Source: Bacteroidales bacterium (GTDB lineage: Bacteria; Bacteroidota; Bacteroidia; Bacteroidales; WCHB1-69). From it: a stretch of 64,000 nucleotides of DNA. Under the pieces are notes generated by a model. The model searched no databases. It was not told where the DNA came from and worked only from the letters and a program-made list of their open reading frames with translations. The stretch is from NCBI GenBank assembly GCA_024400635.1, contig JAKSMI010000001.1, forward strand, positions 629,534 to 693,533, given 5' to 3'. Every line of letters starts with the position of its first letter. Positions within the stretch are counted from its first letter, which is position 1. The translations under genes and the position numbers were made by a program. Of this stretch, positions 1-64,000 are shown one piece after another.

Positions 1-1
1 G

Positions 2-2251
2 ACGTTGGTTTTAGTTGGTGATTTCAAGACTCAAGAAGCCATCAACATTCTCAACAACACATGGTGCGCCAACGTAACCAACAATCCCAAAGGTGGCAAT
101 GCCTATTTTACGCCCGACAACGACAAGAAAAAAGATCTTTCCAATCCTGACAAATTCAAGAAAAATAGAGAAAAAAAGCCAGCTAAAAAACCGCTGCCGC
201 CAGTACAGAAATTTCAAGGCCGACAAGTGATCACTACAGCCCAAACGCCCATTAAAACAGGTTGCATCCTCTACCAAACCGTTCCTTCCAAAAATATGGA
301 TGCCACATTACTGGATTTGTGTACAAGCATTTTAAGTAACAGTTCCTCAACAGGATTAATCGACCGGCTTTGCAACGACCATCAATTGTACGCTGCTTCT
401 TGCTACAACAATTCACTTTGTGAAGCAGGGCTTTTGGAAATCAATTACTATCCCTTAATCGAAGGTCAGACCCATGAGCAAGCAGAAGAACTTATCAATC
501 AGTGTATCAACAGATTGAAAAGAGGCGATTTTAGCGAACAACTGTTTGAAGCTGTTAAAATGAACTATTTGAAAGACCAACAGCAGGGTTTAGAAAGCAT
601 GTATATGAAGTTTTTCAACATCCTGTTTTTGGATATTGACAATAAGACGGTTGCCGATTATGAAAAAGAACTGGAAATGGTTAAGCAACTTAAAAAGAGC
701 GATTTGGTTGATATTGCCAATAAATATTTTGGTGAAAACGTGCTGATTTACCGCTCGGATGTTGGCAGCAAAAAGACAAAAACCATTGAAAAGCCATCCT
801 GGAAGCCCATTACAGCACAAAACACAGACAAACATTCGGAATTTGCTTTGAGTTTGGACCGCTACAATTCAATTCCTTCAAAAATTCAAAGAATCGATTT
901 TGAGAAAGACGTTGCCACTGTACCCATCACCAATGCCTACAAAATGTATGCTGTCAAAAATCCTTGCAACGATATTTTTAATCTGAATTTGATTTTCGAT
1001 TACGGCACCATCAACGAACCCAATTTGGAATACGCCATCGATTATTTTGAGTTGCAAGGCACCGATAGAAAGTCTTTCGACGAATTCAGTCTGGAACTGC
1101 AAGCGCTTGGCGGAAGTATGGACTTATATGTATCTGACAACACCCTGACGATTGCCATTACGGGTTTCGACAAGGATTTTGCGAAAATCATGGCCTTGTG
1201 CAGCGAAAAGCTCAACAATCCGGGCAATGACGAGAGAAAAATCGACATTTTAGTTGAAAACCATGCCAACATGTTGAAAACGATGAAAGAAGACTGTGGT
1301 CAAATGGGACAGGCCTTATACTACTACGCTGCCTACGGTAACAATTCCCCTTTCCTGATGATGCCTACCACAATGCAAGTGAAGAAATTTAAAGGTCAGG
1401 ATTTATTGGATTTGATTCGAGAAGCCATGACGAAACCGGGGCACGCCACCTTTGCCGGCAATGTTGAAAGATCCACTGTGGTGAAAACCATCAATCAATG
1501 CTTTGCGCTCTTCAGAACATCAAAGAAGCACCCGGAATTAAAATTGAAGGCCATTGATGCCGACGATGCCAATAATGCCAACAAAAATTACAAAGTTCGC
1601 CCCGTCGAAAATTACAATGCACCAATAGTTTACGTATTACACAGTCCAAAATTCATCCAGAGCAACATCTACTTCTACATTTCAGGCAAAACCATTGACG
1701 AAGGAAATAAAGTAAAATCCTTACTCTTCAATGAATATTATGATGGCGGCATGAATAGTGTTATCTTTCAGAATATCAGAGAATTACGTTCGTTAGGTTA
1801 TTCTGCTTACGGTGCATTTAACTATGATCATTTAGACCGCCGCAATTCTTATACGACTGCTTATTTAGGAACACAGTCCGACAAAACCATTGATGGCATC
1901 AAAGCAATGAGTGAATTGCTGAAGACCTTCTACCTACAACCCGAAAAATTTGATGTTGCCAAGCAGTCATTGGTAAAACAATACGAATCCAACTATATCA
2001 GTTTCAGAAGGATTCCAGAACAAGTCTATCAGTGGGAATTGGAAGGTTATGATAGTGATCCCAGACCGATGTACACTTCCATGCTGATTAAATTTCAGCC
2101 TGAAGACATCCAAGCCTTCTTTAATGCCAACATCGGCAAACGTCCGATTGTGATTACCATTGCTGGCAACATGAACCGTATCAACAAGAAACAATTGTCA
2201 AAGTTTGGCAAGGTTAGCTTCTTAGAATTTAACGATGTTTTGAACAACTAA
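2..2251 (+). CDS. M16 family metallopeptidase, C-terminal part (5' end outside window)
   Basis: The reading frame is already open at the left edge, so this is the last ~749 residues of a longer protein. It begins at VLVGDF, the strand that follows the first catalytic half in M16 (insulinase/pitrilysin-like) peptidases. The zinc motif HxxEH must therefore lie upstream of the window. The rest has the usual M16 layout: the remainder of one active-type repeat, a linker rich in Lys and Pro (about residues 45-70), then two more LuxS/MPP-like folds including IRELRSLGYSAYGAF (near residue 595), typical of the inactive half. Two-repeat periplasmic M16 proteins in Bacteroidota are about 900-970 residues, which fits. 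They degrade peptides in the envelope. An OppB-type permease follows after 12 bases, suggesting a peptide-related operon. Family confident; substrate unknown. Confidence 0.85.
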   Translation, partial: TLVLVGDFKTQEAINILNNTWCANVTNNPKGGNAYFTPDNDKKKDLSNPDKFKKNREKKPAKKPLPPVQKFQGRQVITTAQTPIKTGCILYQTVPSKNMDATLLDLCTSILSNSSSTGLIDRLCNDHQLYAASCYNNSLCEAGLLEINYYPLIEGQTHEQAEELINQCINRLKRGDFSEQLFEAVKMNYLKDQQQGLESMYMKFFNILFLDIDNKTVADYEKELEMVKQLKKSDLVDIANKYFGENVLIYRSDVGSKKTKTIEKPSWKPITAQNTDKHSEFALSLDRYNSIPSKIQRIDFEKDVATVPITNAYKMYAVKNPCNDIFNLNLIFDYGTINEPNLEYAIDYFELQGTDRKSFDEFSLELQALGGSMDLYVSDNTLTIAITGFDKDFAKIMALCSEKLNNPGNDERKIDILVENHANMLKTMKEDCGQMGQALYYYAAYGNNSPFLMMPTTMQVKKFKGQDLLDLIREAMTKPGHATFAGNVERSTVVKTINQCFALFRTSKKHPELKLKAIDADDANNANKNYKVRPVENYNAPIVYVLHSPKFIQSNIYFYISGKTIDEGNKVKSLLFNEYYDGGMNSVIFQNIRELRSLGYSAYGAFNYDHLDRRNSYTTAYLGTQSDKTIDGIKAMSELLKTFYLQPEKFDVAKQSLVKQYESNYISFRRIPEQVYQWELEGYDSDPRPMYTSMLIKFQPEDIQAFFNANIGKRPIVITIAGNMNRINKKQLSKFGKVSFLEFNDVLNN

Positions 2252-2263
2252 CAATTCCTATTG

Positions 2264-3343
2264 ATGGCACGCTATATCCTTAAAAAGTTTCTCTATGGTT
2301 TGCTCCTTCTGTTAGGAGTGATAACTTTAGTGTTCTTTTTGTTCACGGTTTTGCCGTCTGATCCTGCGAGAATGATGATGGGACAGCGTAGCGATATTGC
2401 CACAGAAGAAGCCATCCGTAAAGAGATGGGGCTGGACCTGCCCATTGGCGTTCAGTATCTTGCGTACCTCAACGATCTATCCCCCATTTCATGGCACCGC
2501 ACTGACGATCCTGATTCGTTTTGGTTTTTGGACGATAACGACTATAGCTACGTTAACATCTGCTCTTTCAGCACCTCAAGCATCGTGCTGAAAAAACCTT
2601 TTCTGCGCCGTTCCTATCAAAGCAAGCGTCAAGTTTCTGAAATTCTGACTGAAGCGTTCCCGAAAACCGCCATCCTTGCGGTTGTATCCATCTTCTTTGC
2701 CATGATTGTTGGCATTATCATTGGCATTCTATGCGCGGTTTTCAATGGTACTTGGTTCGACAAAATTAGTTTTTTCTTTTCCGTCCTGGGAATGTCGCTG
2801 CCGTCATTTTTTGCCGCCATCCTCTTTGCCTGGGTTTTCGCCTTCCTACTATCGGACTGGACAGGTCTCAGCATGTTTGGCAGTCTGTACACCGTTGACA
2901 ATTATGGAAGCGGATCTTATATTGATTGGAAAAATCTAATTTTACCTGCTGTCACATTGGGTATCAGGCCTTTGGCTGTGGTTGTTGAACTGACAAAAAA
3001 TTCCATTTTGGATGTTTTGTCGCAAGATTATATTCGCACCGCCAAAGCGAAGGGACTTTCTTACAGCAAAATTTTGATTCATCACTCCTTAAAAAATGCC
3101 TTAAATCCTGTTGTCACAGCTATTTCGGGGTGGTTGGCAGGTTTATTGGCTGGGGCAGTTTTTGTGGAATACATCTTCGACTGGAAAGGGATGGGCGTTG
3201 TTATCGTGGATGCTCTTGACAAATACGACTTCCCTGTCGTAATGGGCTCTTTGCTCTATGTTGCGGTCATTTTGGTGTTTATTAACGTGATATGCGACAT
3301 TATCTATGGCTGGTTGGATCCTCGCGTATCTCTTTCCGCATAA
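2264..3343 (+). CDS. ABC transporter permease, DppB/OppB type
   Basis: Inner-membrane permease of the dipeptide/oligopeptide family, 359 residues. It has an N-terminal membrane segment (LLLLLGVITLVFFLFTVLP), the family's SDPARMMMGQ stretch, a periplasmic insertion of ~90 residues, then five further hydrophobic segments. The EAA loop that docks the ATPase reads DYIRTAKAKGLSYSKIL. I start at the ATG at 2264 rather than the TTG one codon earlier. No partner DppC permease, ATPase or solute-binding protein lies in the window, so it is an orphan half here. It sits between an M16 peptidase and ApbE on the same strand with gaps of about 12 bases, so the three are probably co-transcribed. Transport of peptides is inferred from the family only. 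Confidence 0.85.
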   Translation: MARYILKKFLYGLLLLLGVITLVFFLFTVLPSDPARMMMGQRSDIATEEAIRKEMGLDLPIGVQYLAYLNDLSPISWHRTDDPDSFWFLDDNDYSYVNICSFSTSSIVLKKPFLRRSYQSKRQVSEILTEAFPKTAILAVVSIFFAMIVGIIIGILCAVFNGTWFDKISFFFSVLGMSLPSFFAAILFAWVFAFLLSDWTGLSMFGSLYTVDNYGSGSYIDWKNLILPAVTLGIRPLAVVVELTKNSILDVLSQDYIRTAKAKGLSYSKILIHHSLKNALNPVVTAISGWLAGLLAGAVFVEYIFDWKGMGVVIVDALDKYDFPVVMGSLLYVAVILVFINVICDIIYGWLDPRVSLSA

Positions 3344-3355
3344 TATTTTTCTGAA

Positions 3356-4336
3356 ATGAAATCTAAAATTTCCATTTTGTTCCTTTGCTTGTGCATATTT
3401 TTCTCTGCATGCAGCGATTTACAATTTCAGCATATTGACGGCAGCGCCTTCGGCACCTACTACGCCATCACTTACAAGGGCAAAGCCAATCCGACTTTGC
3501 AACAAAGTGTGGATTCCATCCTCAAAGACCTCGACAATACCTTTTCGGTTTTCAATCCATCTTCTATGATTAACAAAGTCAATCATAATGAGGATATTAT
3601 CTTAAATGAAGACTTTCTGAATGTGTTAAATCTTTCTATGGAAGTAGCCGATAAAACCGGCGGCGCTTTTGACATTACGATTGAACCCCTTGTGGAATTG
3701 TGGGGATTTGGAAAAGACAAGCGTTCCACAAAAATCACTGCTGAAATCATTGATTCTGTCAAACAGCACGTTGGTTTTCATAAAATTGCTGTTGACAAAC
3801 GCAAAATAGTGAAAGAAGATTCTCTTATCCAACTGAATTTCAATGCGATAGCAAAAGGATATGCCGTAGATAAGATTGCCGATTTTCTCGTTGCAAAAGG
3901 ATATAAAAACTGTATAGTAGATATTGGTGGGGAAATTGTGGCCAAAGGAAAAAAATACAACGATACCGAGTGGAACATTGGTTTGCAGGCTCCCACGGTT
4001 ACCCGCGACGGCGAGATGCGCGCTTCACAAACCTTTCATTTGAAGGATCAGGCGGTAGCTACCTCGGGCAATTACCGTAACTACTTTGAAGAAAATGGGG
4101 AACGCTACGCCCATATCATCGACCCGCAAACGGGATACAGCGAAAAGAGCAATCTGCTGAGTGTTTCAGTCATTGCAGACCATTGTGTGGTTGCCGATGC
4201 CTACGCCACTGCGTTTATGGTGATGGGGTTGGAAAAGACCAAGAGTTTTTTGTCAATTCATCCGGAATTGAGTTGCATTTTCATTTACGACCAGCACGGC
4301 GAATTACAGACCGAATATTATAATATTTCCAAGTAG
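3356..4336 (+). CDS. apbE: FAD:protein FMN transferase (ApbE), lipoprotein
   Basis: Transfers FMN from FAD covalently to a Thr/Ser of partner flavoproteins such as RnfG/NqrC subunits, in the periplasm. The 326-residue protein has an SPII signal with lipobox FSAC (Cys19), then the ApbE fold: GTYYAITYKG, the SVFNPSSMINKVN flavin region, GGAFDITIEPLVELWGFG, NFNAIAKGYAVD, DIGGEIVAKG, and a C-terminal HIIDPQTGY. All are family hallmarks and the length is normal. It begins 12 bases after the permease gene and ends at a strong hairpin (4344-4376). No Rnf/Nqr target genes are in the window. Confidence 0.93.
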   Translation: MKSKISILFLCLCIFFSACSDLQFQHIDGSAFGTYYAITYKGKANPTLQQSVDSILKDLDNTFSVFNPSSMINKVNHNEDIILNEDFLNVLNLSMEVADKTGGAFDITIEPLVELWGFGKDKRSTKITAEIIDSVKQHVGFHKIAVDKRKIVKEDSLIQLNFNAIAKGYAVDKIADFLVAKGYKNCIVDIGGEIVAKGKKYNDTEWNIGLQAPTVTRDGEMRASQTFHLKDQAVATSGNYRNYFEENGERYAHIIDPQTGYSEKSNLLSVSVIADHCVVADAYATAFMVMGLEKTKSFLSIHPELSCIFIYDQHGELQTEYYNISK

Positions 4337-4343
4337 AAAAATA

Positions 4344-4376
4344 CAAGAGGGGCTTGCCGTTGGCAAGCCCCTCTTG
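4344..4376. terminator. Bidirectional hairpin terminator
   Basis: A perfect 15-bp stem, CAAGAGGGGCTTGCC paired with GGCAAGCCCCTCTTG, closes a GTT loop. It lies between the convergent apbE (+) and aminotransferase (-) genes and can serve both. The + side is preceded by an A-run, which gives a U-run on the minus transcript. Confidence 0.85.
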
Positions 4377-4398
4377 ATATCAAAAATCGAATTCTCTT

Positions 4399-5631
4399 TT
4401 ATTTCAGATTTTCAACGGCCACTTTAATACGGCGGCATGCTTCTTTCAAGTTGGCTTCTGAAGTTGCGTATGAAAGACGTATGCAGTTGTCATCGCCGAA
4501 GGCTGCACCTTGGACCAAAGCCACATTAGCATCATAAAGAATGTACATGCAAAGATCTGTTGAATTTTCAATCTTGGTTTTCTTATAGGTTGCAGCAAAA
4601 ATTGAATCGGCAGGCACGTTTTTTCCGTAAAGAGCAGCAACATCGGGGAAGAAATAGAATGCACCTTGAGGCAAACGGACCTTGAATCCAGGAATTTCTT
4701 TCAGCAAATCGTAAACCATATCTCGACGAGCTTTAAACGTGTTGCGCATATCAATGATATCCTTCGATGTCTCTGGGTCAAGTTCCATAGCTTTGATAGT
4801 AGCACGCTGAGCGATAGAGCAAGTTCCAGAAGTTACCTGACCTTGGAGTTTTTTGCAAGCCTTGGCAATCTTGGCAGGAGCCGCAATGAAACCGATACGC
4901 CAACCCGTCATAGCGAAACCTTTAGCCACACCGTTCACTGTAATCACCTGATCTTTAATGAAATCAAACTGCGCGATGCTCTCATGTTTGCCTTGGAAAT
5001 TGATGTGCTCATAAATTTCGTCAGCCATGATGATGATTTGAGGATAATCTTTTACCACTTCTGCAATACTGCGGAGTTCTTCTTTGGAATACAACATCCC
5101 TGTAGGATTTGAAGGGCTGCTGAACATGATGAGTTTTGTTTTGTCAGTAATGGCAGCCTTCAACTGAGAGGCAGTGATTTTAAAGTCGTTTTCAATTTTA
5201 GCAGGAATAAAAACACATTTACCTCCGGCAACCTTGGCAATTTCTCGGTAAGAAACCCAGTAAGGAGCGGGAATGATAACCTCGTCGCCAGGATTTACCA
5301 ATGCCATAACCAACTGGTAGATAGACTGTTTAGCACCAGTGGAAACAACAATCTGATTGGTTTCATAATCCAGATTATTGTCTCTTTTAAATTTATGACT
5401 AATAGCTTTCAGCAATTCTGGATAACCAGGCACTGGAGGATAGTGAGTCCAGTTTTCATCGATGGCCTGCTTAGCATATTCCTTAACACTTTCGGGCGTG
5501 TTGAAGTCGGGTTCGCCAATGCTGAGACTGATGACATCCTTACCTTGTTCTTTCAATTCGCGAGCGATCTGAGTCATTGCCAGCGTTTCAGATTCGCCCA
5601 TTGCCAAAATTCTTTCAGATAAAATTTCCAT
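4399..5631 (-). CDS. Aspartate/aromatic-type aminotransferase (class I, PLP)
   Basis: Fold-type I pyridoxal-phosphate aminotransferase of the subgroup that makes aspartate from oxaloacetate and glutamate in many bacteria. The 410-residue protein starts at MEILSERILAMGESET; the upstream in-frame extension is rejected because a promoter-like box (5667-5674) lies inside it. Visible features: YPPVPGYPELLKAI, STGAKQSIYQL (100-loop), PAPYW (Tyr124), SSPSNPTG, ADEIYEHI, PLP lysine K237 in AKGFAMTGWRIGF, and the C-terminal CIRLSYATS carrying the substrate-carboxylate Arg. The Ser usually preceding the lysine is Ala here. Monocistronic. Exact substrate range cannot be fixed from sequence. Confidence 0.9.
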   Translation of the reverse strand: MEILSERILAMGESETLAMTQIARELKEQGKDVISLSIGEPDFNTPESVKEYAKQAIDENWTHYPPVPGYPELLKAISHKFKRDNNLDYETNQIVVSTGAKQSIYQLVMALVNPGDEVIIPAPYWVSYREIAKVAGGKCVFIPAKIENDFKITASQLKAAITDKTKLIMFSSPSNPTGMLYSKEELRSIAEVVKDYPQIIIMADEIYEHINFQGKHESIAQFDFIKDQVITVNGVAKGFAMTGWRIGFIAAPAKIAKACKKLQGQVTSGTCSIAQRATIKAMELDPETSKDIIDMRNTFKARRDMVYDLLKEIPGFKVRLPQGAFYFFPDVAALYGKNVPADSIFAATYKKTKIENSTDLCMYILYDANVALVQGAAFGDDNCIRLSYATSEANLKEACRRIKVAVENLK

Positions 5632-5666
5632 ATTAATATTAGTTTTTATTGTTTCCCATAAAAATG

Positions 5667-5674
5667 CAAAGTTA
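5667..5674 (-). promoter_or_regulatory. Putative -7 box for the aminotransferase gene
   Basis: On the minus strand the octamer reads TAACTTTG, matching the Bacteroidota -7 consensus TAnnTTTG, about 35 bases before the start codon. No convincing -33 TTTG is present at standard spacing. Confidence 0.45.
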
Positions 5675-5763
5675 CACAAAAAAATCGAATTGGCAATGAA
5701 GCCAATGATTTCTAAAAATAAACTTCTGGCTGTTCTAACTGTCATAATTATTGATAATTTCCT

Positions 5764-5771
5764 TATTTTTG
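5764..5771 (+). promoter_or_regulatory. Putative -7 box for the His-rich gene and tilS operon
   Basis: TATTTTTG followed by C matches TAnnTTTG and lies 28 bases before the ATG at 5800. A clear -33 element is not visible. Confidence 0.45.
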
Positions 5772-5799
5772 CATTTTATTCATTCAAATTTTTAGTGTA

Positions 5800-6381
5800 A
5801 TGAAAAAAGAATTGATATTACTGTTTTCCTGCCTATTTCTCATTGGCAATATGGTAATTGCGCAACCCAGACACAACTCAAACCACCCACAAGACAACCA
5901 TCTTTCTGGTGTACAGCATCAACCAGCCGGACAACATGATCCAAACCATATTCCACAGCATCAACCAGGGCAATCTCATACACAAGCCTGTCATAATTCA
6001 GGGCACCGTCCAACACACAACGACAGAGGCCTTCATCACAACAATTGGATGCCCAATCACCAACCCTGTCCGCACCCCAATTATCATCCGTCGCCAGTTT
6101 ATTGCACTGATGCTGAATGTAATCATATTTTCAAGGAACTGAAAAACGAGAATTTTGACGACAACCGTCTGCGCCTGGCTGAAACTTTTGTACAAGTAAA
6201 AATGATGTCAGCCATACAAATACGCAAACTGGCAACTTCCTTCACTTTTGAATCCAATAAACTCGAATTCTTAGAATTCGCCTACGCCTTTTGCGTAGAT
6301 AAGCCCAATTATTATGTTTGCCGCGATGTTTTGAAATTCAGAACAGACCAAGACAAACTCTTAGAATTTATCAGATATTAA
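5800..6381 (+). CDS. Secreted His-rich protein with DUF4476 domain
   Basis: 193 residues. A signal peptide (MKKELILLFSCLFLIGNMVIA, cut near residue 21) is followed by a low-complexity stretch of ~75 residues with about 16 His plus many Asn, Gln and Pro. The C-terminal ~90 residues match the DUF4476 pattern of Bacteroidota secreted proteins: a helical block with LRLAETFVQVKMMSAIQI, FTFESNKLEFLEFAY and a closing KLLEFIRY. The function of DUF4476 is unknown. The His-rich arm could bind divalent metals (inference). The stop overlaps the tilS start (TAATG), so the two are translationally coupled. Confidence 0.8.
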   Translation: MKKELILLFSCLFLIGNMVIAQPRHNSNHPQDNHLSGVQHQPAGQHDPNHIPQHQPGQSHTQACHNSGHRPTHNDRGLHHNNWMPNHQPCPHPNYHPSPVYCTDAECNHIFKELKNENFDDNRLRLAETFVQVKMMSAIQIRKLATSFTFESNKLEFLEFAYAFCVDKPNYYVCRDVLKFRTDQDKLLEFIRY

Positions 6382-7715
6382 TGCAGGAATCATTTGAAAA
6401 TAATCTGCATCGTTTAGTGCCAGATGCGGCGAATAAAAAGTTCCTGCTGGCCGTAAGCGGCGGCGCCGACTCGTCGGTGATGGCCTATCTTTTCCATTCG
6501 GCAAAACTGCAATTTGCCATCGCCCACTGCAATTTTCATCTTAGGGGCGATGATGCCAATAAAGATATGATGTTGGTCAGAAAAATGGCCACAAACTTCA
6601 ACGTGCTGTATTTTGAAAACGAGTTCGACACCCTTGAAATACAATACAATTCGGGCAAATCCATTGAAATAGTTGCGCGTGAATTACGTTACCATTGGTT
6701 TCGAGAAATTTGCAAAGAGCATAATTTCGATTACATTGTCACGGCACATAATGCCAACGACAACGTGGAAACCTTTCTTCTGAATACCTGCCGTGGAACT
6801 GGTATCAAAGGTTTATGCGGAATTCCAGAATGTGCTCATGGAATACTTCGCCCCATGCTGATTTTTTCTTCGAAGGAAATAAGACTATTTGCTCAAAATC
6901 AACAGATTGAATACAGGAATGACCAGAGCAATTTCTCCGAAATTTATCAAAGAAACAAAATCCGACTTTCCGTCATTCCCAAGCTTGAAGAAATCAACCC
7001 GGAATTCATTTCAACGTTCTGCCGCAACAACCGCTTACTCAATGCCCAGAACAATTTCTATCGAAATCAAATTCAAAATATTATCAATCAGATAATTAAA
7101 AAAGAAAATGAAAGAATCTTAATATCTATTGAACAACTAAATTCATTTCAAGACAACGAATTGATTTTCTATGAAATATTGCTTCCCTATGGCTTTTCTC
7201 CCAAGATGATTCAGCAAATTTGGAATAACCGAAATCAAGATTCAGGAAAAAAATTCTATTCGGAAAAACATTATCTCATCAAAGATAGACAATTTTACAT
7301 TCTTTCAAAAACTGAAGAAAACATTATTGATAATCAGGTTTTTAAAGATGAAAAAGATCTTGAGAAACTTCAAGAATTTGGCTTTAAAATTGAGAAAAAA
7401 ACAGTTGAGGGGCCAATAAGTTTCGAAAAAGACAACCATCTTTGTTATGTTGATGCTCAGAAATTAAAATTTCCCTTAACTTTGCGGACTTGGAAAGAGG
7501 GGGATTTTTTCTATCCCTTAGGCGTGAAAGGGAAGCAAAAACTGAGCGATTTTTTTAATAATCGTAAAATTGACATTATTAACAAACATAAAATCAAGAT
7601 ATTATGCTCTAGGGAAGAAATTGTATGGTTGGTAGGTTTTCGCAGTGACGAACGTTATAAAATTGACAAAAACACAGAATATTATTATAAATTTACATAT
7701 TATGAATCCCTTTAA
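6381..7715 (+). CDS. tilS: tRNA(Ile)-lysidine synthetase TilS
   Basis: Modifies C34 of the tRNA-Ile CAU anticodon to lysidine using ATP and lysine, so the tRNA reads AUA. The 444-residue protein has the PP-loop SGGADSS at residues 26-32, HCNFHLRGDDA, the HNANDNVETFLLN motif, RPML, a central substrate-binding region, and the C-terminal TilS domain (LRTWKEGDFFYPLGVKGKQKLSDFF, then REEIVWLVGFRSDERYKI). I use the ATG at 6381, one base overlapping the previous stop, because the upstream extension runs through that gene and the conserved sequence only begins after this Met. It overlaps the next gene by 14 bases. Confidence 0.95.
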   Translation: MQESFENNLHRLVPDAANKKFLLAVSGGADSSVMAYLFHSAKLQFAIAHCNFHLRGDDANKDMMLVRKMATNFNVLYFENEFDTLEIQYNSGKSIEIVARELRYHWFREICKEHNFDYIVTAHNANDNVETFLLNTCRGTGIKGLCGIPECAHGILRPMLIFSSKEIRLFAQNQQIEYRNDQSNFSEIYQRNKIRLSVIPKLEEINPEFISTFCRNNRLLNAQNNFYRNQIQNIINQIIKKENERILISIEQLNSFQDNELIFYEILLPYGFSPKMIQQIWNNRNQDSGKKFYSEKHYLIKDRQFYILSKTEENIIDNQVFKDEKDLEKLQEFGFKIEKKTVEGPISFEKDNHLCYVDAQKLKFPLTLRTWKEGDFFYPLGVKGKQKLSDFFNNRKIDIINKHKIKILCSREEIVWLVGFRSDERYKIDKNTEYYYKFTYYESL

Positions 7716-8226
7716 CGAAAATAAAAATCAGCGTTCTCCCTGGCTGTTAGTATTATGTATTTTCACTTTCATAGGTTCCGGCGTGAATTTTCTCACCTAT
7801 TTCATGTTGACCTTTACCAGCAACTACCTTCCACAACTGGTGGATATGTACTCACAAATGGGTATGCCACAGGAAGTTATGGATAGTTTTGAATTCATGT
7901 TAACCATCAAACCCATTAACTTTCTCATAATAGCACTTTGCTATGGTTTAGCTGTTGTCGGTGCTGCTTTTATGCTGAAAATGAACAAGTTGGGTTTTCA
8001 TTTCTATGTCATTGCCCAATTGGCATTATTTGCCATGACCAATTTGGTTATTAAAGGTATGATGTCCCAAGGCTGGACTTCCATTATGCTAACCGTAATG
8101 TTAATCTTGCTGTATGCCATGTTAATGAAAGATGTATTATTAAATCAAAATACTGATATTCAAGATTCTAACCAAGACAATAACAATCAAAATCTAGAAA
8201 GCGAAGACGAAGATGATGATGTATAG
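7702..8226 (+). CDS. Small integral membrane protein with acidic tail, unknown function
   Basis: 174 residues with four hydrophobic segments (about residues 13-36, 62-83, 92-108 and 118-134) and a C-terminal Asn/Gln/Glu/Asp-rich tail that is probably cytosolic. I do not recognise a named family. The start at 7702 (MNPFNENKNQRSPW) lies inside the end of tilS and its end overlaps the sufS start, so it belongs to a tightly packed tilS-X-sufS operon. The 3' end GAT GAT GAT GAT GTA TAG supplies the ATGs of sufS. Confidence 0.75.
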   Translation: MNPFNENKNQRSPWLLVLCIFTFIGSGVNFLTYFMLTFTSNYLPQLVDMYSQMGMPQEVMDSFEFMLTIKPINFLIIALCYGLAVVGAAFMLKMNKLGFHFYVIAQLALFAMTNLVIKGMMSQGWTSIMLTVMLILLYAMLMKDVLLNQNTDIQDSNQDNNNQNLESEDEDDDV

Positions 8227-9421
8227 GGATGATTTTAAAATACTGGACCAAAAAGTTTATGGTCGGCCGTTAGTCTATTTGGACAATGCTGCCACGACGC
8301 AGAAACCGCAAGTAGTCATTGATGCGTTACGTTCTTATTATGAACAACTTAACAGCAACATTCATCGTGGCGTTCACTATTTGAGTCAGAAGGCTACCGA
8401 TGAATTCGAGATGGCACGTGAGACTGTCAGACGTTTCATCAATGCTAAAAATTCATACGAAATCATATTCACTCGTGGTGCCACAGACTCTATCAATCTT
8501 GTTGCTGCATCCTTAGGACGCACTTGTTTGCAAGCCGGCGATGAAATCATCGTAAGTGAGATGGAACACCATGCCAACATTGTTCCATGGCAGTTCCTTT
8601 GTGAAGAGCGCGGTTGCATTCTCAAGGTCATCCCCATTAATGAAGAAGGCATTTTGCAGATTGACAAGTTGCCGGAACTCATCAGTTCGAGGACTAGGTT
8701 GCTTGCCATTACGCATGTTTCCAACACGCTCGGCACTATCAATCCGATTAAGAAAATCATCGAAATAGCTCACAATCAAAATGTTCCCGTTCTTATCGAT
8801 GGTGCGCAAGCAGTGGCTCACTGTAAGGTGGACGTACAGGACTTGGACTGTGACTTTTATTGCTTTTCTGCCCACAAGATGTACGCTCCCATGGGCATTG
8901 GCGTGATGTACGGGAAAGAGGAGTGGCTAAATAAAATGCGGCCGTACCAAGGCGGTGGCGAAATGATTAAGCAGGTTACTTTTGCCAAGACAACTTATAA
9001 CGAATTGCCTTTCAAATTTGAAGCCGGCACTCCCAGTGTAGGCGATGCCATGGGACTGAAAGTTGCCATAGACTATCTTGAAAACATTGGCATGGAGAAA
9101 ATTGCCACATATGAAAGTGAATTACTGAATTATGCCGTTGAGCGTCTCACGACGATTCCAGGAATACGGATATATGGCAATGCGCCGCAAAAATCGGCGA
9201 TTGTATCATTCAACATTGGGAAAATCCACCCATCGGATATAGGCACAATCATTGACAAGTTAGGAATTGCCGTACGCACGGGACACCACTGCACGCAACC
9301 CATCATGGACCATTTTGGCATCCCTGGAACGGTGCGTGCATCATTTGCCTTGTACAATACAAAAAAAGAAATCGACGACCTCTACGAGGCCGTCGACAGG
9401 GCTAGAATGATGTTGGAATAA
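8213..9421 (+). CDS. sufS: Cysteine desulfurase SufS
   Basis: PLP enzyme that takes sulfur from cysteine as an enzyme persulfide for Fe-S cluster assembly, class II (SufS) type. Visible: DNAATTQKP at residues 24-32, RGVHYLSQKAT, EMEHHANIVPWQ, DGAQAVAH, PLP lysine K222 in FSAHKMYAPMG, and the catalytic cysteine C360 in RTGHHCTQPIM. Length (402) is normal. Three consecutive ATGs (8213, 8216, 8219) could start it. All overlap the previous gene. No sufBCD or sufE/U lies alongside, so the rest of the pathway is elsewhere. Confidence 0.94.
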   Translation: MMMYRDDFKILDQKVYGRPLVYLDNAATTQKPQVVIDALRSYYEQLNSNIHRGVHYLSQKATDEFEMARETVRRFINAKNSYEIIFTRGATDSINLVAASLGRTCLQAGDEIIVSEMEHHANIVPWQFLCEERGCILKVIPINEEGILQIDKLPELISSRTRLLAITHVSNTLGTINPIKKIIEIAHNQNVPVLIDGAQAVAHCKVDVQDLDCDFYCFSAHKMYAPMGIGVMYGKEEWLNKMRPYQGGGEMIKQVTFAKTTYNELPFKFEAGTPSVGDAMGLKVAIDYLENIGMEKIATYESELLNYAVERLTTIPGIRIYGNAPQKSAIVSFNIGKIHPSDIGTIIDKLGIAVRTGHHCTQPIMDHFGIPGTVRASFALYNTKKEIDDLYEAVDRARMMLE

Positions 9422-9436
9422 ATATATCCCAACAAA

Positions 9437-11410
9437 TTAGTTTTTCGAAAGTTTCTTGTAGATGACTTCGTTCTTATCGGTATAGATGCGAACGATGTAC
9501 ATTGCATTTTCCAACTGGCTAACTGGCAGGTTGATTACGCTTTCACCATTGTTAGTGTAATTGTAAACCACTTTGCCCAACATATCGAAAACTTCGATGT
9601 TTTTGATAATTTTATCTGCCGATTCAATCTTTACTTGATTGTGAGCGGGGTTAGGGAACATGGTGATAGCATTGTCAGCAATAATATTACCAATGCCTGT
9701 TCCATTAGCATCCTGCTTAACAGTAATTTTGAATGTAGTACCATCATTTTTCGTAAAGGTAACTGTACATTTACGAGAAGCATCGCCATCATTAGGTTGG
9801 CAAGTAACGGTGACAGGGGTTGAACTGATGCCTGATTCGATGCTGAGAGTGAACCAGCTATGGTCGCCATTGTAACTAACGGTCCAAGAATCGTTAGTAG
9901 TCAATTGATAGTTATAGCTACCGCCATTAGCTCCAAATACGTGGGCGGCAGGAATTACGTAGAAAGAAGAAGTAAGGTCGAGATAATCGCAAGTACTTGC
10001 TGACATTGGAACAGGATCCAACCAAGGTTTCAGCTGTTTGTTCGAAGTTGAACCTGCGGAAGTCCAGTGATAAGAGACCTTACCATAAAATTCTCGAGCT
10101 TCGTAGCTACAAGTTGAGCTACCGCCTGTCAAAGTTCCAACAACCAAGCCATTCTGATTGAAAAGAGGGGATCCTGAAGAACCGCCCTCAGTAACGCTAT
10201 GACCGTGAGTGGTAGTAGCCCATGGCACCACCCAATATGCGTTGGTTGCACCATCATTAAACGTACCTGATGTCAATGTCTGTGTATAAGTTGAGATTTT
10301 CTTTACATCAGCTGCGGGGTGGTGGATACAAACACCTGAAGTACTGGGAGAAGTTGACTTGTTCCAACCATTGAAAACGACACCTGCCTGTTTCAATTGG
10401 TTCAGGGGTGCATTTTTCATTTTCAAAAGCAAAAAGTCAGAACCACCAATAGAACCAGTTGAGATAGGACTGTTGGAAACTTTCTCAGCGCCGCGGAAAA
10501 GGGAGTATGAAGGTTCGGAATAGCAAGTACAGTAAGGGCATTCATAATTGAAATAGAATTCTGTGTAACCCAAATAAGTAGGCGTAGCCCCTTCGGCACA
10601 GTGATTAGCAGTCAAGAAATAAGGGGTGGCATCACCCATAGTGTTATTAATCAAAGTGCCAGAGCACCAACCTACCACTAAATCGCCATCTTCTTCGCCA
10701 TAAGCCAAAATGCGAGCGACTCCACGTTGTTGAACGCGCCAATTATCGCCTTCCGAACAGTTGACATTAATCATACAACTTTGTGAAGCACCATAACCTG
10801 TATCGCCATCGCGGGTGCCATTGACGCTAAGATGAGGAATTCCTTCGCTACGATAGAAATAGGTATAACCAGCAATTTCTATGGAAGGAGTGTTAACATT
10901 GTTAAATTGGCGAGGGGAAACATATTCCAAAATAACATCGCCATTGGCGAAGATACCTGAAGTGAAATTTTCGCCTGAGGGGTTACTTTCATGAGTAAAT
11001 GGTCCAAAAATCAAGGACATATCTTCGTTATAGCAAAAAAACTGAGCACCTTCTGGAAGTTCAAAACGGCTGAAAAGGATATCGCAACCTTTTGCGCTCT
11101 TATTGCTGATACGCAGGCGCCAAACATTGCAACCATCATCGGTAGTTTCCCACAAACCGCTATTGGTCATATTCAAATTCATAGGAACAACGATGGCAAC
11201 TTTCAAAGGAGTACCATCCTGAATTGATTTTTGTTCTTTAGCCTGAATGCGCGCCATATCAGGAGTAGCGACATCATATTGCGGAACAATGATACTTGAC
11301 AATCCAGCCTCTGCACTCTTTGGCAGCACGCCACTGTTAATCTGTGCCATCAAACTATTGCACAATACCATGATAGTTGCAAGCAACAAAATTGAGGTGA
11401 TTTTTTTCAT
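9437..11410 (-). CDS. Secreted lysyl-endopeptidase-like serine protease with T9SS sorting domain
   Basis: 657-residue exoprotein: signal peptide (cut after MAQ, residue 23), an N-terminal pro-region, and a trypsin-fold protease resembling Achromobacter protease I. The triad is visible as H270 (FLTANHC), D325 (GGSDFLLLK) and S412 (GGSSGSP). Several Cys probably form disulfides. A BACON-like module follows (about 484-568), then a type A T9SS C-terminal domain (from MFPNPAHNQVKIES at 584 to KKLSKN), so it should cross the outer membrane by type IX secretion. Aligned by eye to protease I, the pocket residue that is Asp225 there appears as E440, and His210 as T428, so strict Lys preference is uncertain. 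Confidence 0.85.
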   Translation of the reverse strand: MKKITSILLLATIMVLCNSLMAQINSGVLPKSAEAGLSSIIVPQYDVATPDMARIQAKEQKSIQDGTPLKVAIVVPMNLNMTNSGLWETTDDGCNVWRLRISNKSAKGCDILFSRFELPEGAQFFCYNEDMSLIFGPFTHESNPSGENFTSGIFANGDVILEYVSPRQFNNVNTPSIEIAGYTYFYRSEGIPHLSVNGTRDGDTGYGASQSCMINVNCSEGDNWRVQQRGVARILAYGEEDGDLVVGWCSGTLINNTMGDATPYFLTANHCAEGATPTYLGYTEFYFNYECPYCTCYSEPSYSLFRGAEKVSNSPISTGSIGGSDFLLLKMKNAPLNQLKQAGVVFNGWNKSTSPSTSGVCIHHPAADVKKISTYTQTLTSGTFNDGATNAYWVVPWATTTHGHSVTEGGSSGSPLFNQNGLVVGTLTGGSSTCSYEAREFYGKVSYHWTSAGSTSNKQLKPWLDPVPMSASTCDYLDLTSSFYVIPAAHVFGANGGSYNYQLTTNDSWTVSYNGDHSWFTLSIESGISSTPVTVTCQPNDGDASRKCTVTFTKNDGTTFKITVKQDANGTGIGNIIADNAITMFPNPAHNQVKIESADKIIKNIEVFDMLGKVVYNYTNNGESVINLPVSQLENAMYIVRIYTDKNEVIYKKLSKN

Positions 11411-11458
11411 TTTTACGTTTCTAATTAATAATTTCTAGATTGAATTTATTTGAGGTTG

Positions 11459-11466
11459 CAAAGGTA
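11459..11466 (-). promoter_or_regulatory. Putative -7 box for the secreted protease
   Basis: The minus strand reads TACCTTTG followed by C, matching TAnnTTTG, about 50 bases before the start codon. Confidence 0.5.
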
Positions 11467-11523
11467 GTATTTTTTTTTCGTTTTTTTTCTTTCAAAATGA
11501 AAAAAGTATTCAAAAAAAAATTG

Positions 11524-11531
11524 TACTTTTG
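11524..11531 (+). promoter_or_regulatory. Putative -7 box for rho
   Basis: TACTTTTG followed by C matches TAnnTTTG, leaving a ~100-base leader before the rho ATG at 11637. No clear -33 element. Confidence 0.45.
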
Positions 11532-11636
11532 CAACGCTGTTGTGAATGGCATTTTTTTGGAACTTTTTAAATTCTCACAAGTTCCACATTTTTCCCCTCT
11601 AACATTTTATTAATAAATTCCGTTAATCCTTTTTTT

Positions 11637-13493
11637 ATGGAAAATTCTCCTGAAAAGAAAACTAAAAGAAAACGTATTGCGAACTCTGCCAACGTTCCCG
11701 TAGCAACTTCCAACCAGAAAAAAATCGCTTCCGGATTGGTTAACGTTACAGATAAAAAGAAAATTCCCCAAACTGAAGAGTCAATAAATGCCGAGGATCT
11801 TTCCAACAATGAAGCATCTGTTATAGATACAAAAAACGCAGAAATGCACGAGGGGCAAGAAATTACTTTGGAAATCCCCTTCGATTCGATGCCTCCGAAG
11901 GATGAAGCAACGAAACAAACAAAGGCCAAACATAATCGGAATACGAAGAAAAAAACCGGAAAATCCTCTCAAGAACCGACTTCTACAACTAATGAAGAAG
12001 TTTCGTCCAATGAAAAGATGGACATTCCGGAAATTTCTGGACTTCCCAAACAGGCGATGACAGAGGCGCAAGAAAACAAAAAGAATAAAACCAATCGCAA
12101 AAAAGGGAAAATTGCTGAAATTGCCTCTGATGTACATCTTTTGAATGACATTCTTTTGGATGATGAAACTTTCTCAACCGAAGAAGTTGCTTCCAACGAT
12201 GAACTCATTCAAGACAAAACCACTGATGAACAAAACGTTGTGAAAGAAACTGAAGAAATTTCCATTTCTCAAGAAAATAATTCCAAAGATAAAAATCCAT
12301 CTAAAAATCATAAAAAAGAAAACAAAAACGAAGTTTTCGCTCAGCAATGGGCCATTGTTTCCGATGCCAATTTTGATGGATCGATTACAGCGGAAGGCGT
12401 TTTGGAAATCTCCGCAGACGCCTGTGGATTTCTACGTTCTTCAGACTATAATTACCTCTCTTCTCCTGATGACATCTATGTATCACCCTCGCAAATCAAA
12501 TTGTTTGGTTTGAAAAATGGAGATACCATCAAAGGAACCATTCGACCACCCAAGGAAGGGGAAAAATTCTTTCCACTGATAAAGATTGAAAAAATCAACG
12601 GTCGCAATCCTGAGGACATTCGCGACCGCGTTCCTTTCGACTATCTGACGCCGATGTTTCCGGATTCAAAAATCAGACTTACGGGACACAAAGACGAAAG
12701 TTTCAGCACGCGTATCATCGACCTTTTCGCACCTATTGGCAAAGGCCAGCGCGGCCTGATTGTTGCTCAGCCAAAAACAGGTAAAACCGTGTTACTCAAG
12801 GAAATAGCAAATGCTATTTCTGCTAATCATCCAGAAATTTATTTGATAATACTGTTGATTGACGAGCGTCCGGAAGAGGTTACCGATATGCAGCGCAGTG
12901 TGAATGCAGAAGTCATTTCGTCTACTTTCGATGAACCTGCAGAACGCCATGTCCGCATTGCCAATATGGTTTTGGAAAAAGCGAAACGAATGGTAGAATG
13001 TGGTCATGACGTGTGCATTCTTTTGGACTCAATAACCCGTTTGGCTCGTGCATTCAATACGATGGCGCCAGCTTCCGGCAAGGTGCTTTCGGGCGGCGTC
13101 GAGGCCAATGCCTTACAAAAACCCAAACGTTTCTTCGGCGCCGCCCGCAACATCGAAAACGGCGGCTCCCTGACCATCATCTCTACCGCCCTTATTGAAA
13201 CCGGTTCCAGAATGGATGAAGTCATCTTCGAAGAATTCAAGGGTACCGGCAACATGGAACTCCAGCTCGACCGCAAACTTTCCAACAAGCGCATCTATCC
13301 TGCCGTGGACATTGTAGCTTCCAGCACCCGCCGCGACGACCTGCTTCAACCTCAGGAAGTACTTCAAAAAGTCTGGGTTCTCCGTAACCACCTTGCCGAT
13401 ATGACCACCATCGAAGCTATGACTTTCCTTAAGGAAAGAATGGGACCCACCCACAGCAATGAGGAATTTCTGGTTTCGATGACGAAAAATTAA
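11637..13493 (+). CDS. rho: Transcription termination factor Rho with long N-terminal extension
   Basis: Hexameric RNA-dependent ATPase that ends transcription. At 618 residues it is about 200 longer than the E. coli protein. Residues 1-235 are low-complexity, rich in Lys, Glu, Ser and Asn and probably disordered. The primary RNA-binding OB fold follows (about 250-320, with [11 protein letters not shown] and [12 protein letters not shown]), then the RecA-like core with Walker A AQPKTGKT (377-384), [13 protein letters not shown], and the Q-loop/R-loop region ([21 protein letters not shown]). Such N-terminal insertions are known in Bacteroidota Rho. A single promoter-like box lies upstream and the leader is ~100 bases. 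Confidence 0.95.
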
Positions 13494-13589
13494 TAACTGA
13501 AATTTGAGAACTGTTTTTTCGAGAACTACTTGATAAATAAGAAAATTATTAGCAAAGCTTATTTAACGAAAATCTATCTTTATAACATT

Positions 13590-14354
13590 ATGAAGAAATT
13601 ATTATTTATTGTATTTGCTATTCTTCTGGTGGCCTGTGAAAATAAAAAGGCTGCTGAAACAACTCCCATCGTTGAACAAAATACTAAAGAAGTTGTTGAA
13701 TCTGAAGCAACTAATGGTCCAGAAATGGATGCGTCAGACTTCGTTAACGTGGCCGATGCCGTTCCCGACGTGATTCTGGAAATCCGCTATTACAGCACTT
13801 ACAATTTTGTGGGTGACCGCATTGACGGGTATGAAGCCCCCGTTGCCTTACTTACGAAAGAAGCAGCTGCCGCTTTGAAAAAAGCCAGCGATACTTTAAT
13901 TGCCCAAGGCTATCGTTTAAAAGTTTTTGATGCTTATCGTCCGCAAACTGCCGTCAACCACTTCATTCGCTGGGCAAAAGATGTGGAAGACACAAGAATG
14001 AAGGAATATTTTTATCCTCAAGTTGACAAAAGCCGTTTGTTTGAATTGGGGTTCATTTGTGCTAAATCCGGCCACAGCCGCGGCAGCACCATCGATCTTA
14101 CCCTTTTCGACATGGCAACTGAACGCGAAGTGGATATGGGTTGTCCCTTCGACTGGTTTGGCCAAGAATCTCATCCAAGTTACACCAATCTGACAAAAAA
14201 GCAATTGGAAATGCGCCAATTATTGCGTAATACAATGATAAATGCCGGATTTAACCCTTTGGATACAGAATGGTGGCACTTCACCTTGAAAAACGAACCT
14301 TACCCAGAGACTTATTTTGATTTTCCCAATCAGCTTCTCAGCAAAGCCGAATAG
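13590..14354 (+). CDS. D-Ala-D-Ala dipeptidase, VanX/DdpX type, lipoprotein
   Basis: Zn dipeptidase of peptidase family M15D that cleaves D-Ala-D-Ala. The 254-residue form starting at 13590 has an SPII signal with lipobox LVAC (Cys16), which decides the start over an upstream in-frame Met. Zn ligands are visible in SGHSRGSTIDL (H162, D169) and EWWHF (H230), with catalytic E227. YRPQTAVNHF is also typical. With no vanHA beside it, the likely role is peptidoglycan recycling in the envelope and not vancomycin resistance (inference). It ends only 4 bases from the convergent wecB gene. Confidence 0.88.
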   Translation: MKKLLFIVFAILLVACENKKAAETTPIVEQNTKEVVESEATNGPEMDASDFVNVADAVPDVILEIRYYSTYNFVGDRIDGYEAPVALLTKEAAAALKKASDTLIAQGYRLKVFDAYRPQTAVNHFIRWAKDVEDTRMKEYFYPQVDKSRLFELGFICAKSGHSRGSTIDLTLFDMATEREVDMGCPFDWFGQESHPSYTNLTKKQLEMRQLLRNTMINAGFNPLDTEWWHFTLKNEPYPETYFDFPNQLLSKAE

Positions 14355-14358
14355 AACA

Positions 14359-15456
14359 TTATTTCAAATTCATCATCAACTCATCAACAATACGCTCGGC
14401 GGTATGGCCATCGCCATAAAGCCCTTTCTGAAATTGCTGCTGGGATTGTAACATCTTGTACACGGCATTTACAATAGCTTGCGAATCAGTTCCTGCCAAA
14501 CAATTCAAGCCATTTTTTACCAATTCCACCCATTCGGTCTCATTTCGCAGCGTAACACATTTCTTATCAAAGAAATACGCTTCTTTTTGCAAACCACCAC
14601 TATCGGTGAGCACCAATGAACAATGCTGCAACAAATACAGCATTTCAAAATAACCGACGGGTTCTATAAATGTGATTTTTGAATTATTAAAATCAAAATC
14701 CAAAGCCTGCAAACGCAATCTTGTTCGCGGATGAAGCGGCAAAACCACCTGTGTCTTCCCAGCAAGAAAATTCAAGGCCCTGAAAATAGAAATTAGAACT
14801 TGTTGATTATCGGCATTTTCGGCGCGGTGAACTGTGGCCAAAAAGAATTCTTTGTCTAAATTTATTGGAGGTTTTATCGCCTTTGGCTGATAATATGAGC
14901 AGGCATCATACATCACATCTCCACAAAGACTAATCATGGCATTATTATTCAATGATTCATTGTTGAGATTTTCAACCGCCGTCAATGTAGGACAGAACAA
15001 AAAATCGCTAAGTTTGTCGGTTTGAATGCGGTTGTATTCTTCAGGCATTGCATTATTGAAGGAACGCAGGCCGGCCTCCACGTGGGCCAGTGGAATTCCG
15101 CACTGCTTTGCCGCCCTCGCACCCGCCAAAGTGGAATTAGTGTCGCCATAAACCAAAACACAATCGGGCTGCTCTTTTTGCAATAAAGGCAAAAGTCTCT
15201 CGACCATCATTGCAGTTGCACTTTCCGACGGCAAGTTGTTAACATTCAAATGATAAGCAGGTTCTGGAATATTCATTTCACGGAAAAAAAGTGCCGACAT
15301 ATTGTCATCGAAATGTTGTCCGGTATGGACCAGCACCTCCACAACATCCTTGCGACTCGCAATGCAACGACTCAAAGTGGCTGCCTTGACAAACTGGGGG
15401 CGCGCCCCGACCACCGTCAAAATCTTTTTTACTTTTGAAGTTGAACTTTCAGCCAT
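14359..15456 (-). CDS. wecB: UDP-N-acetylglucosamine 2-epimerase (non-hydrolysing)
   Basis: Interconverts UDP-GlcNAc and UDP-ManNAc for surface polysaccharide. 365 residues with family motifs VVGARPQFVKAA, HTGQHFDDNMS, YGDTNSTLAGA, HVEAGLRSFNNAMPEEYNR, ATVHRAENAD and LTDSGGLQKEAYFF. The first 27 bases overlap the end of ispD, so the pair is probably an operon transcribed from the box at 16145-16152. No wecC or glycan cluster is nearby. Confidence 0.93.
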   Translation of the reverse strand: MAESSTSKVKKILTVVGARPQFVKAATLSRCIASRKDVVEVLVHTGQHFDDNMSALFFREMNIPEPAYHLNVNNLPSESATAMMVERLLPLLQKEQPDCVLVYGDTNSTLAGARAAKQCGIPLAHVEAGLRSFNNAMPEEYNRIQTDKLSDFLFCPTLTAVENLNNESLNNNAMISLCGDVMYDACSYYQPKAIKPPINLDKEFFLATVHRAENADNQQVLISIFRALNFLAGKTQVVLPLHPRTRLRLQALDFDFNNSKITFIEPVGYFEMLYLLQHCSLVLTDSGGLQKEAYFFDKKCVTLRNETEWVELVKNGLNCLAGTDSQAIVNAVYKMLQSQQQFQKGLYGDGHTAERIVDELMMNLK

Positions 15457-16118
15457 TGTAAATCGTCTTGATAAGTAATTTTTCGATTCAGATTTTCACC
15501 TTTTACTATAGCAATTTTATGTTCAGGCAAATATTTGAAAACAACACTGCAATCATCGGTTGGAGCAAATTGCGGATCCTGCAAGCCAAGGGCAAAAGCA
15601 TCTTTCAAAGTTTTTATCCGAAAAGCCTGAGGTGTTTGGGCATAATATACTTTTTTTCTATCAGGAATGGAATTAACCATTTCATTATCAATAGAATAAA
15701 ATATTGTATCAGTGGCAGGCATTGCTACCGCTGCCGCGGCGTGATTTTTCATTGTATTTAGGACTTCTGTTATCAGCTGCTGAGAAATCAGGGGACGGGC
15801 AGCATCGTGCAACAAAATCACATCGTTGGGATGGTTTTCATAATGTTTTAAAGCGGCCAAAGACGACTGGTAACGCTCTTCACCACCCTGCAAAACCACC
15901 TTCAATTTGGAATACAAACCACTATCTTTCAACGTATTAATATGTTTCATAAAAGCAGAAGAAACCACAACGGCAACCTCATCAATTTGTGGATGAAGCT
16001 GAAATTGCTCTATTGAATATTCGAGGAGCATTTTCCCATTGATGGAGACGAACTGCTTGGGCAAACCCATACCCACACGTGAGCCACTTCCCGCCGCCAA
16101 AATGATAGCAATATTCAT
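15429..16118 (-). CDS. ispD: 2-C-methyl-D-erythritol 4-phosphate cytidylyltransferase IspD
   Basis: Third step of the MEP isoprenoid pathway: CTP plus MEP gives CDP-ME. 229 residues with the nucleotide-binding LAAGSGSRVGMGLPKQF at 7-23, LLHDAARPLIS, PATDTIFY, and AQTPQAF in the second half, which fit IspD. Ribitol-5-phosphate cytidylyltransferase (TarI) is the main alternative in the same family. I prefer IspD because no ribitol-phosphate reductase is adjacent. It overlaps wecB by 28 bases. Confidence 0.88.
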   Translation of the reverse strand: MNIAIILAAGSGSRVGMGLPKQFVSINGKMLLEYSIEQFQLHPQIDEVAVVVSSAFMKHINTLKDSGLYSKLKVVLQGGEERYQSSLAALKHYENHPNDVILLHDAARPLISQQLITEVLNTMKNHAAAAVAMPATDTIFYSIDNEMVNSIPDRKKVYYAQTPQAFRIKTLKDAFALGLQDPQFAPTDDCSVVFKYLPEHKIAIVKGENLNRKITYQDDLQWLKVQLQK

Positions 16119-16144
16119 ATCTTTTACAGATTAATTTTCGTTTG

Positions 16145-16152
16145 CAAAAATA
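16145..16152 (-). promoter_or_regulatory. Putative -7 box for ispD-wecB
   Basis: The minus strand reads TATTTTTG followed by C, matching TAnnTTTG, 26 bases before the ispD start. Confidence 0.5.
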
Positions 16153-16220
16153 GTTAATTCCAAGGAGATTTCGGACTTAATTCCATTTTCCTGCAACAAA
16201 ATTCTGAAAAATATGGTTTC

Positions 16221-16778
16221 CTATCTTAATTTCACCGTGTAAAGTGGCGTGTAAATTGGTCCGGTGGGTTGCAAACGACTTTGGTAAAGTATAATTTCGG
16301 CAATGGAAATTTGTTGAGAAAACTGTGGTTGATTTTTGTCAATTATCTCCCAAAAATATTTTCTGCTTTGTGTTTCCTTGACTCGTCCCAAAGTAATATG
16401 CGGCACCACATTGCCATGATTTGGATCGAACCCGAGGGCTAAAAGTTGTTTTTCCAAATCATTAAACAAAGACAGATAAGCACCGAATTCTTCGAAACCC
16501 AGCCAGATTACAGAAGGAGCATAACGACTTCCAAACACGCCCAATTTATTCATTTCCAGATTAAAAGCATTAAAATCATGGGAGATATTGTTCAGTATTT
16601 GTTTCAATTTTGGAATTTGGGCATCGGGAGTCTGTCCTAAAAAACGATGTGTTATGTGTTGCAGTTTGCCTTCAACCCACACAATCTTATCGTTTGCCAA
16701 ATATCTTTTCAGATTCTGTTCCAAATCCAAAAATGGCTGTTCCAATTCTATTTTAGTAGCAATGAATAATCTTTTCAT
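16221..16778 (-). CDS. thpR: RNA 2',3'-cyclic phosphodiesterase ThpR (2H family)
   Basis: 185-residue 2H phosphoesterase that opens 2',3'-cyclic phosphates on RNA ends. Both HxTx motifs are visible: HITH (in LQHITHRFLGQ) and HITL (in VVPHITLGRV). The N-terminus MKRLFIATKIE and the block VIWLGFEEFG fit the family. It follows the SUMF1-like gene by 14 bases on the same strand, so they may be co-transcribed. Confidence 0.9.
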   Translation of the reverse strand: MKRLFIATKIELEQPFLDLEQNLKRYLANDKIVWVEGKLQHITHRFLGQTPDAQIPKLKQILNNISHDFNAFNLEMNKLGVFGSRYAPSVIWLGFEEFGAYLSLFNDLEKQLLALGFDPNHGNVVPHITLGRVKETQSRKYFWEIIDKNQPQFSQQISIAEIILYQSRLQPTGPIYTPLYTVKLR

Positions 16779-16792
16779 CTATTGATTTTCAA

Positions 16793-17350
16793 TTACTTCC
16801 ATTGGGCTAAACACCGAAAACCATAACGTGTTTCAGCATTGTCAGAAGTCAACGAATACCTCAAAAACAGCAATCCATCAGGAGCTTTATAGGAGGATAA
16901 TCTGAAGTGATTATCGGGAGTTGGATTGGAATCGTTTTGGATGAACTTCATTTTTATCAGCATATACTCTGCATTTCGGTCGGTGCGCCAAACACAATAT
17001 GCCCGTGCTTGTTCGTTGCTAACACCCAGAACCGGATAATTTATGTAGGCAGGATTTTTCCAATATTTATCTGCAATAGAATTAGGAAGTTGTTGGGAAA
17101 TTATCTTCTGATCAGGCAATGCGGCTTTATATTCCTGAGAATCTTTTCCGTAAACATGCTCTAACCAAAACACATATTCCATCCAATCTATATTGCAGAT
17201 TTCATGTCCATCTATATACAAATCTGAAGTTATCTTTTCCAGTGATTTTAAGGTATACTGTTTCTGATAATTTTTAGGGATACGTTGTGCTGAAAGGGTG
17301 CCAACAAAAACAAAAACTGCAAAAAAAACTAAAATTCCGAATTTTTTCAT
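16793..17350 (-). CDS. Exported protein with minimal SUMF1/FGE-like fold
   Basis: 185 residues from the Met at 17350, chosen because it begins a clean signal peptide (MKKFGILVFFAVFVFVGTLS, cut after SAQ). The mature part carries the landmarks of the formylglycine-generating-enzyme (SUMF1) fold as used in the T9SS protein PorK/GldK: YIDGHEICNIDWMEYVFWL near the start, YPVLGVSNEQARAYCVWRTDR in the middle and the closing ETRYGFRCLAQWK. It is roughly half the length of those proteins and has no catalytic Cys pair. A structural role is likely, but the function is unknown. Confidence 0.65.
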   Translation of the reverse strand: MKKFGILVFFAVFVFVGTLSAQRIPKNYQKQYTLKSLEKITSDLYIDGHEICNIDWMEYVFWLEHVYGKDSQEYKAALPDQKIISQQLPNSIADKYWKNPAYINYPVLGVSNEQARAYCVWRTDRNAEYMLIKMKFIQNDSNPTPDNHFRLSSYKAPDGLLFLRYSLTSDNAETRYGFRCLAQWK

Positions 17351-17431
17351 GATATTAAAAATATGTATTTTCATTTAATGACGTCGAATTTTTTTGACTG
17401 TTGCCCAGCCCAATATTTTTTCAAGAATAAA

Positions 17432-17459
17432 AGAGGGAGATGCGTACTCACCTCCCTCT
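17432..17459 (-). terminator. Hairpin terminator of gcvP
   Basis: An 8-bp stem AGAGGGAG / CTCCCTCT with a 12-base loop lies 22 bases beyond the gcvP stop codon, followed on the minus transcript by a U-rich stretch. Confidence 0.55.
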
Positions 17460-17480
17460 GAAGATATTTTCAAATAACAA

Positions 17481-20336
17481 TTATTTTTCGAGGCTGCAAA
17501 CGAGGTTTCTGTCACCGTAAGCGTCATCGATTTTGCTAACAGTGGGCCAGTATTTATCATCGTGAGCGATTGGGAAGGCAGCCTGTTGTCTGCTGTAAGG
17601 TCTGTCCCAAGTGTCGGCACAAACCACACCCATGGTGTGAGGAGCGCGTTTGATAACATTGTTTTCGCGGTCAGCCTTGCCACTTTCGATGTCGGCGATT
17701 TCCTGACGGATAGCGATCATAGCGTCGCAGAAGCGGTCGAGTTCGCTCAGCGGTTCGCTTTCGGTAGGTTCAACCATCAAAGTGCCATGAACTGGGAATG
17801 CCACTGTAGGAGCGTGGAAACCATAGTCCATCAAACGTTTAGCGATATCACCAACCTGAACGCCAGCGGTACGGTCAAATTCGTTGCAATCCAAAATCAT
17901 TTCATGAGCGCACATACCTTGAGTTCCGGTGTACAGAATTTTGTAGTGATTTTGCAATCTTGCGCGGATATAGTTTGCATTGAGGATAGCATATTTTGTA
18001 GCTTCAGTCAAGCCCTTGCCACCGCACATTTTGAGGTAACCGTAAGTAATGGGCAACAGGTAAGCACTACCGTATGGAGCGGAAGCCACCTGACTACCAT
18101 TCTTGCCGCCAGTTTCGATGAGGGCGTGGTTAGGCAGGAAGTCAACCAATTTTTCGCAAACTGCGATAGGTCCGACGCCAGGGCCACCACCACCGTGAGG
18201 CATTGCGAAGGTCTTATGCAAGTTGAGGTGGCAAACATCAGCACCCATATTACCAGGAGATGTCAAACCAACCTGAGCATTCATATTAGCGCCATCCATA
18301 TAAACCAAGCCGCCATTTTCGTGGACGATCTTGATGATATCGAGGATAGCTTCTTCGAAAACGCCATGGGTTGAAGGATAAGTAACCATCAAGCAAGAAA
18401 GTCTGTCTTTGTATTCGATAGCTTTTGCACGCAAATCTTCAACATCGATTTCACCGTTTTCGGTTGATTTAACCACTACAATCTGGTTGCCAGCCTTAGC
18501 TGAAGAAGCCGGGTTAGTACCATGAGCAGAAGCAGGAATCAAGCAAACGTTGCGGAAACCTTCACCGCGTGAAATATGATAATTTCTGATGACAGTCATG
18601 CCGGCGTATTCACCAGCGGCACCTGAATTAGGCTGCAAAGAAACAGCTTTGAAACCGGTAACCACTGCCAACCACTGGCTAACTTCGGCAATCATTTCGA
18701 GATAACCTTCTGCTTGTTCAGCGGGTGCGAAAGGATGAATATTGCAAGTATTAGCCCAGCTCAACGGCAGCATTTCAGCGGCAGCATTCAGCTTCATAGT
18801 GCAAGAACCCAGTGGAATCATAGCACGGTTCAATGACAAGTCCATGATTTCCAATTTCTTCATATAACGCATCATTTCTGTTTCTGATTGATACTTATTG
18901 AAGATTTCCTGCTGCATGAAAGGAGATTTTCTGAGCAGAGTGTCAGGAATATTCAATGCAGGATTGCCACAGCAACCTTGGCAAACATATTCTTTGAATT
19001 CCTTGCCAGCGGCCTGAGCCAAAACTGAAAGGATATCGTTAACGTCGTCCAGGACAACGGTTTCATCAAGGGCAACGCTGAAGCAAGTGTCGCACCAGTA
19101 GTTGAAGTTGATTTTCTGTTCGAGCGCAGCCACTTTCACGTCGTCGGTAGTAATACCTTCGGGAACTTCGAAGCAAAGGGTGTCGAAGAAAATCTTGTTA
19201 CCTTGTTTGTATCCGTATTTTTCAGCTTCGCGAGCAAGAACGCCAGCGAGAACGTTGATTTTGGTAGCTTTTTTGCGCAGGCCATCAGCGCCGTGCCACA
19301 TTGCGAAGAAACCAGCCATGATGGCAGTCAGAGCACTTGCGGTGCAAATGTTCGATGTGGCTTTTTCGCGTTTGATATGTTGTTCACGAGTTTGGAGAGC
19401 CATACGAACAGCGCGATTGCCTTCTGCGTCAACAGTAATACCAATGATACGGCCGGGCATCTGGCGTTTGAAGCTTTCCTGGCAGGCGAAGAAGCCAGCA
19501 GCGGGGCTGCCGAATCCCATTGGCAAGCCAAAGCGCTGGGTTGAACCCATCACGCAATCCGCACCCCATTCGCCTGGAGGGGTCAGCAGTGTCAATGCCA
19601 TCAAATCAGAAGCAACACCTACGAAAACATTGTGAGCTTTAGCTTTCTGGACAAAAGCGGTAAAATCATGAATTTCACCATGTTGGTTAGGATATTGAAC
19701 CATTGCTCCGAAGAAAGTGTCATCGAGTTCAACCTCATCAGCATTGCCGATAACTAATTCGATGCCTTGAGGAGCGGCATTGGTTTTCATCACGCCGACA
19801 GAATGTTCGAAAACGTCTTCTGAAACGAAATATTTCTTTACGTCGTTTTTCACTTGTTCACGAGTACGGCTGTGATAGAACATCAACATCATTTCTCCAG
19901 CGGCAGTAGCCTCGTCCAACAAGGAAGCATTGGCCAAAGGCATACCAGTCAGACCGACAATCATCGTTTGAAAATTCAACAGAGCTTCGATTCGACCCTG
20001 GGAAATTTCAGCTTGATAGGGAGTATAAGCAGTGTACCAACCTGGATTTTCGAAGATGTTACGCAAAATCACTGAAGGGATGCGGGTGTTGTAATAACCC
20101 ATACCGATATAAGAACGGTAAACTTTATTTTTAGCCATCAAGCGGTTCACCTCGTTGAGGTATTCGTATTCGCTTAAACCGTCGGGAAGAGCCAAAGGTT
20201 CTTTCAGTCGGATAGCGGCAGGAACTGTTTTCTCGATCAGTTCATCCATAGATTTTACACCGATGGTAGCCAACATTTTGGCGGTCTCAGCTTCGCTCGG
20301 ACCGTTATGCCTTCTAATGAATTCGTCTTTTATCAT
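17481..20336 (-). CDS. gcvP: Glycine dehydrogenase (decarboxylating), single-chain P-protein
   Basis: P-protein of the glycine cleavage system: PLP-dependent decarboxylation of glycine, passing the aminomethyl group to lipoyl H-protein. 951 residues, so it is the fused (alpha+beta) form. Landmarks: FIRRHNGPSEAE at the N-terminus, YTAYTPYQAEISQGR, SLQPNSGAAGEYAGM, SAHGTNPASSAKAG, the PLP-lysine segment LNLHKTFAMPHGGGGPG (about residue 700), and PTESEPLSELDRFC near the end. No gcvT or gcvH is adjacent. It is preceded by its own promoter-like box. Confidence 0.97.
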   Translation of the reverse strand: MIKDEFIRRHNGPSEAETAKMLATIGVKSMDELIEKTVPAAIRLKEPLALPDGLSEYEYLNEVNRLMAKNKVYRSYIGMGYYNTRIPSVILRNIFENPGWYTAYTPYQAEISQGRIEALLNFQTMIVGLTGMPLANASLLDEATAAGEMMLMFYHSRTREQVKNDVKKYFVSEDVFEHSVGVMKTNAAPQGIELVIGNADEVELDDTFFGAMVQYPNQHGEIHDFTAFVQKAKAHNVFVGVASDLMALTLLTPPGEWGADCVMGSTQRFGLPMGFGSPAAGFFACQESFKRQMPGRIIGITVDAEGNRAVRMALQTREQHIKREKATSNICTASALTAIMAGFFAMWHGADGLRKKATKINVLAGVLAREAEKYGYKQGNKIFFDTLCFEVPEGITTDDVKVAALEQKINFNYWCDTCFSVALDETVVLDDVNDILSVLAQAAGKEFKEYVCQGCCGNPALNIPDTLLRKSPFMQQEIFNKYQSETEMMRYMKKLEIMDLSLNRAMIPLGSCTMKLNAAAEMLPLSWANTCNIHPFAPAEQAEGYLEMIAEVSQWLAVVTGFKAVSLQPNSGAAGEYAGMTVIRNYHISRGEGFRNVCLIPASAHGTNPASSAKAGNQIVVVKSTENGEIDVEDLRAKAIEYKDRLSCLMVTYPSTHGVFEEAILDIIKIVHENGGLVYMDGANMNAQVGLTSPGNMGADVCHLNLHKTFAMPHGGGGPGVGPIAVCEKLVDFLPNHALIETGGKNGSQVASAPYGSAYLLPITYGYLKMCGGKGLTEATKYAILNANYIRARLQNHYKILYTGTQGMCAHEMILDCNEFDRTAGVQVGDIAKRLMDYGFHAPTVAFPVHGTLMVEPTESEPLSELDRFCDAMIAIRQEIADIESGKADRENNVIKRAPHTMGVVCADTWDRPYSRQQAAFPIAHDDKYWPTVSKIDDAYGDRNLVCSLEK

Positions 20337-20387
20337 ACTGAATAATATTTATTTAAGTTAATAATTACATTATTGAAAAATGACTTG

Positions 20388-20395
20388 CAAAGATA
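20388..20395 (-). promoter_or_regulatory. Putative -7 box for gcvP
   Basis: The minus strand reads TATCTTTG followed by C, matching TAnnTTTG, about 50 bases before the gcvP start. Confidence 0.5.
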
Positions 20396-20422
20396 CGTTT
20401 TTTTTCGATTGCGATATGACTT

Positions 20423-21580
20423 TTATCCCAATTTCGACTTATAATCGGCGTATGAACCAGGCTGGCTGAATAGAATGAACTCTCCATCCTTTTGAATCAT
20501 GCCGATAGCAGGATGTTTTACACCATTAAAAAACGTCGTTTTCACCATCGTGTAATGAATCATATCGTCAAAAACAATGCGATCACCGATTTCAAGCGGT
20601 TCGGGGAAAGCGAAGTCGCCCATGCCGATGAAGTCACCAGCCAGGCAAGAGCAGCCGCCCAGACGATAAACATACTTGCTGTTTTCGTTGGGGTCGCTGG
20701 CCCCTAAGACCAAAGGTTTATAAGGCATTTCGAGACAGTCGGGCAAGTGGCACGAGAACGAAATATCCAGCATTGCAATCTTGATACCTTTACTTTCAAC
20801 GATATCTTCAACTGTTGAAACGAGTACACCCGTTTGCCAACCCACCGCCTCGCCAGGTTCGAGAATAACTTCCTCAACGTTGGGATAGCGCTGACGGAAA
20901 TCCTTCAGCAACCCGATTAGATGCATAATGTCATAATCCTTGCGGGTAATGTGATGACCACCACCGAAATTTACCCAACGACACTCCTTGATAAGATGAC
21001 CGAAACGGGCTTCGAAATGCTCAAGACAATGTTCAAGGGCGTAGCTGTCGTTTTCGCACAAACAATGAAAATGCAGACCTTCGATGCCTTCTGGCAAATG
21101 CTCTGGCATATCTTCTGACATAATGCCCAGACGAGAACCAGGAAGTGCCGGATTGTACAAATCCGTTTCAATTTCTGAATATTCCGGATTGACACGCAAA
21201 CCGAAACTCACCTTTTTGGGGAATGCCAAAGCCCTTTCCTTAAAACGTGACCACTGACTCAAGGAGTTGAATGTAATATGACTACTATACACCAACATGG
21301 ACTCAAATTCATCCTCATGATAAATTGGGGCGAAAGTGTGAGCCTCGCAACCCATTTCCTCGACAATCAATCGCGCCTCATTGAGCGAACTTGCCGTTGC
21401 CCCCGCCAAATACTGCTTCACCAACGGAAAAGAATGCCAGAAAGCAAAACCTTTCAGGGCACAGATAATTGACACATTCGCCTCTTTTTGCACCAGGTCA
21501 AGCAATTGCAAATTGGCTTCCAATGCCTGCTCATACATAATATAGCATGGTGAAGGATATTGTTCAAACTGGGGTATCAT
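20423..21580 (-). CDS. nspC: Carboxynorspermidine/carboxyspermidine decarboxylase NspC
   Basis: PLP enzyme of the alanine-racemase fold that decarboxylates carboxyspermidine to spermidine, the route used by many Bacteroidota. 385 residues. PSPCYIMYEQALEANL opens the barrel, the PLP lysine is in CALKGFAFW, and ATASSLNEARLI, GLRVNPEYSEI, FGGGHHIT, LEPGEAVGW and GGCSCLAGDFIGMGDF follow. The partner carboxyspermidine dehydrogenase is not in the window. It lies 31 bases after the MFS gene on the same strand, so the two are probably co-transcribed. Confidence 0.93.
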   Translation of the reverse strand: MIPQFEQYPSPCYIMYEQALEANLQLLDLVQKEANVSIICALKGFAFWHSFPLVKQYLAGATASSLNEARLIVEEMGCEAHTFAPIYHEDEFESMLVYSSHITFNSLSQWSRFKERALAFPKKVSFGLRVNPEYSEIETDLYNPALPGSRLGIMSEDMPEHLPEGIEGLHFHCLCENDSYALEHCLEHFEARFGHLIKECRWVNFGGGHHITRKDYDIMHLIGLLKDFRQRYPNVEEVILEPGEAVGWQTGVLVSTVEDIVESKGIKIAMLDISFSCHLPDCLEMPYKPLVLGASDPNENSKYVYRLGGCSCLAGDFIGMGDFAFPEPLEIGDRIVFDDMIHYTMVKTTFFNGVKHPAIGMIQKDGEFILFSQPGSYADYKSKLG

Positions 21581-21611
21581 ATTTTATCGTTTATTTCATT
21601 AATATAGAAAA

Positions 21612-22808
21612 TTATCGCAGTTTATTTCTCAGATAGCTGTTTTTGACGTAGGCAAAGAAAATGACGACACCAATGAGATTCATAATCCAGGCGGCCCAAA
21701 AAGCCCAATGATAACCGACATTTTCAGAAAGGATACCCCCGACCAGAATACCCAAACCCACACCAATATCCCAACTGATAAGGACGCTGGAATTGGCAGT
21801 ACCGCGCTGCGTATGAGGAGCAAGATTGATAAACATCGTCTGGAACGCCGGCCACATGTGCCCGTTTCCCAAGCCAATGACCAGGGCGGCGCCATAATAA
21901 CCAATAGAATTATGCAACGCAGCAAAAAGCAGATAGCCGCAAAGCGAAATACAAATACCCACCGACGCATTCTTCACGATTTTGCCCTGGCGGAGCGTGC
22001 GGCTACCAACCAAACGCGACAAAATCAGTCCGATGGAAAGCAACATGAAGAAGAATCCCGTGCCACCAGTGATGCCCAGTTCCTCCTTGCCATAAATTGC
22101 CACATAAGTTGCGATGACGCCATACGAAAAAGAATAGCAAACCATCGCCAGTGCTTCGCTCCACCCTTTCAGCAGGAAAAACCTGTCAAGAGAAACTTTA
22201 GGCTTATCTTTAACCAGTTCACGGTCGTTGAGTTTCAGTGTGGCATTAATGGCAAAGCCTATGCTTGAGGTAATGAGTGCTATCCAGAACAGCAATTCGT
22301 AACTATCTGAAATTTGGAGAATATAGATGGCCAAAGCTGGAGCGATAGCAGAAGCAATATTATTGCTCAAGCCATAATAACCAATGCCTTCTGCCCTTCG
22401 TGAAGGATGCAGTACATCAATGGCAACGGTACTATTGGAAACCGTTGTTGCACCAAATGGAGCACCATGCAAGGTACGGACAATGGCAAAAAGCAAAAGC
22501 GAACCCGCCATCAGATAGCCACCGAAAAATATACAAAAGAGACCATAAAACAACAGGAGTACTTTCTTTCGTGGAAAACTATCGACGAAGAACCCCCCGA
22601 AAGGCCTAATCAACAAGGCCGTCAAAGTGTAGCCCGAAAGGACGAGGCCAATCATTTGCTTGTCAGCATCAAAAGTTTCTTTCAAGTACAAAGGCAACAA
22701 GGGTGTCAACAGCATGAAAGAGAAGAAAATCATAAAGTTGGCAATCCAGACTTTCAAATAATTGCTGTTCCAAAGACGTTCTTGTGGGGCTTGTTCTATA
22801 ATATTCAT
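21612..22808 (-). CDS. MFS transporter, 12 membrane segments
   Basis: 398-residue major facilitator. The Met at 22808 (MNIIEQAPQERLWNSNYLK) is chosen because the upstream extension enters the palindromic promoter region. About 12 hydrophobic segments are visible, with the motif-A loop GGFFVDSFPRKKVLLL between TM2 and TM3 and HGAPFGATTVSNSTVAIDV in TM4-5. It is of the drug/sugar efflux type, substrate unknown. Co-transcription with nspC raises the idea of polyamine export (inference). Confidence 0.82.
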   Translation of the reverse strand: MNIIEQAPQERLWNSNYLKVWIANFMIFFSFMLLTPLLPLYLKETFDADKQMIGLVLSGYTLTALLIRPFGGFFVDSFPRKKVLLLFYGLFCIFFGGYLMAGSLLLFAIVRTLHGAPFGATTVSNSTVAIDVLHPSRRAEGIGYYGLSNNIASAIAPALAIYILQISDSYELLFWIALITSSIGFAINATLKLNDRELVKDKPKVSLDRFFLLKGWSEALAMVCYSFSYGVIATYVAIYGKEELGITGGTGFFFMLLSIGLILSRLVGSRTLRQGKIVKNASVGICISLCGYLLFAALHNSIGYYGAALVIGLGNGHMWPAFQTMFINLAPHTQRGTANSSVLISWDIGVGLGILVGGILSENVGYHWAFWAAWIMNLIGVVIFFAYVKNSYLRNKLR

Positions 22809-22824
22809 TTTTTTTGAAAAGGCT

Positions 22825-22857
22825 GGCAAAAGTACGAAAAATTTTCGTACTTTTGCC
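22825..22857. promoter_or_regulatory. Perfect palindrome carrying two opposed -7 boxes
   Basis: Two 16-base arms (22825-22840 and 22842-22857, each containing AAAAGTACGAAAA or its complement) flank a single A. TACTTTTG appears on the + strand at 22848-22855, 12 bases before the tRNA, and on the - strand at 22827-22834, 19 bases before the MFS start. It can therefore act as divergent promoters and possibly as an operator. Confidence 0.6.
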
Positions 22858-22866
22858 GTCGCAAAT

Positions 22867-22941
22867 GGGACGTTAGCCCAGTTGGTTTAGAGCGCTGCCT
22901 CCACACGGCAGAGGTCATAGGTTCAAATCCTATACGTCCCA
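22867..22941 (+). tRNA. tRNA-Val (anticodon CAC)
   Basis: A 75-base cloverleaf: acceptor stem GGGACGT/ACGTCCC, D arm GCCC...GAGC (with one C-A mismatch), anticodon stem CTGCC/GGCAG with loop TCCACAC, T arm ATAGG/CCTAT with loop TTCAAAT, discriminator A. CCA is not encoded, as is usual in this phylum. The anticodon by position is CAC at 22902-22904, which reads GUG (Val). Position 33 is C where nearly all tRNAs have U. Confidence 0.88.
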
Positions 22942-23005
22942 CTTCCCTTTAAAAATTTTTTTATAAATTTCCTCCTTCGGGAATTTTTTATTTTAAATCA
23001 TCAAA

Positions 23006-23173
23006 GTGCTGATTACACGGATTATTAAATCCATCGATGACACTTCTTTCATTTCCATATCCAAAACCTACAGCGTGTTTGAAAAGAATTTAGATTTGCT
23101 GAACTGTTGGACTAATGAAGTCCAATACGAAAATTTTCCTGATTTTGACAGCCTTAATGCGATTTGTTTGTAA
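23006..23173 (+). pseudogene. Decayed coding fragment, copy 1 (unknown family)
   Basis: An open stretch of 55 codons ending in TAA, with no ATG, containing TYSVFEKNLDLLNCWTNEVQ. A second copy at 23786-23908 keeps the same frame and differs mostly conservatively (N to K, V to I, N to D), which indicates real protein-coding ancestry. It appears to be the C-terminal remnant of a gene I cannot name. Confidence 0.5.
23063..23112 (+). repeat. Direct repeat A, copy 1 (50 bp)
   Basis: Fifty bases identical to 23804-23853, beginning AAAACCTACAGCGTG and ending TGAACTGTTGGAC. The following ~25 bases remain similar. It lies inside the decayed coding fragment. Confidence 0.9.
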
Positions 23174-23190
23174 TATTCTAATATTCAACT

Positions 23191-23226
23191 TTTAAGAAAA
23201 AAGTTTCGGGTAACTTGGGTGACGCG
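23191..23226 (+). repeat. Direct repeat B, copy 1 (36 bp)
   Basis: Thirty-six bases identical to 23754-23789, including GTTTCGGGTAACTTGGGTG. A weaker relative (GTGACGCATGGTCAAAGTCA) lies at 23287-23306. The two B copies bound the ~530-bp structured segment. Confidence 0.9.
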
Positions 23227-23321
23227 ATCCTCAAAATGCCATAATGTCCCTTCTCGAAACTATAGAAATCAACCTGACAAATCCAAGTGACGCATGGTCA
23301 AAGTCAAGGAAGGGCAGAACA

Positions 23322-23508
23322 ACAACTAACCAGTTGTACCGTCGAAGGAGGTGTTGTCGGCAGTGTGGCACTGAAACTACGGTGTCTGAAAGACACCACA
23401 ACAAGTAACCGGGGACGAAGTCCTCGGTGATAGAGGCGTTGTTAGAATCTGTTGCCTGAAAGGCAATACCATTTTCTGATACTTTCTTTGAGACCCAAAG
23501 AAAGTATC
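23322..23508. other. Row of six short hairpins in a non-coding segment
   Basis: Consecutive perfect or near-perfect stem-loops: 23322-23337 (ACAACT/AGTTGT), 23361-23373 (CAGTG TGG CACTG), 23381-23397 (GGTGTCT GAA AGACACC), 23408-23428 (ACCGGGGAC GAA GTCCTCGGT, one G-T), 23451-23467 (GTTGCCT GAA AGGCAAT) and 23478-23508 (13-bp stem GATACTTTCTTTG with loop AGACC). Three share a GAA loop. No convincing gene overlaps. A structured RNA or a repeat element of the REP kind is possible; its identity is unknown. Confidence 0.6.
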
Positions 23509-23530
23509 GCAAAGAAAGGTTTCCCGCTGA

Positions 23531-23664
23531 ACAAGCCTTTGCTACAAATCGGGCAGTTGCAGGCTAAACGCAGAAACTCGCAGGCTCCACTTCGTTCCGC
23601 CTGCTCAAACAGTCTGCGTTCTTAACGCCCGCACCCGCCGCGATTTGTCACGCAAAGCGCTTGT
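23531..23664. repeat. 134-bp nested inverted repeat
   Basis: Stems pair outside to inside: ACAAGC with GCTTGT, CTTTGC with GCAAAG, ACAAATCG (23544-23551) with CGATTTGT (23641-23648), AACGCAGA (23567-23574) with TCTGCGTT (23613-23620), GCAGGC (23580-23585) with GCCTGC (23599-23604). It could form one long cruciform or RNA hairpin. No gene is seen in it. Confidence 0.65.
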
Positions 23665-23753
23665 AAGGCGGTGGATATAAATGGTGGGAAATGGCTGAAA
23701 GCAGCCTGAAGGAAAATACAATATAATAGTTCATAACGGCCTAATAGGCAACG

Positions 23754-23789
23754 TTTAAGAAAAAAGTTTCGGGTAACTTGGGTGACGCG
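23754..23789 (+). repeat. Direct repeat B, copy 2 (36 bp)
   Basis: Identical to 23191-23226. Here it is followed after 14 bases by repeat A copy 2, so the order is A-B-segment-B-A with all copies in the same orientation. Confidence 0.9.
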
Positions 23790-23908
23790 TAGTCAAAGTC
23801 AGGAAAACCTACAGCGTGTTTGAAAAGAATTTAGATTTGCTGAACTGTTGGACAAAAGAAATCCAATACGAAGATTTTGTTTCTTTGTCGAATCTTGATA
23901 TTTTTTGA
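23786..23908 (+). pseudogene. Decayed coding fragment, copy 2
   Basis: Same frame as copy 1: TYSVFEKNLDLLNCWTKEIQ, then a diverged tail ending in TGA at 23906-23908. It is cut off at its 5' side by repeat B. It is a relic and not a functional gene. Confidence 0.45.
23804..23853 (+). repeat. Direct repeat A, copy 2 (50 bp)
   Basis: Identical to 23063-23112. Confidence 0.9.
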
Positions 23909-23911
23909 CAA

Positions 23912-23946
23912 AAAGAGAGGCGAATTGTGATAATCCGCCTCTCTTT
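23912..23946 (-). terminator. Terminator of the tandem lipoprotein operon
   Basis: An 11-bp stem AAAGAGAGGCG / CGCCTCTCTTT with an inner ATT/AAT pairing and loop GTGAT lies just past the stop of the downstream lipoprotein gene, followed on the minus transcript by TTTTTGTC. Confidence 0.75.
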
Positions 23947-23971
23947 GAAATTTATATAAAACCTGCAAATA

Positions 23972-25147
23972 TTACTTTTGGGCAGGTTTGATGATGATTT
24001 TAGAGGCAGCACCCCCTTCAAGAGGAATAATGTGACGTACGCCATCTATCCAGTAGGCAGGCTTGATGCCTTCATGAATGGTATAGAAACTTCCCACCAA
24101 ATAAAGCTGGTTTTTGGAGTTGATTGACATATCAATAATAGAACTGATGGTGTTGCCTTCTGGGTATCTATACATCGTTTCCTGCATAACGCTACCGTCT
24201 TTCACAACATAAAAGCCACCATAACAGGTGTCCATATATGGCTTACCAGTTGTTGGACTTATTTCGTAGTGCTCGTAATCTTCAGTTATTAAAGAATAGT
24301 TGCTCCGGCTTCCTTCCGCTTCGGTTTTATTCCACTTGGAAGAATTGACTATTCCATAGGCCATGCTGACATTTGAGCCCTCCCACTGGTAAGGGATTCG
24401 GATGCCCATACCTGTCTGACTATCGTATTCGTATGCCGTGTAGTTTTCGTATTCATCCAAATAACGACCAACGACTTTGAAATTGGCACCATTGGTCAGT
24501 GTGCCGGCATCAACTGTCGCTGAAGCACCGTTCATAGGATCTACATTTACAAGTTGACGATCTACCCATACTGCCGGAACGTATTTGCCATTAGCATTTA
24601 CATAGAAACCTGCAATGAGTTCATGACCATCCTTATAATCCATTGATGTAATGTACCATTTACTTATATTGTCTCCACCGGGAATAGGTAAGTTTGTCGC
24701 GGTGGTGCCGTCCCACACGGCGGGTCTAATTTGATCGGTAAGATGCAATCCCGCGAGGGCAATCTTTCCATTGTCTTCTATGGCAATGCGGCAAAAAGAA
24801 GCATAATCAAAGTCATATTCATAACAAGGTACGCCATTTTTGAATAACATTGATGATGGAAGAGAACCATCATCGTCAGGTTCCACTTCTCCTACAACAT
24901 AAATATCGCCATTGTCTGCCATCGCCATGTCAAGTGCGCCAAAATCTCCAATATTATTGTCAAAAAAGCTTAGTTTGCCATTCGTTAGGAGAAATGATTT
25001 TGTGACACCGTAAGTTCCCATGATATAAACGGTTTCTTCTGAAGTCGGTTCAACAGGATCGTCTTTTTTAGGATCATCTTTTTTACAGGACATGAAAACT
25101 ACCGACAGCAAGAGGCATGTCAAGGTGAGTAATTTGATTTTTTTCAT
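23972..25147 (-). CDS. Lipoprotein with propeller-like repeats, paralogue 1
   Basis: 391 residues with an SPII signal and lipobox FMSC (Cys21), then a charged linker (KKDDPKKDDPVEP). The rest contains about six degenerate repeats of a strand ending in VVGE, ALAG, IAGF or LVGSF, followed by a loop with PAVW or PAYW and DG, suggesting a beta-propeller. No named family recognised. It is the downstream copy of a tandem pair, 6 bases after paralogue 2, and the two are roughly three-quarters or more identical along their whole length. Probably surface- or periplasm-anchored; ligand unknown. Confidence 0.8.
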   Translation of the reverse strand: MKKIKLLTLTCLLLSVVFMSCKKDDPKKDDPVEPTSEETVYIMGTYGVTKSFLLTNGKLSFFDNNIGDFGALDMAMADNGDIYVVGEVEPDDDGSLPSSMLFKNGVPCYEYDFDYASFCRIAIEDNGKIALAGLHLTDQIRPAVWDGTTATNLPIPGGDNISKWYITSMDYKDGHELIAGFYVNANGKYVPAVWVDRQLVNVDPMNGASATVDAGTLTNGANFKVVGRYLDEYENYTAYEYDSQTGMGIRIPYQWEGSNVSMAYGIVNSSKWNKTEAEGSRSNYSLITEDYEHYEISPTTGKPYMDTCYGGFYVVKDGSVMQETMYRYPEGNTISSIIDMSINSKNQLYLVGSFYTIHEGIKPAYWIDGVRHIIPLEGGAASKIIIKPAQK

Positions 25148-25153
25148 GGTACA

Positions 25154-26326
25154 TTACTTTTGGGCAGGTTTGATGATGATTCTGGAAGCAACGCCATCTT
25201 CAAGATCAATAACGTGACGTACGCCATCCACCCAGTAGGCAGGCTTGATGCCTCCGTCAATGTCATAGAAACTTCCTACCAGATAAAGCTGGTTTTTGGA
25301 GTTGATTGACATATCAATAATAGAGCTGATGGTGTTGCCTTCTGGGTATCTATACATTGTTTGCGGCAGAACGCTGCCGTCTTTCATCACATAAAATCCT
25401 CCATAACAGGTGTCCATATATGGTTCATCAGTTATTGGATTTATTTCGTAGTGCTCATAATCTTCAGTTATTAAAGAATAGGTACTGCGGGTTCCTTCCG
25501 CTTCGGTTTTATTCCACTTGGAAGAATTGACTATTCCGTATGCTACGCTGAAATTTGAGTTTTCCCACTGATAAGGGATTCGAGTGCCTATGCCAGATTG
25601 ACTATCATATTCGTATGCCGTGTAGTTATCGTCTTCATCTAAATAATTACCAACGATTTTGAAATTGGCGCCATTGGTCAGTGTGCCGGAATAGATTTTT
25701 GCTGAAGCCCCATTCATGGGATCTACATTTACAAGTTGGCGATCTACCCACACTAATGGAACGTATTTGCCATCATAATTCAAATAGAAACCAACAATGA
25801 GTTCGTGACCATCCTCATAATCTATGGATGTAACATGCCATTCATTTATGTTGCTTTCACCAGTAAGAGGCAAATTTGTTGCGGTGGTGCCGTCCCACAC
25901 GGTAGGTCTGTATTTATCTGATAAATGTAAACCCGCAAGGACAATCTTACCATTGTCTTCTATGGCAATGCCGCCAAAAGAAGCGTAATCAAAATTATAT
26001 TCATAGCAAGGAACGCCGTTTTTGAATAGCAATGATGATGGAGACCCACCGAGCCCAAAACGTTTTACTTCTCCCACAACATAGAGGTCGCCATTGTCTG
26101 CCATCGCCATGTCAAGTGCACCAAATTTTCCTATATTATTGTCAAAGTAGCTTAGTTTGTCATTTGTCATGAGAAAGGATTCAGACCCGTAAGTTCCCAT
26201 GATATAGACAGTTTCTTCTGAGGTCGGTGTGTCCGGATCTTCTTTTTTGGGTTCGTCTTTTTTACAGGACATGAAAACCATCGACAGCAAGAGGCATGTC
26301 AAAGTAAATAATTTGATTTTTTTCAT
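25154..26326 (-). CDS. Lipoprotein with propeller-like repeats, paralogue 2
   Basis: 390 residues, collinear with its neighbour: the same lipobox (FMSC), the same repeats (LDMAMADNGDLYVVGEV, GKIVLAGLH, ELIVGFYLN, QLYLVGSFYDI) and the same C-terminus RIIIKPAQK. Differences are scattered single residues, concentrated in the repeat loops, which suggests duplication followed by divergence at a binding face (inference). First gene of the operon behind the box at 26445-26452. The 120-base leader shows nothing else. Confidence 0.8.
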   Translation of the reverse strand: MKKIKLFTLTCLLLSMVFMSCKKDEPKKEDPDTPTSEETVYIMGTYGSESFLMTNDKLSYFDNNIGKFGALDMAMADNGDLYVVGEVKRFGLGGSPSSLLFKNGVPCYEYNFDYASFGGIAIEDNGKIVLAGLHLSDKYRPTVWDGTTATNLPLTGESNINEWHVTSIDYEDGHELIVGFYLNYDGKYVPLVWVDRQLVNVDPMNGASAKIYSGTLTNGANFKIVGNYLDEDDNYTAYEYDSQSGIGTRIPYQWENSNFSVAYGIVNSSKWNKTEAEGTRSTYSLITEDYEHYEINPITDEPYMDTCYGGFYVMKDGSVLPQTMYRYPEGNTISSIIDMSINSKNQLYLVGSFYDIDGGIKPAYWVDGVRHVIDLEDGVASRIIIKPAQK

Positions 26327-26444
26327 GTTTTTTTGCGGGTTCGATATGTTAAAATGGTATCAAAAGCTGGTGAACCCATTAAACAGTTCTTGATACAAAA
26401 AAATATGTTAGAATAATCCAATTTCAACATAAAAATTGCGTTTG

Positions 26445-26452
26445 CAAAAGTA
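26445..26452 (-). promoter_or_regulatory. Putative -7 box for the tandem lipoproteins
   Basis: The minus strand reads TACTTTTG followed by C, matching TAnnTTTG, about 120 bases before the start codon of the first gene. Confidence 0.45.
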
Positions 26453-26539
26453 CAAATAAATTCTATAAGTTCAACATGAAACGAATTTCCGTAGGGGCAA
26501 TGCACGCCAAGGCCTCCACGGGGTTGAACGATTATTCTA

Positions 26540-29539
26540 TTATCTTTTCACGAATTTGACCTCGCTAACCGTTCCGTCAAGGTTGATAACGCGAACAAAA
26601 TGCAAACCAGAGGCAAGATTTTCGACAGAGATCATACAACGGTTCGGATCGGGCGTAGCGATTGTTTTCTGCAACTGACCAATAGCATTGAACACTTCAA
26701 TACGTTGCATATTGTTACCCGTGACGGTAATATACTTATCTGCTGGATTCGGATAAACAGTAATGTCATTCATTAAAGAATGCTCTTCCACCCCGACATT
26801 AAGAAAATGAACGTGGAAAGTCAAATAGTCTCCAAATTCCTGAATTTCGGTAATTTCAAAGCTGTTTTCCGGCGTTCCATCTGCCAAATAGGGATGAGGA
26901 TTCGTGGTGGGACCAAAAGCGGTTCGTCCCGCAAAGGCACTGAAGAAGGCATTATCAACATCGCCATTTACCGTATCACAACTACTTTCCGGACGGAAAA
27001 CCCAATACAAATGAAGAATGCTGTCGTTGTCAAAAAAGGCATTTGCGTGAATGTTTGCGGGCACGGCATTGTTCCAGCGGCCAATAATCAAGCCCGTTCC
27101 AGGTATGCCGTCATCAAACAAATCTTCCTTGTTCCGATACTCGAAAGTGTACCATTGGTCAGCATCTATGGCCGACTTAATGAAATAGCAGCTCTGTGAG
27201 GCACTCGTGGCATTGCTGTAAAGCGTATAGGTTCCATCCTCGGTGATTTGAATCGGGTCATCGGCCACGTGCAAAATCTTATTCTTATACATCATATTGG
27301 TTTGATTCATCACGCTGGAGACACTCATCACATCCCAACGACCAGACGGATTTACATTTTTAAAATTCGTATAATGATAATTGTCGGGAAGACCTAAAGA
27401 ATGCGACATTTCGTGACGGAACACATTGACATTAATTCCGTGGGTAGCAGAACCTTCAAACTCGAAATTGAAAGTATTGGGTAATTTTCCGTTAATGCTT
27501 ACAAGATGATCGATAGAATCTTGAGGGAAAAATTCCATGTGAGGCCATAAAAGAGATGCCCAGTTGCCAACATCTCCTTTGACTATAAAAGAAATATTGT
27601 CAATATAGCCGTCGCCATCACCATCCAAAGTAGCGTAATAGTTCACCAAGCCCATTGAACTAACATAATCGATAGCGGAAGCTAACAGTTGGGCTTCGCG
27701 CATAGAGATGCCTACCATCGGATTTTCTCCGTGATATCCAATAGGGTTCGTTTCGGAATACGGCTGATAATATCCACGAGGATGTTCATCCACGAATGAA
27801 ATGATTGAATTGTTTACAATCTGATCGGCGAATATGGTATTAAAATGAATTTTACCGTATGACGACACGTCAAAATAATTGTAAACGCTTGGATATCCAG
27901 GGATTTTGCAGTTAAACAAGCTGTCAATGGAATTGAACGGATAAGTGATTTCATCGTCATCGGCAAAGCGGATAAAAATCACTAAATTGGACATTGCCAA
28001 TTTGTTTGTATCAATAATCCAAAAATCAACTTCAGGGAAATTTAACGAGGGATATTCCATGGCACCTAAAGTAGAAGAACTATTAATATCAATGGTATCG
28101 TGGGCAAAATACATAACAGTGTAATAACTACCCACAGGCAAATTGACCGGAGCATCAAAGGAGTAATGCAAAGTATCGTGGGCGGGGATAATGAGATGCT
28201 GAACATCAACCCATTGAGCAAATTCTTGGGAAAGGTTTTCAATTGCCGCCTGACCCGCAAAAAAGTCAACAGCCACATCATTCGGATTGTAAATATCGAC
28301 ATGCCCGCGAAGATTGTCTCCCTTTTGAACGATAGTCGTGTCTAAAACCACGTCAGAACCCAAAATGGTGAAAAGCAAATCATCTTCATCGTAATCAGGA
28401 TAGAGATTTAAAATAGCTTCTTCAGAATGTGAAAAATTGTAATCATCGGGTGTTAAGGCAAACAGATTGAAGTAGCCATCGTCAGAGCCGCCCCAACCCC
28501 AATTGACGTGTACCATATCATCTTCATCATATCCATCCAAAATAAAAGCATGGCCACCAGGATAGGTGCCTTCATCGGCATCCCACAATGATTGTCCGAA
28601 ATATAATATAGGTTGATGAATGTCCAAATCATTTTTCATCAGTGCTAACCATTCGGCATCAGAATAATTATACCTTGATTCGTGCAATGAATGAACATTA
28701 TACTTGAAAAATTGGTTAAGCGCAAAATGAATGGCAAAAGTATTACCAGAAGTACTGGCATGGCAATCGCTATTATATTTTAGATTAGAGGCGATACCGC
28801 AATGATATTGCAAAAGCCCTACGGCATCACGCTGGACCTGCGTACTATTGCCATTCAATTGTGCCGGCATATTGTCCCAATCGTAAGTGCTTGATTCAAA
28901 ATCCGCACACAGGGTGTCATAGTGCCAGCAACCATAATTTTGGGTTATACAGTTTAATCCTCTTCCGTTGACAGGCCACTGCCAATAGTTCATCACTTGG
29001 GCTGCCGCCGTGGCAACGCAGCCGGTTGCAGGTCTGTATCCTGTTTGTGGCAAAGTTGAATCAACGGGAAGCATAGAATTATACCTCGTGCCATCGGCAG
29101 AGCATTGATTCCATTGTGTTTGGATGAGAGGCTCCACACTACGGGTATTGCGATGCGGAGTATGTGCGCTCACTTCGGCGCCTTCGGCTATCGCTTTCAA
29201 CTGTTCGTTGTATTTCTGCAACTGAGAGGCAAATCCCGGAGCCATATCATTTACATTGACTTCCCCGGTGATTGAATAACCCAAAACCGGCATTGTGCGA
29301 TCATCATCGCTCATAATCACAAACCCGCCACCTGGGAGATTATAAACGAACAGGTGGTCAAACGACGTATTCACTTTGGTGAGTTGCGCAGTACTTAGGG
29401 TGCCGCGAGTGTTTTCTATTTTGCTATTCATAAAACGAATGGCCTTTTGTCGAGCGGCATTGTCGTCAATGGGACCTGCCACAGATTTCTGCATCATAAA
29501 GATTGCACATAGAAACAATAAAAGATAGATTTTTTTCAT
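26540..29539 (-). CDS. Secreted double protease: C10 cysteine peptidase + M6-like metallopeptidase + T9SS domain
   Basis: 999 residues. Signal peptide (1-21), then a streptopain-type propeptide (ARQKAIRFMNSK; FVYNLPGGGFVIMSDDD). The C10 peptidase has Cys174 (ATGCVATAAAQVMNYW), His330 (PGGHAFILDGYD) and the NWGWGG block (Asn346). After a beta-rich linker (390-505) a second catalytic unit follows: a calcium-loop-like DGDGDGYIDN (639-648) and the zinc motif HEMSHSLGLPD (H709, E710, H713, D719), as in M6 proteases. The end is a T9SS type A domain (VYPNPADKYITVTG at 928 to KFVKR). All catalytic residues look intact in both units. It should be exported by type IX secretion. Confidence 0.87.
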   Translation of the reverse strand: MKKIYLLLFLCAIFMMQKSVAGPIDDNAARQKAIRFMNSKIENTRGTLSTAQLTKVNTSFDHLFVYNLPGGGFVIMSDDDRTMPVLGYSITGEVNVNDMAPGFASQLQKYNEQLKAIAEGAEVSAHTPHRNTRSVEPLIQTQWNQCSADGTRYNSMLPVDSTLPQTGYRPATGCVATAAAQVMNYWQWPVNGRGLNCITQNYGCWHYDTLCADFESSTYDWDNMPAQLNGNSTQVQRDAVGLLQYHCGIASNLKYNSDCHASTSGNTFAIHFALNQFFKYNVHSLHESRYNYSDAEWLALMKNDLDIHQPILYFGQSLWDADEGTYPGGHAFILDGYDEDDMVHVNWGWGGSDDGYFNLFALTPDDYNFSHSEEAILNLYPDYDEDDLLFTILGSDVVLDTTIVQKGDNLRGHVDIYNPNDVAVDFFAGQAAIENLSQEFAQWVDVQHLIIPAHDTLHYSFDAPVNLPVGSYYTVMYFAHDTIDINSSSTLGAMEYPSLNFPEVDFWIIDTNKLAMSNLVIFIRFADDDEITYPFNSIDSLFNCKIPGYPSVYNYFDVSSYGKIHFNTIFADQIVNNSIISFVDEHPRGYYQPYSETNPIGYHGENPMVGISMREAQLLASAIDYVSSMGLVNYYATLDGDGDGYIDNISFIVKGDVGNWASLLWPHMEFFPQDSIDHLVSINGKLPNTFNFEFEGSATHGINVNVFRHEMSHSLGLPDNYHYTNFKNVNPSGRWDVMSVSSVMNQTNMMYKNKILHVADDPIQITEDGTYTLYSNATSASQSCYFIKSAIDADQWYTFEYRNKEDLFDDGIPGTGLIIGRWNNAVPANIHANAFFDNDSILHLYWVFRPESSCDTVNGDVDNAFFSAFAGRTAFGPTTNPHPYLADGTPENSFEITEIQEFGDYLTFHVHFLNVGVEEHSLMNDITVYPNPADKYITVTGNNMQRIEVFNAIGQLQKTIATPDPNRCMISVENLASGLHFVRVINLDGTVSEVKFVKR

Positions 29540-29566
29540 ACTATAAAATTTGTTATTATTCTCTGT

Positions 29567-30607
29567 TTATATTTCAGTTCGTTCTTGATTATCCAATCTA
29601 TATCTTTCTTTTTCAAGTTCGAGTTGCAGTTCTTCCTCGGTAGGCAATGTTAATTTATATTTTGAAGCAAATACCTGTTTGGCATCATTTAGAACAGAAT
29701 ATTTGGCAATGGCTTCATTCTTTTCCGAGCACAAAATTAGGCCTATGGTCGGATTATCGTCTGGTTGTTTCATCAAATCATCAAACATACGGATATAGCT
29801 ATCCATCTGCCCTACATCGCTGTGGGTCAATTTTCCCAGTTTCAAGTCTATCAACACATAGCATTTTAAAATACTGTTGTAAAACACCAGGTCGATGTAG
29901 AAATCATCCTCATCATAGCGCATTCTTTTCTGACGTGCCACAAAGCAAAATCCCTTTCCCAATTCCATCAGGAAATCCTGCAAATGACATATCAAAGCCT
30001 TTTCAACATCGGATTCGTGCAATGAAGGATAATCTTGCAAATTCAGAAAGTCCAAAACATACGGATCTTTTATAAATTCTAACGGAGAAACGGCAGACAT
30101 TTTCTCTTTTGCTTCTGCTACCACGGAAGACTTTTCCCGACTGGACAATAATCTTTCATAATATAATGTCGAAATCTGTCTGTCCAGTTGTCGTGTTGAC
30201 CAGACTTCATTAGCCGCTTCGTTCATGTACCAAAGCCTTGCGTCTTCTTTTTCAACACTCAGCAATCTGCGATAGTGACTCCAACTCAATTCGGGACGCA
30301 GTGTGTCCCGAATTGAAAAAGAACGATAAAATTGACACATTTTTCGAAGTTCTCTTTCATCAAATCCTTTCCCGAACTCTTTTGTAAGCTGTTGAGAAAG
30401 ATTTTTCAATACCTGTTTTCCGTACTCTGCACGTTCACATTTGAGTTCGTCTTCCGTAATCAAACGTCCGATTTCCCAGTATGCTGTTACCATGGCAAAA
30501 TTAACGGCACGATAAACCGCTTGCCTTGCCTGCAGCAAAACGCTGGAAATCGCAGCATACAATTGCTCATTTTTTTCTTCAGGTATAATATTGTCATTCA
30601 TAACCAT
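29567..30607 (-). CDS. DUF1016 / YhcG-like PDDEXK nuclease
   Basis: 346 residues from the Met at 30607, set by the promoter box 16 bases upstream; the Met at 30601 is equally possible. The N-terminal DUF1016 domain (about 10-165) has AYWEIGRLI, AEYGKQVLKNLSQQL, GFDERELRKMCQFY and LSWSHYRRLL. The C-terminal PDDEXK nuclease domain has DFYIDLVFYNSILKCYVLIDLKLG (split catalytic residues D, D, K) and ends TLPTEEELQLELEKE. YhcG-type proteins are linked to restriction loci and DNA ends; no partner is adjacent. A shorter paralogue lies at 35646-36149. Confidence 0.85.
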   Translation of the reverse strand: MVMNDNIIPEEKNEQLYAAISSVLLQARQAVYRAVNFAMVTAYWEIGRLITEDELKCERAEYGKQVLKNLSQQLTKEFGKGFDERELRKMCQFYRSFSIRDTLRPELSWSHYRRLLSVEKEDARLWYMNEAANEVWSTRQLDRQISTLYYERLLSSREKSSVVAEAKEKMSAVSPLEFIKDPYVLDFLNLQDYPSLHESDVEKALICHLQDFLMELGKGFCFVARQKRMRYDEDDFYIDLVFYNSILKCYVLIDLKLGKLTHSDVGQMDSYIRMFDDLMKQPDDNPTIGLILCSEKNEAIAKYSVLNDAKQVFASKYKLTLPTEEELQLELEKERYRLDNQERTEI

Positions 30608-30622
30608 TATGAAAATAGTTTG

Positions 30623-30630
30623 CAAAGGTA
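30623..30630 (-). promoter_or_regulatory. Putative -7 box for the DUF1016 nuclease
   Basis: The minus strand reads TACCTTTG followed by C, matching TAnnTTTG. Its position fixes the gene start at 30607/30601 and rules out the far upstream Met. Confidence 0.5.
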
Positions 30631-30651
30631 CAAAATATTTTACAACAAAAA

Positions 30652-30680
30652 AATCCCTCCCGTTTGCGGCGGGAGGGATT
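30652..30680 (-). terminator. Terminator after the frameshifted kinase-like gene
   Basis: AATCCCTCCCG / CGGGAGGGATT stem with a 7-base loop, then a run of seven T on the minus strand. Its stem sequence is identical to that at 31192-31222. Confidence 0.85.
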
Positions 30681-30683
30681 GTA

Positions 30684-31152
30684 TTACCTGAATTCAATTT
30701 CTGTTGTCAATGTTCTCACTCCCCCACAACACAGTTCGGGAGTATTAATTCTTATATCACAATCAAACACAAATATATTCCCTTCTTTAGAACGAATCAC
30801 ATTTTCGTCATGTAGGTCGCTCAGATATATCTCAGGCGTTGCAATTTGTTTTTCGTGCCCAGTGTTCGATTATTTGTTCTTGCGTCTTTGCGAATTGGCA
30901 TTCTCTTTTGAAATCGCCTGCGAATGAATGCGTTGGATTTGTTCCATCATTTGCTCCCGCGAGAATGGTTGCAATAACATTTGTAACACCTCCCGCTGCG
31001 CAGCCATACTGTTCGCACGATGAAAATCGTTTATAAACCAACTTCCGTTCAATAAATTGTTCTGCATAATGCTCTAAATTTGCCAATCCATCAGAAGAAA
31101 AATCTTCATCAATAATATGTTGAATTCTATTCCAAAAGATTGAATTTGTCAT
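30684..31152 (-). pseudogene. Kinase-like (polyvalent-protein type) gene broken by a +1 frameshift
   Basis: The 5' part starts at MTNSIFWNRIQHIIDEDF and includes SCEQYGCAAGGVTNVIATI. After HWARK the frame runs into a stop at 30832. The next frame continues the protein as TPEIYLSDLHDENVIRS, GNIFVFDCDIRINTPELC and ends at 30684. The span is 469 bases, i.e. 156 codons plus one base. Removing one A from the run of five (30849-30853, T on the + strand) restores a continuous reading with the DLHDEN catalytic-loop-like motif of kinase-like domains found in mobile-element polyvalent proteins. Recent decay, phase variation or a sequencing error could explain it. Confidence 0.7.
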
Positions 31153-31191
31153 TTTTTTATTTGCAAAAATACACAAAAATCCCAAACAAAA

Positions 31192-31222
31192 AATCCCTCC
31201 CGTTGTCGCGGCGGGAGGGATT
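31192..31222 (-). terminator. Terminator downstream of the CsgG-like operon
   Basis: AATCCCTCCCG / CGGGAGGGATT with a 9-base loop, followed on the minus strand by seven T. It lies 167 bases past the last gene of the five-gene operon. The interval 31223-31388 shows no gene. Confidence 0.75.
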
Positions 31223-31388
31223 ATGTTTAAATATTGTGGAGACGCGGCACGCCATCTACGCGGGAGGGTATAGATTCAGCTTATTTTTTCAACGATATTC
31301 GTGATATAAATTCTTCTTTGGTTTCAAAAGTGCATTGTATATCTTATGGAAGTACAGTTTTAAGTATTCTTCCTATTCGCTATTAATG

Positions 31389-32315
31389 TTATTTGATTAT
31401 TTGTTGGTAATTTACGTTGATTTTTTGGGAACAATATGCCTTTGCAACTTCCTTGGCTGCATCTATAGAGCGTTTTTGCAAGGATATTTCATCGTTATGT
31501 TGTTGCATCTTGAAATCCCAATCCCGTTTTTCTTTTTCGGAAAATTTGTTTTGGATGTCTGTTAACAATTTTTGTGCTTCTTCATAACAAAACATTGGCG
31601 GATTGATGTTCCCTAAATATTCTGCTGCTTCATAGTATTTTTGTACAGAATAAGATGCCCTTGCCTTTTGTAACAAATTATTGCATTGTTGTGCTTGATA
31701 TGATGAGTAAATATCGTCCACAACTTCCAACACATTATTGTAACAAGGAACCACAGTCGGTATAGACAATAGGATGGCCAATGATTCTTCGTAATATTCT
31801 TGTTTGGCGAGCATTTGTGCATCGGATATTATCTGTTTACAATACGTTTGGTAATAATTTAAAATATTTTGTTTACTATTGGCCATAAAGCTTTTGAAGA
31901 TTGTATCTGATGTGGAAATGTTCGCTATGGCATTTACAATGGCTTTTTCTTTTGTATCGCCCGCCCCTTTATATTTTTTTGAAATGGAGCCGACGGTTGC
32001 GCCATTTAACTGTTTTACGAACAGACTAAATTCAATCTTAACAGAATAAAGAGACTGCATCCCGCCCTCAATAACTTCTGTTTCATATAATTCAATAATG
32101 GGGTATAAGACGAAGCCCTGAGGGGAAACTCCTGTTTCTATACCATTTTGTGTACAGATGCGCTCAAGTTTCGTTTTGATTTTGCTCATTTGTGAAGCAT
32201 CCAATTCATTAGTTTGCTCTGGCACAACAACCCCTATATTGATTTCGCCGATGTTTTGTGCAAATGAAAGTTGCAGGCCCATCGTCAATATTATGATAAT
32301 CAATATTCTTTTCAT
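31389..32315 (-). CDS. Exported protein with LPP20/FlgT-like N-domain and helical repeats
   Basis: 308 residues with a signal peptide ending LSFAQ (residue 20). The N-terminal half (INIGVVVPEQTNELDASQM, KLERICTQNGIETG, EFSLFVKQLNGATVGSISKK, GDTKEKAIVNAI) has the alpha/beta pattern of envelope proteins such as FlgT and LPP20. The second half has TPR-like helical hairpins (YYEESLAILLSIP, YYEAAEYLGNINP) and a charged C-terminal helix. It is the last gene of a five-gene operon, 8 bases after its upstream neighbour. No family name recognised; periplasmic or outer-membrane location expected. Confidence 0.7.
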   Translation of the reverse strand: MKRILIIIILTMGLQLSFAQNIGEINIGVVVPEQTNELDASQMSKIKTKLERICTQNGIETGVSPQGFVLYPIIELYETEVIEGGMQSLYSVKIEFSLFVKQLNGATVGSISKKYKGAGDTKEKAIVNAIANISTSDTIFKSFMANSKQNILNYYQTYCKQIISDAQMLAKQEYYEESLAILLSIPTVVPCYNNVLEVVDDIYSSYQAQQCNNLLQKARASYSVQKYYEAAEYLGNINPPMFCYEEAQKLLTDIQNKFSEKEKRDWDFKMQQHNDEISLQKRSIDAAKEVAKAYCSQKINVNYQQIIK

Positions 32316-32323
32316 AAGAATGT

Positions 32324-33187
32324 TTATTTAATGGTTATATAAATCGTATTTCCTTTGATGTCTCTTCCTATTTGTAATCCTAAGGTTCGCATGAATTTGA
32401 AAATTTCAAGAGCAAATTTATTGGGATTGTAGTTGTTCCCAGTAGTGGAATCTTTGAGAGGAATACGGACATCGTCAAAAATCATTAGGTTGTCGCTTGT
32501 TCCCTGGATGTGATAATTGTTTTTGTGTGCGTTGGCTTCCATCCATAATTCTATTTCATCACTGAGTAATAATCCTTGTGTGCCAATTTCCGACGACATA
32601 GTATATTCGGATTCGCTGTCGAAGCCAAAATTGATGATGACGGATTTCCCATTTTCAACAATATCATTGAATTTCAATTGCATTGTGTTCAGAAAATCTT
32701 CGGCAATGCTTTCAATGGCTTTGCTTGTGAGTTTCCCAATATCGTCAGTATAAAATTTGCCACTTTCTCCAACTTTGTTTGACAAAGAGTTTCCGGTTGA
32801 ACATTCGTATGCAGTAACGACAGTTTTGACGGAATTTCCTGTGGCGGATAAAAGAATATCGACTTCGGCTTCTACATATATATCCGCTCCTGAATTTTGA
32901 ATAATCATTGATTTCAAATCGCTTTTGTTATCGTCAACAAAAGTGGCATCAGACTTTGCGGCTTTTAATTTAGCAGTAAAGTCAATGGTGGTAAAACCTC
33001 TGGAGTCGAAAGCTTCTTTGATTTTAGTAAGGGCAATTCGTTTATTTACATCATTTTCCAAAATGGTGCGGATGTCTTCTCCATCTTTGGTATAAGGAAT
33101 GACCATGATTTTGGGCTGTACGGTTTGTTGCGCGAACAGTGAAATCCCTAAAATAATTCCTATTAAGGTTGCTATTAAACGTTTCAT
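32324..33187 (-). CDS. Exported DUF6175-like protein
   Basis: 287 residues, signal peptide ending SLFAQ. The start of the mature protein, KIMVIPYTKDGEDIRTILEN then VNKRIALTKIKEAFDSRGF, matches from memory the Bacteroidota family DUF6175. It resembles CsgG/TolB-N domains, which also begin with a IAVxPF-like strand and a helix. SGADIYVEAEVDI forms the next strand. A second domain (about 185-287) ends GRDIKGNTIYITIK. Function unknown. It is co-transcribed with a CsgG-like and an LPP20-like gene. Confidence 0.7.
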   Translation of the reverse strand: MKRLIATLIGIILGISLFAQQTVQPKIMVIPYTKDGEDIRTILENDVNKRIALTKIKEAFDSRGFTTIDFTAKLKAAKSDATFVDDNKSDLKSMIIQNSGADIYVEAEVDILLSATGNSVKTVVTAYECSTGNSLSNKVGESGKFYTDDIGKLTSKAIESIAEDFLNTMQLKFNDIVENGKSVIINFGFDSESEYTMSSEIGTQGLLLSDEIELWMEANAHKNNYHIQGTSDNLMIFDDVRIPLKDSTTGNNYNPNKFALEIFKFMRTLGLQIGRDIKGNTIYITIK

Positions 33188-33200
33188 TTTCCAAATTTAA

Positions 33201-33662
33201 TTAAAGGCCAAATTTTCTTATTATGCCGTTTTGTTCTAAATCAGTTCGCAAGGCACGCAAGTTTATTGATACATCAACAGAAATACTTTTTTGTCCACCT
33301 CCGCCTTTGACGTGGTGGATTTTTGTTGTCGGGATGCTGGAAATAATAAAAGTCTTATACCGCTTCTCTTCCAACAATTCATCAAAGTATTTTTTATTGT
33401 TTTTTCGTGCATCGTTTTCATTGATGTTTACTAAGGGGTCTTTTAATTGCGAATCGGGAATGCCTCTGAATAAAATGGCTTCAACGGCATATTTTTCAGC
33501 GTCAGTAATGGCGGTTAATTCATTTTGACCGAATCCATCACAACGCAAATTTATTGTTTGAGAATCTTCGGATATATAATTGACGCTGTGGGTCAAGTAA
33601 GATGTCCGGCACGATGTCATCCCGCATAATAATAGTATGAAAATGTAGAGCCCTTTTTTCAT
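33201..33662 (-). CDS. Small LPP20-like lipoprotein
   Basis: 153 residues with an SPII signal (lipobox MTSC, Cys18). The mature part TINLRCDGFGQNELTAITDA, EKYAVEAILFRGIPDSQL resembles the LPP20 fold (strand, then a helix with regularly spaced Ala). A Gly-rich turn VKGGGGQKS precedes the last strand. The start overlaps the stop of the CsgG-like gene by 4 bases (ATGA), a sign of coupled translation. Likely on the periplasmic side of the outer membrane; partner proteins are presumably its operon neighbours. Confidence 0.7.
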   Translation of the reverse strand: MKKGLYIFILLLCGMTSCRTSYLTHSVNYISEDSQTINLRCDGFGQNELTAITDAEKYAVEAILFRGIPDSQLKDPLVNINENDARKNNKKYFDELLEEKRYKTFIISSIPTTKIHHVKGGGGQKSISVDVSINLRALRTDLEQNGIIRKFGL

Positions 33663-34486
33663 TTTATAATCATTTTACAGTTAATATTTTGGGCGGCATT
33701 AAATCGAGAAAGAATTCCGCTACCGCCTTTCTTTACCACGCATTCGGCAAAATCGTTTCCTGACAATTTGGAAACTTTTAACAAGCCTATTTCTTGTGGG
33801 TACGGATTCCCGTCAAGAATTTCGATATATTCCACGGAAAATTCATCTCCTTCTTTAATTCCACTTGATTTTCCTCCATTGATAAGCACCAATGCCGCAC
33901 CATTCTTTTTAATTTCCAAAACTTTTAAAATTTTTGTATTGATTGGAAACGTGCGGATAAAATAGTCATATAATGCCTGTTCAACTGATTGCAATGCCTG
34001 ATTTACGGCTTGTTCTTTTGACGCAGCCAATGGACTCACTTCTGTTTGAAAACTTTCAGCGGCAGTTGTGTTGCCTGTTTCCACATTATTGACTTTTAAT
34101 GTAAAAGCACAGCTCGCTTTGTATCCGGTTATAACGCCATTGTTTTTCATAGTATAGACGTTCATTTTAATGATATGACCCAAGATAAGATATTCTGCTG
34201 CAATGGCTTCACCTTGGTTGACGGTGTTTTTGCTGTCTAAGAATGCTTCTGTTTTTTGAAATTCAAGTTCTTCTTGAATCTTGTCATAACTTGTTCTGTC
34301 AACCACAATGAAACGTTTGGTTTGCGTAACCATAGTTACAACTTTTTCCTCAACAGAAGCGCAAAAGGGAGATTCTACTTCGGAAGTGAATTTTGCGACC
34401 CCTACAACTGACCTGCCGTTGTCGTTTTGTGTGTAGCCTAAAAGACTGCACACAAACAACAACGATAAAAGAATATATTTCTTCAT
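33659..34486 (-). CDS. CsgG/LpoB-like exported protein
   Basis: 275 residues starting at MKKYILLSLLFVCSLLG, 4 bases after the preceding stop; the longer in-frame start would run into that gene. The signal peptide ends GYTQ without a lipobox Cys. The CsgG-family domain is clear: VVGVAKFTSEVESPF, MVTQTKRFIVVDRTSYDKIQ, GEAIAAEYLILGHI. A C-terminal module of ~90 residues (VLEIKKNGAALVLINGGKSS then GIKEGDEFSVEYIEI) looks like a small beta barrel, as in FlgT. CsgG itself forms the curli pore, while LpoB relatives activate peptidoglycan synthases. The lack of a lipid anchor argues against a curli-type pore. Confidence 0.78.
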   Translation of the reverse strand: MKKYILLSLLFVCSLLGYTQNDNGRSVVGVAKFTSEVESPFCASVEEKVVTMVTQTKRFIVVDRTSYDKIQEELEFQKTEAFLDSKNTVNQGEAIAAEYLILGHIIKMNVYTMKNNGVITGYKASCAFTLKVNNVETGNTTAAESFQTEVSPLAASKEQAVNQALQSVEQALYDYFIRTFPINTKILKVLEIKKNGAALVLINGGKSSGIKEGDEFSVEYIEILDGNPYPQEIGLLKVSKLSGNDFAECVVKKGGSGILSRFNAAQNINCKMIIK

Positions 34487-34490
34487 ATTC

Positions 34491-35084
34491 CTATAGGTTT
34501 TTGGCAGCTTTGCAAGATTCAATGAGGTTTTGCAGAAGTTTTACATCTTGTTTCAACTTAGTAGTGGTTACAGGAAGCGCATTAGTCGCCCAATTTGCAG
34601 CTTTGATTGTAGCTGCAGCAGTCATAGGATTCAAACCTTTAACATCATTTTGTACTCCTTGCAATTTGTCTGCTGCCTCAACGGCCTGTTGAACTGCTGT
34701 AATCAAATTAGGCAACATTTTCACGTAGTCATCTAACGATGGAGTGAATTTGTCAATATTAACCTCTCCATCAGCACTTTCATTAATGGATATTTTATAT
34801 TCTTGCAATACCTTTTCGGCAGCAATCAATGTGTTTAATAAACTTGCGTCTGTTGCAACCAACCCATCAACGGAGTTCAGTCCTGTATTTGAAGGTTGCC
34901 CTTGTACGACGCCGCTAACTACTATTTTGGTATATTTATCTTCTATTTTTTTGTTATCTTTAGAGGTTAATTCGGACTTCAATGCTTGACGTTCAGCCTT
35001 TAATTCGTCCTTTGTTTTTGCTGTTTGTGAAAATGAAGTCGATACAATAAATAAAGCCATAATGGCAACAATGATTTTTTTCAT
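34491..35084 (-). CDS. Small exported Ala/Lys-rich helical protein, unknown
   Basis: 197 residues, signal peptide ending STSFSQ. A short coiled-coil-like segment follows (KDELKAERQALKSELTSKD), then a loop region and long amphipathic helices (LPNLITAVQQAVEAADKLQG; TTKLKQDVKLLQNLIESC). First gene of the five-gene operon, 4 bases before the CsgG-like start. I do not recognise the family. Its position suggests a secreted substrate or periplasmic partner of the operon (inference). Confidence 0.65.
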   Translation of the reverse strand: MKKIIVAIMALFIVSTSFSQTAKTKDELKAERQALKSELTSKDNKKIEDKYTKIVVSGVVQGQPSNTGLNSVDGLVATDASLLNTLIAAEKVLQEYKISINESADGEVNIDKFTPSLDDYVKMLPNLITAVQQAVEAADKLQGVQNDVKGLNPMTAAATIKAANWATNALPVTTTKLKQDVKLLQNLIESCKAAKNL

Positions 35085-35198
35085 AGTATGTTATTTTTAT
35101 AAACTGCTACTCTTTTTCTCGGCTTTTCGCATCTGCCAAGTGCCGCAAGAAAGATGAGACTCATACATAAAAACAGCGTGGCACTTATTTCGCTTTAT

Positions 35199-35333
35199 TT
35201 GTTAATCTGAGGATTTCTGGACTACCTATAACTAACCAAATTCTACGAGCAAAGCCCACGCTATTGCGTGAGCGTTAATTGAGCTTGCTCTTGGTTAGTT
35301 AATGCTAAAAGTGTCCAGTTTTCAGATTAACAA
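35199..35333. repeat. 135-bp nested inverted repeat in the leader of the CsgG-like operon
   Basis: Stems nest from outside in: TTGTTAATCTGA (35199-35210) with TCAGATTAACAA (35322-35333), CTGGAC with GTCCAG, TAACTAACCAA (35229-35239) with TTGGTTAGTTA (35291-35301), GAGCAA with TTGCTC, and CACGC-TATT-GCGTG at the tip. A separate 7-bp pair AAGTGCC/GGCACTT (35138, 35180) is adjacent. No ORF of note lies in 35085-35645. It could be an RNA leader, an ncRNA or a small mobile palindrome. Confidence 0.7.
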
Positions 35334-35445
35334 GTTTCAGCTTCTATAACGCTATTTTCTATTTCAAGATGTATGCAGTGCGACTGCGTTTATACCATAG
35401 GCTAAATTATTTTATTAAACTTATATTTGAGTTTTTTTACGTCTG

Positions 35446-35453
35446 CAAAAGTA
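35446..35453 (-). promoter_or_regulatory. Putative -7 box for the CsgG-like operon
   Basis: The minus strand reads TACTTTTG followed by C, matching TAnnTTTG. If used, the mRNA leader would be ~350 bases and contain the whole nested inverted repeat. Confidence 0.4.
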
Positions 35454-35645
35454 CAAATTATTTTCCACAAAAAAACAACACGCATAAATCAATGTACAAA
35501 TATGACTTTCGGGCATTTAATACAAAAAAATGAAAACCAGTTAAATGTGGTGGGATAAATGTCGTGTGCGAAGCTATATTCTTGTTTTTCGTTATTAATT
35601 TTCTGTTTATTGTAATGGCAGTAGCATCACAGATGATGGCCTGCT

Positions 35646-36149
35646 TTATCTTTTATTCAATAGTAATTGTTGCAATTGTTCTTTGCTTGGTAAAATAGTC
35701 GCATATTGGGCTGCAAAGATCTGGTTGTTGTTCTCAATCGCTTCTATTTCGTAAAAGCGTCGTTCCTCAGGATTGGAAATGCGCATCAGTTTCAAGTAGT
35801 GTGACCAAGATAGCATAAAGGCTGAATTACGAGACACTGTCTCGTAATTTGAATAACACAAATAGAAATTCCTCATATTCTGAAGGTTATCCACCGAAAA
35901 CCCTTTCCCGAACTTAGGCGTAAGGTAAGCCGATAACTTTTTCAATACGCTCTTGCCGTATTCCGCACGATTTTGCCCATTTTGCTCATCCTCAACAATA
36001 TATCTACCAATTTCGTAATAGGTATAGACCATAGCGGTATTGACAGTCGAAACAATGCGCTGCCGTGCCTCTTGAATCAATCCTTCAATTTTGATGGCAA
36101 GGTCATTGATGCTGCTGTTTTCAATAATATGGGTGTTCTTTTCTTCCAT
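35646..36149 (-). pseudogene. DUF1016 protein lacking its nuclease domain (internal deletion)
   Basis: 167 residues. Residues 1-140 are a normal DUF1016 N-terminal domain (AMVYTYYEIGRYIVEDEQ, AEYGKSVLKKLSAYL, MLSWSHYLKLM). The last 25 (NNQIFAAQYATILPSKEQLQ) match the extreme C-terminus of full-length YhcG proteins (compare QVFASKYKLTLPTEEELQ in the copy at 29567). About 180 residues with the PDDEXK catalytic core are missing at an in-frame joint near residue 140. The product could still be made, for example as a binding-only protein, but as a nuclease it is dead. The interval 36150-36355 shows no gene. Confidence 0.75.
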
Positions 36150-36355
36150 TAGTCCGCAAACGCTATGATTAATAATATGTTAGTTTAATTGTTTTTCTTC
36201 TATATTTTTCCTATTTTGTGAATATAATAATTGAGAGTCAAGGATAGCTACAAATGCTATCTAAAATATATATTGTATGTTATTTTTAGTCTGTTTCTTC
36301 TTTTTTGTTGTTTTTGTTAATATTCAATAAAATCACGGATTTGCATCTTTCCTGT

Positions 36356-36820
36356 TCAGGGATTTTGTAGCATCCAATCTATCACATTCAACTTCCTAAT
36401 TCCTTCATAGACGGGGTTGAAATCCACATCGGTGGTCAAAAGATATTTCGGGTTGGAGTCTTTGATGGCCTTTAGCGGACGGAGTTCCCTTTCAAGGGTT
36501 TCAGCTGCCTCCGTGGTCCAGGCCACTTGGTAATAAGAGGTGTAACCTTGAGCATCCACCACTACAAAATCAACTTCATAATTGTTCCGCTTGCCAATAA
36601 AAACATCTTTGTTACGTCTTACAAGTTCAAGATAAACCATATTTTCTAACCAATGCGAACGATCTCTCAAAACAGCTTTCTTTAACCTGACCTTTGCGAA
36701 ACAAGGATCCACAACATAGTATTTGTTCAAGGTCTGCAAGAGTCCCTTCCCTTTTATCTCGTAACGAGGCACTTTATAAATCATAATAGTCGAGATAATC
36801 CCTAGCCTCTTTTCGGGCAT
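36356..36820 (-). pseudogene. C-terminal remnant of a DUF4143 AAA ATPase
   Basis: The frame gives the DUF4143 domain of the AAA_14/DUF4143 ATPase family: IYKVPRYEIKGKGLLQTLNK, YYVVDPCFAKVRL, SHWLENMVYLELVRR and the nuclease-like NNYEVDFVVVDA. The ATPase half (Walker A and B) is absent. The first ~14 codons of the frame do not belong to the family: the DNA there encodes the N-terminus of a different gene (36774-36899), so the true joint is near 36780. A relic, unlikely to be functional. Confidence 0.75.
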
Positions 36821-36899
36821 CGTATAGTTCCATCACCATCTCGATGATTTGTGGCTTCTCTAACGTGTTGAGGTGTTTTTTTAATTGTGCTTTTGACAT
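36774..36899 (-). pseudogene. N-terminal remnant of a DUF6155-like gene
   Basis: 41 codons: MSKAQLKKHLNTLEKPQIIE then MVMELYDARKEARDYLDYY and a stop. This matches from memory the opening of DUF6155 proteins, which are normally several times longer. It is joined at about 36780 to the DUF4143 remnant in another frame, so a deletion has fused two unrelated genes. Confidence 0.6.
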
Positions 36900-36944
36900 G
36901 GTGATTTTTGATTATACGTTAAAAAACTGAACCAATCACAATAA

Positions 36945-38474
36945 TCAGTTCTCTTTGGATATTTCAGCATACAGTGCCAGTCCTTTTTCTGTAAGATAAT
37001 AGGCTTGGTCTCGGCGTTTGGGAGCTTCAGGATAAAGGCTTCTAACAAAACCGAAATCGATAGATGGATGCAGATAACGCTTTCGGAAATTATCTTCACC
37101 TTTTAATTGCATTATTTCCATTATTTCACGGGCAGTCTTCGTATCACCACGAATAGCCAAAACTATTCTTGATATCTTTTTATTGACAAGAAGTTCAACT
37201 TCGCTCTTTTCTGTACCTCTTTCTGTACCTCTTTCTGTACCTCTTTCTTCACCTCTTTCTTGTACTTCTAGTCGCCAAAGAACAACCCGAAAATCATCAT
37301 CTTGGTGAAACTCTGGTTTACGGAGTCCATATTCTAAACAGTGGTCAATAATATCGGTAGTTCCTGTTCCCATTTGTTCTATATAGCCGGAAAGATAAAC
37401 GGGATTGGCAAGAACGGGATTGACAGGATTGGAATTGTGTTCTTTGGTCAATTTTGCGATAGTCATTCCTTGTGGCAGTTTACCGGGGTTCCATACTTCC
37501 AAGCGGTCTTTGAACAACATCACCTGCACACTGCCGTTACTTGTATAGTTGCGGTGAACAACCGCATTAACAATGGCTTCGGTCACGGCCTGTGCCGGCA
37601 GCTCGGGTGTGACATCCACTTGTGCGGAATGAGTGCGTTCACCCACGTGTTGGTCTATGCGGCTCATCACAAAACCAACCGCCATATCTACCATCTCGAA
37701 AACGGAACCTCCGTATATCTGCTGTGAGATGATAGGCTTTTGGATTTTAGTTCCATAGAAATGAGCGCATTTGACAGTGGCGGAGACAAACCACTTTTGA
37801 ACATCCTTGGCAAATAGCAGAAGAGCGGCATTCTTGAGTTTGTCGTCCTCCGTTATCAGATGCAGGCTAAGGAGAATCTGACGAATGTTTTCCTCCGAGT
37901 ATTGCAGAGGGAATTGCCTTTTTTCGCGAGCCATCCCCACGAACCACTTTATCTTGTTCTTATCCAAATCGTCAATGCTCGCCTCTGGATGAGCGGAAGC
38001 ATCAAAAGGTGCATTACGGAGAATTTGATTCGAGGTCATATATTCTATCAACGAGGCGTAAACACCGCCCTGCAATTCTTCGTATGAACGGAATGTGTTG
38101 CGGATAACGGAGTTATCAATCTTCTGCTTAAAGGCTTCTTCTTTTGCTTCCCGTTCAGATATGTCCTTGATGAAGGCTATTCTGTAAGCATGATGAGCGG
38201 TGGCAGCGTTATATTCTCGTTCAGTTGGAGATATCCCTTCAGCGTCCATGTAACCGTATCGTTTACCTAAGAGCAGAAGATAAATCTCAGCCTTGGACGC
38301 TTGTTCAAGATAGGCAATTTGGGCGGACTTGTCCTGAGCAGGCAATTCCTCAAACAGGAAAGGTTCAAAACACATCGAAAACAATGCATCTTGACGAATA
38401 TAATCCGCTATCTGCCTGCGTTCTTTCGCAAATTCATTCTGTACACTGCTGATAAATATTTTGATGCGGTTCAT
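36945..38474 (-). CDS. DUF4062 + AlbA/HATPase-type regulator-like protein
   Basis: 509 residues. The N-terminal DUF4062 domain (1-~90) is typical: KIFISSVQNEFAKERRQIAD, PAQDKSAQIAYLEQ, YLLLLGKRYGYMD. The middle and C-terminal parts match ATP-binding putative transcriptional regulators of the RecG-like/AlbA_2 kind: AVTEAIVNAVVHRNY, DRLEVWNPGKLPQGMT and GYIEQMGTGTTDII. An ERGT tetrapeptide repeat (about residues 404-420) precedes a C-terminal winged-helix-like region. DUF4062 proteins often sit in defence loci, as here. The protein looks intact, unlike its downstream neighbours. Confidence 0.8.
   Translation of the reverse strand: MNRIKIFISSVQNEFAKERRQIADYIRQDALFSMCFEPFLFEELPAQDKSAQIAYLEQASKAEIYLLLLGKRYGYMDAEGISPTEREYNAATAHHAYRIAFIKDISEREAKEEAFKQKIDNSVIRNTFRSYEELQGGVYASLIEYMTSNQILRNAPFDASAHPEASIDDLDKNKIKWFVGMAREKRQFPLQYSEENIRQILLSLHLITEDDKLKNAALLLFAKDVQKWFVSATVKCAHFYGTKIQKPIISQQIYGGSVFEMVDMAVGFVMSRIDQHVGERTHSAQVDVTPELPAQAVTEAIVNAVVHRNYTSNGSVQVMLFKDRLEVWNPGKLPQGMTIAKLTKEHNSNPVNPVLANPVYLSGYIEQMGTGTTDIIDHCLEYGLRKPEFHQDDDFRVVLWRLEVQERGEERGTERGTERGTEKSEVELLVNKKISRIVLAIRGDTKTAREIMEIMQLKGEDNFRKRYLHPSIDFGFVRSLYPEAPKRRDQAYYLTEKGLALYAEISKEN
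37207..37262. repeat. 12-bp tandem repeat inside the DUF4062 gene
   Basis: The + strand shows CTTTCTGTACCT repeated three times, flanked by one diverged unit on each side. The gene reads it as repeated Glu-Arg-Gly-Thr. Units are 12 bases, so slippage keeps the frame and would change linker length only. Confidence 0.85.
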
Positions 38475-38512
38475 TTGTTATTTCAAAAAGATAATTCCAG
38501 CCGCAAAAATAC

Positions 38513-38712
38513 TCATTTTTGGAATGTGAAAAACGAATATCTGAAAAAATAGGGAGGGCTTACCTCTTCATCCTTTCCAACTTGTTTTTCCACTTTTTTC
38601 CAATGTGGCATCTCATTGGTCAACAACGCATAAAACTCTTTGGTGTGATTTAGATGTACCAAATGACAAAGTTCATGGGTAATGACGTATTCAATTGGAG
38701 TTGTATGATGAA
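38513..38712 (-). pseudogene. C-terminal remnant of a DUF45 (YgjP-type) metallopeptidase
   Basis: The minus strand reads TPIEYVITHELCHLVHLNHT, then KEFYALLTNEMPHWKKVEKQ, and ends in TGA. HELCH followed by H is the zinc site of the DUF45/YgjP family. A stop lies just upstream in the frame and the N-terminal two-thirds are missing, so this is a truncated relic at a rearrangement joint next to the wbuC promoter. Confidence 0.75.
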
Positions 38713-38773
38713 TATCTTATCTCAAAGAGGACAAATATTTTAGGGAGAATAGTGACAGAATGAGAAAAATTTT

Positions 38774-38781
38774 TATTTTTG
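38774..38781 (+). promoter_or_regulatory. Putative -7 box for wbuC-KAP
   Basis: TATTTTTG followed by C matches TAnnTTTG. It lies downstream of the earliest in-frame Met at 38760, so the real start must be later (38817). Confidence 0.5.
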
Positions 38782-38816
38782 CCGATTGTATGACACGAAA
38801 TAAGGGGAAGACTATT

Positions 38817-39221
38817 ATGTTGATAGACAATGAGATACTTGATAGTTTGACCGCCCGGGCCCAAGCATCGCCCCGGCTGCGGATGAATCTGAACTTTCAT
38901 CAGAGTCTGGATGAAAAGTGCCACCGTTTTCTGAATGCCGTGGAACCGGGTGCCAACATCCCCATTCATCGCCATCCGGAGAAAGAGGAGTCATTTGTTG
39001 TGTTGCGTGGCAGGATACGTGTCATCACCTACAACGACGACGGCACCATCATCGAAAACATGGTTCTTAACCCATCGGAAGGCCGCTACGGCGTGAACGT
39101 GGGAAAGAATGTCTGGCACACCGTGGAAGCCCTAGAGCCGGGTTCCGTCATCTTCGAGTGCAAGGAAGGTCCGTATGTGGAGCATGAGGAGGAAGGGATA
39201 TTGGAGGTATCGAAGAAATGA
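38817..39221 (+). CDS. WbuC-type cupin metalloprotein
   Basis: 134 residues from the ATG at 38817, which has AGGGGAAG just upstream and lies behind the promoter-like box. It is a cupin barrel with the metal site H51, H53, E57/E58 (HRHPEKEESFVVLRGR) and H101 (KNVWHTVEAL). WbuC proteins are usually tied to O-antigen or LPS clusters, with unclear chemistry. The last 4 bases overlap the KAP NTPase start (ATGA). Confidence 0.82.
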   Translation: MLIDNEILDSLTARAQASPRLRMNLNFHQSLDEKCHRFLNAVEPGANIPIHRHPEKEESFVVLRGRIRVITYNDDGTIIENMVLNPSEGRYGVNVGKNVWHTVEALEPGSVIFECKEGPYVEHEEEGILEVSKK

Positions 39222-41212
39222 ATGTTTTTAGTGCCTTTAGAAAGTTCGTTAGACTATTGCTTATACCAAAAATTGTGAAAGAAGAAGAGATAAAAGAAGC
39301 CAAAGTAATGAAGAGTTTGAATGAATTGATTTATGATTTTCTGACAGAATACGCAAACAATCCTGACCCTCAGTATGCAGTGATGCTGAAGGGGAAATGG
39401 GGGTGTGGAAAAACGCATTTTATCAAACAATGGCTAAAAGAGTATAAAGAGAAAAATGGGGAAATAGAAGAGGACACCATAGATCTGAAACCTATATATG
39501 TGTCACTCTATGGCATGAATACAATTGCCGAAATCAAAACCGCAATAGACCGTGAGGTTAATCCTTTCTTTTACTCAAAAACGGGTAAGGTGGTGAAAGG
39601 AGTGGCAAAGGTACTTGGGAAGGTGGTTTTGAAAACAAATATTGATTTCAATGGAGACGAAAAAGACGATGCCACATTTACTGGTTCGATAGATTCGCTG
39701 TCGTTGTTCAAAAAGAATAACGAAGACGTTGTAAAAGGAGTCCGCTTTATTGTTTTTGATGACATTGAGAGATGTCAGATTGAGATGAAACAACTATTGG
39801 GATTCATCAATTATTTTGTAGAGCATTGTGATTGTAAGGTGCTTGTGATAGGAGACGAATCTCATTTGGAAGAAGAGAGTAAAAAATGTTTGGATGAATT
39901 CAAGGAAAAAACGGTTGGGAGAGAATTCGAGATAAAGCCTGATGATGAAAAGGCTATAGATTTCTTTTTGCACGAACCACATATTGCAGGTTATTTGGAG
40001 GTTGAAAGAGATTATATCTTAAAATGTTTCCGTAAATCCGAGAGTGGGAACCTGAGAGTCTTGCGACAGTGCTTGATGGATTTTGCCTCCCAAATAAAAG
40101 GAATTGAAACAGGGACAGAAGGCGAAAGCAACCTCTTTCTTCATGGTTTATTATGTAGTTTTATTGCAGTATATGCAGAACTAAACAATCCAAAAACCCA
40201 AAAATATATAGAGGATTTTTTGAATTTCATTCAAAATGCGGTTGGTAATCTTGGAAGCGAGGAAGGTAAGGCTTTTAAAAATCTTAATCTGAAGTACTAT
40301 GAGGTAAGTTTGGGTAACATATATAATGTGTTTACGACTGAATATGTGCCTCGGATAGTTAAACACATAAGAACAGGCGCACCTCTAACTGATTTCATTA
40401 GAGGAAATATTAAAACGAAACGTAGAGAGCAAGCTTCGTGGGAAAAATTATCAAAGTTTTGGGAAATGGAAAACGACCAATTTAATTCTCTATATGATGA
40501 TTCGTTGAAGGCTCTAGTGGAGGATAAAATTGACTTGCCTTACCATATTGGTACCACTATAGGATATCTTGGTTATATAGATGTTTATGGTGTCAGGTCG
40601 TTTGAATCTGATGATGTGAAAAAAGTCAAGAAAAACATTGACAAGAGGATAGAGAACTGCAAAACTTTAGAAGGTTTATTTCAATTTAGAAACAGCATCA
40701 TACAAGGTGTTAAATATATAACAATGAATTGCGATTCGTGTCCCAAAGCAGACAATATTCTTTCGTCAATGCAGAAATTTTTCGAGTGTCAGAAAGTGAA
40801 ATTGCCAGATGCAATGCAAGAAGCATTACGAGGGCTTACTGACGAGACTGTTTCGCAATTGCTGGATATTGATGATAAGAGTTACCCTGACCATAGTTGC
40901 GCCTACCGATTAAGAGCCATATTTGGGCAAGAAAACGGCGAGGAATTGTTTGAAAGAATATGTAAACTCTCAAATAAAGGGAAAAACATATTCTGCTCTT
41001 TCCTTTCGAAGCATTATATGTTTTCAGCAAACATTCAAGGGGTAGTTGATTATTATAAATCAGACGTACCGGTGTTAATTGTTTTGAAGGGGAAAATTGA
41101 TGACCAAAAGCAAAAAGCCATTGGTGTTGATAAGATGGCTTACGATAGACTGGGAGATGCCTTAGACAAGGCATTGAAAAGATGCAATGGCGAAAACGCA
41201 GCGTTAGTATAA
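39218..41212 (+). CDS. KAP-family P-loop NTPase
   Basis: 664 residues. Walker A GKWGCGKTH at 59-67, Walker B FIVFDDIERC at 177-186, then the sensor region (KVLVIGDESHLEEESK) and ESGNLRVLRQCLMDF, which mark the KAP branch of STAND-like NTPases. The C-terminal ~350 residues are helical and unassigned. A weakly hydrophobic N-terminus (FVRLLLIPKIV) might touch the membrane. KAP NTPases occur in phage and plasmid defence. Coupled to wbuC by a 4-base overlap. A start at residue 31 (MKSLNELIYDF) is also possible. Confidence 0.8.
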   Translation: MNVFSAFRKFVRLLLIPKIVKEEEIKEAKVMKSLNELIYDFLTEYANNPDPQYAVMLKGKWGCGKTHFIKQWLKEYKEKNGEIEEDTIDLKPIYVSLYGMNTIAEIKTAIDREVNPFFYSKTGKVVKGVAKVLGKVVLKTNIDFNGDEKDDATFTGSIDSLSLFKKNNEDVVKGVRFIVFDDIERCQIEMKQLLGFINYFVEHCDCKVLVIGDESHLEEESKKCLDEFKEKTVGREFEIKPDDEKAIDFFLHEPHIAGYLEVERDYILKCFRKSESGNLRVLRQCLMDFASQIKGIETGTEGESNLFLHGLLCSFIAVYAELNNPKTQKYIEDFLNFIQNAVGNLGSEEGKAFKNLNLKYYEVSLGNIYNVFTTEYVPRIVKHIRTGAPLTDFIRGNIKTKRREQASWEKLSKFWEMENDQFNSLYDDSLKALVEDKIDLPYHIGTTIGYLGYIDVYGVRSFESDDVKKVKKNIDKRIENCKTLEGLFQFRNSIIQGVKYITMNCDSCPKADNILSSMQKFFECQKVKLPDAMQEALRGLTDETVSQLLDIDDKSYPDHSCAYRLRAIFGQENGEELFERICKLSNKGKNIFCSFLSKHYMFSANIQGVVDYYKSDVPVLIVLKGKIDDQKQKAIGVDKMAYDRLGDALDKALKRCNGENAALV

Positions 41213-41219
41213 CTTATTT

Positions 41220-41540
41220 TCAGATAACGTGATTTTTCTGGTTTTCGTAGGTGTGCTTGTAATTTAGGAATTGTTGGAAGCATTGGGAATATTTTAGTTC
41301 GATGGTCACCTCTATTGCTTTCTTTGTGTCTTCCGGGAAACCCATAAACAATATCTTTGCCTTGTTTTTGGTCTGAGCCTTTTCGCATTCTACACCACGA
41401 TGAATGTCCTCGTTGGAAAACGGATAGTACTGACCTCAACGCATAGCACTCACGAAATTGCATAAACGCGAATAACTGTCAGATGTGTTTCCTGCGATGA
41501 AGCCGTTCTGGAATAGTTCGAATATGTCTTTTTCGTTCAT
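41220..41540 (-). pseudogene. Unknown small gene interrupted by an in-frame TGA
   Basis: Starts MNEKDIFELFQNGFIAGNTS and reaches TGA at 41436-41438 after 34 codons. The same frame then stays open for 71 more codons (GQYYPFSNEDIHRGVECEKA, ILFMGFPEDTKKAIEVTIEL) to a TGA at 41220. The tail looks protein-like, so a nonsense mutation in a ~106-codon gene is likely. Family unknown. It faces the KAP gene tail to tail. Confidence 0.45.
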
Positions 41541-41555
41541 GCTTATTGACTTTCC

Positions 41556-41640
41556 TTAAATCATGTTGGAGTAAACCTCGATATCGTATGCCCAGTCGTC
41601 GCCGCCGAAGATCCACTGTCTCTTCTTGATAAGGCTAATG
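41556..41640 (-). pseudogene. Fossil fragment of a nifJ (pyruvate:ferredoxin oxidoreductase) gene
   Basis: The minus strand encodes LIKKRQWIFGGDDWAYDIEV then YSN, against [20 protein letters not shown] and later TEVYSN in the intact nifJ at 46292-49849. Twenty-two residues between the two blocks are deleted. The DNA at 41587-41619 is also clearly similar to the intact gene. A minute relic on the same strand as nifJ, on the far side of the restriction-modification operon. Confidence 0.65.
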
Positions 41641-41650
41641 TTGATGGCTT

Positions 41651-42019
41651 TCACAAATTTAAGCCAATCTCAAAATCTGGGAGAAATGCAGGAGGAATTG
41701 TTGAACGAACAGATGCAATATTTTGTCTATAGCCAATAACAAAATTATGGTCAGCACGGAGATTCTCCACAAACTCATTGCAGTTTACTCGTCTCCAAAT
41801 ATTACCCACTCCAGCAGTCAGTGATAAGTGAAAAATATCGGGAATTTGAGTGAACAGCTGTATTCTGCCCTCGCTTGCCCATGCTCCTTGTTCTTCATTG
41901 TGTTCCCAAACAATGGATGAACTTCCATCAGATTTGGCCAGATATCCTATCAACTGATAGTATTCATTTTCGTTATTAAATTGGACTTGTCCATTTGAAC
42001 CAAAACTACTTCTGTACAT
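41651..42019 (-). CDS. Small protein of the restriction-modification operon, unknown
   Basis: 122 residues starting MYRSSFGSNGQVQFNNENEY, with aromatic and polar strands (YQLIGYLAKSDGSSSIVWEH) and no recognisable catalytic motif. It begins 3 bases after the HNH endonuclease stop and is the last gene of the three-gene operon. It could be an endonuclease subunit, a specificity helper or an unrelated passenger. Its end abuts the nifJ fossil. Confidence 0.6.
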   Translation of the reverse strand: MYRSSFGSNGQVQFNNENEYYQLIGYLAKSDGSSSIVWEHNEEQGAWASEGRIQLFTQIPDIFHLSLTAGVGNIWRRVNCNEFVENLRADHNFVIGYRQNIASVRSTIPPAFLPDFEIGLNL

Positions 42020-42022
42020 AAC

Positions 42023-43210
42023 TTAATAATTATAAATTAAACGTAATTTAGTGCGGATTTGTTGAAAAGTGAGATTAAAGCTCAAATCTGCATCCAATCC
42101 TGTATTGATTACTACAATAAAAGACTCCTTTCGGTAATACTTCTCTCCCACTTGTTTTAGCGAGTTTTCTATGGTATTTGACTTGGATATTAGGCAAACA
42201 AGTTGATAGTCTTTATTTACAATCTGAGTTTTATTGCTTGGGTGGGCTTGTGAGTAATGTTGTGTAGCAGTAAGTTTGATAAGGTTCTCCAAATAATGAG
42301 CTATTTGAGGAAACTCTGATTTAGGAAAAATGTGATGCACCTGTGTTGCTTCACCATTCGCATATTGGTCTTTTACTTCACTTTCAATCTGTATCTTTTT
42401 CAAGAGGTTTATCGCCTTTGACACTTGATAGGCATCATACACTTCCTGTCTTTGTGTCTCTTCGGGTGTCGCTGCTTGAGTTCGGGTTAATGCTTTTGCT
42501 TTATCAACATCGCGCCAATTAACACGGTTGTACATGAGGTCGGAAAAAGTAATAGGGTACTTGGATTGATGGCCTTTAATTGTACCTTGAATATTGTGTT
42601 CACAGCAGTAAACGTTGAATACCTTTGTAAAAATACGATGTACCTCGACAGATGTGTTTATTGGGGTATTGCCGATTATGAAATTATCGTACCGCTCTTT
42701 CACATATGCAAAATCCTTTGTATCGGCATTTCCTCTCTCAGCCTTTTGCTTGTATTCTTCGAACACTCTCAAAAAGTTGCTGTCAGATAGTACCTTTACA
42801 ATGTACAGATACAGAAAATTATAGGCATTGCGCTCCTTGGTGGCAATGAACTCAATCAAATCCCAACTATTTACAGAGTAGTAGTTGATATTACCTCGCT
42901 TCTCTATGTTGAGAATGTGTGCATAAGCAAGCATCCTTAATGGTTGTTGAATAAACTTATCATATTCGCTATGAGCGGTTTTTTCTTCTGGGCTTGGCTT
43001 ACCAAATATCGCAGAAGCATTCTTTACAAAATAACGCATATCCCACACATCTTGAACAGTGAATTTTCCTTGCGGTTCAAGATTCATTAAACAGTCCGCA
43101 ATAAAACAGACAACATCCGGAGTACATTTTTGATCAATGAAACGTGCTTCTCCTGATTTTCGAATATCTAAATCAAATCGACTTAAGTGTTGTTGAATAT
43201 CTTTTATCAT
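42023..43210 (-). CDS. HNH-type type II restriction endonuclease (putative)
   Basis: 395 residues. The C-terminal HNH/beta-beta-alpha-metal nuclease is visible as VHHIFPKSEFPQIAHYLENL (H292/H293, N309) followed by LTATQHYSQAHP (H318, H323). The N-terminal ~280 residues are unassigned and probably bind DNA. It overlaps the methyltransferase stop by 4 bases, which is the main argument that it is the cognate endonuclease. The recognition site cannot be read from the sequence. Confidence 0.75.
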   Translation of the reverse strand: MIKDIQQHLSRFDLDIRKSGEARFIDQKCTPDVVCFIADCLMNLEPQGKFTVQDVWDMRYFVKNASAIFGKPSPEEKTAHSEYDKFIQQPLRMLAYAHILNIEKRGNINYYSVNSWDLIEFIATKERNAYNFLYLYIVKVLSDSNFLRVFEEYKQKAERGNADTKDFAYVKERYDNFIIGNTPINTSVEVHRIFTKVFNVYCCEHNIQGTIKGHQSKYPITFSDLMYNRVNWRDVDKAKALTRTQAATPEETQRQEVYDAYQVSKAINLLKKIQIESEVKDQYANGEATQVHHIFPKSEFPQIAHYLENLIKLTATQHYSQAHPSNKTQIVNKDYQLVCLISKSNTIENSLKQVGEKYYRKESFIVVINTGLDADLSFNLTFQQIRTKLRLIYNY

Positions 43211-46191
43211 TGTTTACGTAATTGTCCGAAAAAGAAAACAGAATTATTGTCTATGTTTAGTGAGCGTGTTCCACGATTTCTCGCAATTGAATAGAAGTGG
43301 TTAAATTCCTCCGTTGCATAGTATGCTAAATCATCCTTGGTTATCATATCAGACGATGTGTTGGTTAATATTGCAACGGAGCCGTCTGCTATGCATCCCT
43401 GTGGCAGGAAACAAGCGCGAGGGTTATATGAGAGATTAGGAATCAGAACACACTCTGTTTTATTAAGGTATTTACCTACTTCTAATGATTCAATGTCATC
43501 AATATATGTGTCATATCCAGGAATGTCAACAATTACATTATTACCAATATTTCTTGATTTTAGCACCCGTATTTTACCTCTTGGATGTGTGTTTGTTTTT
43601 GTTAAAGTCCGATCTCTAAAAGCCTTGAATATACCAAATTCCATTTTGCTGGCAACCACATCAAAGTCTTCATTTCGATATATCAGCCAATAAGGGAAAG
43701 CAGGATCTGTTATATAGTCCTGCTCTTTGTATTCGATAGTGTTTGTTATGTACGACTCAATCTTTGTAGTTTTGCGTTTCGCTTTTTGATTTATAGTAAA
43801 AGCAACCGTTTCAATCTTCACTCCCTTAAAACCTTTTTCACCAAAATCGGAAATGTGTGTTATGGGTAAGGCATTCATAATTGCGCGTGTGCCACCAAAT
43901 TCCGGGGCGTTTATCAGACTTTTGGGAACGATTAGCGAGACGACATCACCTATTTGCAAGGCTTTTTCAATAAAAAATGAAAAAATATTGCTTGTTTCTG
44001 TGTTCTGTGCTACTGCCCTGTATTGCTTCAATAGCGTTTTGTCCGCTACTTTCATGTATGGCGGATTACCAACTACAATGTCATAATGTCGTGAAAAATC
44101 ACACAACAGAAAGTCCGCGTTTACAAAGTTAAGACGTACATTCTCAGGCATTGGTATTGTGCGTAAAATCTGTTGCAGTATTTGCAAACTATCAGCATTA
44201 ATGTCTATTACATCAATATGCAGTTCTTCGACATTTGCAAATTTTTTTAAAAGTGATGGCAAAAAATTTCCTACACCTGTTGCTGGTTCAAGAATATGCA
44301 AAATCTTCGTATCGGGATAGTCGGGCAAGTTTTTTACTAAATTATAGCATATGTCCTGTCGGGTGTAGTATGCTGCAGTTTCCGTTCTCGCTCCGTTGGA
44401 AAATTCTGCTATTTTCGCCAAACGAACAAATCCTGCACAGTGATTTCTATGTATATACTGTAAAAGATTTGTAGTATTTGTAAGATTATTATGTGTTATA
44501 ATCTCCTGCACTTCTTGCTCTGTCAGTTCGACTTCTGCAATTTTTTCTTTTATTTTTTGCGCTATTTGACGGAAAATGATTGTAGGCACAGCCTCCCCCA
44601 AACTTTGTCGTATGTTGACATCTTCTTTCTTGAGGTATTGCTGCTTTTCTGTCAGTGTCATTGCGTTGAGTTGGTCGTATGGTGTTGCACTCCATTGGAA
44701 TTCCTGCGGCACTGACATCATAAGCATTATTTCACGAATAGAGAAAACGCGGTTGTCCGTTGGGTGAACGGTGTTCTGACTTGCCAAAATATCGTTGCGC
44801 GTATGTATGCATGGCGGAACCTTGTCCCAAAACTGACGGGTATATTTATCACCATTTTTGCGTTGGTGGAAAATAATTTCACCGTCTTTTTCGCTATGAG
44901 GTATGCGATTCGGGTCTTCGTTGTCAAAAGCGGATTGTCCCTCAACAATTCTTTCTATCCACTCTTGCATGTGTGGTGCATAAGGGCGGAATGTGTGGTA
45001 AATGTCCTGGTCCCAAATATCGCCCATATGTTGCAAGTGCGGCAAATGTCCGATAGTTTGGCGCAAAGTTTGTTCTTCCTGTCGATTGGGGTACAAGTCA
45101 AGTGGTGTTATTTCCTTTTGGTCTTTTCGCACACCGATTACAAGTGTACGTGTACGACTACTTGGATTGCCGTAGTCCTTGAAATTAATCACCTTTGCGG
45201 CAATGTTATAGTCTCCCGCAAGGTCTACTTCAATTGCCTCTTTAATGGGTTTGTCCTTACCATCAATATCTGTGCAAATTGATTTTAGGAAAGCTGACAC
45301 ATTCTCAAAAATGAAGAAACGCGGCTTTATACGGCGTATCATCTTTATGGATTCCACAACAAGCGAATTGCGCCCCAACTCGTCGCCTTTCTTATGGTTG
45401 GCAACGGACATGCCTTGACAAGGCGGCGTGGCAATAAGCACATCAAGTTCTTTCAGCCCTCTGTTTTTCCACTTCTGCAACTCTGCGAACACTCTGTTTT
45501 GCGTGTCTTCAAGCGTTAAATCACCACAAATATAGCCACTATCGTAGACGCATTTGTGGTTGTATCGTTGCACATTGAGGCGACGTTCTATGAGTTCACA
45601 AGTTGCTACGCAGTTGTAATTTTCTTGTTTGAAACCGTAGCAACCCACCCCTGCACTACTAAATAGAGAAATATAAGATAAATGATTGTTTGCTCTTGGC
45701 GCATGTTTTCTGCTATCTTGTAGTTGTCGTAAAGTGGTGTCAGTAAAAGTGTCCCAAATTAGCAGGCGTTGTTGTTGGTATTTATCATATAAATGTTTGA
45801 CAAACTGTAGTTCAAATACAAGTCGCAAGTCATTTGGGTCGTTGTCAAGTTCGCCCTCTTTGCGTGAACCTATACGCGCAATTTTTATCAAATATAAATC
45901 CCTAATACCGTAAAAATCCTGGTCACATTGTTTGCCAATATAAGGAATAAAATAGTATAACTTGTTGAGTGCTATCGTGGCAGGGAAGCGTTTGCCCGTA
46001 TAATATACTTTTGCCGTACCATCAAGGAAATGTTTCATGTTATTCTTTTTGACGTTGCAAATAAGTACATTCTTAGACATATCAAGGTCTTCAAAGTAAC
46101 TATTGTCACTTTGATTAATGACGATTTCTTTAGGATACTCTACTTGTATGCTAAATAAATCAAGTTGCTCTATTCCACGATATCGTTTCAT
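43207..46191 (-). CDS. Fused m5C + m6A DNA methyltransferase of a type II R-M system
   Basis: 994 residues with two complete methyltransferases. The m5C domain (about 170-545) has motif I SLFSSAGVGCYGF, motif IV TPPCQGMS (Cys258), motif VI FENV (296-298) and motif VIII SSRTRTL (R346, R348). The m6A domain (about 595-990) has motif I EPATGVGNF (635-643) and motif IV DIVVGNPPYMKV (N709-Y712). An N-terminal ~165-residue region is extra. Enzymes that methylate C on one strand and A on the other are known for type IIS systems such as Alw26I/Eco31I/Esp3I, so an asymmetric site is likely. Confidence 0.88.
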   Translation of the reverse strand: MKRYRGIEQLDLFSIQVEYPKEIVINQSDNSYFEDLDMSKNVLICNVKKNNMKHFLDGTAKVYYTGKRFPATIALNKLYYFIPYIGKQCDQDFYGIRDLYLIKIARIGSRKEGELDNDPNDLRLVFELQFVKHLYDKYQQQRLLIWDTFTDTTLRQLQDSRKHAPRANNHLSYISLFSSAGVGCYGFKQENYNCVATCELIERRLNVQRYNHKCVYDSGYICGDLTLEDTQNRVFAELQKWKNRGLKELDVLIATPPCQGMSVANHKKGDELGRNSLVVESIKMIRRIKPRFFIFENVSAFLKSICTDIDGKDKPIKEAIEVDLAGDYNIAAKVINFKDYGNPSSRTRTLVIGVRKDQKEITPLDLYPNRQEEQTLRQTIGHLPHLQHMGDIWDQDIYHTFRPYAPHMQEWIERIVEGQSAFDNEDPNRIPHSEKDGEIIFHQRKNGDKYTRQFWDKVPPCIHTRNDILASQNTVHPTDNRVFSIREIMLMMSVPQEFQWSATPYDQLNAMTLTEKQQYLKKEDVNIRQSLGEAVPTIIFRQIAQKIKEKIAEVELTEQEVQEIITHNNLTNTTNLLQYIHRNHCAGFVRLAKIAEFSNGARTETAAYYTRQDICYNLVKNLPDYPDTKILHILEPATGVGNFLPSLLKKFANVEELHIDVIDINADSLQILQQILRTIPMPENVRLNFVNADFLLCDFSRHYDIVVGNPPYMKVADKTLLKQYRAVAQNTETSNIFSFFIEKALQIGDVVSLIVPKSLINAPEFGGTRAIMNALPITHISDFGEKGFKGVKIETVAFTINQKAKRKTTKIESYITNTIEYKEQDYITDPAFPYWLIYRNEDFDVVASKMEFGIFKAFRDRTLTKTNTHPRGKIRVLKSRNIGNNVIVDIPGYDTYIDDIESLEVGKYLNKTECVLIPNLSYNPRACFLPQGCIADGSVAILTNTSSDMITKDDLAYYATEEFNHFYSIARNRGTRSLNIDNNSVFFFGQLRKQ

Positions 46192-46222
46192 ATAATTATT
46201 CCCATAACATCTTTTTTTTAGA

Positions 46223-46252
46223 AACTGGGCGGCCCTTTCGAGCCACCCAGTT
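46223..46252 (-). terminator. Hairpin after nifJ
   Basis: AACTGGG / CCCAGTT with an inner GGC/GCC pairing lies 40 bases past the nifJ stop. It lacks a U-run on the minus transcript, so termination strength is uncertain. The R-M methyltransferase starts 31 bases beyond it. Confidence 0.5.
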
Positions 46253-46291
46253 AAATATTTATCATATTTACAAAATGATAAACTGCAGGAT

Positions 46292-49200
46292 TTATTTCTC
46301 TTCGCTCAGTTTCTTGTAACCTTCGTAACGAAGTTTTGCAAACTGTTCGGTCTTAGCAAACAATTCCTTGGCTTCTTCCGGGAAGGTCTTGAGCAGTGAG
46401 TTGTAACGGACTTCGCCCATAATGAATTCCTGGAACTTGCTCCAATCGGGTTCTTTGCTGTCGAGGTGGAAACCGTTCTTGCCGGCTTCTTCCTCTTCCG
46501 GATTGAAGTGCCAGAGGTGCCAGTAACCGCAATCAACGGCCATCTTCTCTTCGTGCTGCGTGCGGCCCATACCGACCTTGATACCGTGGTTGATACACGG
46601 AGCGTAGCAAATGATCAATGAAGGTCCGTTGTAAGCTTCGGCTTCCTTGATCACTTTGAAGTATTGCTGCTGGCTTGCGCCCATAGCAACCTGTGCAACG
46701 TAAACATAACCGTAGCTCTTGGCAATCATACCGAGGTCTTTCTTGCGTACTTTCTTACCGGAAGCAGCGAATTTGGCCACTGCGCCGGCCGGAGTTGCCT
46801 TGGATGACTGACCACCGGTGTTGGAATAAACTTCGGTGTCGAGAACCAATACGTTTACATTTTCGCCGGAAGCGAGAACGTGGTCCAAACCACCGAAACC
46901 GATGTCGTATGCCCAACCGTCACCACCGAAGATCCACTGTGATTTCTTTACCAAGTGGTCTTTCAGCTCAACGATCTGCTTGCAATAGTCGCAGCCGCAT
47001 TTTTCTGCCATCGGGAGAATCTTGGCAGCCAGTTCTTCGGTCTTCGCACCGTCTTCGCGGTTGTCGATCCACTGCTGGAAGAGGTCTTTGAGTTTCTTGT
47101 CGCAAACCTTGCAGTCGGCGATGGCTTCACGCATTACGCGTTCCACTCTGTCGCGCATTTTGCGGGTAGCGGTGGCCATACCGAGACCGAATTCAGCGTT
47201 GTCTTCGAACAAGCTGTTGGCCCAAGCCACACCCTTGCCGCTTCTGTAGTTCTTGCAATACGGAGTAGCCGGAGCAGAACCACCGTAGATGGATGAACAA
47301 CCGGTAGCGTTGGCAACGATCATTCTTTCACCGAACAACTGGGTGATACATTTAATATAAGGAGTTTCACCGCAACCTGCGCAAGCGCCGGAGAACTCGA
47401 ACAGCGGCTGTGCGAACTGGCTGTTCTTCACGTTGGCGAACTTGTCGATGAGGTTGTCTTTGTAGGTGACTTTCTTCTGGCCATATTCCCAATTCTTAAC
47501 TTCACCAAGCTGGCTTTCAAGCGGTTTCATAACCAAAGCTTTTTCCTTGGCGGGACATACGTCGGCGCAGTTGCCGCAACCGGTGCAGTCCAAAGCGGAA
47601 ACCTGCATACGGAAGTGCATACCGGCGAGTTCCTTCGGCATCTTCACGTCAGCAGTTTCCATGCCCTTAGGAGCTTTCTTCAGTTCAGCGTCGGTCATCA
47701 CTACCGGACGGATGGCAGCGTGAGGACAAATCATAGCGCACTGGTTGCACTGGATACACTTGGTGGGATCCCATTCCGGAACGACGGTAGCAACGCCACG
47801 TTTTTCGTAAGCGGTGGTACCAGCCGGGAACGTACCATCAACGATTGCCTTGAATGCGCTGACCGGAAGGTCGTTACCGCACTGGGCAACCATCGGACGC
47901 ATAACGTTGTTGATGAAGTCGGGATCTTTTTCGTTCTTTTCGAAAACGAAATCAGTGGTGCATTTCAAGTCTGCCCATTCAGCCGGGATTTCAACCTTGG
48001 TGATTTCGCCACCGCGGTCAACAGCTGCATAGTTCTTGTTCACAACGTCTTCACCTTTCTTGCCGTAGCTCTTCACGATGAATTTCTTCATCTGTTCAAC
48101 AGCGAGGTCGTAAGGAATAACGCCGGAGATCTTGAAGAATGCGCTCTGGAGGATGGTGTTGGTACGGTTGCCCAAACCGATTTCAGCAGCAATCTTGGTA
48201 GCATCGATGATGTACATCGTGATGTTGTTGATTGCCAAATATTTCTTTACGAAATCGGGAAGGTTCTTCTTGGTTTCGGCAACGCTCCACGGAGAGTTGT
48301 ACAAGAAGGTACCGTTTTTCTTCAAACCACGCAAACAGTCATATTTACGTAAATAGGAAGGAACGTGAACGGCCACGAAATCAGGAGTACCTACCAAGTA
48401 AGGAGCAAGAATAGGTTGGTCGCCGAAGCGGAGGTGTGAGCAGGTGTAACCGCCTGACTTCTTGGAGTCATAGTCGAAGTATGCCTGGCTGTATTTGTCG
48501 GTGTTGTCACCAATGATCTTGATGGAGTTCTTGTTTGCACCAACGGTACCGTCAGCGCCGAGGCCGTAGAACTTGGCTTCGAAAGTGCCCTTCGGAAGGA
48601 TGGAGATTTCTTTACCAACCTTGAGAGATTTGTGGGTAACGTCGTCGTTGATACCAACGGTGAATTGGTTCATTGGCTTGGGAGCAGCAAGGTTCTTGTA
48701 AACAGCCACGATTTGGGCAGGAGTAGTGTCTTTTGAAGAAAGACCGTAACGACCACCGATAATCATAGGTTTCTTGTCAGCAGGAATATCTTTGCAAGAA
48801 GCGAAAGCTTCTACTACGTCAAGATACAAAGGATCGCCATTAGCGCCTGGTTCTTTCGTTCTGTCAAGAACACAGATGCGTTTTACTGTTTCAGGAAGCA
48901 CTGCACCGAAATACTTCACTGAGAATGGACGATACAAGTGAACGCTTACGAGACCGAGTTTCTTGCCGGCTTTATTTTCTTTATCAATGACGGTTTTGAT
49001 GACATCGGTAATGGAACCCATAGCGATGATGATGTCAGTGGCATCTTTTGCACCGTAGAATGTGAAAGGAGCATAGTCACGACCGGTGATCTTGCTCATT
49101 TTCTTCATATATTTAGCTACGATATCAGGAAGTGCATCGTAATATTTGTTCTGCAATTCGCGAGTCTGGAAATAGATGTCGGGATTCTGAGCAGTACCGC

Positions 49201-49849
49201 GGGTAACAGGGTGTTCAGGATTCAAGGCACGTTCGCGATATTCTTCGAGAGCTTTCCAGTTGACGAGTTTCTTAACGTCGTCTTGGTTGGTAGCTTCAAC
49301 TTTCTGGATTTCGTGAGAAGTACGGAAACCATCGAAGAAATGAACGAAAGGAACACGGCCTTCGATAGCTGCCAAGTGGGCAACTGGAGCCAAGTCCATG
49401 ATTTCCTGTACTGAACCAGTGGCGAGGAATGCGAAACCGGTTTGACGGGCACTCATCACGTCGGCGTGGTCACCGAAAATTGACAATGCCTGGGCAGCCA
49501 AGGCACGTGCAGAAACGTGGAATACGCCGGGAAGCAATTCACCGGCAATCTTGTACATATTAGGAACCATCAGCAACAAACCTTGTGAAGCGGTGTAGGT
49601 TGTGGTGAGGGCACCAGCCTGCAATGAACCGTGAACGGCACCAGCAGCACCAGCTTCAGATTGCATTTCAACAACCTTCACGTTTTCTCCAAAGATGTTT
49701 TTTCTGCCGCCTGCACTCCATTCATCAATGTATTCAGCCATTGGTGATGACGGGGTGATAGGATAAATGGCGGCAACTTCACTGAACATGTACGCAACGT
49801 GAGCTGCAGCGCAGTTACCATCGCATGTCATAAATTGTTTTTTTGCCAT
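46292..49849 (-). CDS. nifJ: Pyruvate:ferredoxin (flavodoxin) oxidoreductase
   Basis: Oxidises pyruvate with CoA to acetyl-CoA and CO2, reducing ferredoxin, a hub of anaerobic fermentation. 1185 residues in one chain: the N-terminal pyruvate/TPP domain (VAYMFSEVAAIYPITPSSPM), the CoA-binding and gamma regions, two 4Fe-4S motifs (CIQCNQCAMICP and CTGCGNCADVCP), Cys ligands of a third cluster (CAGCGETPY), and the C-terminal TPP site (GGDGWAYDIGFGGLDHVLAS, DTEVYSNTGGQ). Length and motifs are complete. Divergent from pta, whose product uses its acetyl-CoA. Confidence 0.97.
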   Translation of the reverse strand: MAKKQFMTCDGNCAAAHVAYMFSEVAAIYPITPSSPMAEYIDEWSAGGRKNIFGENVKVVEMQSEAGAAGAVHGSLQAGALTTTYTASQGLLLMVPNMYKIAGELLPGVFHVSARALAAQALSIFGDHADVMSARQTGFAFLATGSVQEIMDLAPVAHLAAIEGRVPFVHFFDGFRTSHEIQKVEATNQDDVKKLVNWKALEEYRERALNPEHPVTRGTAQNPDIYFQTRELQNKYYDALPDIVAKYMKKMSKITGRDYAPFTFYGAKDATDIIIAMGSITDVIKTVIDKENKAGKKLGLVSVHLYRPFSVKYFGAVLPETVKRICVLDRTKEPGANGDPLYLDVVEAFASCKDIPADKKPMIIGGRYGLSSKDTTPAQIVAVYKNLAAPKPMNQFTVGINDDVTHKSLKVGKEISILPKGTFEAKFYGLGADGTVGANKNSIKIIGDNTDKYSQAYFDYDSKKSGGYTCSHLRFGDQPILAPYLVGTPDFVAVHVPSYLRKYDCLRGLKKNGTFLYNSPWSVAETKKNLPDFVKKYLAINNITMYIIDATKIAAEIGLGNRTNTILQSAFFKISGVIPYDLAVEQMKKFIVKSYGKKGEDVVNKNYAAVDRGGEITKVEIPAEWADLKCTTDFVFEKNEKDPDFINNVMRPMVAQCGNDLPVSAFKAIVDGTFPAGTTAYEKRGVATVVPEWDPTKCIQCNQCAMICPHAAIRPVVMTDAELKKAPKGMETADVKMPKELAGMHFRMQVSALDCTGCGNCADVCPAKEKALVMKPLESQLGEVKNWEYGQKKVTYKDNLIDKFANVKNSQFAQPLFEFSGACAGCGETPYIKCITQLFGERMIVANATGCSSIYGGSAPATPYCKNYRSGKGVAWANSLFEDNAEFGLGMATATRKMRDRVERVMREAIADCKVCDKKLKDLFQQWIDNREDGAKTEELAAKILPMAEKCGCDYCKQIVELKDHLVKKSQWIFGGDGWAYDIGFGGLDHVLASGENVNVLVLDTEVYSNTGGQSSKATPAGAVAKFAASGKKVRKKDLGMIAKSYGYVYVAQVAMGASQQQYFKVIKEAEAYNGPSLIICYAPCINHGIKVGMGRTQHEEKMAVDCGYWHLWHFNPEEEEAGKNGFHLDSKEPDWSKFQEFIMGEVRYNSLLKTFPEEAKELFAKTEQFAKLRYEGYKKLSEEK

Positions 49850-50177
49850 AATCTTATTGTTTTTTTATGTGTTATGTTGATAGATATTATTTTATAATAT
49901 ACTGATTAATAATGCTTTGATGTTTAATAAACAAATTTTATTAAGCTTTGCAAACTTACACATTTTTTTTTATTTTTTAGTTGTAATAATTCGCTTTTCT
50001 CAACAATGATTTTTTTTGACATCTTCGATGGTTTTTCCATTTTTTTTGAGTATTTTTGCGGCTGCAAAGATGTACTTTGCAATAAGTTGCATCAAGATGT
50101 TTTCGGCGGCATTAGCGGACTTCGTGTCGTTTGAACACATCGATTATTGAATAAAGTTCCGAAGTCCATTGAGTGTT
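49850..50177. promoter_or_regulatory. Divergent nifJ/pta promoter region
   Basis: 328 bases with no gene. A minus-strand TAAGTTTG box at 49951-49958 would serve nifJ with a ~95-base leader. A plus-strand TATTTTTG at 50051-50058 followed by C would serve pta. The region between is very T-rich. No riboswitch-like fold was recognised. Confidence 0.5.
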
Positions 50178-51179
50178 ATGAATTTAATCGATCAAATTAA
50201 AGAGAAATCAAAACTCGTTAAAAAACGCATTGTATTAGCCGAAGGCGAAGAAGAAAGAACTCTGAAAGCAGCGGACATCGTTTTAGCGAATGGTTATGCC
50301 GACATCGTTTTGTTAGGCAACAAAGCAAAAATCGAAGCTGAAGCTGCTGAATGGGGGTTAAAAAACATCGGCAAAGCTGAAATCATCGACCCAATGGACA
50401 ATCCCAAAAAGAATTTCTATGCTGAAATGCTTTGCGAGATTCGCAAGAAGAAAGGCATGACGATGGAAGAGGCTCTCAAGCTGGTTGAAGATCCTTTGTA
50501 TCTCGCCACCCTGCTCATCAAAAACGGTGATGCTGATGGCGAGGTTACTGGTGCGCAGCATGCCACTGGCGACGTTCTCCGCCCCGCTTTCCAAATCGTG
50601 AAAACCCTCCCTGGCATTTCAGTTGTTTCTGGAGCTTTCATCATGTGCTTCCCCGACAAGAAATGGGGCGACAATGGTATCATGGTCTTCGCCGACTGTG
50701 CGGCAGACCCCAATACCGATGAAAACAAACTCGCTCAAATTGCTGTTGTCACGGCCCAAACCGCCCGCAACATTGCTGGCATCGAACCTCGTATTGCCAT
50801 GCTGAGCTTCTCGACCAAGGGATCCGCAAAACATGAATTGGTAGACAAAGTAGTAAACGCCACCCGCATTGCCAAGGAAATGGATCCTAATTTGGTTATC
50901 GATGGTGACTTGCAAGCTGACGCGGCCATCATTCCCGAAGTTGCCGCCAAGAAAGCTCCGGGCAGCCCCGTTGCCGGCAAGGCTAACGTATTGGTATTCC
51001 CATCACTGGAAGTTGGCAACATCGCTTACAAATTGGTTCAGCGCATGGCTGGTGCCGATGCTGTCGGCCCCGTTATGCAAGGCATGGCCGCTCCTATCAA
51101 CGACCTCTCCCGCGGCTGTTCCGTTGAAGACATCGTCAGCCTCGTAGCCATCACCGCCTGCCAAGCTGCCGGAAAATAA
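50178..51179 (+). CDS. pta: Phosphate acetyltransferase
   Basis: Converts acetyl-CoA and phosphate to acetyl-phosphate. 333 residues, the short form without the DRTGG/AAA N-terminal domains. RIVLAEGEEERTLKAADIVL opens the fold, followed by NGDADGEVTGAQHATGDVLR, MCFPDKKWGDNGIMVFADCA, SFSTKGSAKHELVDKV, DGDLQADAAI, and VGPVMQGMAAPINDLSRGCS with the CoA-binding end. I use the ATG at 50178, not the TTG at 50169. Acetate kinase, the usual partner, is not adjacent. Confidence 0.93.
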   Translation: MNLIDQIKEKSKLVKKRIVLAEGEEERTLKAADIVLANGYADIVLLGNKAKIEAEAAEWGLKNIGKAEIIDPMDNPKKNFYAEMLCEIRKKKGMTMEEALKLVEDPLYLATLLIKNGDADGEVTGAQHATGDVLRPAFQIVKTLPGISVVSGAFIMCFPDKKWGDNGIMVFADCAADPNTDENKLAQIAVVTAQTARNIAGIEPRIAMLSFSTKGSAKHELVDKVVNATRIAKEMDPNLVIDGDLQADAAIIPEVAAKKAPGSPVAGKANVLVFPSLEVGNIAYKLVQRMAGADAVGPVMQGMAAPINDLSRGCSVEDIVSLVAITACQAAGK

Positions 51180-51190
51180 AAATCAAAATC

Positions 51191-51829
51191 ATGAGAAAAT
51201 ATTTATTATTGTTTCTTGTTACTATCCTGACTTTTGGGTTGGCGGCCCAGTCTATTAACGTGCCCCTTCCCAAAAGTCTCCGTAGTGGCAATAATGGCAA
51301 TTCCAAATCTGAAACCGAATACGAAAACAGAAAAGTACATTTCCTCACGGGCGGTAACTTTGGTATCAACTTCGGCCTTCCCAATTACATAGGTTTTCAG
51401 TTTCAACCAAAATTTGGCATTCAGCCTCTTAATTGGTTAGTGATAGGCGTGAACGGCACATACATTTTAGATTGGCGCATAATAGAAAAAACAACCTACC
51501 ATACTTTCTCTGTTAATCCATTCGTCGAAGCATACCTGTTTAAAAATCAGCTTCTGCTTCACGCAAGTTATGAGTTTGTCAATTACCCCATCATCAGTTA
51601 TTCATATGATTCCTATGGTAATGTGACATCTGTTTCTCGCGAACGTATTTCTTCGCACTGTGTTTTGGTGGGCGCAGGGTATCACACACAAATCTCAGCT
51701 CATTCAAGCATCAATGCCACGGTCCTTTTCCCCGTGTATCAGAAGAACTCTCTGAATGATTCTCACCGCAATTACTATGCCGCCTGGTACCAACCCATAG
51801 TAAGAGTAGGTTACAATTATTCCTTCTAA
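51191..51829 (+). CDS. Outer-membrane beta-barrel protein, unknown
   Basis: 212 residues, signal peptide ending GLAAQ (residue 20). The mature part alternates polar and hydrophobic residues in short strands with Gly and aromatic girdles (FLTGGNFGINFGLP, FGIQPLNWLVIGVNGTYIL, HASYEFVNYPI) and ends VRVGYNYSF with a terminal Phe, the usual signature of barrel proteins. It lies 11 bases after pta and 2 bases before the LolC/E-type gene, so it may share their transcript. Confidence 0.72.
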   Translation: MRKYLLLFLVTILTFGLAAQSINVPLPKSLRSGNNGNSKSETEYENRKVHFLTGGNFGINFGLPNYIGFQFQPKFGIQPLNWLVIGVNGTYILDWRIIEKTTYHTFSVNPFVEAYLFKNQLLLHASYEFVNYPIISYSYDSYGNVTSVSRERISSHCVLVGAGYHTQISAHSSINATVLFPVYQKNSLNDSHRNYYAAWYQPIVRVGYNYSF

Positions 51830-51831
51830 CG

Positions 51832-53061
51832 ATGTCTTCGTTGAAATTTTATTTTAATACTGCGAGAAAATTGCTGCACGACAAAAGCAATCAGTTTTCT
51901 CGTAATATTGTTTCCATATCCATCGCCGGTGTGGCTCTCGGCATAGTCGTAATGATTGCCGCCATTTCCATAACCACTGGCTATAAGCAGGTTATATACG
52001 AAAAAGTAGCCTCAATGGGTGCCCACATCCGAATTTCGAATTACGATCAAAATTATTCTTTTGAACCCATTCCCTTCGATAAAAACCAAACATTCGTTCA
52101 GGAAATCCAACAAATGCCGGAAATCAAATCCGTACAGCGATTCTCCACCAAGTCCGGCGTGGTGAAAACGTCCGACCAAGTGGAAGGCATTGTCCTGAAA
52201 GGCATTGACGAATCATTTGACAAAGAACATTTTCGACCCAACCTCATTGAGGGAGAACTCCTCGACCTCAGCGACACGCTACCCTCAAAAGAAATCATCA
52301 TTTCCAATACTTTAGCAAAAAAATTGCAACTAAAACTGGGCGATAAGGTCAGAACCTACTTTGTGCAAGACCCGCCAATGCAACGCAGTTTTACCATTGT
52401 CGGCATCTTCGAAACCGGCCTTCCCGAATACGACAGCAAATTTGCCCTCGTCGATTTGAAACAAGTCCAAAAACTAAATCTATGGAATGAAAATCAAATC
52501 GGCGGAATGGAAATTCTCCTCCACGATTTCGAATATGTTGAGCAAGCGCGGAACAACATCGACGCTAAAATCGGCTACCAACTCAAAGCAGAAAGCATCC
52601 AGCAAATCTTTCCCGAAATCTTCCAGTGGATTGCCCTCTTCGACACCAATGTCGTTGTCTTGCTGATCATTACTTTCTGCGTCTGCTTGGTTACCATCAT
52701 GTCGATATTTTTCATCATTGTCATTGAACAAACCTCCACGATAGGCATTTTAAAAACCTTGGGAATGAAAACGGACGCCGTTGTGAAATTGTTTTTAGCA
52801 CTTGCCGCCCGCATTCTTGTGCGTGGCCTCCTGTGGGGAAATATCATTGCCTTTGCTTTGTGTATTGCCCAAAAAGCAGGCCATTTCATCAAATTGGATG
52901 CTGCCACATATTACATCTCCTACGTTCCCATTTCCTTCAATATCCCACTTATACTTGCGGTAAATCTGGCGGTATTGATTTTGTGCATGCTGGTGCTCTC
53001 CCTTCCCGCCTACCTCGTTGCCCGCAAAAGCAGTCCCATCACGGCAATTAAGTTTGATTAA
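51832..53061 (+). CDS. LolC/LolE-type ABC transporter permease (FtsX family)
   Basis: 409 residues: a first membrane segment (SIAGVALGIVVMIAAISI), a large periplasmic MacB_PCD-like domain (about 50-255), then three membrane segments in the FtsX block (VVVLLIITFCVCLVTIMSIF, ALAARILVRGLLWGNIIAF, LILAVNLAVLILCMLVLSLP) and the ending ARKSSPITAIKFD. Such proteins release lipoproteins from the inner membrane with LolD. The ATPase is not adjacent, as is usual in this phylum. Confidence 0.85.
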   Translation: MSSLKFYFNTARKLLHDKSNQFSRNIVSISIAGVALGIVVMIAAISITTGYKQVIYEKVASMGAHIRISNYDQNYSFEPIPFDKNQTFVQEIQQMPEIKSVQRFSTKSGVVKTSDQVEGIVLKGIDESFDKEHFRPNLIEGELLDLSDTLPSKEIIISNTLAKKLQLKLGDKVRTYFVQDPPMQRSFTIVGIFETGLPEYDSKFALVDLKQVQKLNLWNENQIGGMEILLHDFEYVEQARNNIDAKIGYQLKAESIQQIFPEIFQWIALFDTNVVVLLIITFCVCLVTIMSIFFIIVIEQTSTIGILKTLGMKTDAVVKLFLALAARILVRGLLWGNIIAFALCIAQKAGHFIKLDAATYYISYVPISFNIPLILAVNLAVLILCMLVLSLPAYLVARKSSPITAIKFD

Positions 53062-53088
53062 TTCTGTGAATAGTGAAAGGGTAAAGTG

Positions 53089-53139
53089 AAAACTGAAAGG
53101 TAAAATAGTTTTCAATTCTCACTCTCAGTTTTCAGTTTT
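53089..53139 (+). terminator. Putative terminator of the LolC/E-type gene
   Basis: AAAACTGAAA pairs with TTTCAGTTTT across a 31-base loop and is followed by a T-run (up to 53143). The long loop lowers confidence. The region is also rich in short GTGAAA/CTGAAA repeats. Confidence 0.4.
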
Positions 53140-53144
53140 TTTTG

Positions 53145-53152
53145 TATCTTTG
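53145..53152 (+). promoter_or_regulatory. Putative -7 box for kdd
   Basis: TATCTTTG followed by C matches TAnnTTTG, 44 bases before the kdd ATG. Confidence 0.5.
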
Positions 53153-53196
53153 CACTTCAAAATTTAAATATCAATAACGAAAAAAATAATAGAATT

Positions 53197-54270
53197 ATGC
53201 AGAAAAAAGGTAACAAATTTGGTACGCACCGCGTAATTGAACCTAAGGGAGTTCTTCCCCAACCCGCCCAGAAGATTGACAACAACATGGACGAAATTTA
53301 CGACAATGAGATTTTGATTGATGTTCAAACCTTGAACATTGACTCAGCTTCTTTTACCGATATTCACAACTATGCCAAGCAGCAAGCTGGTGAAGGCGCT
53401 TCCCAAGAAAAAATCATGGAAGAGATCAAGAAGGAAATGTTGTTGAATGTTGAATTGCAAGGAAAACACCGCAATCGTCGTACCGGCTCTGGCGGTATGC
53501 TTCTCGGCAAGGTTGAAAAAATCGGTGATGCTTTGAAGGGCAAAATCGATTTGAAAGAAGGCGACCGTATTGCTACCCTCGTTTCTTTGTCACTGACTCC
53601 TCTTCGCATTGACGAAATCCTTGAAATCCGTCCCGAAATTGACCAAGTTGACATCAAGGGTAAGGCTATTTTGTTCGAAAGCGGTATTTATGCCAAGATT
53701 CCTACCGATATGCCCGAAAAATTGGCTCTTTCAGCATTGGACGTTGCCGGTGCTCCCGCGCAGACTGCCAAATTGTGCCAATACGGCCAAACCGTTGTCA
53801 TCCTCGGTGCTGGTGGCAAGAGCGGTATGCTCTGCTGCTACGAAGCCAAAAAGCGCGTTGGCGTAACGGGTAAGGTTATCGGTATTGCCAATAGTCCAAA
53901 ATCAACCCAACGTATCAAGGAACTCGGTTTCTGCGACATCGTTGAAAGCGCAGCCGGCATGACTCCCGTTCAGGTTTACGAACTCGTTGAAAGACTGACC
54001 AATGGACACATGGCCGATGTTACCATCAACTGCGTTAACGTTCCAGACCAAGAAATGACTGCCATCCTCTGTACGAAAGACGACGGTATCGTTTATTTCT
54101 TCTCTATGGCCACCAGCTTCACCAAGGCCTCTCTCGGTGCAGAAGGTATCGGCGCTGACGTAAATATGATTATGGGTAACGGTTATACCAAAGGCCATGC
54201 GGAATTCACTTTACAAGAACTCCGCGAAAGCCCAGAATTGAGAAAAATCTTTGAAGAACTTTACGCATAA
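53197..54270 (+). CDS. kdd: L-erythro-3,5-diaminohexanoate dehydrogenase
   Basis: NAD(P)-dependent oxidative deamination of 3,5-diaminohexanoate to 5-amino-3-oxohexanoate in anaerobic lysine fermentation. 357 residues. The N-terminus KGNKFGTHRVIEPKGVLPQP, the block ILIDVQTLNIDSASFTDI and the Rossmann stretch VVILGAGGKSGMLCCYEAKK match Kdd as I remember it. The other lysine-fermentation genes (kamA, kamDE, kce, kal) are not in the window, so this copy is isolated. It has its own promoter-like box and terminator. Confidence 0.85.
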   Translation: MQKKGNKFGTHRVIEPKGVLPQPAQKIDNNMDEIYDNEILIDVQTLNIDSASFTDIHNYAKQQAGEGASQEKIMEEIKKEMLLNVELQGKHRNRRTGSGGMLLGKVEKIGDALKGKIDLKEGDRIATLVSLSLTPLRIDEILEIRPEIDQVDIKGKAILFESGIYAKIPTDMPEKLALSALDVAGAPAQTAKLCQYGQTVVILGAGGKSGMLCCYEAKKRVGVTGKVIGIANSPKSTQRIKELGFCDIVESAAGMTPVQVYELVERLTNGHMADVTINCVNVPDQEMTAILCTKDDGIVYFFSMATSFTKASLGAEGIGADVNMIMGNGYTKGHAEFTLQELRESPELRKIFEELYA

Positions 54271-54291
54271 GCTGAAGTTTCTTTATTCAAT

Positions 54292-54323
54292 AAAAAACGC
54301 AGTCTTCGGGCTGCGTTTTTTTG
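54292..54323 (+). terminator. Rho-independent terminator of kdd
   Basis: An 11-bp stem AAAAAACGCAG / CTGCGTTTTTT with loop TCTTCGGG runs into further T. It is a strong, classical terminator. Confidence 0.9.
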
Positions 54324-54456
54324 TTTTGCCTGAAAATCAGTGGTAATTTGTTGCTCTTGTGACTGAGTAGATGACTTCTGAATTGTATTATTGAATTTTT
54401 TTTACTATCACAACTGCAAAGACTGAAAATGACACCATCGGAAAGAAAAAAAAGAT

Positions 54457-54464
54457 TATTTTTG
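54457..54464 (+). promoter_or_regulatory. Putative -7 box for the amino-acid ABC operon
   Basis: TATTTTTG followed by C matches TAnnTTTG, about 107 bases before the ATG at 54571. The rest of 54324-54570 shows no gene. Confidence 0.45.
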
Positions 54465-54570
54465 CAACATAAAAAAATCTGACATCCTTTATCTATAGTT
54501 ACCTAAATTTAAAAATCATCATTATCATAAAACGCACAAAAATAGTCAATTACAATCAAGAAAAACAAAG

Positions 54571-56082
54571 ATGAATATATTTGTATCGTTTCTTAAGAAA
54601 AATCAATTCTTTTTATTCTTCATTAGCATACTGCTGCTTAGTACATTTCTTCTAAATGGGTGCAAAAACGACCAAAAAACTCACATTCCTAAAAGTCTCA
54701 ATGAACTTGGAAACAGCAAAGTGGCGGTTGTGTTAGGCACCATTCAAGATATTTACATGACCGAACAGTATCCGGATTGCGAAATGATCCGTTTGAACAG
54801 TCTTCCTGAATGTCTGGCAGCCGTAGAAAAAGGAATTGCCGACTATACCGTTTTGGACAGTATCGCCATTCTGGGTGCCGGCATTGAAAAACGTGGAATG
54901 CAGGTAGATTTCTGCCTTAATGACTATACGTCCATTGCGAGTGCCTTTCGTTTCGAGGATGACAATCTATGCCAACAATACAACGAATTTCTCGCTGAGA
55001 TCCACCAAAACGGCACTGTCAACGAAATGAAGGAAAGATGGTTGTCGGACAATGCGTTAAACACTTCTATGCCACCCATTGACCGTTCCACTTCCGGAAC
55101 GCCGATTCTTGTGGGAACGATAAATTTCAACTTTCCATTTTCGTTCATCAAAGACGGCCAATTGGCAGGATACGAAATGGAAATGATGTACCGTTTCGGT
55201 ACCTATATCGGACGCCCCGTAGAGATATCCGCCTACGAATTTTCTTCGATATTGATGGCACTAAATTCTGGGAAAATCGATATAGTGACCTGTTTCTTAT
55301 GCCAAACGGAAGAACGTGCCAAAACCGTACTTTTTTCCGATCCGTACTACCAATGCCAAAGCATTTGCGTAGGGCGTTCCGCCAACAGCAACGCTTATAG
55401 CGACAATAATTTTTGGGATGAAACCAAAGAAGTATTTAAGAATGACCTTTTAGTTGAAAAACGGTGGAAGTTACTATTGGACGGGTTATGGGAAACTGTA
55501 TTCATCTCCTTTTTCTCGATAATTATCGGGACCATTTTGGGCTGCCTTATTTGTGCATTGCGTATGAGTCGTCGGAAATTATGGCGCGGCATCACCATTG
55601 GGTATACTAAAATCATGCATGGCATGCCGATTTTGGTTTTTCTAATGATAATGTTCTACATTGTGTTCGCACCCACCCAAGTTACCGCTACCTGGGTAGC
55701 GATTATTGCTTTCGCAATGAACTTTGGAGCCTTCGTCAGCGAAATGTTTCTCTCTGGAATCCAGAGCGTTGACCATGGGCAGGTGGAAGCTGGACGCGCT
55801 TTGGGTTTCAGCAAACGAAGTACCTTTGTCAACTTTGTTTTACCGCAAGCTCTACACCGCATTTTCCCAGTCTATAAAGGTGAAGCTATTTCCCTTATTA
55901 AAAACACATCTATCGTGGGATATATCGCCATACAAGACATTACCAACGCCAGCGACATCATCCGTTCACGTACCTTTGACGCCTTTTTTCCTCTAATCAT
56001 CATTACTATCATATACTTCATCCTCGCCTGGATTCTCGGTGCCGTTTTGGATTACATCAATAAAAAAACCACCCACGCCTAA
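54571..56082 (+). CDS. Fused solute-binding protein + permease of a polar amino-acid ABC importer
   Basis: 503 residues. N-terminal membrane segment and lipobox-like LNGC (Cys31), then two SBP_bac_3 segments and a HisM/GlnP-type permease. Residues 40-158 (SLNELGNSKVAVVLGT; FNEFLAEIHQNG-like end, MKERW) look like the second lobe of such a binding protein. Residues 178-268 (VGTINFNFPFSFIKDGQLAG, LNSGKIDIVT, VLFSDPYY) look like the first lobe, so the order is reversed. The permease (about 300-495) has the EAA loop EAGRALGFSKRSTFVNFVLP. It is followed after 49 bases by its ATPase, so one operon encodes the whole importer. Confidence 0.85.
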   Translation: MNIFVSFLKKNQFFLFFISILLLSTFLLNGCKNDQKTHIPKSLNELGNSKVAVVLGTIQDIYMTEQYPDCEMIRLNSLPECLAAVEKGIADYTVLDSIAILGAGIEKRGMQVDFCLNDYTSIASAFRFEDDNLCQQYNEFLAEIHQNGTVNEMKERWLSDNALNTSMPPIDRSTSGTPILVGTINFNFPFSFIKDGQLAGYEMEMMYRFGTYIGRPVEISAYEFSSILMALNSGKIDIVTCFLCQTEERAKTVLFSDPYYQCQSICVGRSANSNAYSDNNFWDETKEVFKNDLLVEKRWKLLLDGLWETVFISFFSIIIGTILGCLICALRMSRRKLWRGITIGYTKIMHGMPILVFLMIMFYIVFAPTQVTATWVAIIAFAMNFGAFVSEMFLSGIQSVDHGQVEAGRALGFSKRSTFVNFVLPQALHRIFPVYKGEAISLIKNTSIVGYIAIQDITNASDIIRSRTFDAFFPLIIITIIYFILAWILGAVLDYINKKTTHA

Positions 56083-56131
56083 CGTATATACTTTTTTGAC
56101 ATTTTTTTTAGAAAAATAGCATATAAACATT

Positions 56132-57232
56132 ATGATAACGGTAAAACACCTTTCCAAAACCTTTTACAATACAGCAATTCCCTTTACCGTATTGCGCGAT
56201 GTGAATTGCGAAATCAAAAAGGGCGAAATCATCAGCATCATCGGGCCTTCTGGAACAGGAAAAAGTACATTCCTTCGCTGCATCAATCTATTAGAACAAC
56301 CGACAAGCGGCGAAATTTTCGTCAACGGCATCAATATTATGGATAAAAAAACCGACTTGAACGCCATCCGCCAAAAGATGGGCATGGTTTTCCAGAATTT
56401 CAACCTTTTCTCCCACTTATCCATTTTGCATAATGTGACAATAGGACCCATCAAATTGCTGAAAATGCCGAAAGAAGATGCGGAAAAACAGGCAATGGAT
56501 CTTTTACGTATGGTCGGCTTGGCAGAGAAGGCCAATTCGATGCCCAGTGAATTATCAGGTGGACAGAAACAGCGTGTTGCCATTGCACGCTGCCTATCGA
56601 TGAAGCCGGATGTCATTTTGTTTGACGAACCCACCTCCGCCCTTGACCCAACGATGGTGAGCGAAGTATTGAGCGTTATCCGGCAATTGGCAAAACAAGG
56701 CATGACCATGTTGATTGTGACACACGAAATGAAATTCGCCTACGATGTCAGCACACGCGTCTTCTTTATGAATGAAGGCATCATTTATGAAGAAGGAACA
56801 CCGGAAGAGATTTTTGAGCATCCGCAAAAGCCTCTAACCCAGGCATTCATCAATCGTATTCGCACATTGGAATACGAAATTAAAAATTCAGATTTCGACT
56901 TACACCACATGAATGCCGAAATCGAACAATTCTGCCAAAAATACGCTTTAGGAAATGACATCTACAACCGAATCCTGCACCTAGTAGAAGAAATCCCATC
57001 CATTATGATGCAAGACCCCGGAGCTATTCATCTGAAGTTAGATTATTCAGAAAAAAATTATAACATCTATGTTGAATTTGAACAAGATGGATGTACAAAT
57101 CTGATATTGGATAATCCTGATACTGATGAAGTTGCCTTATCCATCATTCGAGGTTGTTGCGAAAGCATCGATGAAAATATAGTCGGAAACTCGCGTAAAA
57201 TCAAGGCGAAGGTTAAGAGTAACAAATCCTAA
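56132..57232 (+). CDS. Amino-acid ABC importer ATPase with RsbW-like C-terminal domain
   Basis: 366 residues. Residues 1-242 are a GlnQ/HisP-type ATPase: Walker [10 protein letters not shown] (38-46), signature LSGGQKQR, Walker [14 protein letters not shown], switch His in VTHEMKF. Family members end near 245. Here ~120 more residues follow ([59 protein letters not shown]) whose pattern resembles the GHKL fold of anti-sigma kinases such as RsbW. The tail could regulate transport or bind a partner (inference). Confidence 0.85.
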
Positions 57233-57244
57233 AACAAATTCTTC

Positions 57245-57739
57245 TTACTGCCTATCATACTTCATTACTTCCTCAGAGAAGAAATCAAGTTTTACCCCGG
57301 CCATCTTAAACATCTCTTCCGACTCGGCACCTGCATGGTATTTTTTTTCGCAGACCACTCGTTCTATGCCACAGTTGATGATGAGCATGGCGCAAACACG
57401 ACACGGCGTCATGCGGCAATACAAAGTGGCACCCTGCAAAGAAATTCCCAACTTGGCGGCCTGGCAGATGGCGTTCTGCTCCGCATGGACGGTGCGAACA
57501 CAATGCTCGGTAATGCTGCCGTCTTCATGAACCGTCCGCTTGAACTGATGACCAACCTCATCACAATGGGGCAAGCCCTTCGGCGAACCAACATATCCTG
57601 TAACCAAAATCTGTCGGTCACGCACAATAACACAACCGCTGCGACCACGGTCACAAGTGGCTCGCTTGCTTACCGTATTGGCAATTTCCATGAAATATTC
57701 ATCCCAACTCGGACGCTGGTACTTTTGCTCATTTTCCAT
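57245..57739 (-). CDS. dCMP/cytidine deaminase-family protein
   Basis: 164-residue zinc deaminase of the dCMP deaminase/ComEB group. The zinc site is visible as HAEQNAI (His ligand, catalytic Glu) and PCRVC (two Cys ligands), with the N-terminal RPSWDEYFMEIANTVSKRA and RSGCVIVRDRQILVTGYVGS. It turns dCMP into dUMP for thymidylate synthesis if the family assignment holds. It shares an operon with the small P-loop kinase, 35 bases downstream of it. Confidence 0.87.
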   Translation of the reverse strand: MENEQKYQRPSWDEYFMEIANTVSKRATCDRGRSGCVIVRDRQILVTGYVGSPKGLPHCDEVGHQFKRTVHEDGSITEHCVRTVHAEQNAICQAAKLGISLQGATLYCRMTPCRVCAMLIINCGIERVVCEKKYHAGAESEEMFKMAGVKLDFFSEEVMKYDRQ

Positions 57740-57774
57740 AATATGTTATTGGTTTTAATATAATCTATTGATTA

Positions 57775-58332
57775 TTAGATATTTATATTTTTTATAATAA
57801 TAGAAACCTGATGATACAGATCTTCAAAATCACCATTGTTCCGCAAAGTATAGTCAGCCATTGAAATGCATTTTGAAAGATTCTGCTTGCTGGGGTCTTC
57901 GGAAGTCATTTCACGGCGTTCGTTTTCAAGGAAAGTTTCAAAACTAACATGATCGGTTTCAGAATTTCTTGCAACGATGCGTTCATAACGAATTTTCGGA
58001 TCGGCATCCACTGCCAGAAGAACAAAATCGCCTTTTTGACGCAATGATGTAATTTCGCCGGCGGCTCTGATACTTTCAATGATGGCATTCTTTCCTGATG
58101 CCTGCGCCTGCTTATACAACTCATCAATGATGAATGATGGGGAATGGGTGGCTCGCAAGTCATTGGCAACTTCAACAAAAGTGTCGCGATTGATGGGCTT
58201 GCCACGGCGCTGTGCTTCTTCAATGAGATATTGCCGCACGGAAAAATGTTGGAATCCGCATTTTTGCGTTAGAAAATCCACGATTGTACCTTTCCCGGCA
58301 CCCAAAGTCCCTGTTATACCTATGATGACCAT
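57775..58332 (-). CDS. Small P-loop (deoxy)nucleotide/CoA kinase-like protein
   Basis: 185 residues from the Met at 58332, which puts the Walker A GTLGAGKGT near the N-terminus as in its family. Other blocks: FSVRQYLIEEAQRRGKPINR, AIIESIRAAGEI, LLAVDADPKIRYERIVARN and a lid-like SFETFLENERREM. It resembles dephospho-CoA kinase and adenylate/dNMP kinases but matches none exactly. Being first in an operon with a dCMP deaminase suggests deoxynucleotide metabolism (inference). Confidence 0.75.
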   Translation of the reverse strand: MVIIGITGTLGAGKGTIVDFLTQKCGFQHFSVRQYLIEEAQRRGKPINRDTFVEVANDLRATHSPSFIIDELYKQAQASGKNAIIESIRAAGEITSLRQKGDFVLLAVDADPKIRYERIVARNSETDHVSFETFLENERREMTSEDPSKQNLSKCISMADYTLRNNGDFEDLYHQVSIIIKNINI

Positions 58333-58412
58333 ATTTCTTTTTTTAGTTAAAAAACAGATTGCAAACTTACAAAAAAAATCAAGCATTTTTCAAATACCAG
58401 TACGTGACAAGC

Positions 58413-58430
58413 TAATTTTGTGTAATTTTG
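58413..58430 (+). promoter_or_regulatory. Two close -7-like boxes upstream of the TPR/sigma operon
   Basis: TAATTTTG occurs twice, at 58413-58420 and 58423-58430, both matching TAnnTTTG, 19-29 bases before the ATG at 58449. Only one can be at the right distance for a leader; the pair is notable. Confidence 0.45.
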
Positions 58431-58448
58431 TCTTTTATAAATTCAAAA

Positions 58449-60545
58449 ATGAGAAATTTATTCATCACCTTGGGTTTTTGCTTCTTTTTCACGCTGTCCT
58501 TATGGAGTCAGGTCACGCAAAAAGGAATCGTTAAAGAGTATAACACGAATGGAAAAACACTGTCGGGTGTGGGCATTTCCATTCCAAGTGCAAACGATTA
58601 TCAGCCGACTATGTCCAACAGCGATGGCAGTTTTCAACTATATTTCAGTCACCATAAAGCCGGTGATTTGATTTATAACATTCGAATTATCAAAGACGAT
58701 TATGAAATTGTAAACATCCATGATTTCAAAAATGGTTGGAAATTAAGTCCGAACGACACTTTAACCATTATTGTCGCACATCGAAATGTCATTGCGGACA
58801 GGCGTTCTCACTATTACAACATCATGGACCGATATACCGAGAAAGAATACAAGAAAAAAATTGCTTCCCTCAACGAAGAACTATCCCAGCAAAAAATCAA
58901 TGTGGAAGAATATCGTCAAAAGGTCATTGATGCGGAAAAGGAACTTAAAAAAGCATACGATAAAATTGATGAGTATGCAGATATGTTTGCTCGTATCAAC
59001 ACGGAAACTTTTGACAGTATCAGCCATCTTGCGCTCGACTATCTTCAAGATGGTAAAGTCAACTTGGCCATCCAACTCTATGAAAATCAGAATTTAGTTG
59101 AACAATTGAATAAAAAAGTCGCCATACGCGACCAAGCTGAAGAATCCATTCAACAGATTATTCCCAAACTGCAGGAAGAAATGGCCTTCCGCCAGATTGC
59201 CGGTGGTAAAAACAACATTGAACGGGTGGATTTAATTCATAACAGCATTGTTTCCGCCAATCCCGACAATTTTGAATTCCAAAAAGATTATTTTTTCTTT
59301 CTCGTTGACCAGAATAAATTGGACAAAGCGAAATCCGTTGGTACAAGAGCCTATTCCTTAGCCCATAACCCCGTGGAAAAATCCGTTACGCTAAGTCAAT
59401 TGGGACTGATTCAATACCGACAAGGCCACTATGACGACGCAAAACAATATTTGCAGGAAGCCCTTGCCGAAAATAATAAATTGAAAAATGACAATTCCGA
59501 AATATTCTTGGTACAACAATCTCAAAATCTTAATATTTTAGCTACTATTTATATTGATGAACAAAATTTTACCAAGGCGGAAGAATGCCTCAAGGAATGT
59601 GCGGAATATGGTCGGCAATTGTTAAAATATGACAGCAGCTATCTTGAAAAATATTCATCTACACTGAGCAATATCTCCGAACTCTACAGAAGTATTGGTG
59701 AAGTCAATCAAGATCGTACAACCTTGGGACAGGCGTTGGAATATAACCAGGCAAGCCTTGATTTGCTCCAATTTATTTCCGACACCGATAAGGTTGACAA
59801 ACCGTTGTACGCTGCCGCCAGATACAACAACAGAGGGTCTATCTTTTTAGAATTAAATCAAAATGATTCAGCTTTATATTATATAGGAAAGTCCGATTCA
59901 CTGTGGAATATCTATTATCCGACAAATATGAACAAATACACCACATATCGGTGTCATTCTCTGAACAATCTTGCCATTGTCTATTCCCGTCTCCAACAAT
60001 ATGAAAAAGCTCATCAGGCATTTGACAAGGTCCTGGCCATCTGTGATTCTTCAAACTCACCAATGTTGCTTAGAGAGACCTACGTTGCCACGCTTACCAG
60101 TAAAGGTGTACTGCTGCGGCGAGAAAAAAAATATAAGGAAGCCATCAACATTTACCTTCACGCTTTGGCACTGCAAATGGAAATATCCAAAGATAAAAAA
60201 GAAAAATACTCGCAAAAACAATCCTATTTATATGAAAACTTAGCCACGGCATCTTTCTTTTCAAAAGATTACCAGACAGCCATCTCCTACTTCCAAGCAT
60301 CCCGAAATCATGTTCAGGGACTTCAAAAGGAAAAACATAAAAGTTTTGAAACGGAAGTTGCCAAATATACCTACTATATTGCTTACTGCTATTATAACCT
60401 TAACGATGCCAAACATGGGATTCCCGAATACAAAAAAGCCCGTAAAATGTATTTGAAATTTAATAAAACAACCCCGGGAAAATATGCTCCCGCTTTGGCC
60501 GACATTGACAAAGAAATGAAGGAACTGAAAAATCACAAAAAATAA
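58449..60545 (+). CDS. Exported TPR protein of a sigma-factor operon
   Basis: 698 residues from the Met at 58449, which opens a clean signal peptide (cut after LSLWSQ). A carboxypeptidase-regulatory-like beta domain follows (about 25-115: SGVGISIPSANDYQPTMSNS, DGSFQLYFS), then a coiled coil (KKKIASLNEELSQQKINVEE) and at least eight TPR hairpins (GLIQYRQGHYDDAKQYLQEA, NLAIVYSRLQQYEKAHQAFD). It resembles the periplasmic TPR half of Bacteroidota sensors. It ends one base before the ECF sigma gene, so it probably senses or scaffolds for that system. Confidence 0.82.
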   Translation: MRNLFITLGFCFFFTLSLWSQVTQKGIVKEYNTNGKTLSGVGISIPSANDYQPTMSNSDGSFQLYFSHHKAGDLIYNIRIIKDDYEIVNIHDFKNGWKLSPNDTLTIIVAHRNVIADRRSHYYNIMDRYTEKEYKKKIASLNEELSQQKINVEEYRQKVIDAEKELKKAYDKIDEYADMFARINTETFDSISHLALDYLQDGKVNLAIQLYENQNLVEQLNKKVAIRDQAEESIQQIIPKLQEEMAFRQIAGGKNNIERVDLIHNSIVSANPDNFEFQKDYFFFLVDQNKLDKAKSVGTRAYSLAHNPVEKSVTLSQLGLIQYRQGHYDDAKQYLQEALAENNKLKNDNSEIFLVQQSQNLNILATIYIDEQNFTKAEECLKECAEYGRQLLKYDSSYLEKYSSTLSNISELYRSIGEVNQDRTTLGQALEYNQASLDLLQFISDTDKVDKPLYAAARYNNRGSIFLELNQNDSALYYIGKSDSLWNIYYPTNMNKYTTYRCHSLNNLAIVYSRLQQYEKAHQAFDKVLAICDSSNSPMLLRETYVATLTSKGVLLRREKKYKEAINIYLHALALQMEISKDKKEKYSQKQSYLYENLATASFFSKDYQTAISYFQASRNHVQGLQKEKHKSFETEVAKYTYYIAYCYYNLNDAKHGIPEYKKARKMYLKFNKTTPGKYAPALADIDKEMKELKNHKK

Positions 60546-60546
60546 A

Positions 60547-61131
60547 ATGATAGACAACAACACGTTACAGTATTTATCGCAGCTCCCCGACCAGGAGCTC
60601 GTCGCGCGTGTTGTTGGGCAGGATGAAACTGCCATCGAATACTTCTTTTATCACAAGTTTTTTCCCATTTTTGAAAGAATTGTCAGGCATTCTCTTCATA
60701 ATCAACTTGAAACCAATGAATTAATCAATGAATTCTATATTTATCTTCAAGCAGACAATTGGTCAAAGCTGAAGACTTTTGAATGGAAATCCTCCCTTTC
60801 AACTTGGTTGACAGTCGTTGCTTCTCGTTTTTTTGTTAAAAAGAAGCAAGAATTGACTAAATTTGATAATGAAAAGGTTCTAAATATTGATGACTTCACC
60901 AATGTCCTCAAATTAGAATCTACCTTACCTATTACCCATTCCGACTTATATGATGCCATTCATAAATTGCGCAACCCCAAACACAGATGGGTTCTGTTAT
61001 CAGAGCTATTGGGCTATAAACCCGAGGAAATGGCCCGGGAAATGAATACTACTGTCATTAACATTTATAATTACAAAAAAAGAGCAAAAATCGAATTGGT
61101 AGAACTGCTAAATGAGAAAAAAGATGTCTAA
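60547..61131 (+). CDS. ECF-type RNA polymerase sigma factor
   Basis: 194 residues. Region 2 is visible around ETAIEYFFYHKFFPIFERIV and ELINEFYIYLQADNWSKLKT, then FEWKSSLSTWLTVVASRFF. Region 4 reads HRWVLLSELLGYKPEEMARE then MNTTVINIYNYKKRAKIELV, the helix-turn-helix. It is coupled downstream by a 20-base overlap with a membrane protein that looks like its anti-sigma factor. Confidence 0.85.
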   Translation: MIDNNTLQYLSQLPDQELVARVVGQDETAIEYFFYHKFFPIFERIVRHSLHNQLETNELINEFYIYLQADNWSKLKTFEWKSSLSTWLTVVASRFFVKKKQELTKFDNEKVLNIDDFTNVLKLESTLPITHSDLYDAIHKLRNPKHRWVLLSELLGYKPEEMAREMNTTVINIYNYKKRAKIELVELLNEKKDV

Positions 61132-62632
61132 ATCAACTTATATATCAGACGAACTGATAGCCAAGTACCTTGAAGGGAAAGCTACTGCCGAAGAATGTTC
61201 CTTTGTGAAATCTTACATTGAGGAACATCCCGAAGAATGGTTGTGGTTGGAAACGGCAGCTCAGGAACTTGCCTACCAAGACATAGAGAAAAGGGAAAGG
61301 GCAGGCATTTACCAAAAGTCATTACTCAATAAAGAGGAAATGGACGATGACATGCGTTACGCCATTTCTAAGCACGGCAAGATAGATTTCGCCGCCGATG
61401 ATGGGGTCGATTGCTCTTGTGCCATCAAAGCCCAACAACTCATTTTAAGCGACTACGGCATTTTTGTCTCCACGGCCGAACTCACCCGCGTAGCACGTGA
61501 AAACGGATGGTATATTGACCGTAAAGGCAGTCCTATGGATTTCGTGGGAGAATTGCTCAATTACTACAACATTCCCGCCGTACAAATGCGAAATGCCAAT
61601 GTATATCATCTGATCCACGAATTAAGCCAGGGTCACAAGGTCATTGTCGGCATCGACATAAACGACCTGAACCAAAGCAAACAATGGCAGGAGTATGATG
61701 ATTTGCTGCTGGGCAAAGAAGCAAACCACGTATTATTGGTCGCCAGCATTCAAACCGATGCCAGCAAGCCCGCGCAAATTGTACTCTCCGACCCCTCCCA
61801 TACCGACAATTCAAGGACTATCAGTATGGAACAATTTATGTCTGCCTGGGAAGATTCCGGCTATTTTATGGTGGCCACTACGCAACCCGCTCCAGTGGAA
61901 TACAACCCCGGTATGCAATTTTTCGACTATGATCAAGGGCATATCAAGCAATTCGCAGACCTGACTTACAATGAAATCATCAAACGACTGGCTGATGACG
62001 GATTTTTCAGCGACCCTCAAAAAATCAAAACAAAGAAACTCATCCTGTGGTTCTCTTTAACTGCAATGCTATTGGTCCTCGCCGGCTTTTTCATCTTCTA
62101 CTTATTCATTCCTTTTAATATGAAAGTTAATCTGCACGAAGACCCCGCCTATCATATTCCCAACCTGCCTTTGAAAAATGGAAAAATCACCATAAGTTAT
62201 GGAAGTCAAAAATCTCACCAATTTGTCATCACTGAAAATCAAAAGGAAGTCATCATACCCGACTTGCCTCAAAAATATAGAAATACGGAAGCCCGTCTGA
62301 TATTCGAAGCCGACGGATTTGAAACTGTTGACACAATTCTTCTGCTGCACAAAACCGTCAACATTTCCTATAGACATAATAACCAATTGGCCAAAATATT
62401 CGGAGTCGTCGTCGATAGTCAGAATGGACAATGTCTGTCGGGGGTTACCATCAAAGTGCAAAATCTTTCAGCTCTTACCGATGAACAAGGTTGTTTTAAC
62501 ATAGACATCCCATTTGCGCAACAAAAGCAGGTACAAACCCTCAGTGCCTACAAAGACGGATATATGCTATGGACGGGAACCTACGAACCGTCAAGCTGTA
62601 ATCCGTGGAGTATCGTGCTTGAAAAACAATAA
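61112..62632 (+). CDS. Membrane anti-sigma-like protein with cytosolic C39-like peptidase domain
   Basis: 506 residues (a start at 61124, four codons in, is equally good). Order: an N-terminal anti-sigma-like segment (8-60: ISDELIAKYLEGKATAEECS); a C39_2-like papain-fold domain (about 85-260) with candidate nucleophile C101 or C103 (DGVDCSCAIKAQQL), His206 (GKEANHVLLV) and Asp227 (LSDPSH); one membrane helix (309-333); then two beta domains outside, the last of carboxypeptidase-regulatory type (GVVVDSQNGQCLSGVTIKVQ). The peptidase domain should lie in the cytosol beside the sigma factor. Proteolytic or binding-only role is open. Confidence 0.78.
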   Translation: MRKKMSKSTYISDELIAKYLEGKATAEECSFVKSYIEEHPEEWLWLETAAQELAYQDIEKRERAGIYQKSLLNKEEMDDDMRYAISKHGKIDFAADDGVDCSCAIKAQQLILSDYGIFVSTAELTRVARENGWYIDRKGSPMDFVGELLNYYNIPAVQMRNANVYHLIHELSQGHKVIVGIDINDLNQSKQWQEYDDLLLGKEANHVLLVASIQTDASKPAQIVLSDPSHTDNSRTISMEQFMSAWEDSGYFMVATTQPAPVEYNPGMQFFDYDQGHIKQFADLTYNEIIKRLADDGFFSDPQKIKTKKLILWFSLTAMLLVLAGFFIFYLFIPFNMKVNLHEDPAYHIPNLPLKNGKITISYGSQKSHQFVITENQKEVIIPDLPQKYRNTEARLIFEADGFETVDTILLLHKTVNISYRHNNQLAKIFGVVVDSQNGQCLSGVTIKVQNLSALTDEQGCFNIDIPFAQQKQVQTLSAYKDGYMLWTGTYEPSSCNPWSIVLEKQ

Positions 62633-62782
62633 AAATGTGACAATATGTCACATTTGTCGCCACAATTTCACAAAAACCTATATTATTTATCTCTAATTTT
62701 GCTCCATTCAAAATAAAAAATGGAGTAGATGACTAAAAATGTTCAAAAGTGTACTCTAATACCAATAAATAGATGTACACCT

Positions 62783-63100
62783 ATGACTAAAATTCATATT
62801 GGCAAACTGATTAAGGAGCAGTTTAAAAAAAGTGGCTATACAACAACTGAATTAGCCACCATGCTTCATTGTGACCGGACAAACATTTATCGCATTTTCA
62901 ACCGACAAAGCATTGATTGCGAATTGCTGAATAATATTTCGAAAGCCCTTCATTACGATTTTCTTAAAGAATATTCGCTGCCTGAAATCCAATCTCAAAA
63001 TGAAATACAACTAACCGTCAAATTTACGGATGATAAAATCATCATAACAAAACCTGCCAATCTCAATATTGAGATTAATAATAAAACCGAAGAAAAATAA
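62783..63100 (+). CDS. XRE-type helix-turn-helix regulator
   Basis: 105 residues from the Met at 62783 (MTKIHIGKLIKEQFKKSGY); an in-frame Met at 62729 is possible and is preceded by the same bases ATGACTAAAA. The HTH is clear: TTTELATMLHCDRTNIYRIF with the second helix CDRTNIYRIFN. The C-terminus is a beta strand and a basic/acidic tail. A small DNA-binding protein whose targets may be the neighbouring operons. No further genes overlap. Confidence 0.75.
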   Translation: MTKIHIGKLIKEQFKKSGYTTTELATMLHCDRTNIYRIFNRQSIDCELLNNISKALHYDFLKEYSLPEIQSQNEIQLTVKFTDDKIIITKPANLNIEINNKTEEK

Positions 63101-63169
63101 ATATTACATAAAAAATAAAAACATTACTAAAAAAACCGATGGCCCAATGCGAAAACGGGGACGTGCAAT

Positions 63170-64000
63170 ATGAAAAGAATATTATTGTTTGCAATTGCAG
63201 TGGCAATGGTAATGACCTTTGGTTCCTGCCACAAAGAAGGAAAATACACACCCAGCAAAAAAATAAGTAGGATTTATGAGGAATCCAGCTCTGATGGACG
63301 CCATTTGAGCCAGAGTTGGAACTGGAATAAAAACAAACTGCAATCCATTAATCATCACAATTATGATGGAAGCATCTATTTTACGGAAGATTTCACTTAC
63401 AAAAACGGTCGCATTTCCCGAATCGACTTGCGTTTTCCCGACTCGTATTCCTCCGATTATTTTGAAATCACATACGATGGTGGCAAATTATCCCGTATAA
63501 CAGAATACTATGACGGGCGGTTATCCAACGAATCTTCCTTTACCTATAAAAATGGTAAAATTTCCACCATGAATGAAACCTATTACTCTAAACATTACAA
63601 GGATGAGGCAATGCCAACGGTAAAATCTACTTTTTTGAGCCTAATCATACCTGAATTATCCGATAGAATAGTTGAAAATTTATACCGTTTATCAAATAAA
63701 TCAGGAAGTGATTTTTTTACTTATTCCTTTGAATGGAAGGGCAATAATATTTCCATGATTAAGTGTTCTTATGATGAGGGTGGAACCGAAACAAAATTTA
63801 CCTATGACAACAAGAAAAATCCTTTCTATGGCCTTTTAGACGATGGTTCTCCAAGCTTAGAAGCGGTTAGTTCTAAAAATAATGTCACCAGCTATACTGA
63901 TTATTATTATAATTATGATGGAGAAACGAGCATTGGTACCTGCACCTATACCTATACATACGACGGGAATTGGCCTACCAGCGAGCGCTATCAGGTTAAT
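63170..64000 (+). CDS. Lipoprotein, unknown (3' end outside window)
   Basis: 277 codons from ATG at 63170 without a stop. SPII signal MKRILLFAIAVAMVMTFGSC (lipobox FGSC, Cys20). The rest consists of repeated Tyr/Gly-rich strands such as FTYKNGRIS, ITYDGGKLSRITEYYDG and FTYKNGKISTMNETY, a YD/RHS-like or DUF4595-like repeat pattern common in Bacteroidota lipoproteins. It extends past the right edge. Confidence 0.8.
   Translation, partial: MKRILLFAIAVAMVMTFGSCHKEGKYTPSKKISRIYEESSSDGRHLSQSWNWNKNKLQSINHHNYDGSIYFTEDFTYKNGRISRIDLRFPDSYSSDYFEITYDGGKLSRITEYYDGRLSNESSFTYKNGKISTMNETYYSKHYKDEAMPTVKSTFLSLIIPELSDRIVENLYRLSNKSGSDFFTYSFEWKGNNISMIKCSYDEGGTETKFTYDNKKNPFYGLLDDGSPSLEAVSSKNNVTSYTDYYYNYDGETSIGTCTYTYTYDGNWPTSERYQVN

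Follow-up and report, generated by a model that had tools for sequence, protein, structure and literature searches.

The structured RNAs closest to the one reported here are the DUF805 and DUF805b RNAs (RF03081/RF02914), of 68 or 35 positions, on which we found no papers in the literature searched, and the trans-acting FopS RNAs of Bacteroides, 65-70 nt long and folded into one hairpin (PMC11697453). On the protein side, the closest described systems are the outer-membrane ring proteins PelC and CsgG, the FlgT, FlgO and FlgP proteins of the H-ring/LPHT ring of polar flagella, and LpoB (PF13036). The preliminary description could match the locus analysed here to no described system, and we likewise found neither a published system of this kind nor papers on DUF6175 in the literature searched. 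Bacteroidota are major gut and environmental bacteria, and to our knowledge few cis-regulatory RNAs have been described in them.

The window (the whole stretch of 64,000 nucleotides that was analysed) carries a genuine operon of five genes, A to E, all on the minus strand and together spanning positions 31389-35084:

34491-35084, minus strand: gene A, 197 aa; exported, probably mainly helical
33659-34486, minus strand: gene B, 275 aa counted from ATG; LpoB/CsgG-type (FlgT-M-like) with a weak FlgT-C-like C-terminus
33201-33662, minus strand: gene C, 153 aa; small lipoprotein, lipobox MTSC
32324-33187, minus strand: gene D, 287 aa; DUF6175
31389-32315, minus strand: gene E, 308 aa; predicted HpaA/LptE/FlgT-M-type N-terminal domain and BamD-like TPR part

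For gene B the ATG was used as the start; the list of open reading frames has a TTG farther upstream. The intergenic gaps are 4 (A/B), -4 (B/C, an ATGA overlap), 13 (C/D) and 8 (D/E) bases. Signal peptides are seen in A (...SFSQ), B (...GYTQ), D (...LFAQ) and E (...SFAQ), and C has its lipobox, so that both the tight spacing of five consecutive genes and the signal peptide or lipobox on every product had been described correctly.

The five-gene layout is far beyond chance, because the same gene order recurs across the phylum. In a neighbourhood survey, which the preliminary description had proposed, the genes were recurrently kept together: the order A-B-C-D-E was found in about 40 of the 80 loci, collected through gene D, and the other forms were B-C-D-E (without A), A-B-D-E (without C) and C-D-E-B'. 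Gene A is the least conserved of the five and is absent from some loci. No neighbour gene recurs in the flanks of the 80 loci, nor do export, synthase or fibre genes; the earlier remark that curli genes are not found alongside is borne out by the same survey. The block is mostly absent from close relatives, and the operon is a portable block that recurs across Bacteroidota with a patchy distribution. This patchiness suggests horizontal spread; in the tree of D, the Bacteroidales require three label changes. Homologues of the operon were found in no phage record and on no viral contig, and on plasmids there was one, distant. In the window the operon is surrounded by PADLOC candidates: YhcG/DUF1016 PDC-S02, KAP ATPase PDC-S49 and a type II restriction enzyme. 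As a general rule, however, the idea of a defence island was rejected, as the difference between the 50 nearest flanking genes and 50 distant ones was small: 41 versus 9 overlapping models, which amount to a handful of proteins versus two or three, and in neither set did any family match more than one member.

Just upstream of gene A, a leader RNA, referred to here as X, had escaped the preliminary description. The elements of this region are as follows:

35446-35453, minus strand: TACTTTTG (TAnnTTTG), -7 promoter element of the Bacteroidota type, upstream of X
35155-35380, minus strand: leader RNA X with flanking stretches; covariance-model match 35171-35335
35322-35333, minus strand: 5' strand of helix P2, TTGTTAATCTGA, pairing with 35199-35210
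35313-35318, minus strand: 5' strand of helix P3, CTGGAC, pairing with 35217-35222
35256-35261, minus strand: internal strand GCGTGG, whose partner is either the local CACGC (35266-35270) or the tail
35217-35222, minus strand: 3' strand of helix P3, GTCCAG, pairing with 35313-35318
35199-35210, minus strand: 3' strand of helix P2, TCAGATTAACAA, pairing with 35322-35333
35169-35181, minus strand: tail, CCACGC and then a U-run (CCACGCTGTTTTT), pairing with the internal strand
35107-35138, minus strand: DUF805b-like element immediately ahead of gene A, 12 bits

X is about 135-240 nt long and has six helices over some 160 model positions. The covariance model R1, built from three copies of X, detects the leaders of distant operons with E-values of 1e-10 to 1e-6. 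Folding gave z-scores of -4.2, -6.5 and -7.5 for three leaders from the window's own genome and of -7.8 for a Bacteroides leader. In 55 copies from loci outside the model, 43 of the 45 base pairs show two-sided changes, and paired cells make up 93.9% as against 36-46% when slid; the P2 strand occurs in 46 different versions in 54 copies. A helix descriptor score of at least 14 was reached by about 25 of 79 leaders and by none of 2172 other windows. Antisense model matches on X (e.g., window positions 35197-35357, plus strand) were discarded as echoes of a near-palindrome. No match was found among the Rfam 15 covariance models; X is a covarying structured RNA absent from Rfam 15 and a more novel feature than the operon itself. 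Published RNA-motif surveys include motifs that have no Rfam number, among them GUCCY-hairpin (PMC2864571), and thousands of candidates (PMC8040213); X may already figure, unnamed, in such surveys.

Of 67 copies of X, 65 have a tail that pairs with the internal strand, and for the window copy none of 200 shuffled tails pairs as well. The resulting helix would enclose some 75 nt, in which it differs from an ordinary terminator; it may be a pseudoknot instead. As a working hypothesis, read-through would take place when GCGTGG is held in the local hairpin, while its pairing with the tail beside the U-run would favour termination. By this choice X would act as an attenuator or a riboswitch-like switch, a tentative proposal with the odds slightly against it.

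The search for X was made in relatives of the window genome. Of 69 testable operons, about 35 have X a short way upstream, a count that leaves out matches lying far upstream with an intervening gene (L002, L003); a genome contains up to 20 copies of X. At 33 of the 36 sites read, the first gene lies within 200 nt, the distance from X to the start codon being 44-172 nt (median 89 nt); the orientation relative to the downstream genes is consistent, and these genes belong to many different families. According to a crude signal-peptide test, 29 of the 33 nearby first genes have probable exported products, against a baseline of 43%. About half of the operons have no X, and some copies of X precede genes of non-exported proteins (glycosyltransferase, DNA methyltransferase, restriction-type and KilA-N-like genes); both points count against the reading preferred below. 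The TAnnTTTG element is present 25-170 nt upstream of 49 of 58 copies, compared with 28 of 290 shuffles, and in many genomes X follows a promoter-like element and precedes the operon, in a consistent orientation.

The DUF805b-like element of the window scores below the RF02914 gathering score of 35.6 bits, yet it has the right position and the GAAAAGCC...AAAAGAGTAG core. DUF805/DUF805b RNA scores above the threshold in at least 11 other operons, where it takes this same place upstream; X and DUF805/DUF805b RNA stand in tandem in L017 and also, with the low-scoring element, in the window.

Considering this arrangement, we infer that X probably acts in cis on the genes downstream. The promoter-like element before X and the U-run at its end could instead belong to a noncoding RNA that is independent of the genes behind it, these being mere neighbours: a trans-acting sRNA, or a 6S-like or scaffold RNA, that has a promoter of its own and its 3' end at the U-run. 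The long hairpin of X with its internal loops fits such an RNA, and multicopy sRNAs such as FopS are known in Bacteroides (PMC11697453). However, FopS has only one hairpin in its 65-70 nt, the constant orientation and spacing of X before many gene families would not be expected of a mere neighbour, and in L057, L058 and L080 X comes within 5 nt of the called operon start. The 6S-Flavo search gave matches in no genome searched and so carries no weight either way. Such an independent RNA seems to us rather unlikely, and X acting in cis is preferred.

As to the proteins, B had been credited with a clear CsgG domain. It does exceed the Pfam cut-off for CsgG (PF03783, E 1.5e-4), but only just (21.6 bits vs 20.8), and the match covers only positions 39-153 of the 210 in the profile. 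Its best Pfam match is LpoB (28.2 bits, E 2e-6, above the cut-off), and 39 of 41 members of the B family match both CsgG and LpoB (E<=0.1). FlgT_C (PF16538) scores 15.6 bits in B, below the cut-off of 27, and appears in 16 of the 41 members at E<=0.1 (best E 8e-4). Judged by sequence, B is better described as LpoB/FlgT-M-like. No lipobox cysteine is present at its cleavage site (...LLGYTQ), as expected from the earlier statement that the CsgG-like protein has no lipid anchor.

D, already regarded as DUF6175-like, does belong to DUF6175 (PF19672; E 7e-81, 271.9 bits vs a cut-off of 23). Its predicted structure (pLDDT 86) consists of an N-terminal PelC/CsgG/FlgT-M-type domain (22-175) and a C-terminal alpha/beta domain, and matches PelC (Z 11.0), CsgG (Z 10.2) and FlgT (3w1e, Z 8.9); Foldseek gave the LPHT ring at 4e-6 and FlgT at 8e-6. 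The model of E (pLDDT 84) resembles an HpaA homologue (Z 8.8) and FlgT (3w1e, Z 8.5), its residues 158-280 resemble BamD (Z 6.9-7.0), and its relatives have repeat-type Pfam matches. The same fold is found in LptE and HpaA, which do not form rings, and this counts against a ring. A sequence search of solved structures gave nothing useful. Comparing B, D and E profile against profile gave weak results (44-60%), due in part to the signal peptides; the structure models decided. A CsgG/PelC/FlgT-M-type fold is common to B, by sequence, and to D and E, by predicted structure; the strand-helix layout of the FlgT/LPP20/TolB-N type noticed earlier holds for these three, but C shows no LPP20. The claim that C is LPP20-like fails: LPP20 (PF02169) has no Pfam match in C, in its 38 relatives or in its own genome, and profile comparison with one LPP20 protein gave a probability of 2.7%. 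C as LPP20/FlgP was rejected; it matches no known family, and A has no significant family match in profile searches.

With LpoB as the best Pfam match of B, the operon might be an Lpo-like system, with B and its partner proteins as activators of peptidoglycan synthases and not as parts of a ring. This is unlikely, since B has no lipid anchor, scores 28.5 bits against a cut-off of 110.55 for the NCBIfam LpoB equivalog (TIGR02722), and is distributed too patchily for a basic cell-wall factor. A channel of the curli or PelB/C type that secretes a fibre or polysaccharide would agree with the closeness of the D domain to PelC and CsgG, but the flanks free of recurring export, synthase or fibre genes and the partial CsgG match of B make it quite improbable. 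As for X being a DNA-level element (a mobile repeat or recombination target) that folds incidentally, it has many copies per genome, several of those in the own genome have insertion-sequence transposases nearby or sit where a contig starts, and the DNA strand folds too (z -4.1), but P2 differs in nearly all copies with its pairing kept, unlike recently copied repeats, and the orientation relative to genes and promoter is fixed, which renders this very improbable.

The reading that we prefer is that the operon would be a unit transcribed behind a structured cis-regulatory leader, X, and that its products would form a periplasmic assembly associated with the outer membrane. B, D and E would use their shared domain to build an outer-membrane ring or scaffold, as PelC, CsgG and FlgT/FlgO/FlgP do, for which the chances seem to us about even, and lipoprotein C and the TPR part of E would be its anchors or adaptors. 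Taken loosely together, the ring or scaffold and the cis action of X have a probability of roughly 0.5. A bolder version, in which X is a new phylum-wide class of signal-sensing RNA switches coordinating an accessory envelope/exported regulon and the operon is an undescribed outer-membrane ring complex, is doubtful. The size of X, its strongly conserved structure, its number of copies and its position before many genes of exported proteins make the control of surface and secreted proteins in this phylum directly testable; moreover, the orphan DUF805 RNA gains a recurring set of target genes, and the operon shows that envelope proteins of the CsgG/PelC/FlgT type can move together as a set with no flagellar, curli or Pel genes alongside.

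Compared with the known systems, the operon resembles FlgT/FlgO/FlgP in that B combines two FlgT-like domains, one M-like and one weakly C-like, and the models of D and E resemble the middle domain of FlgT; it differs in the TPR part added in E, in having DUF6175 as D, in the failure of C, unlike FlgP, to pass as LPP20, and in the absence of motility genes recurring beside it. The predicted N-terminal domain of D is like PelC and CsgG, but B, D and E of the window have no lipid anchor, and Pel or curli genes do not recur alongside in the 80 loci. B is like LpoB in exceeding the Pfam cut-off, and unlike it in falling far below the equivalog cut-off and in having an extra C-terminal domain. Related DUF6175 loci combine a member of the same Pfam family as D with E-like genes or LPP20 lipoproteins (L087 in the own genome, L165 in a relative, L186), and true LPP20 lipoproteins adjoin a distant one (e.g., Bacteroides finegoldii NZ_OY725910.1); these loci lie on a branch of their own, far from that of D (about 33% identity for L186), and have other partners. 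As to the RNAs, DUF805/DUF805b RNA is, like X, a structured leader before the same operon in other Bacteroidota, but of an unrelated and smaller structure, and the FopS sRNAs are, like X, multicopy structured RNAs of Bacteroidota, from which X differs by its greater length and its six helices in place of a single hairpin.

All five consecutive minus-strand genes reported in the preliminary description were found as described, and a structured leader RNA, here called X, lies just upstream of the first. The features of the operon and its surroundings are as follows.

31389-35084 (-): genes A (first) to E (last) for exported proteins
35155-35380 (-): leader RNA X
29567-30697 and 35646-36149 (-): YhcG/DUF1016 nuclease genes (PADLOC PDC-S02), full and shortened, flanking the operon
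26540-29539 (-): 999-aa exported protein that joins a C10 peptidase domain to its propeptide-type inhibitor domain and bears a type IX secretion sorting tail; it also matches an M6 peptidase weakly
23972-26326 (-): recently duplicated tandem pair of very similar lipoproteins (391 and 390 aa)
36945-43210: defence-type neighbourhood with a DUF4062/ATPase gene, a KAP ATPase (PDC-S49) and a type II restriction enzyme

The YhcG/DUF1016 gene at 35646-36149 appears to be missing its central portion, as after an internal deletion.

The gaps A/B, B/C, C/D and D/E measure 4, -4, 13 and 8 bases. Every product carries an export signal, which is a lipobox in C and a signal peptide without a lipobox in A, B, D and E. 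The Pfam search matched B to LpoB and CsgG and D to DUF6175, and returned no significant family for A, C and E. Among the relatives of B, 39 of 41 match both CsgG and LpoB, and 16 of 41 match FlgT_C (best E 8e-4). The AlphaFold models of D and E (pLDDT 86 and 84) both possess an N-terminal domain of the PelC/CsgG/FlgT-M/LptE/HpaA type. That of D aligns with PelC (Z 11.0 over 118 residues, 2.6 A), CsgG (Z 10.2) and FlgT (Z 8.9), and that of E with an HpaA homologue (Z 8.8) and FlgT (8.5), while residues 158-280 of E resemble BamD (Z about 7). The values for E are close to the level reachable by unrelated models, so its fold is less certain than that of D; still, the assignment is supported by the fact that the leading matches fall nearly all in one fold group. 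The LPP20-like label previously given to C failed testing, although true LPP20 genes do adjoin a distant DUF6175 locus. This genome holds a second, distant DUF6175 locus of its own (L087), which has an E-like gene.

We fetched 80 loci with D as the query from contigs of one genome per species. By profiles of the five families built on the 80 loci, the order A-B-C-D-E occurs in about 40 of them, B-C-D-E in 13, A-B-D-E in 10, and C-D-E-B', where a usually much longer B-type gene follows E, in about 13; as the loci were selected via D, B-like genes may also occur independently elsewhere. The 80 loci belong to Bacteroidales, Flavobacteriales, Sphingobacteriales, Chitinophagales, Cytophagales and others, and no family of flanking genes is shared by more than 4 of them. 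The operon is rare and patchy: a search with the D profile gave matches above 500 bits in 1 of 7 genomes from the genus, in 2 of 59 from the family and in 2 of 158 from the phylum. The simplest explanation is horizontal spread, of which the D tree gives no proof.

The 400-nt operon leader in the window has a folding z of -4.2, and a DNA search revealed two further copies of X in the same genome. Both stand before other genes for exported proteins, and their main helices show compensatory changes. A descriptor comprising helix P2, an internal loop (AA or AAA opposite NCC) and helix P3 scored at least 11.5 in 29 of 79 operon leaders (the match in L058 is spurious and local, X itself being found there by covariance model), against 14 of 2172 non-leader windows at 11 or more and none at 14 or more. 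As it was drawn from several of the tested leaders, independent testing rests on the covariance models. R1, built from the three copies of this genome only, detects leaders of distant operons (L071, 1.5e-10; L018; L006; L008; L017, 1.9e-6; others), and R2, built from 13 copies, widens the set. In 55 matches from loci outside R2 (the plus-strand one in L150 is an antisense echo), 93.9% of cells are paired versus 36-46% when slid, and 43 of 45 base pairs show two-sided changes; no shuffle reached the observed pairing or covariation, though the alignment, being fitted to the model, is somewhat biased towards the structure.

From 5' to 3', X consists of P2, the internal loop, P3 with a conserved extension (ACUU paired with AGGU), P4, P5, the apical hairpin P6, whose 3' strand is GCGTGGGC in many copies, and a tail of the CCACGC type, mostly 13-34 nt past P2, followed by a U-run. 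The best partner of the tail is the P6-strand region in 65 of 67 copies, by 38 different sequence pairs (e.g., AATCGTGAGC/GCTCACGATT, AAGTGGAGC/GCTCCACTT, AAGCGTGGGTACTGT/ACAGTACCCACGCTT); against shuffled tails, p<=0.05 in 44 and p<=0.2 in 65 of the 67. This long-range helix and P6 are mutually exclusive. A promoter-like TAnnTTTG stands upstream of X in 49 of 58 cases.

Of 69 loci with sufficient sequence before the operon, about 35 have X no more than about 420 nt ahead of the first operon gene, a count including three descriptor-only loci, two with the gene start called too early, and some where a small ORF may intervene (e.g., L006). Of the 59 family genomes, 42 contain X, with as many as 20 copies apiece (seven in this genome); across the phylum, under strict filters, at least 14 of 158 do. 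The first gene is less than 200 nt away at 33 of 36 examined sites (median 89 nt), and at 29 it encodes a signal peptide by a crude test (baseline 43%). Lipoproteins and sorting-domain surface proteins are among the products; in L147 a CsgG-type gene is second behind X, and in L165 X precedes another DUF6175 operon. Glycosyltransferase, DNA methyltransferase and KilA-N-type genes are exceptions. In L089 (7730-8090) two small exported genes behind X are each preceded by a short repeated motif (ACCGAYGTGCCGATGGGATAACTGGCA type), possibly another leader element.

Above-threshold matches to one of the orphan Rfam RNAs DUF805 (RF03081) or DUF805b (RF02914) lie immediately ahead of the operon in L009, L013 (with a 68-codon ORF between), L017, L019, L020, L021, L029, L030, L035, L036 and L041. 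In L017 X and DUF805 occur together; in the window X is accompanied by a weak DUF805b-like element (12 bits). L183 (563-1366) and L184 (583-1364) likewise have X and DUF805b-like elements within a single gene cluster, where they precede different genes. In L185 (2008-3486) two DUF805b-like elements on either side of an ion-channel-like gene precede small proteins whose export is not obvious.

The structure and position of X and the order of the genes are shown by these data; from them we infer regulation by X, its signal, and a protein complex with its function along the following lines. The promoter would yield a leader transcript containing X; in one signal-dependent state P6 would stay closed and transcription pass X, and in the other the P6 strand would pair with the tail beside the U-run, favouring termination. 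Of the exported products, B, D and E would, judging by fold, assemble into an outer-membrane ring or scaffold partnered by the lipid-anchored C.

Compared with known systems, the operon combines known protein folds in a new way, and X, which has no match in Rfam, is, as judged against Rfam families only, a new family within a known general class, the structured leader RNAs.
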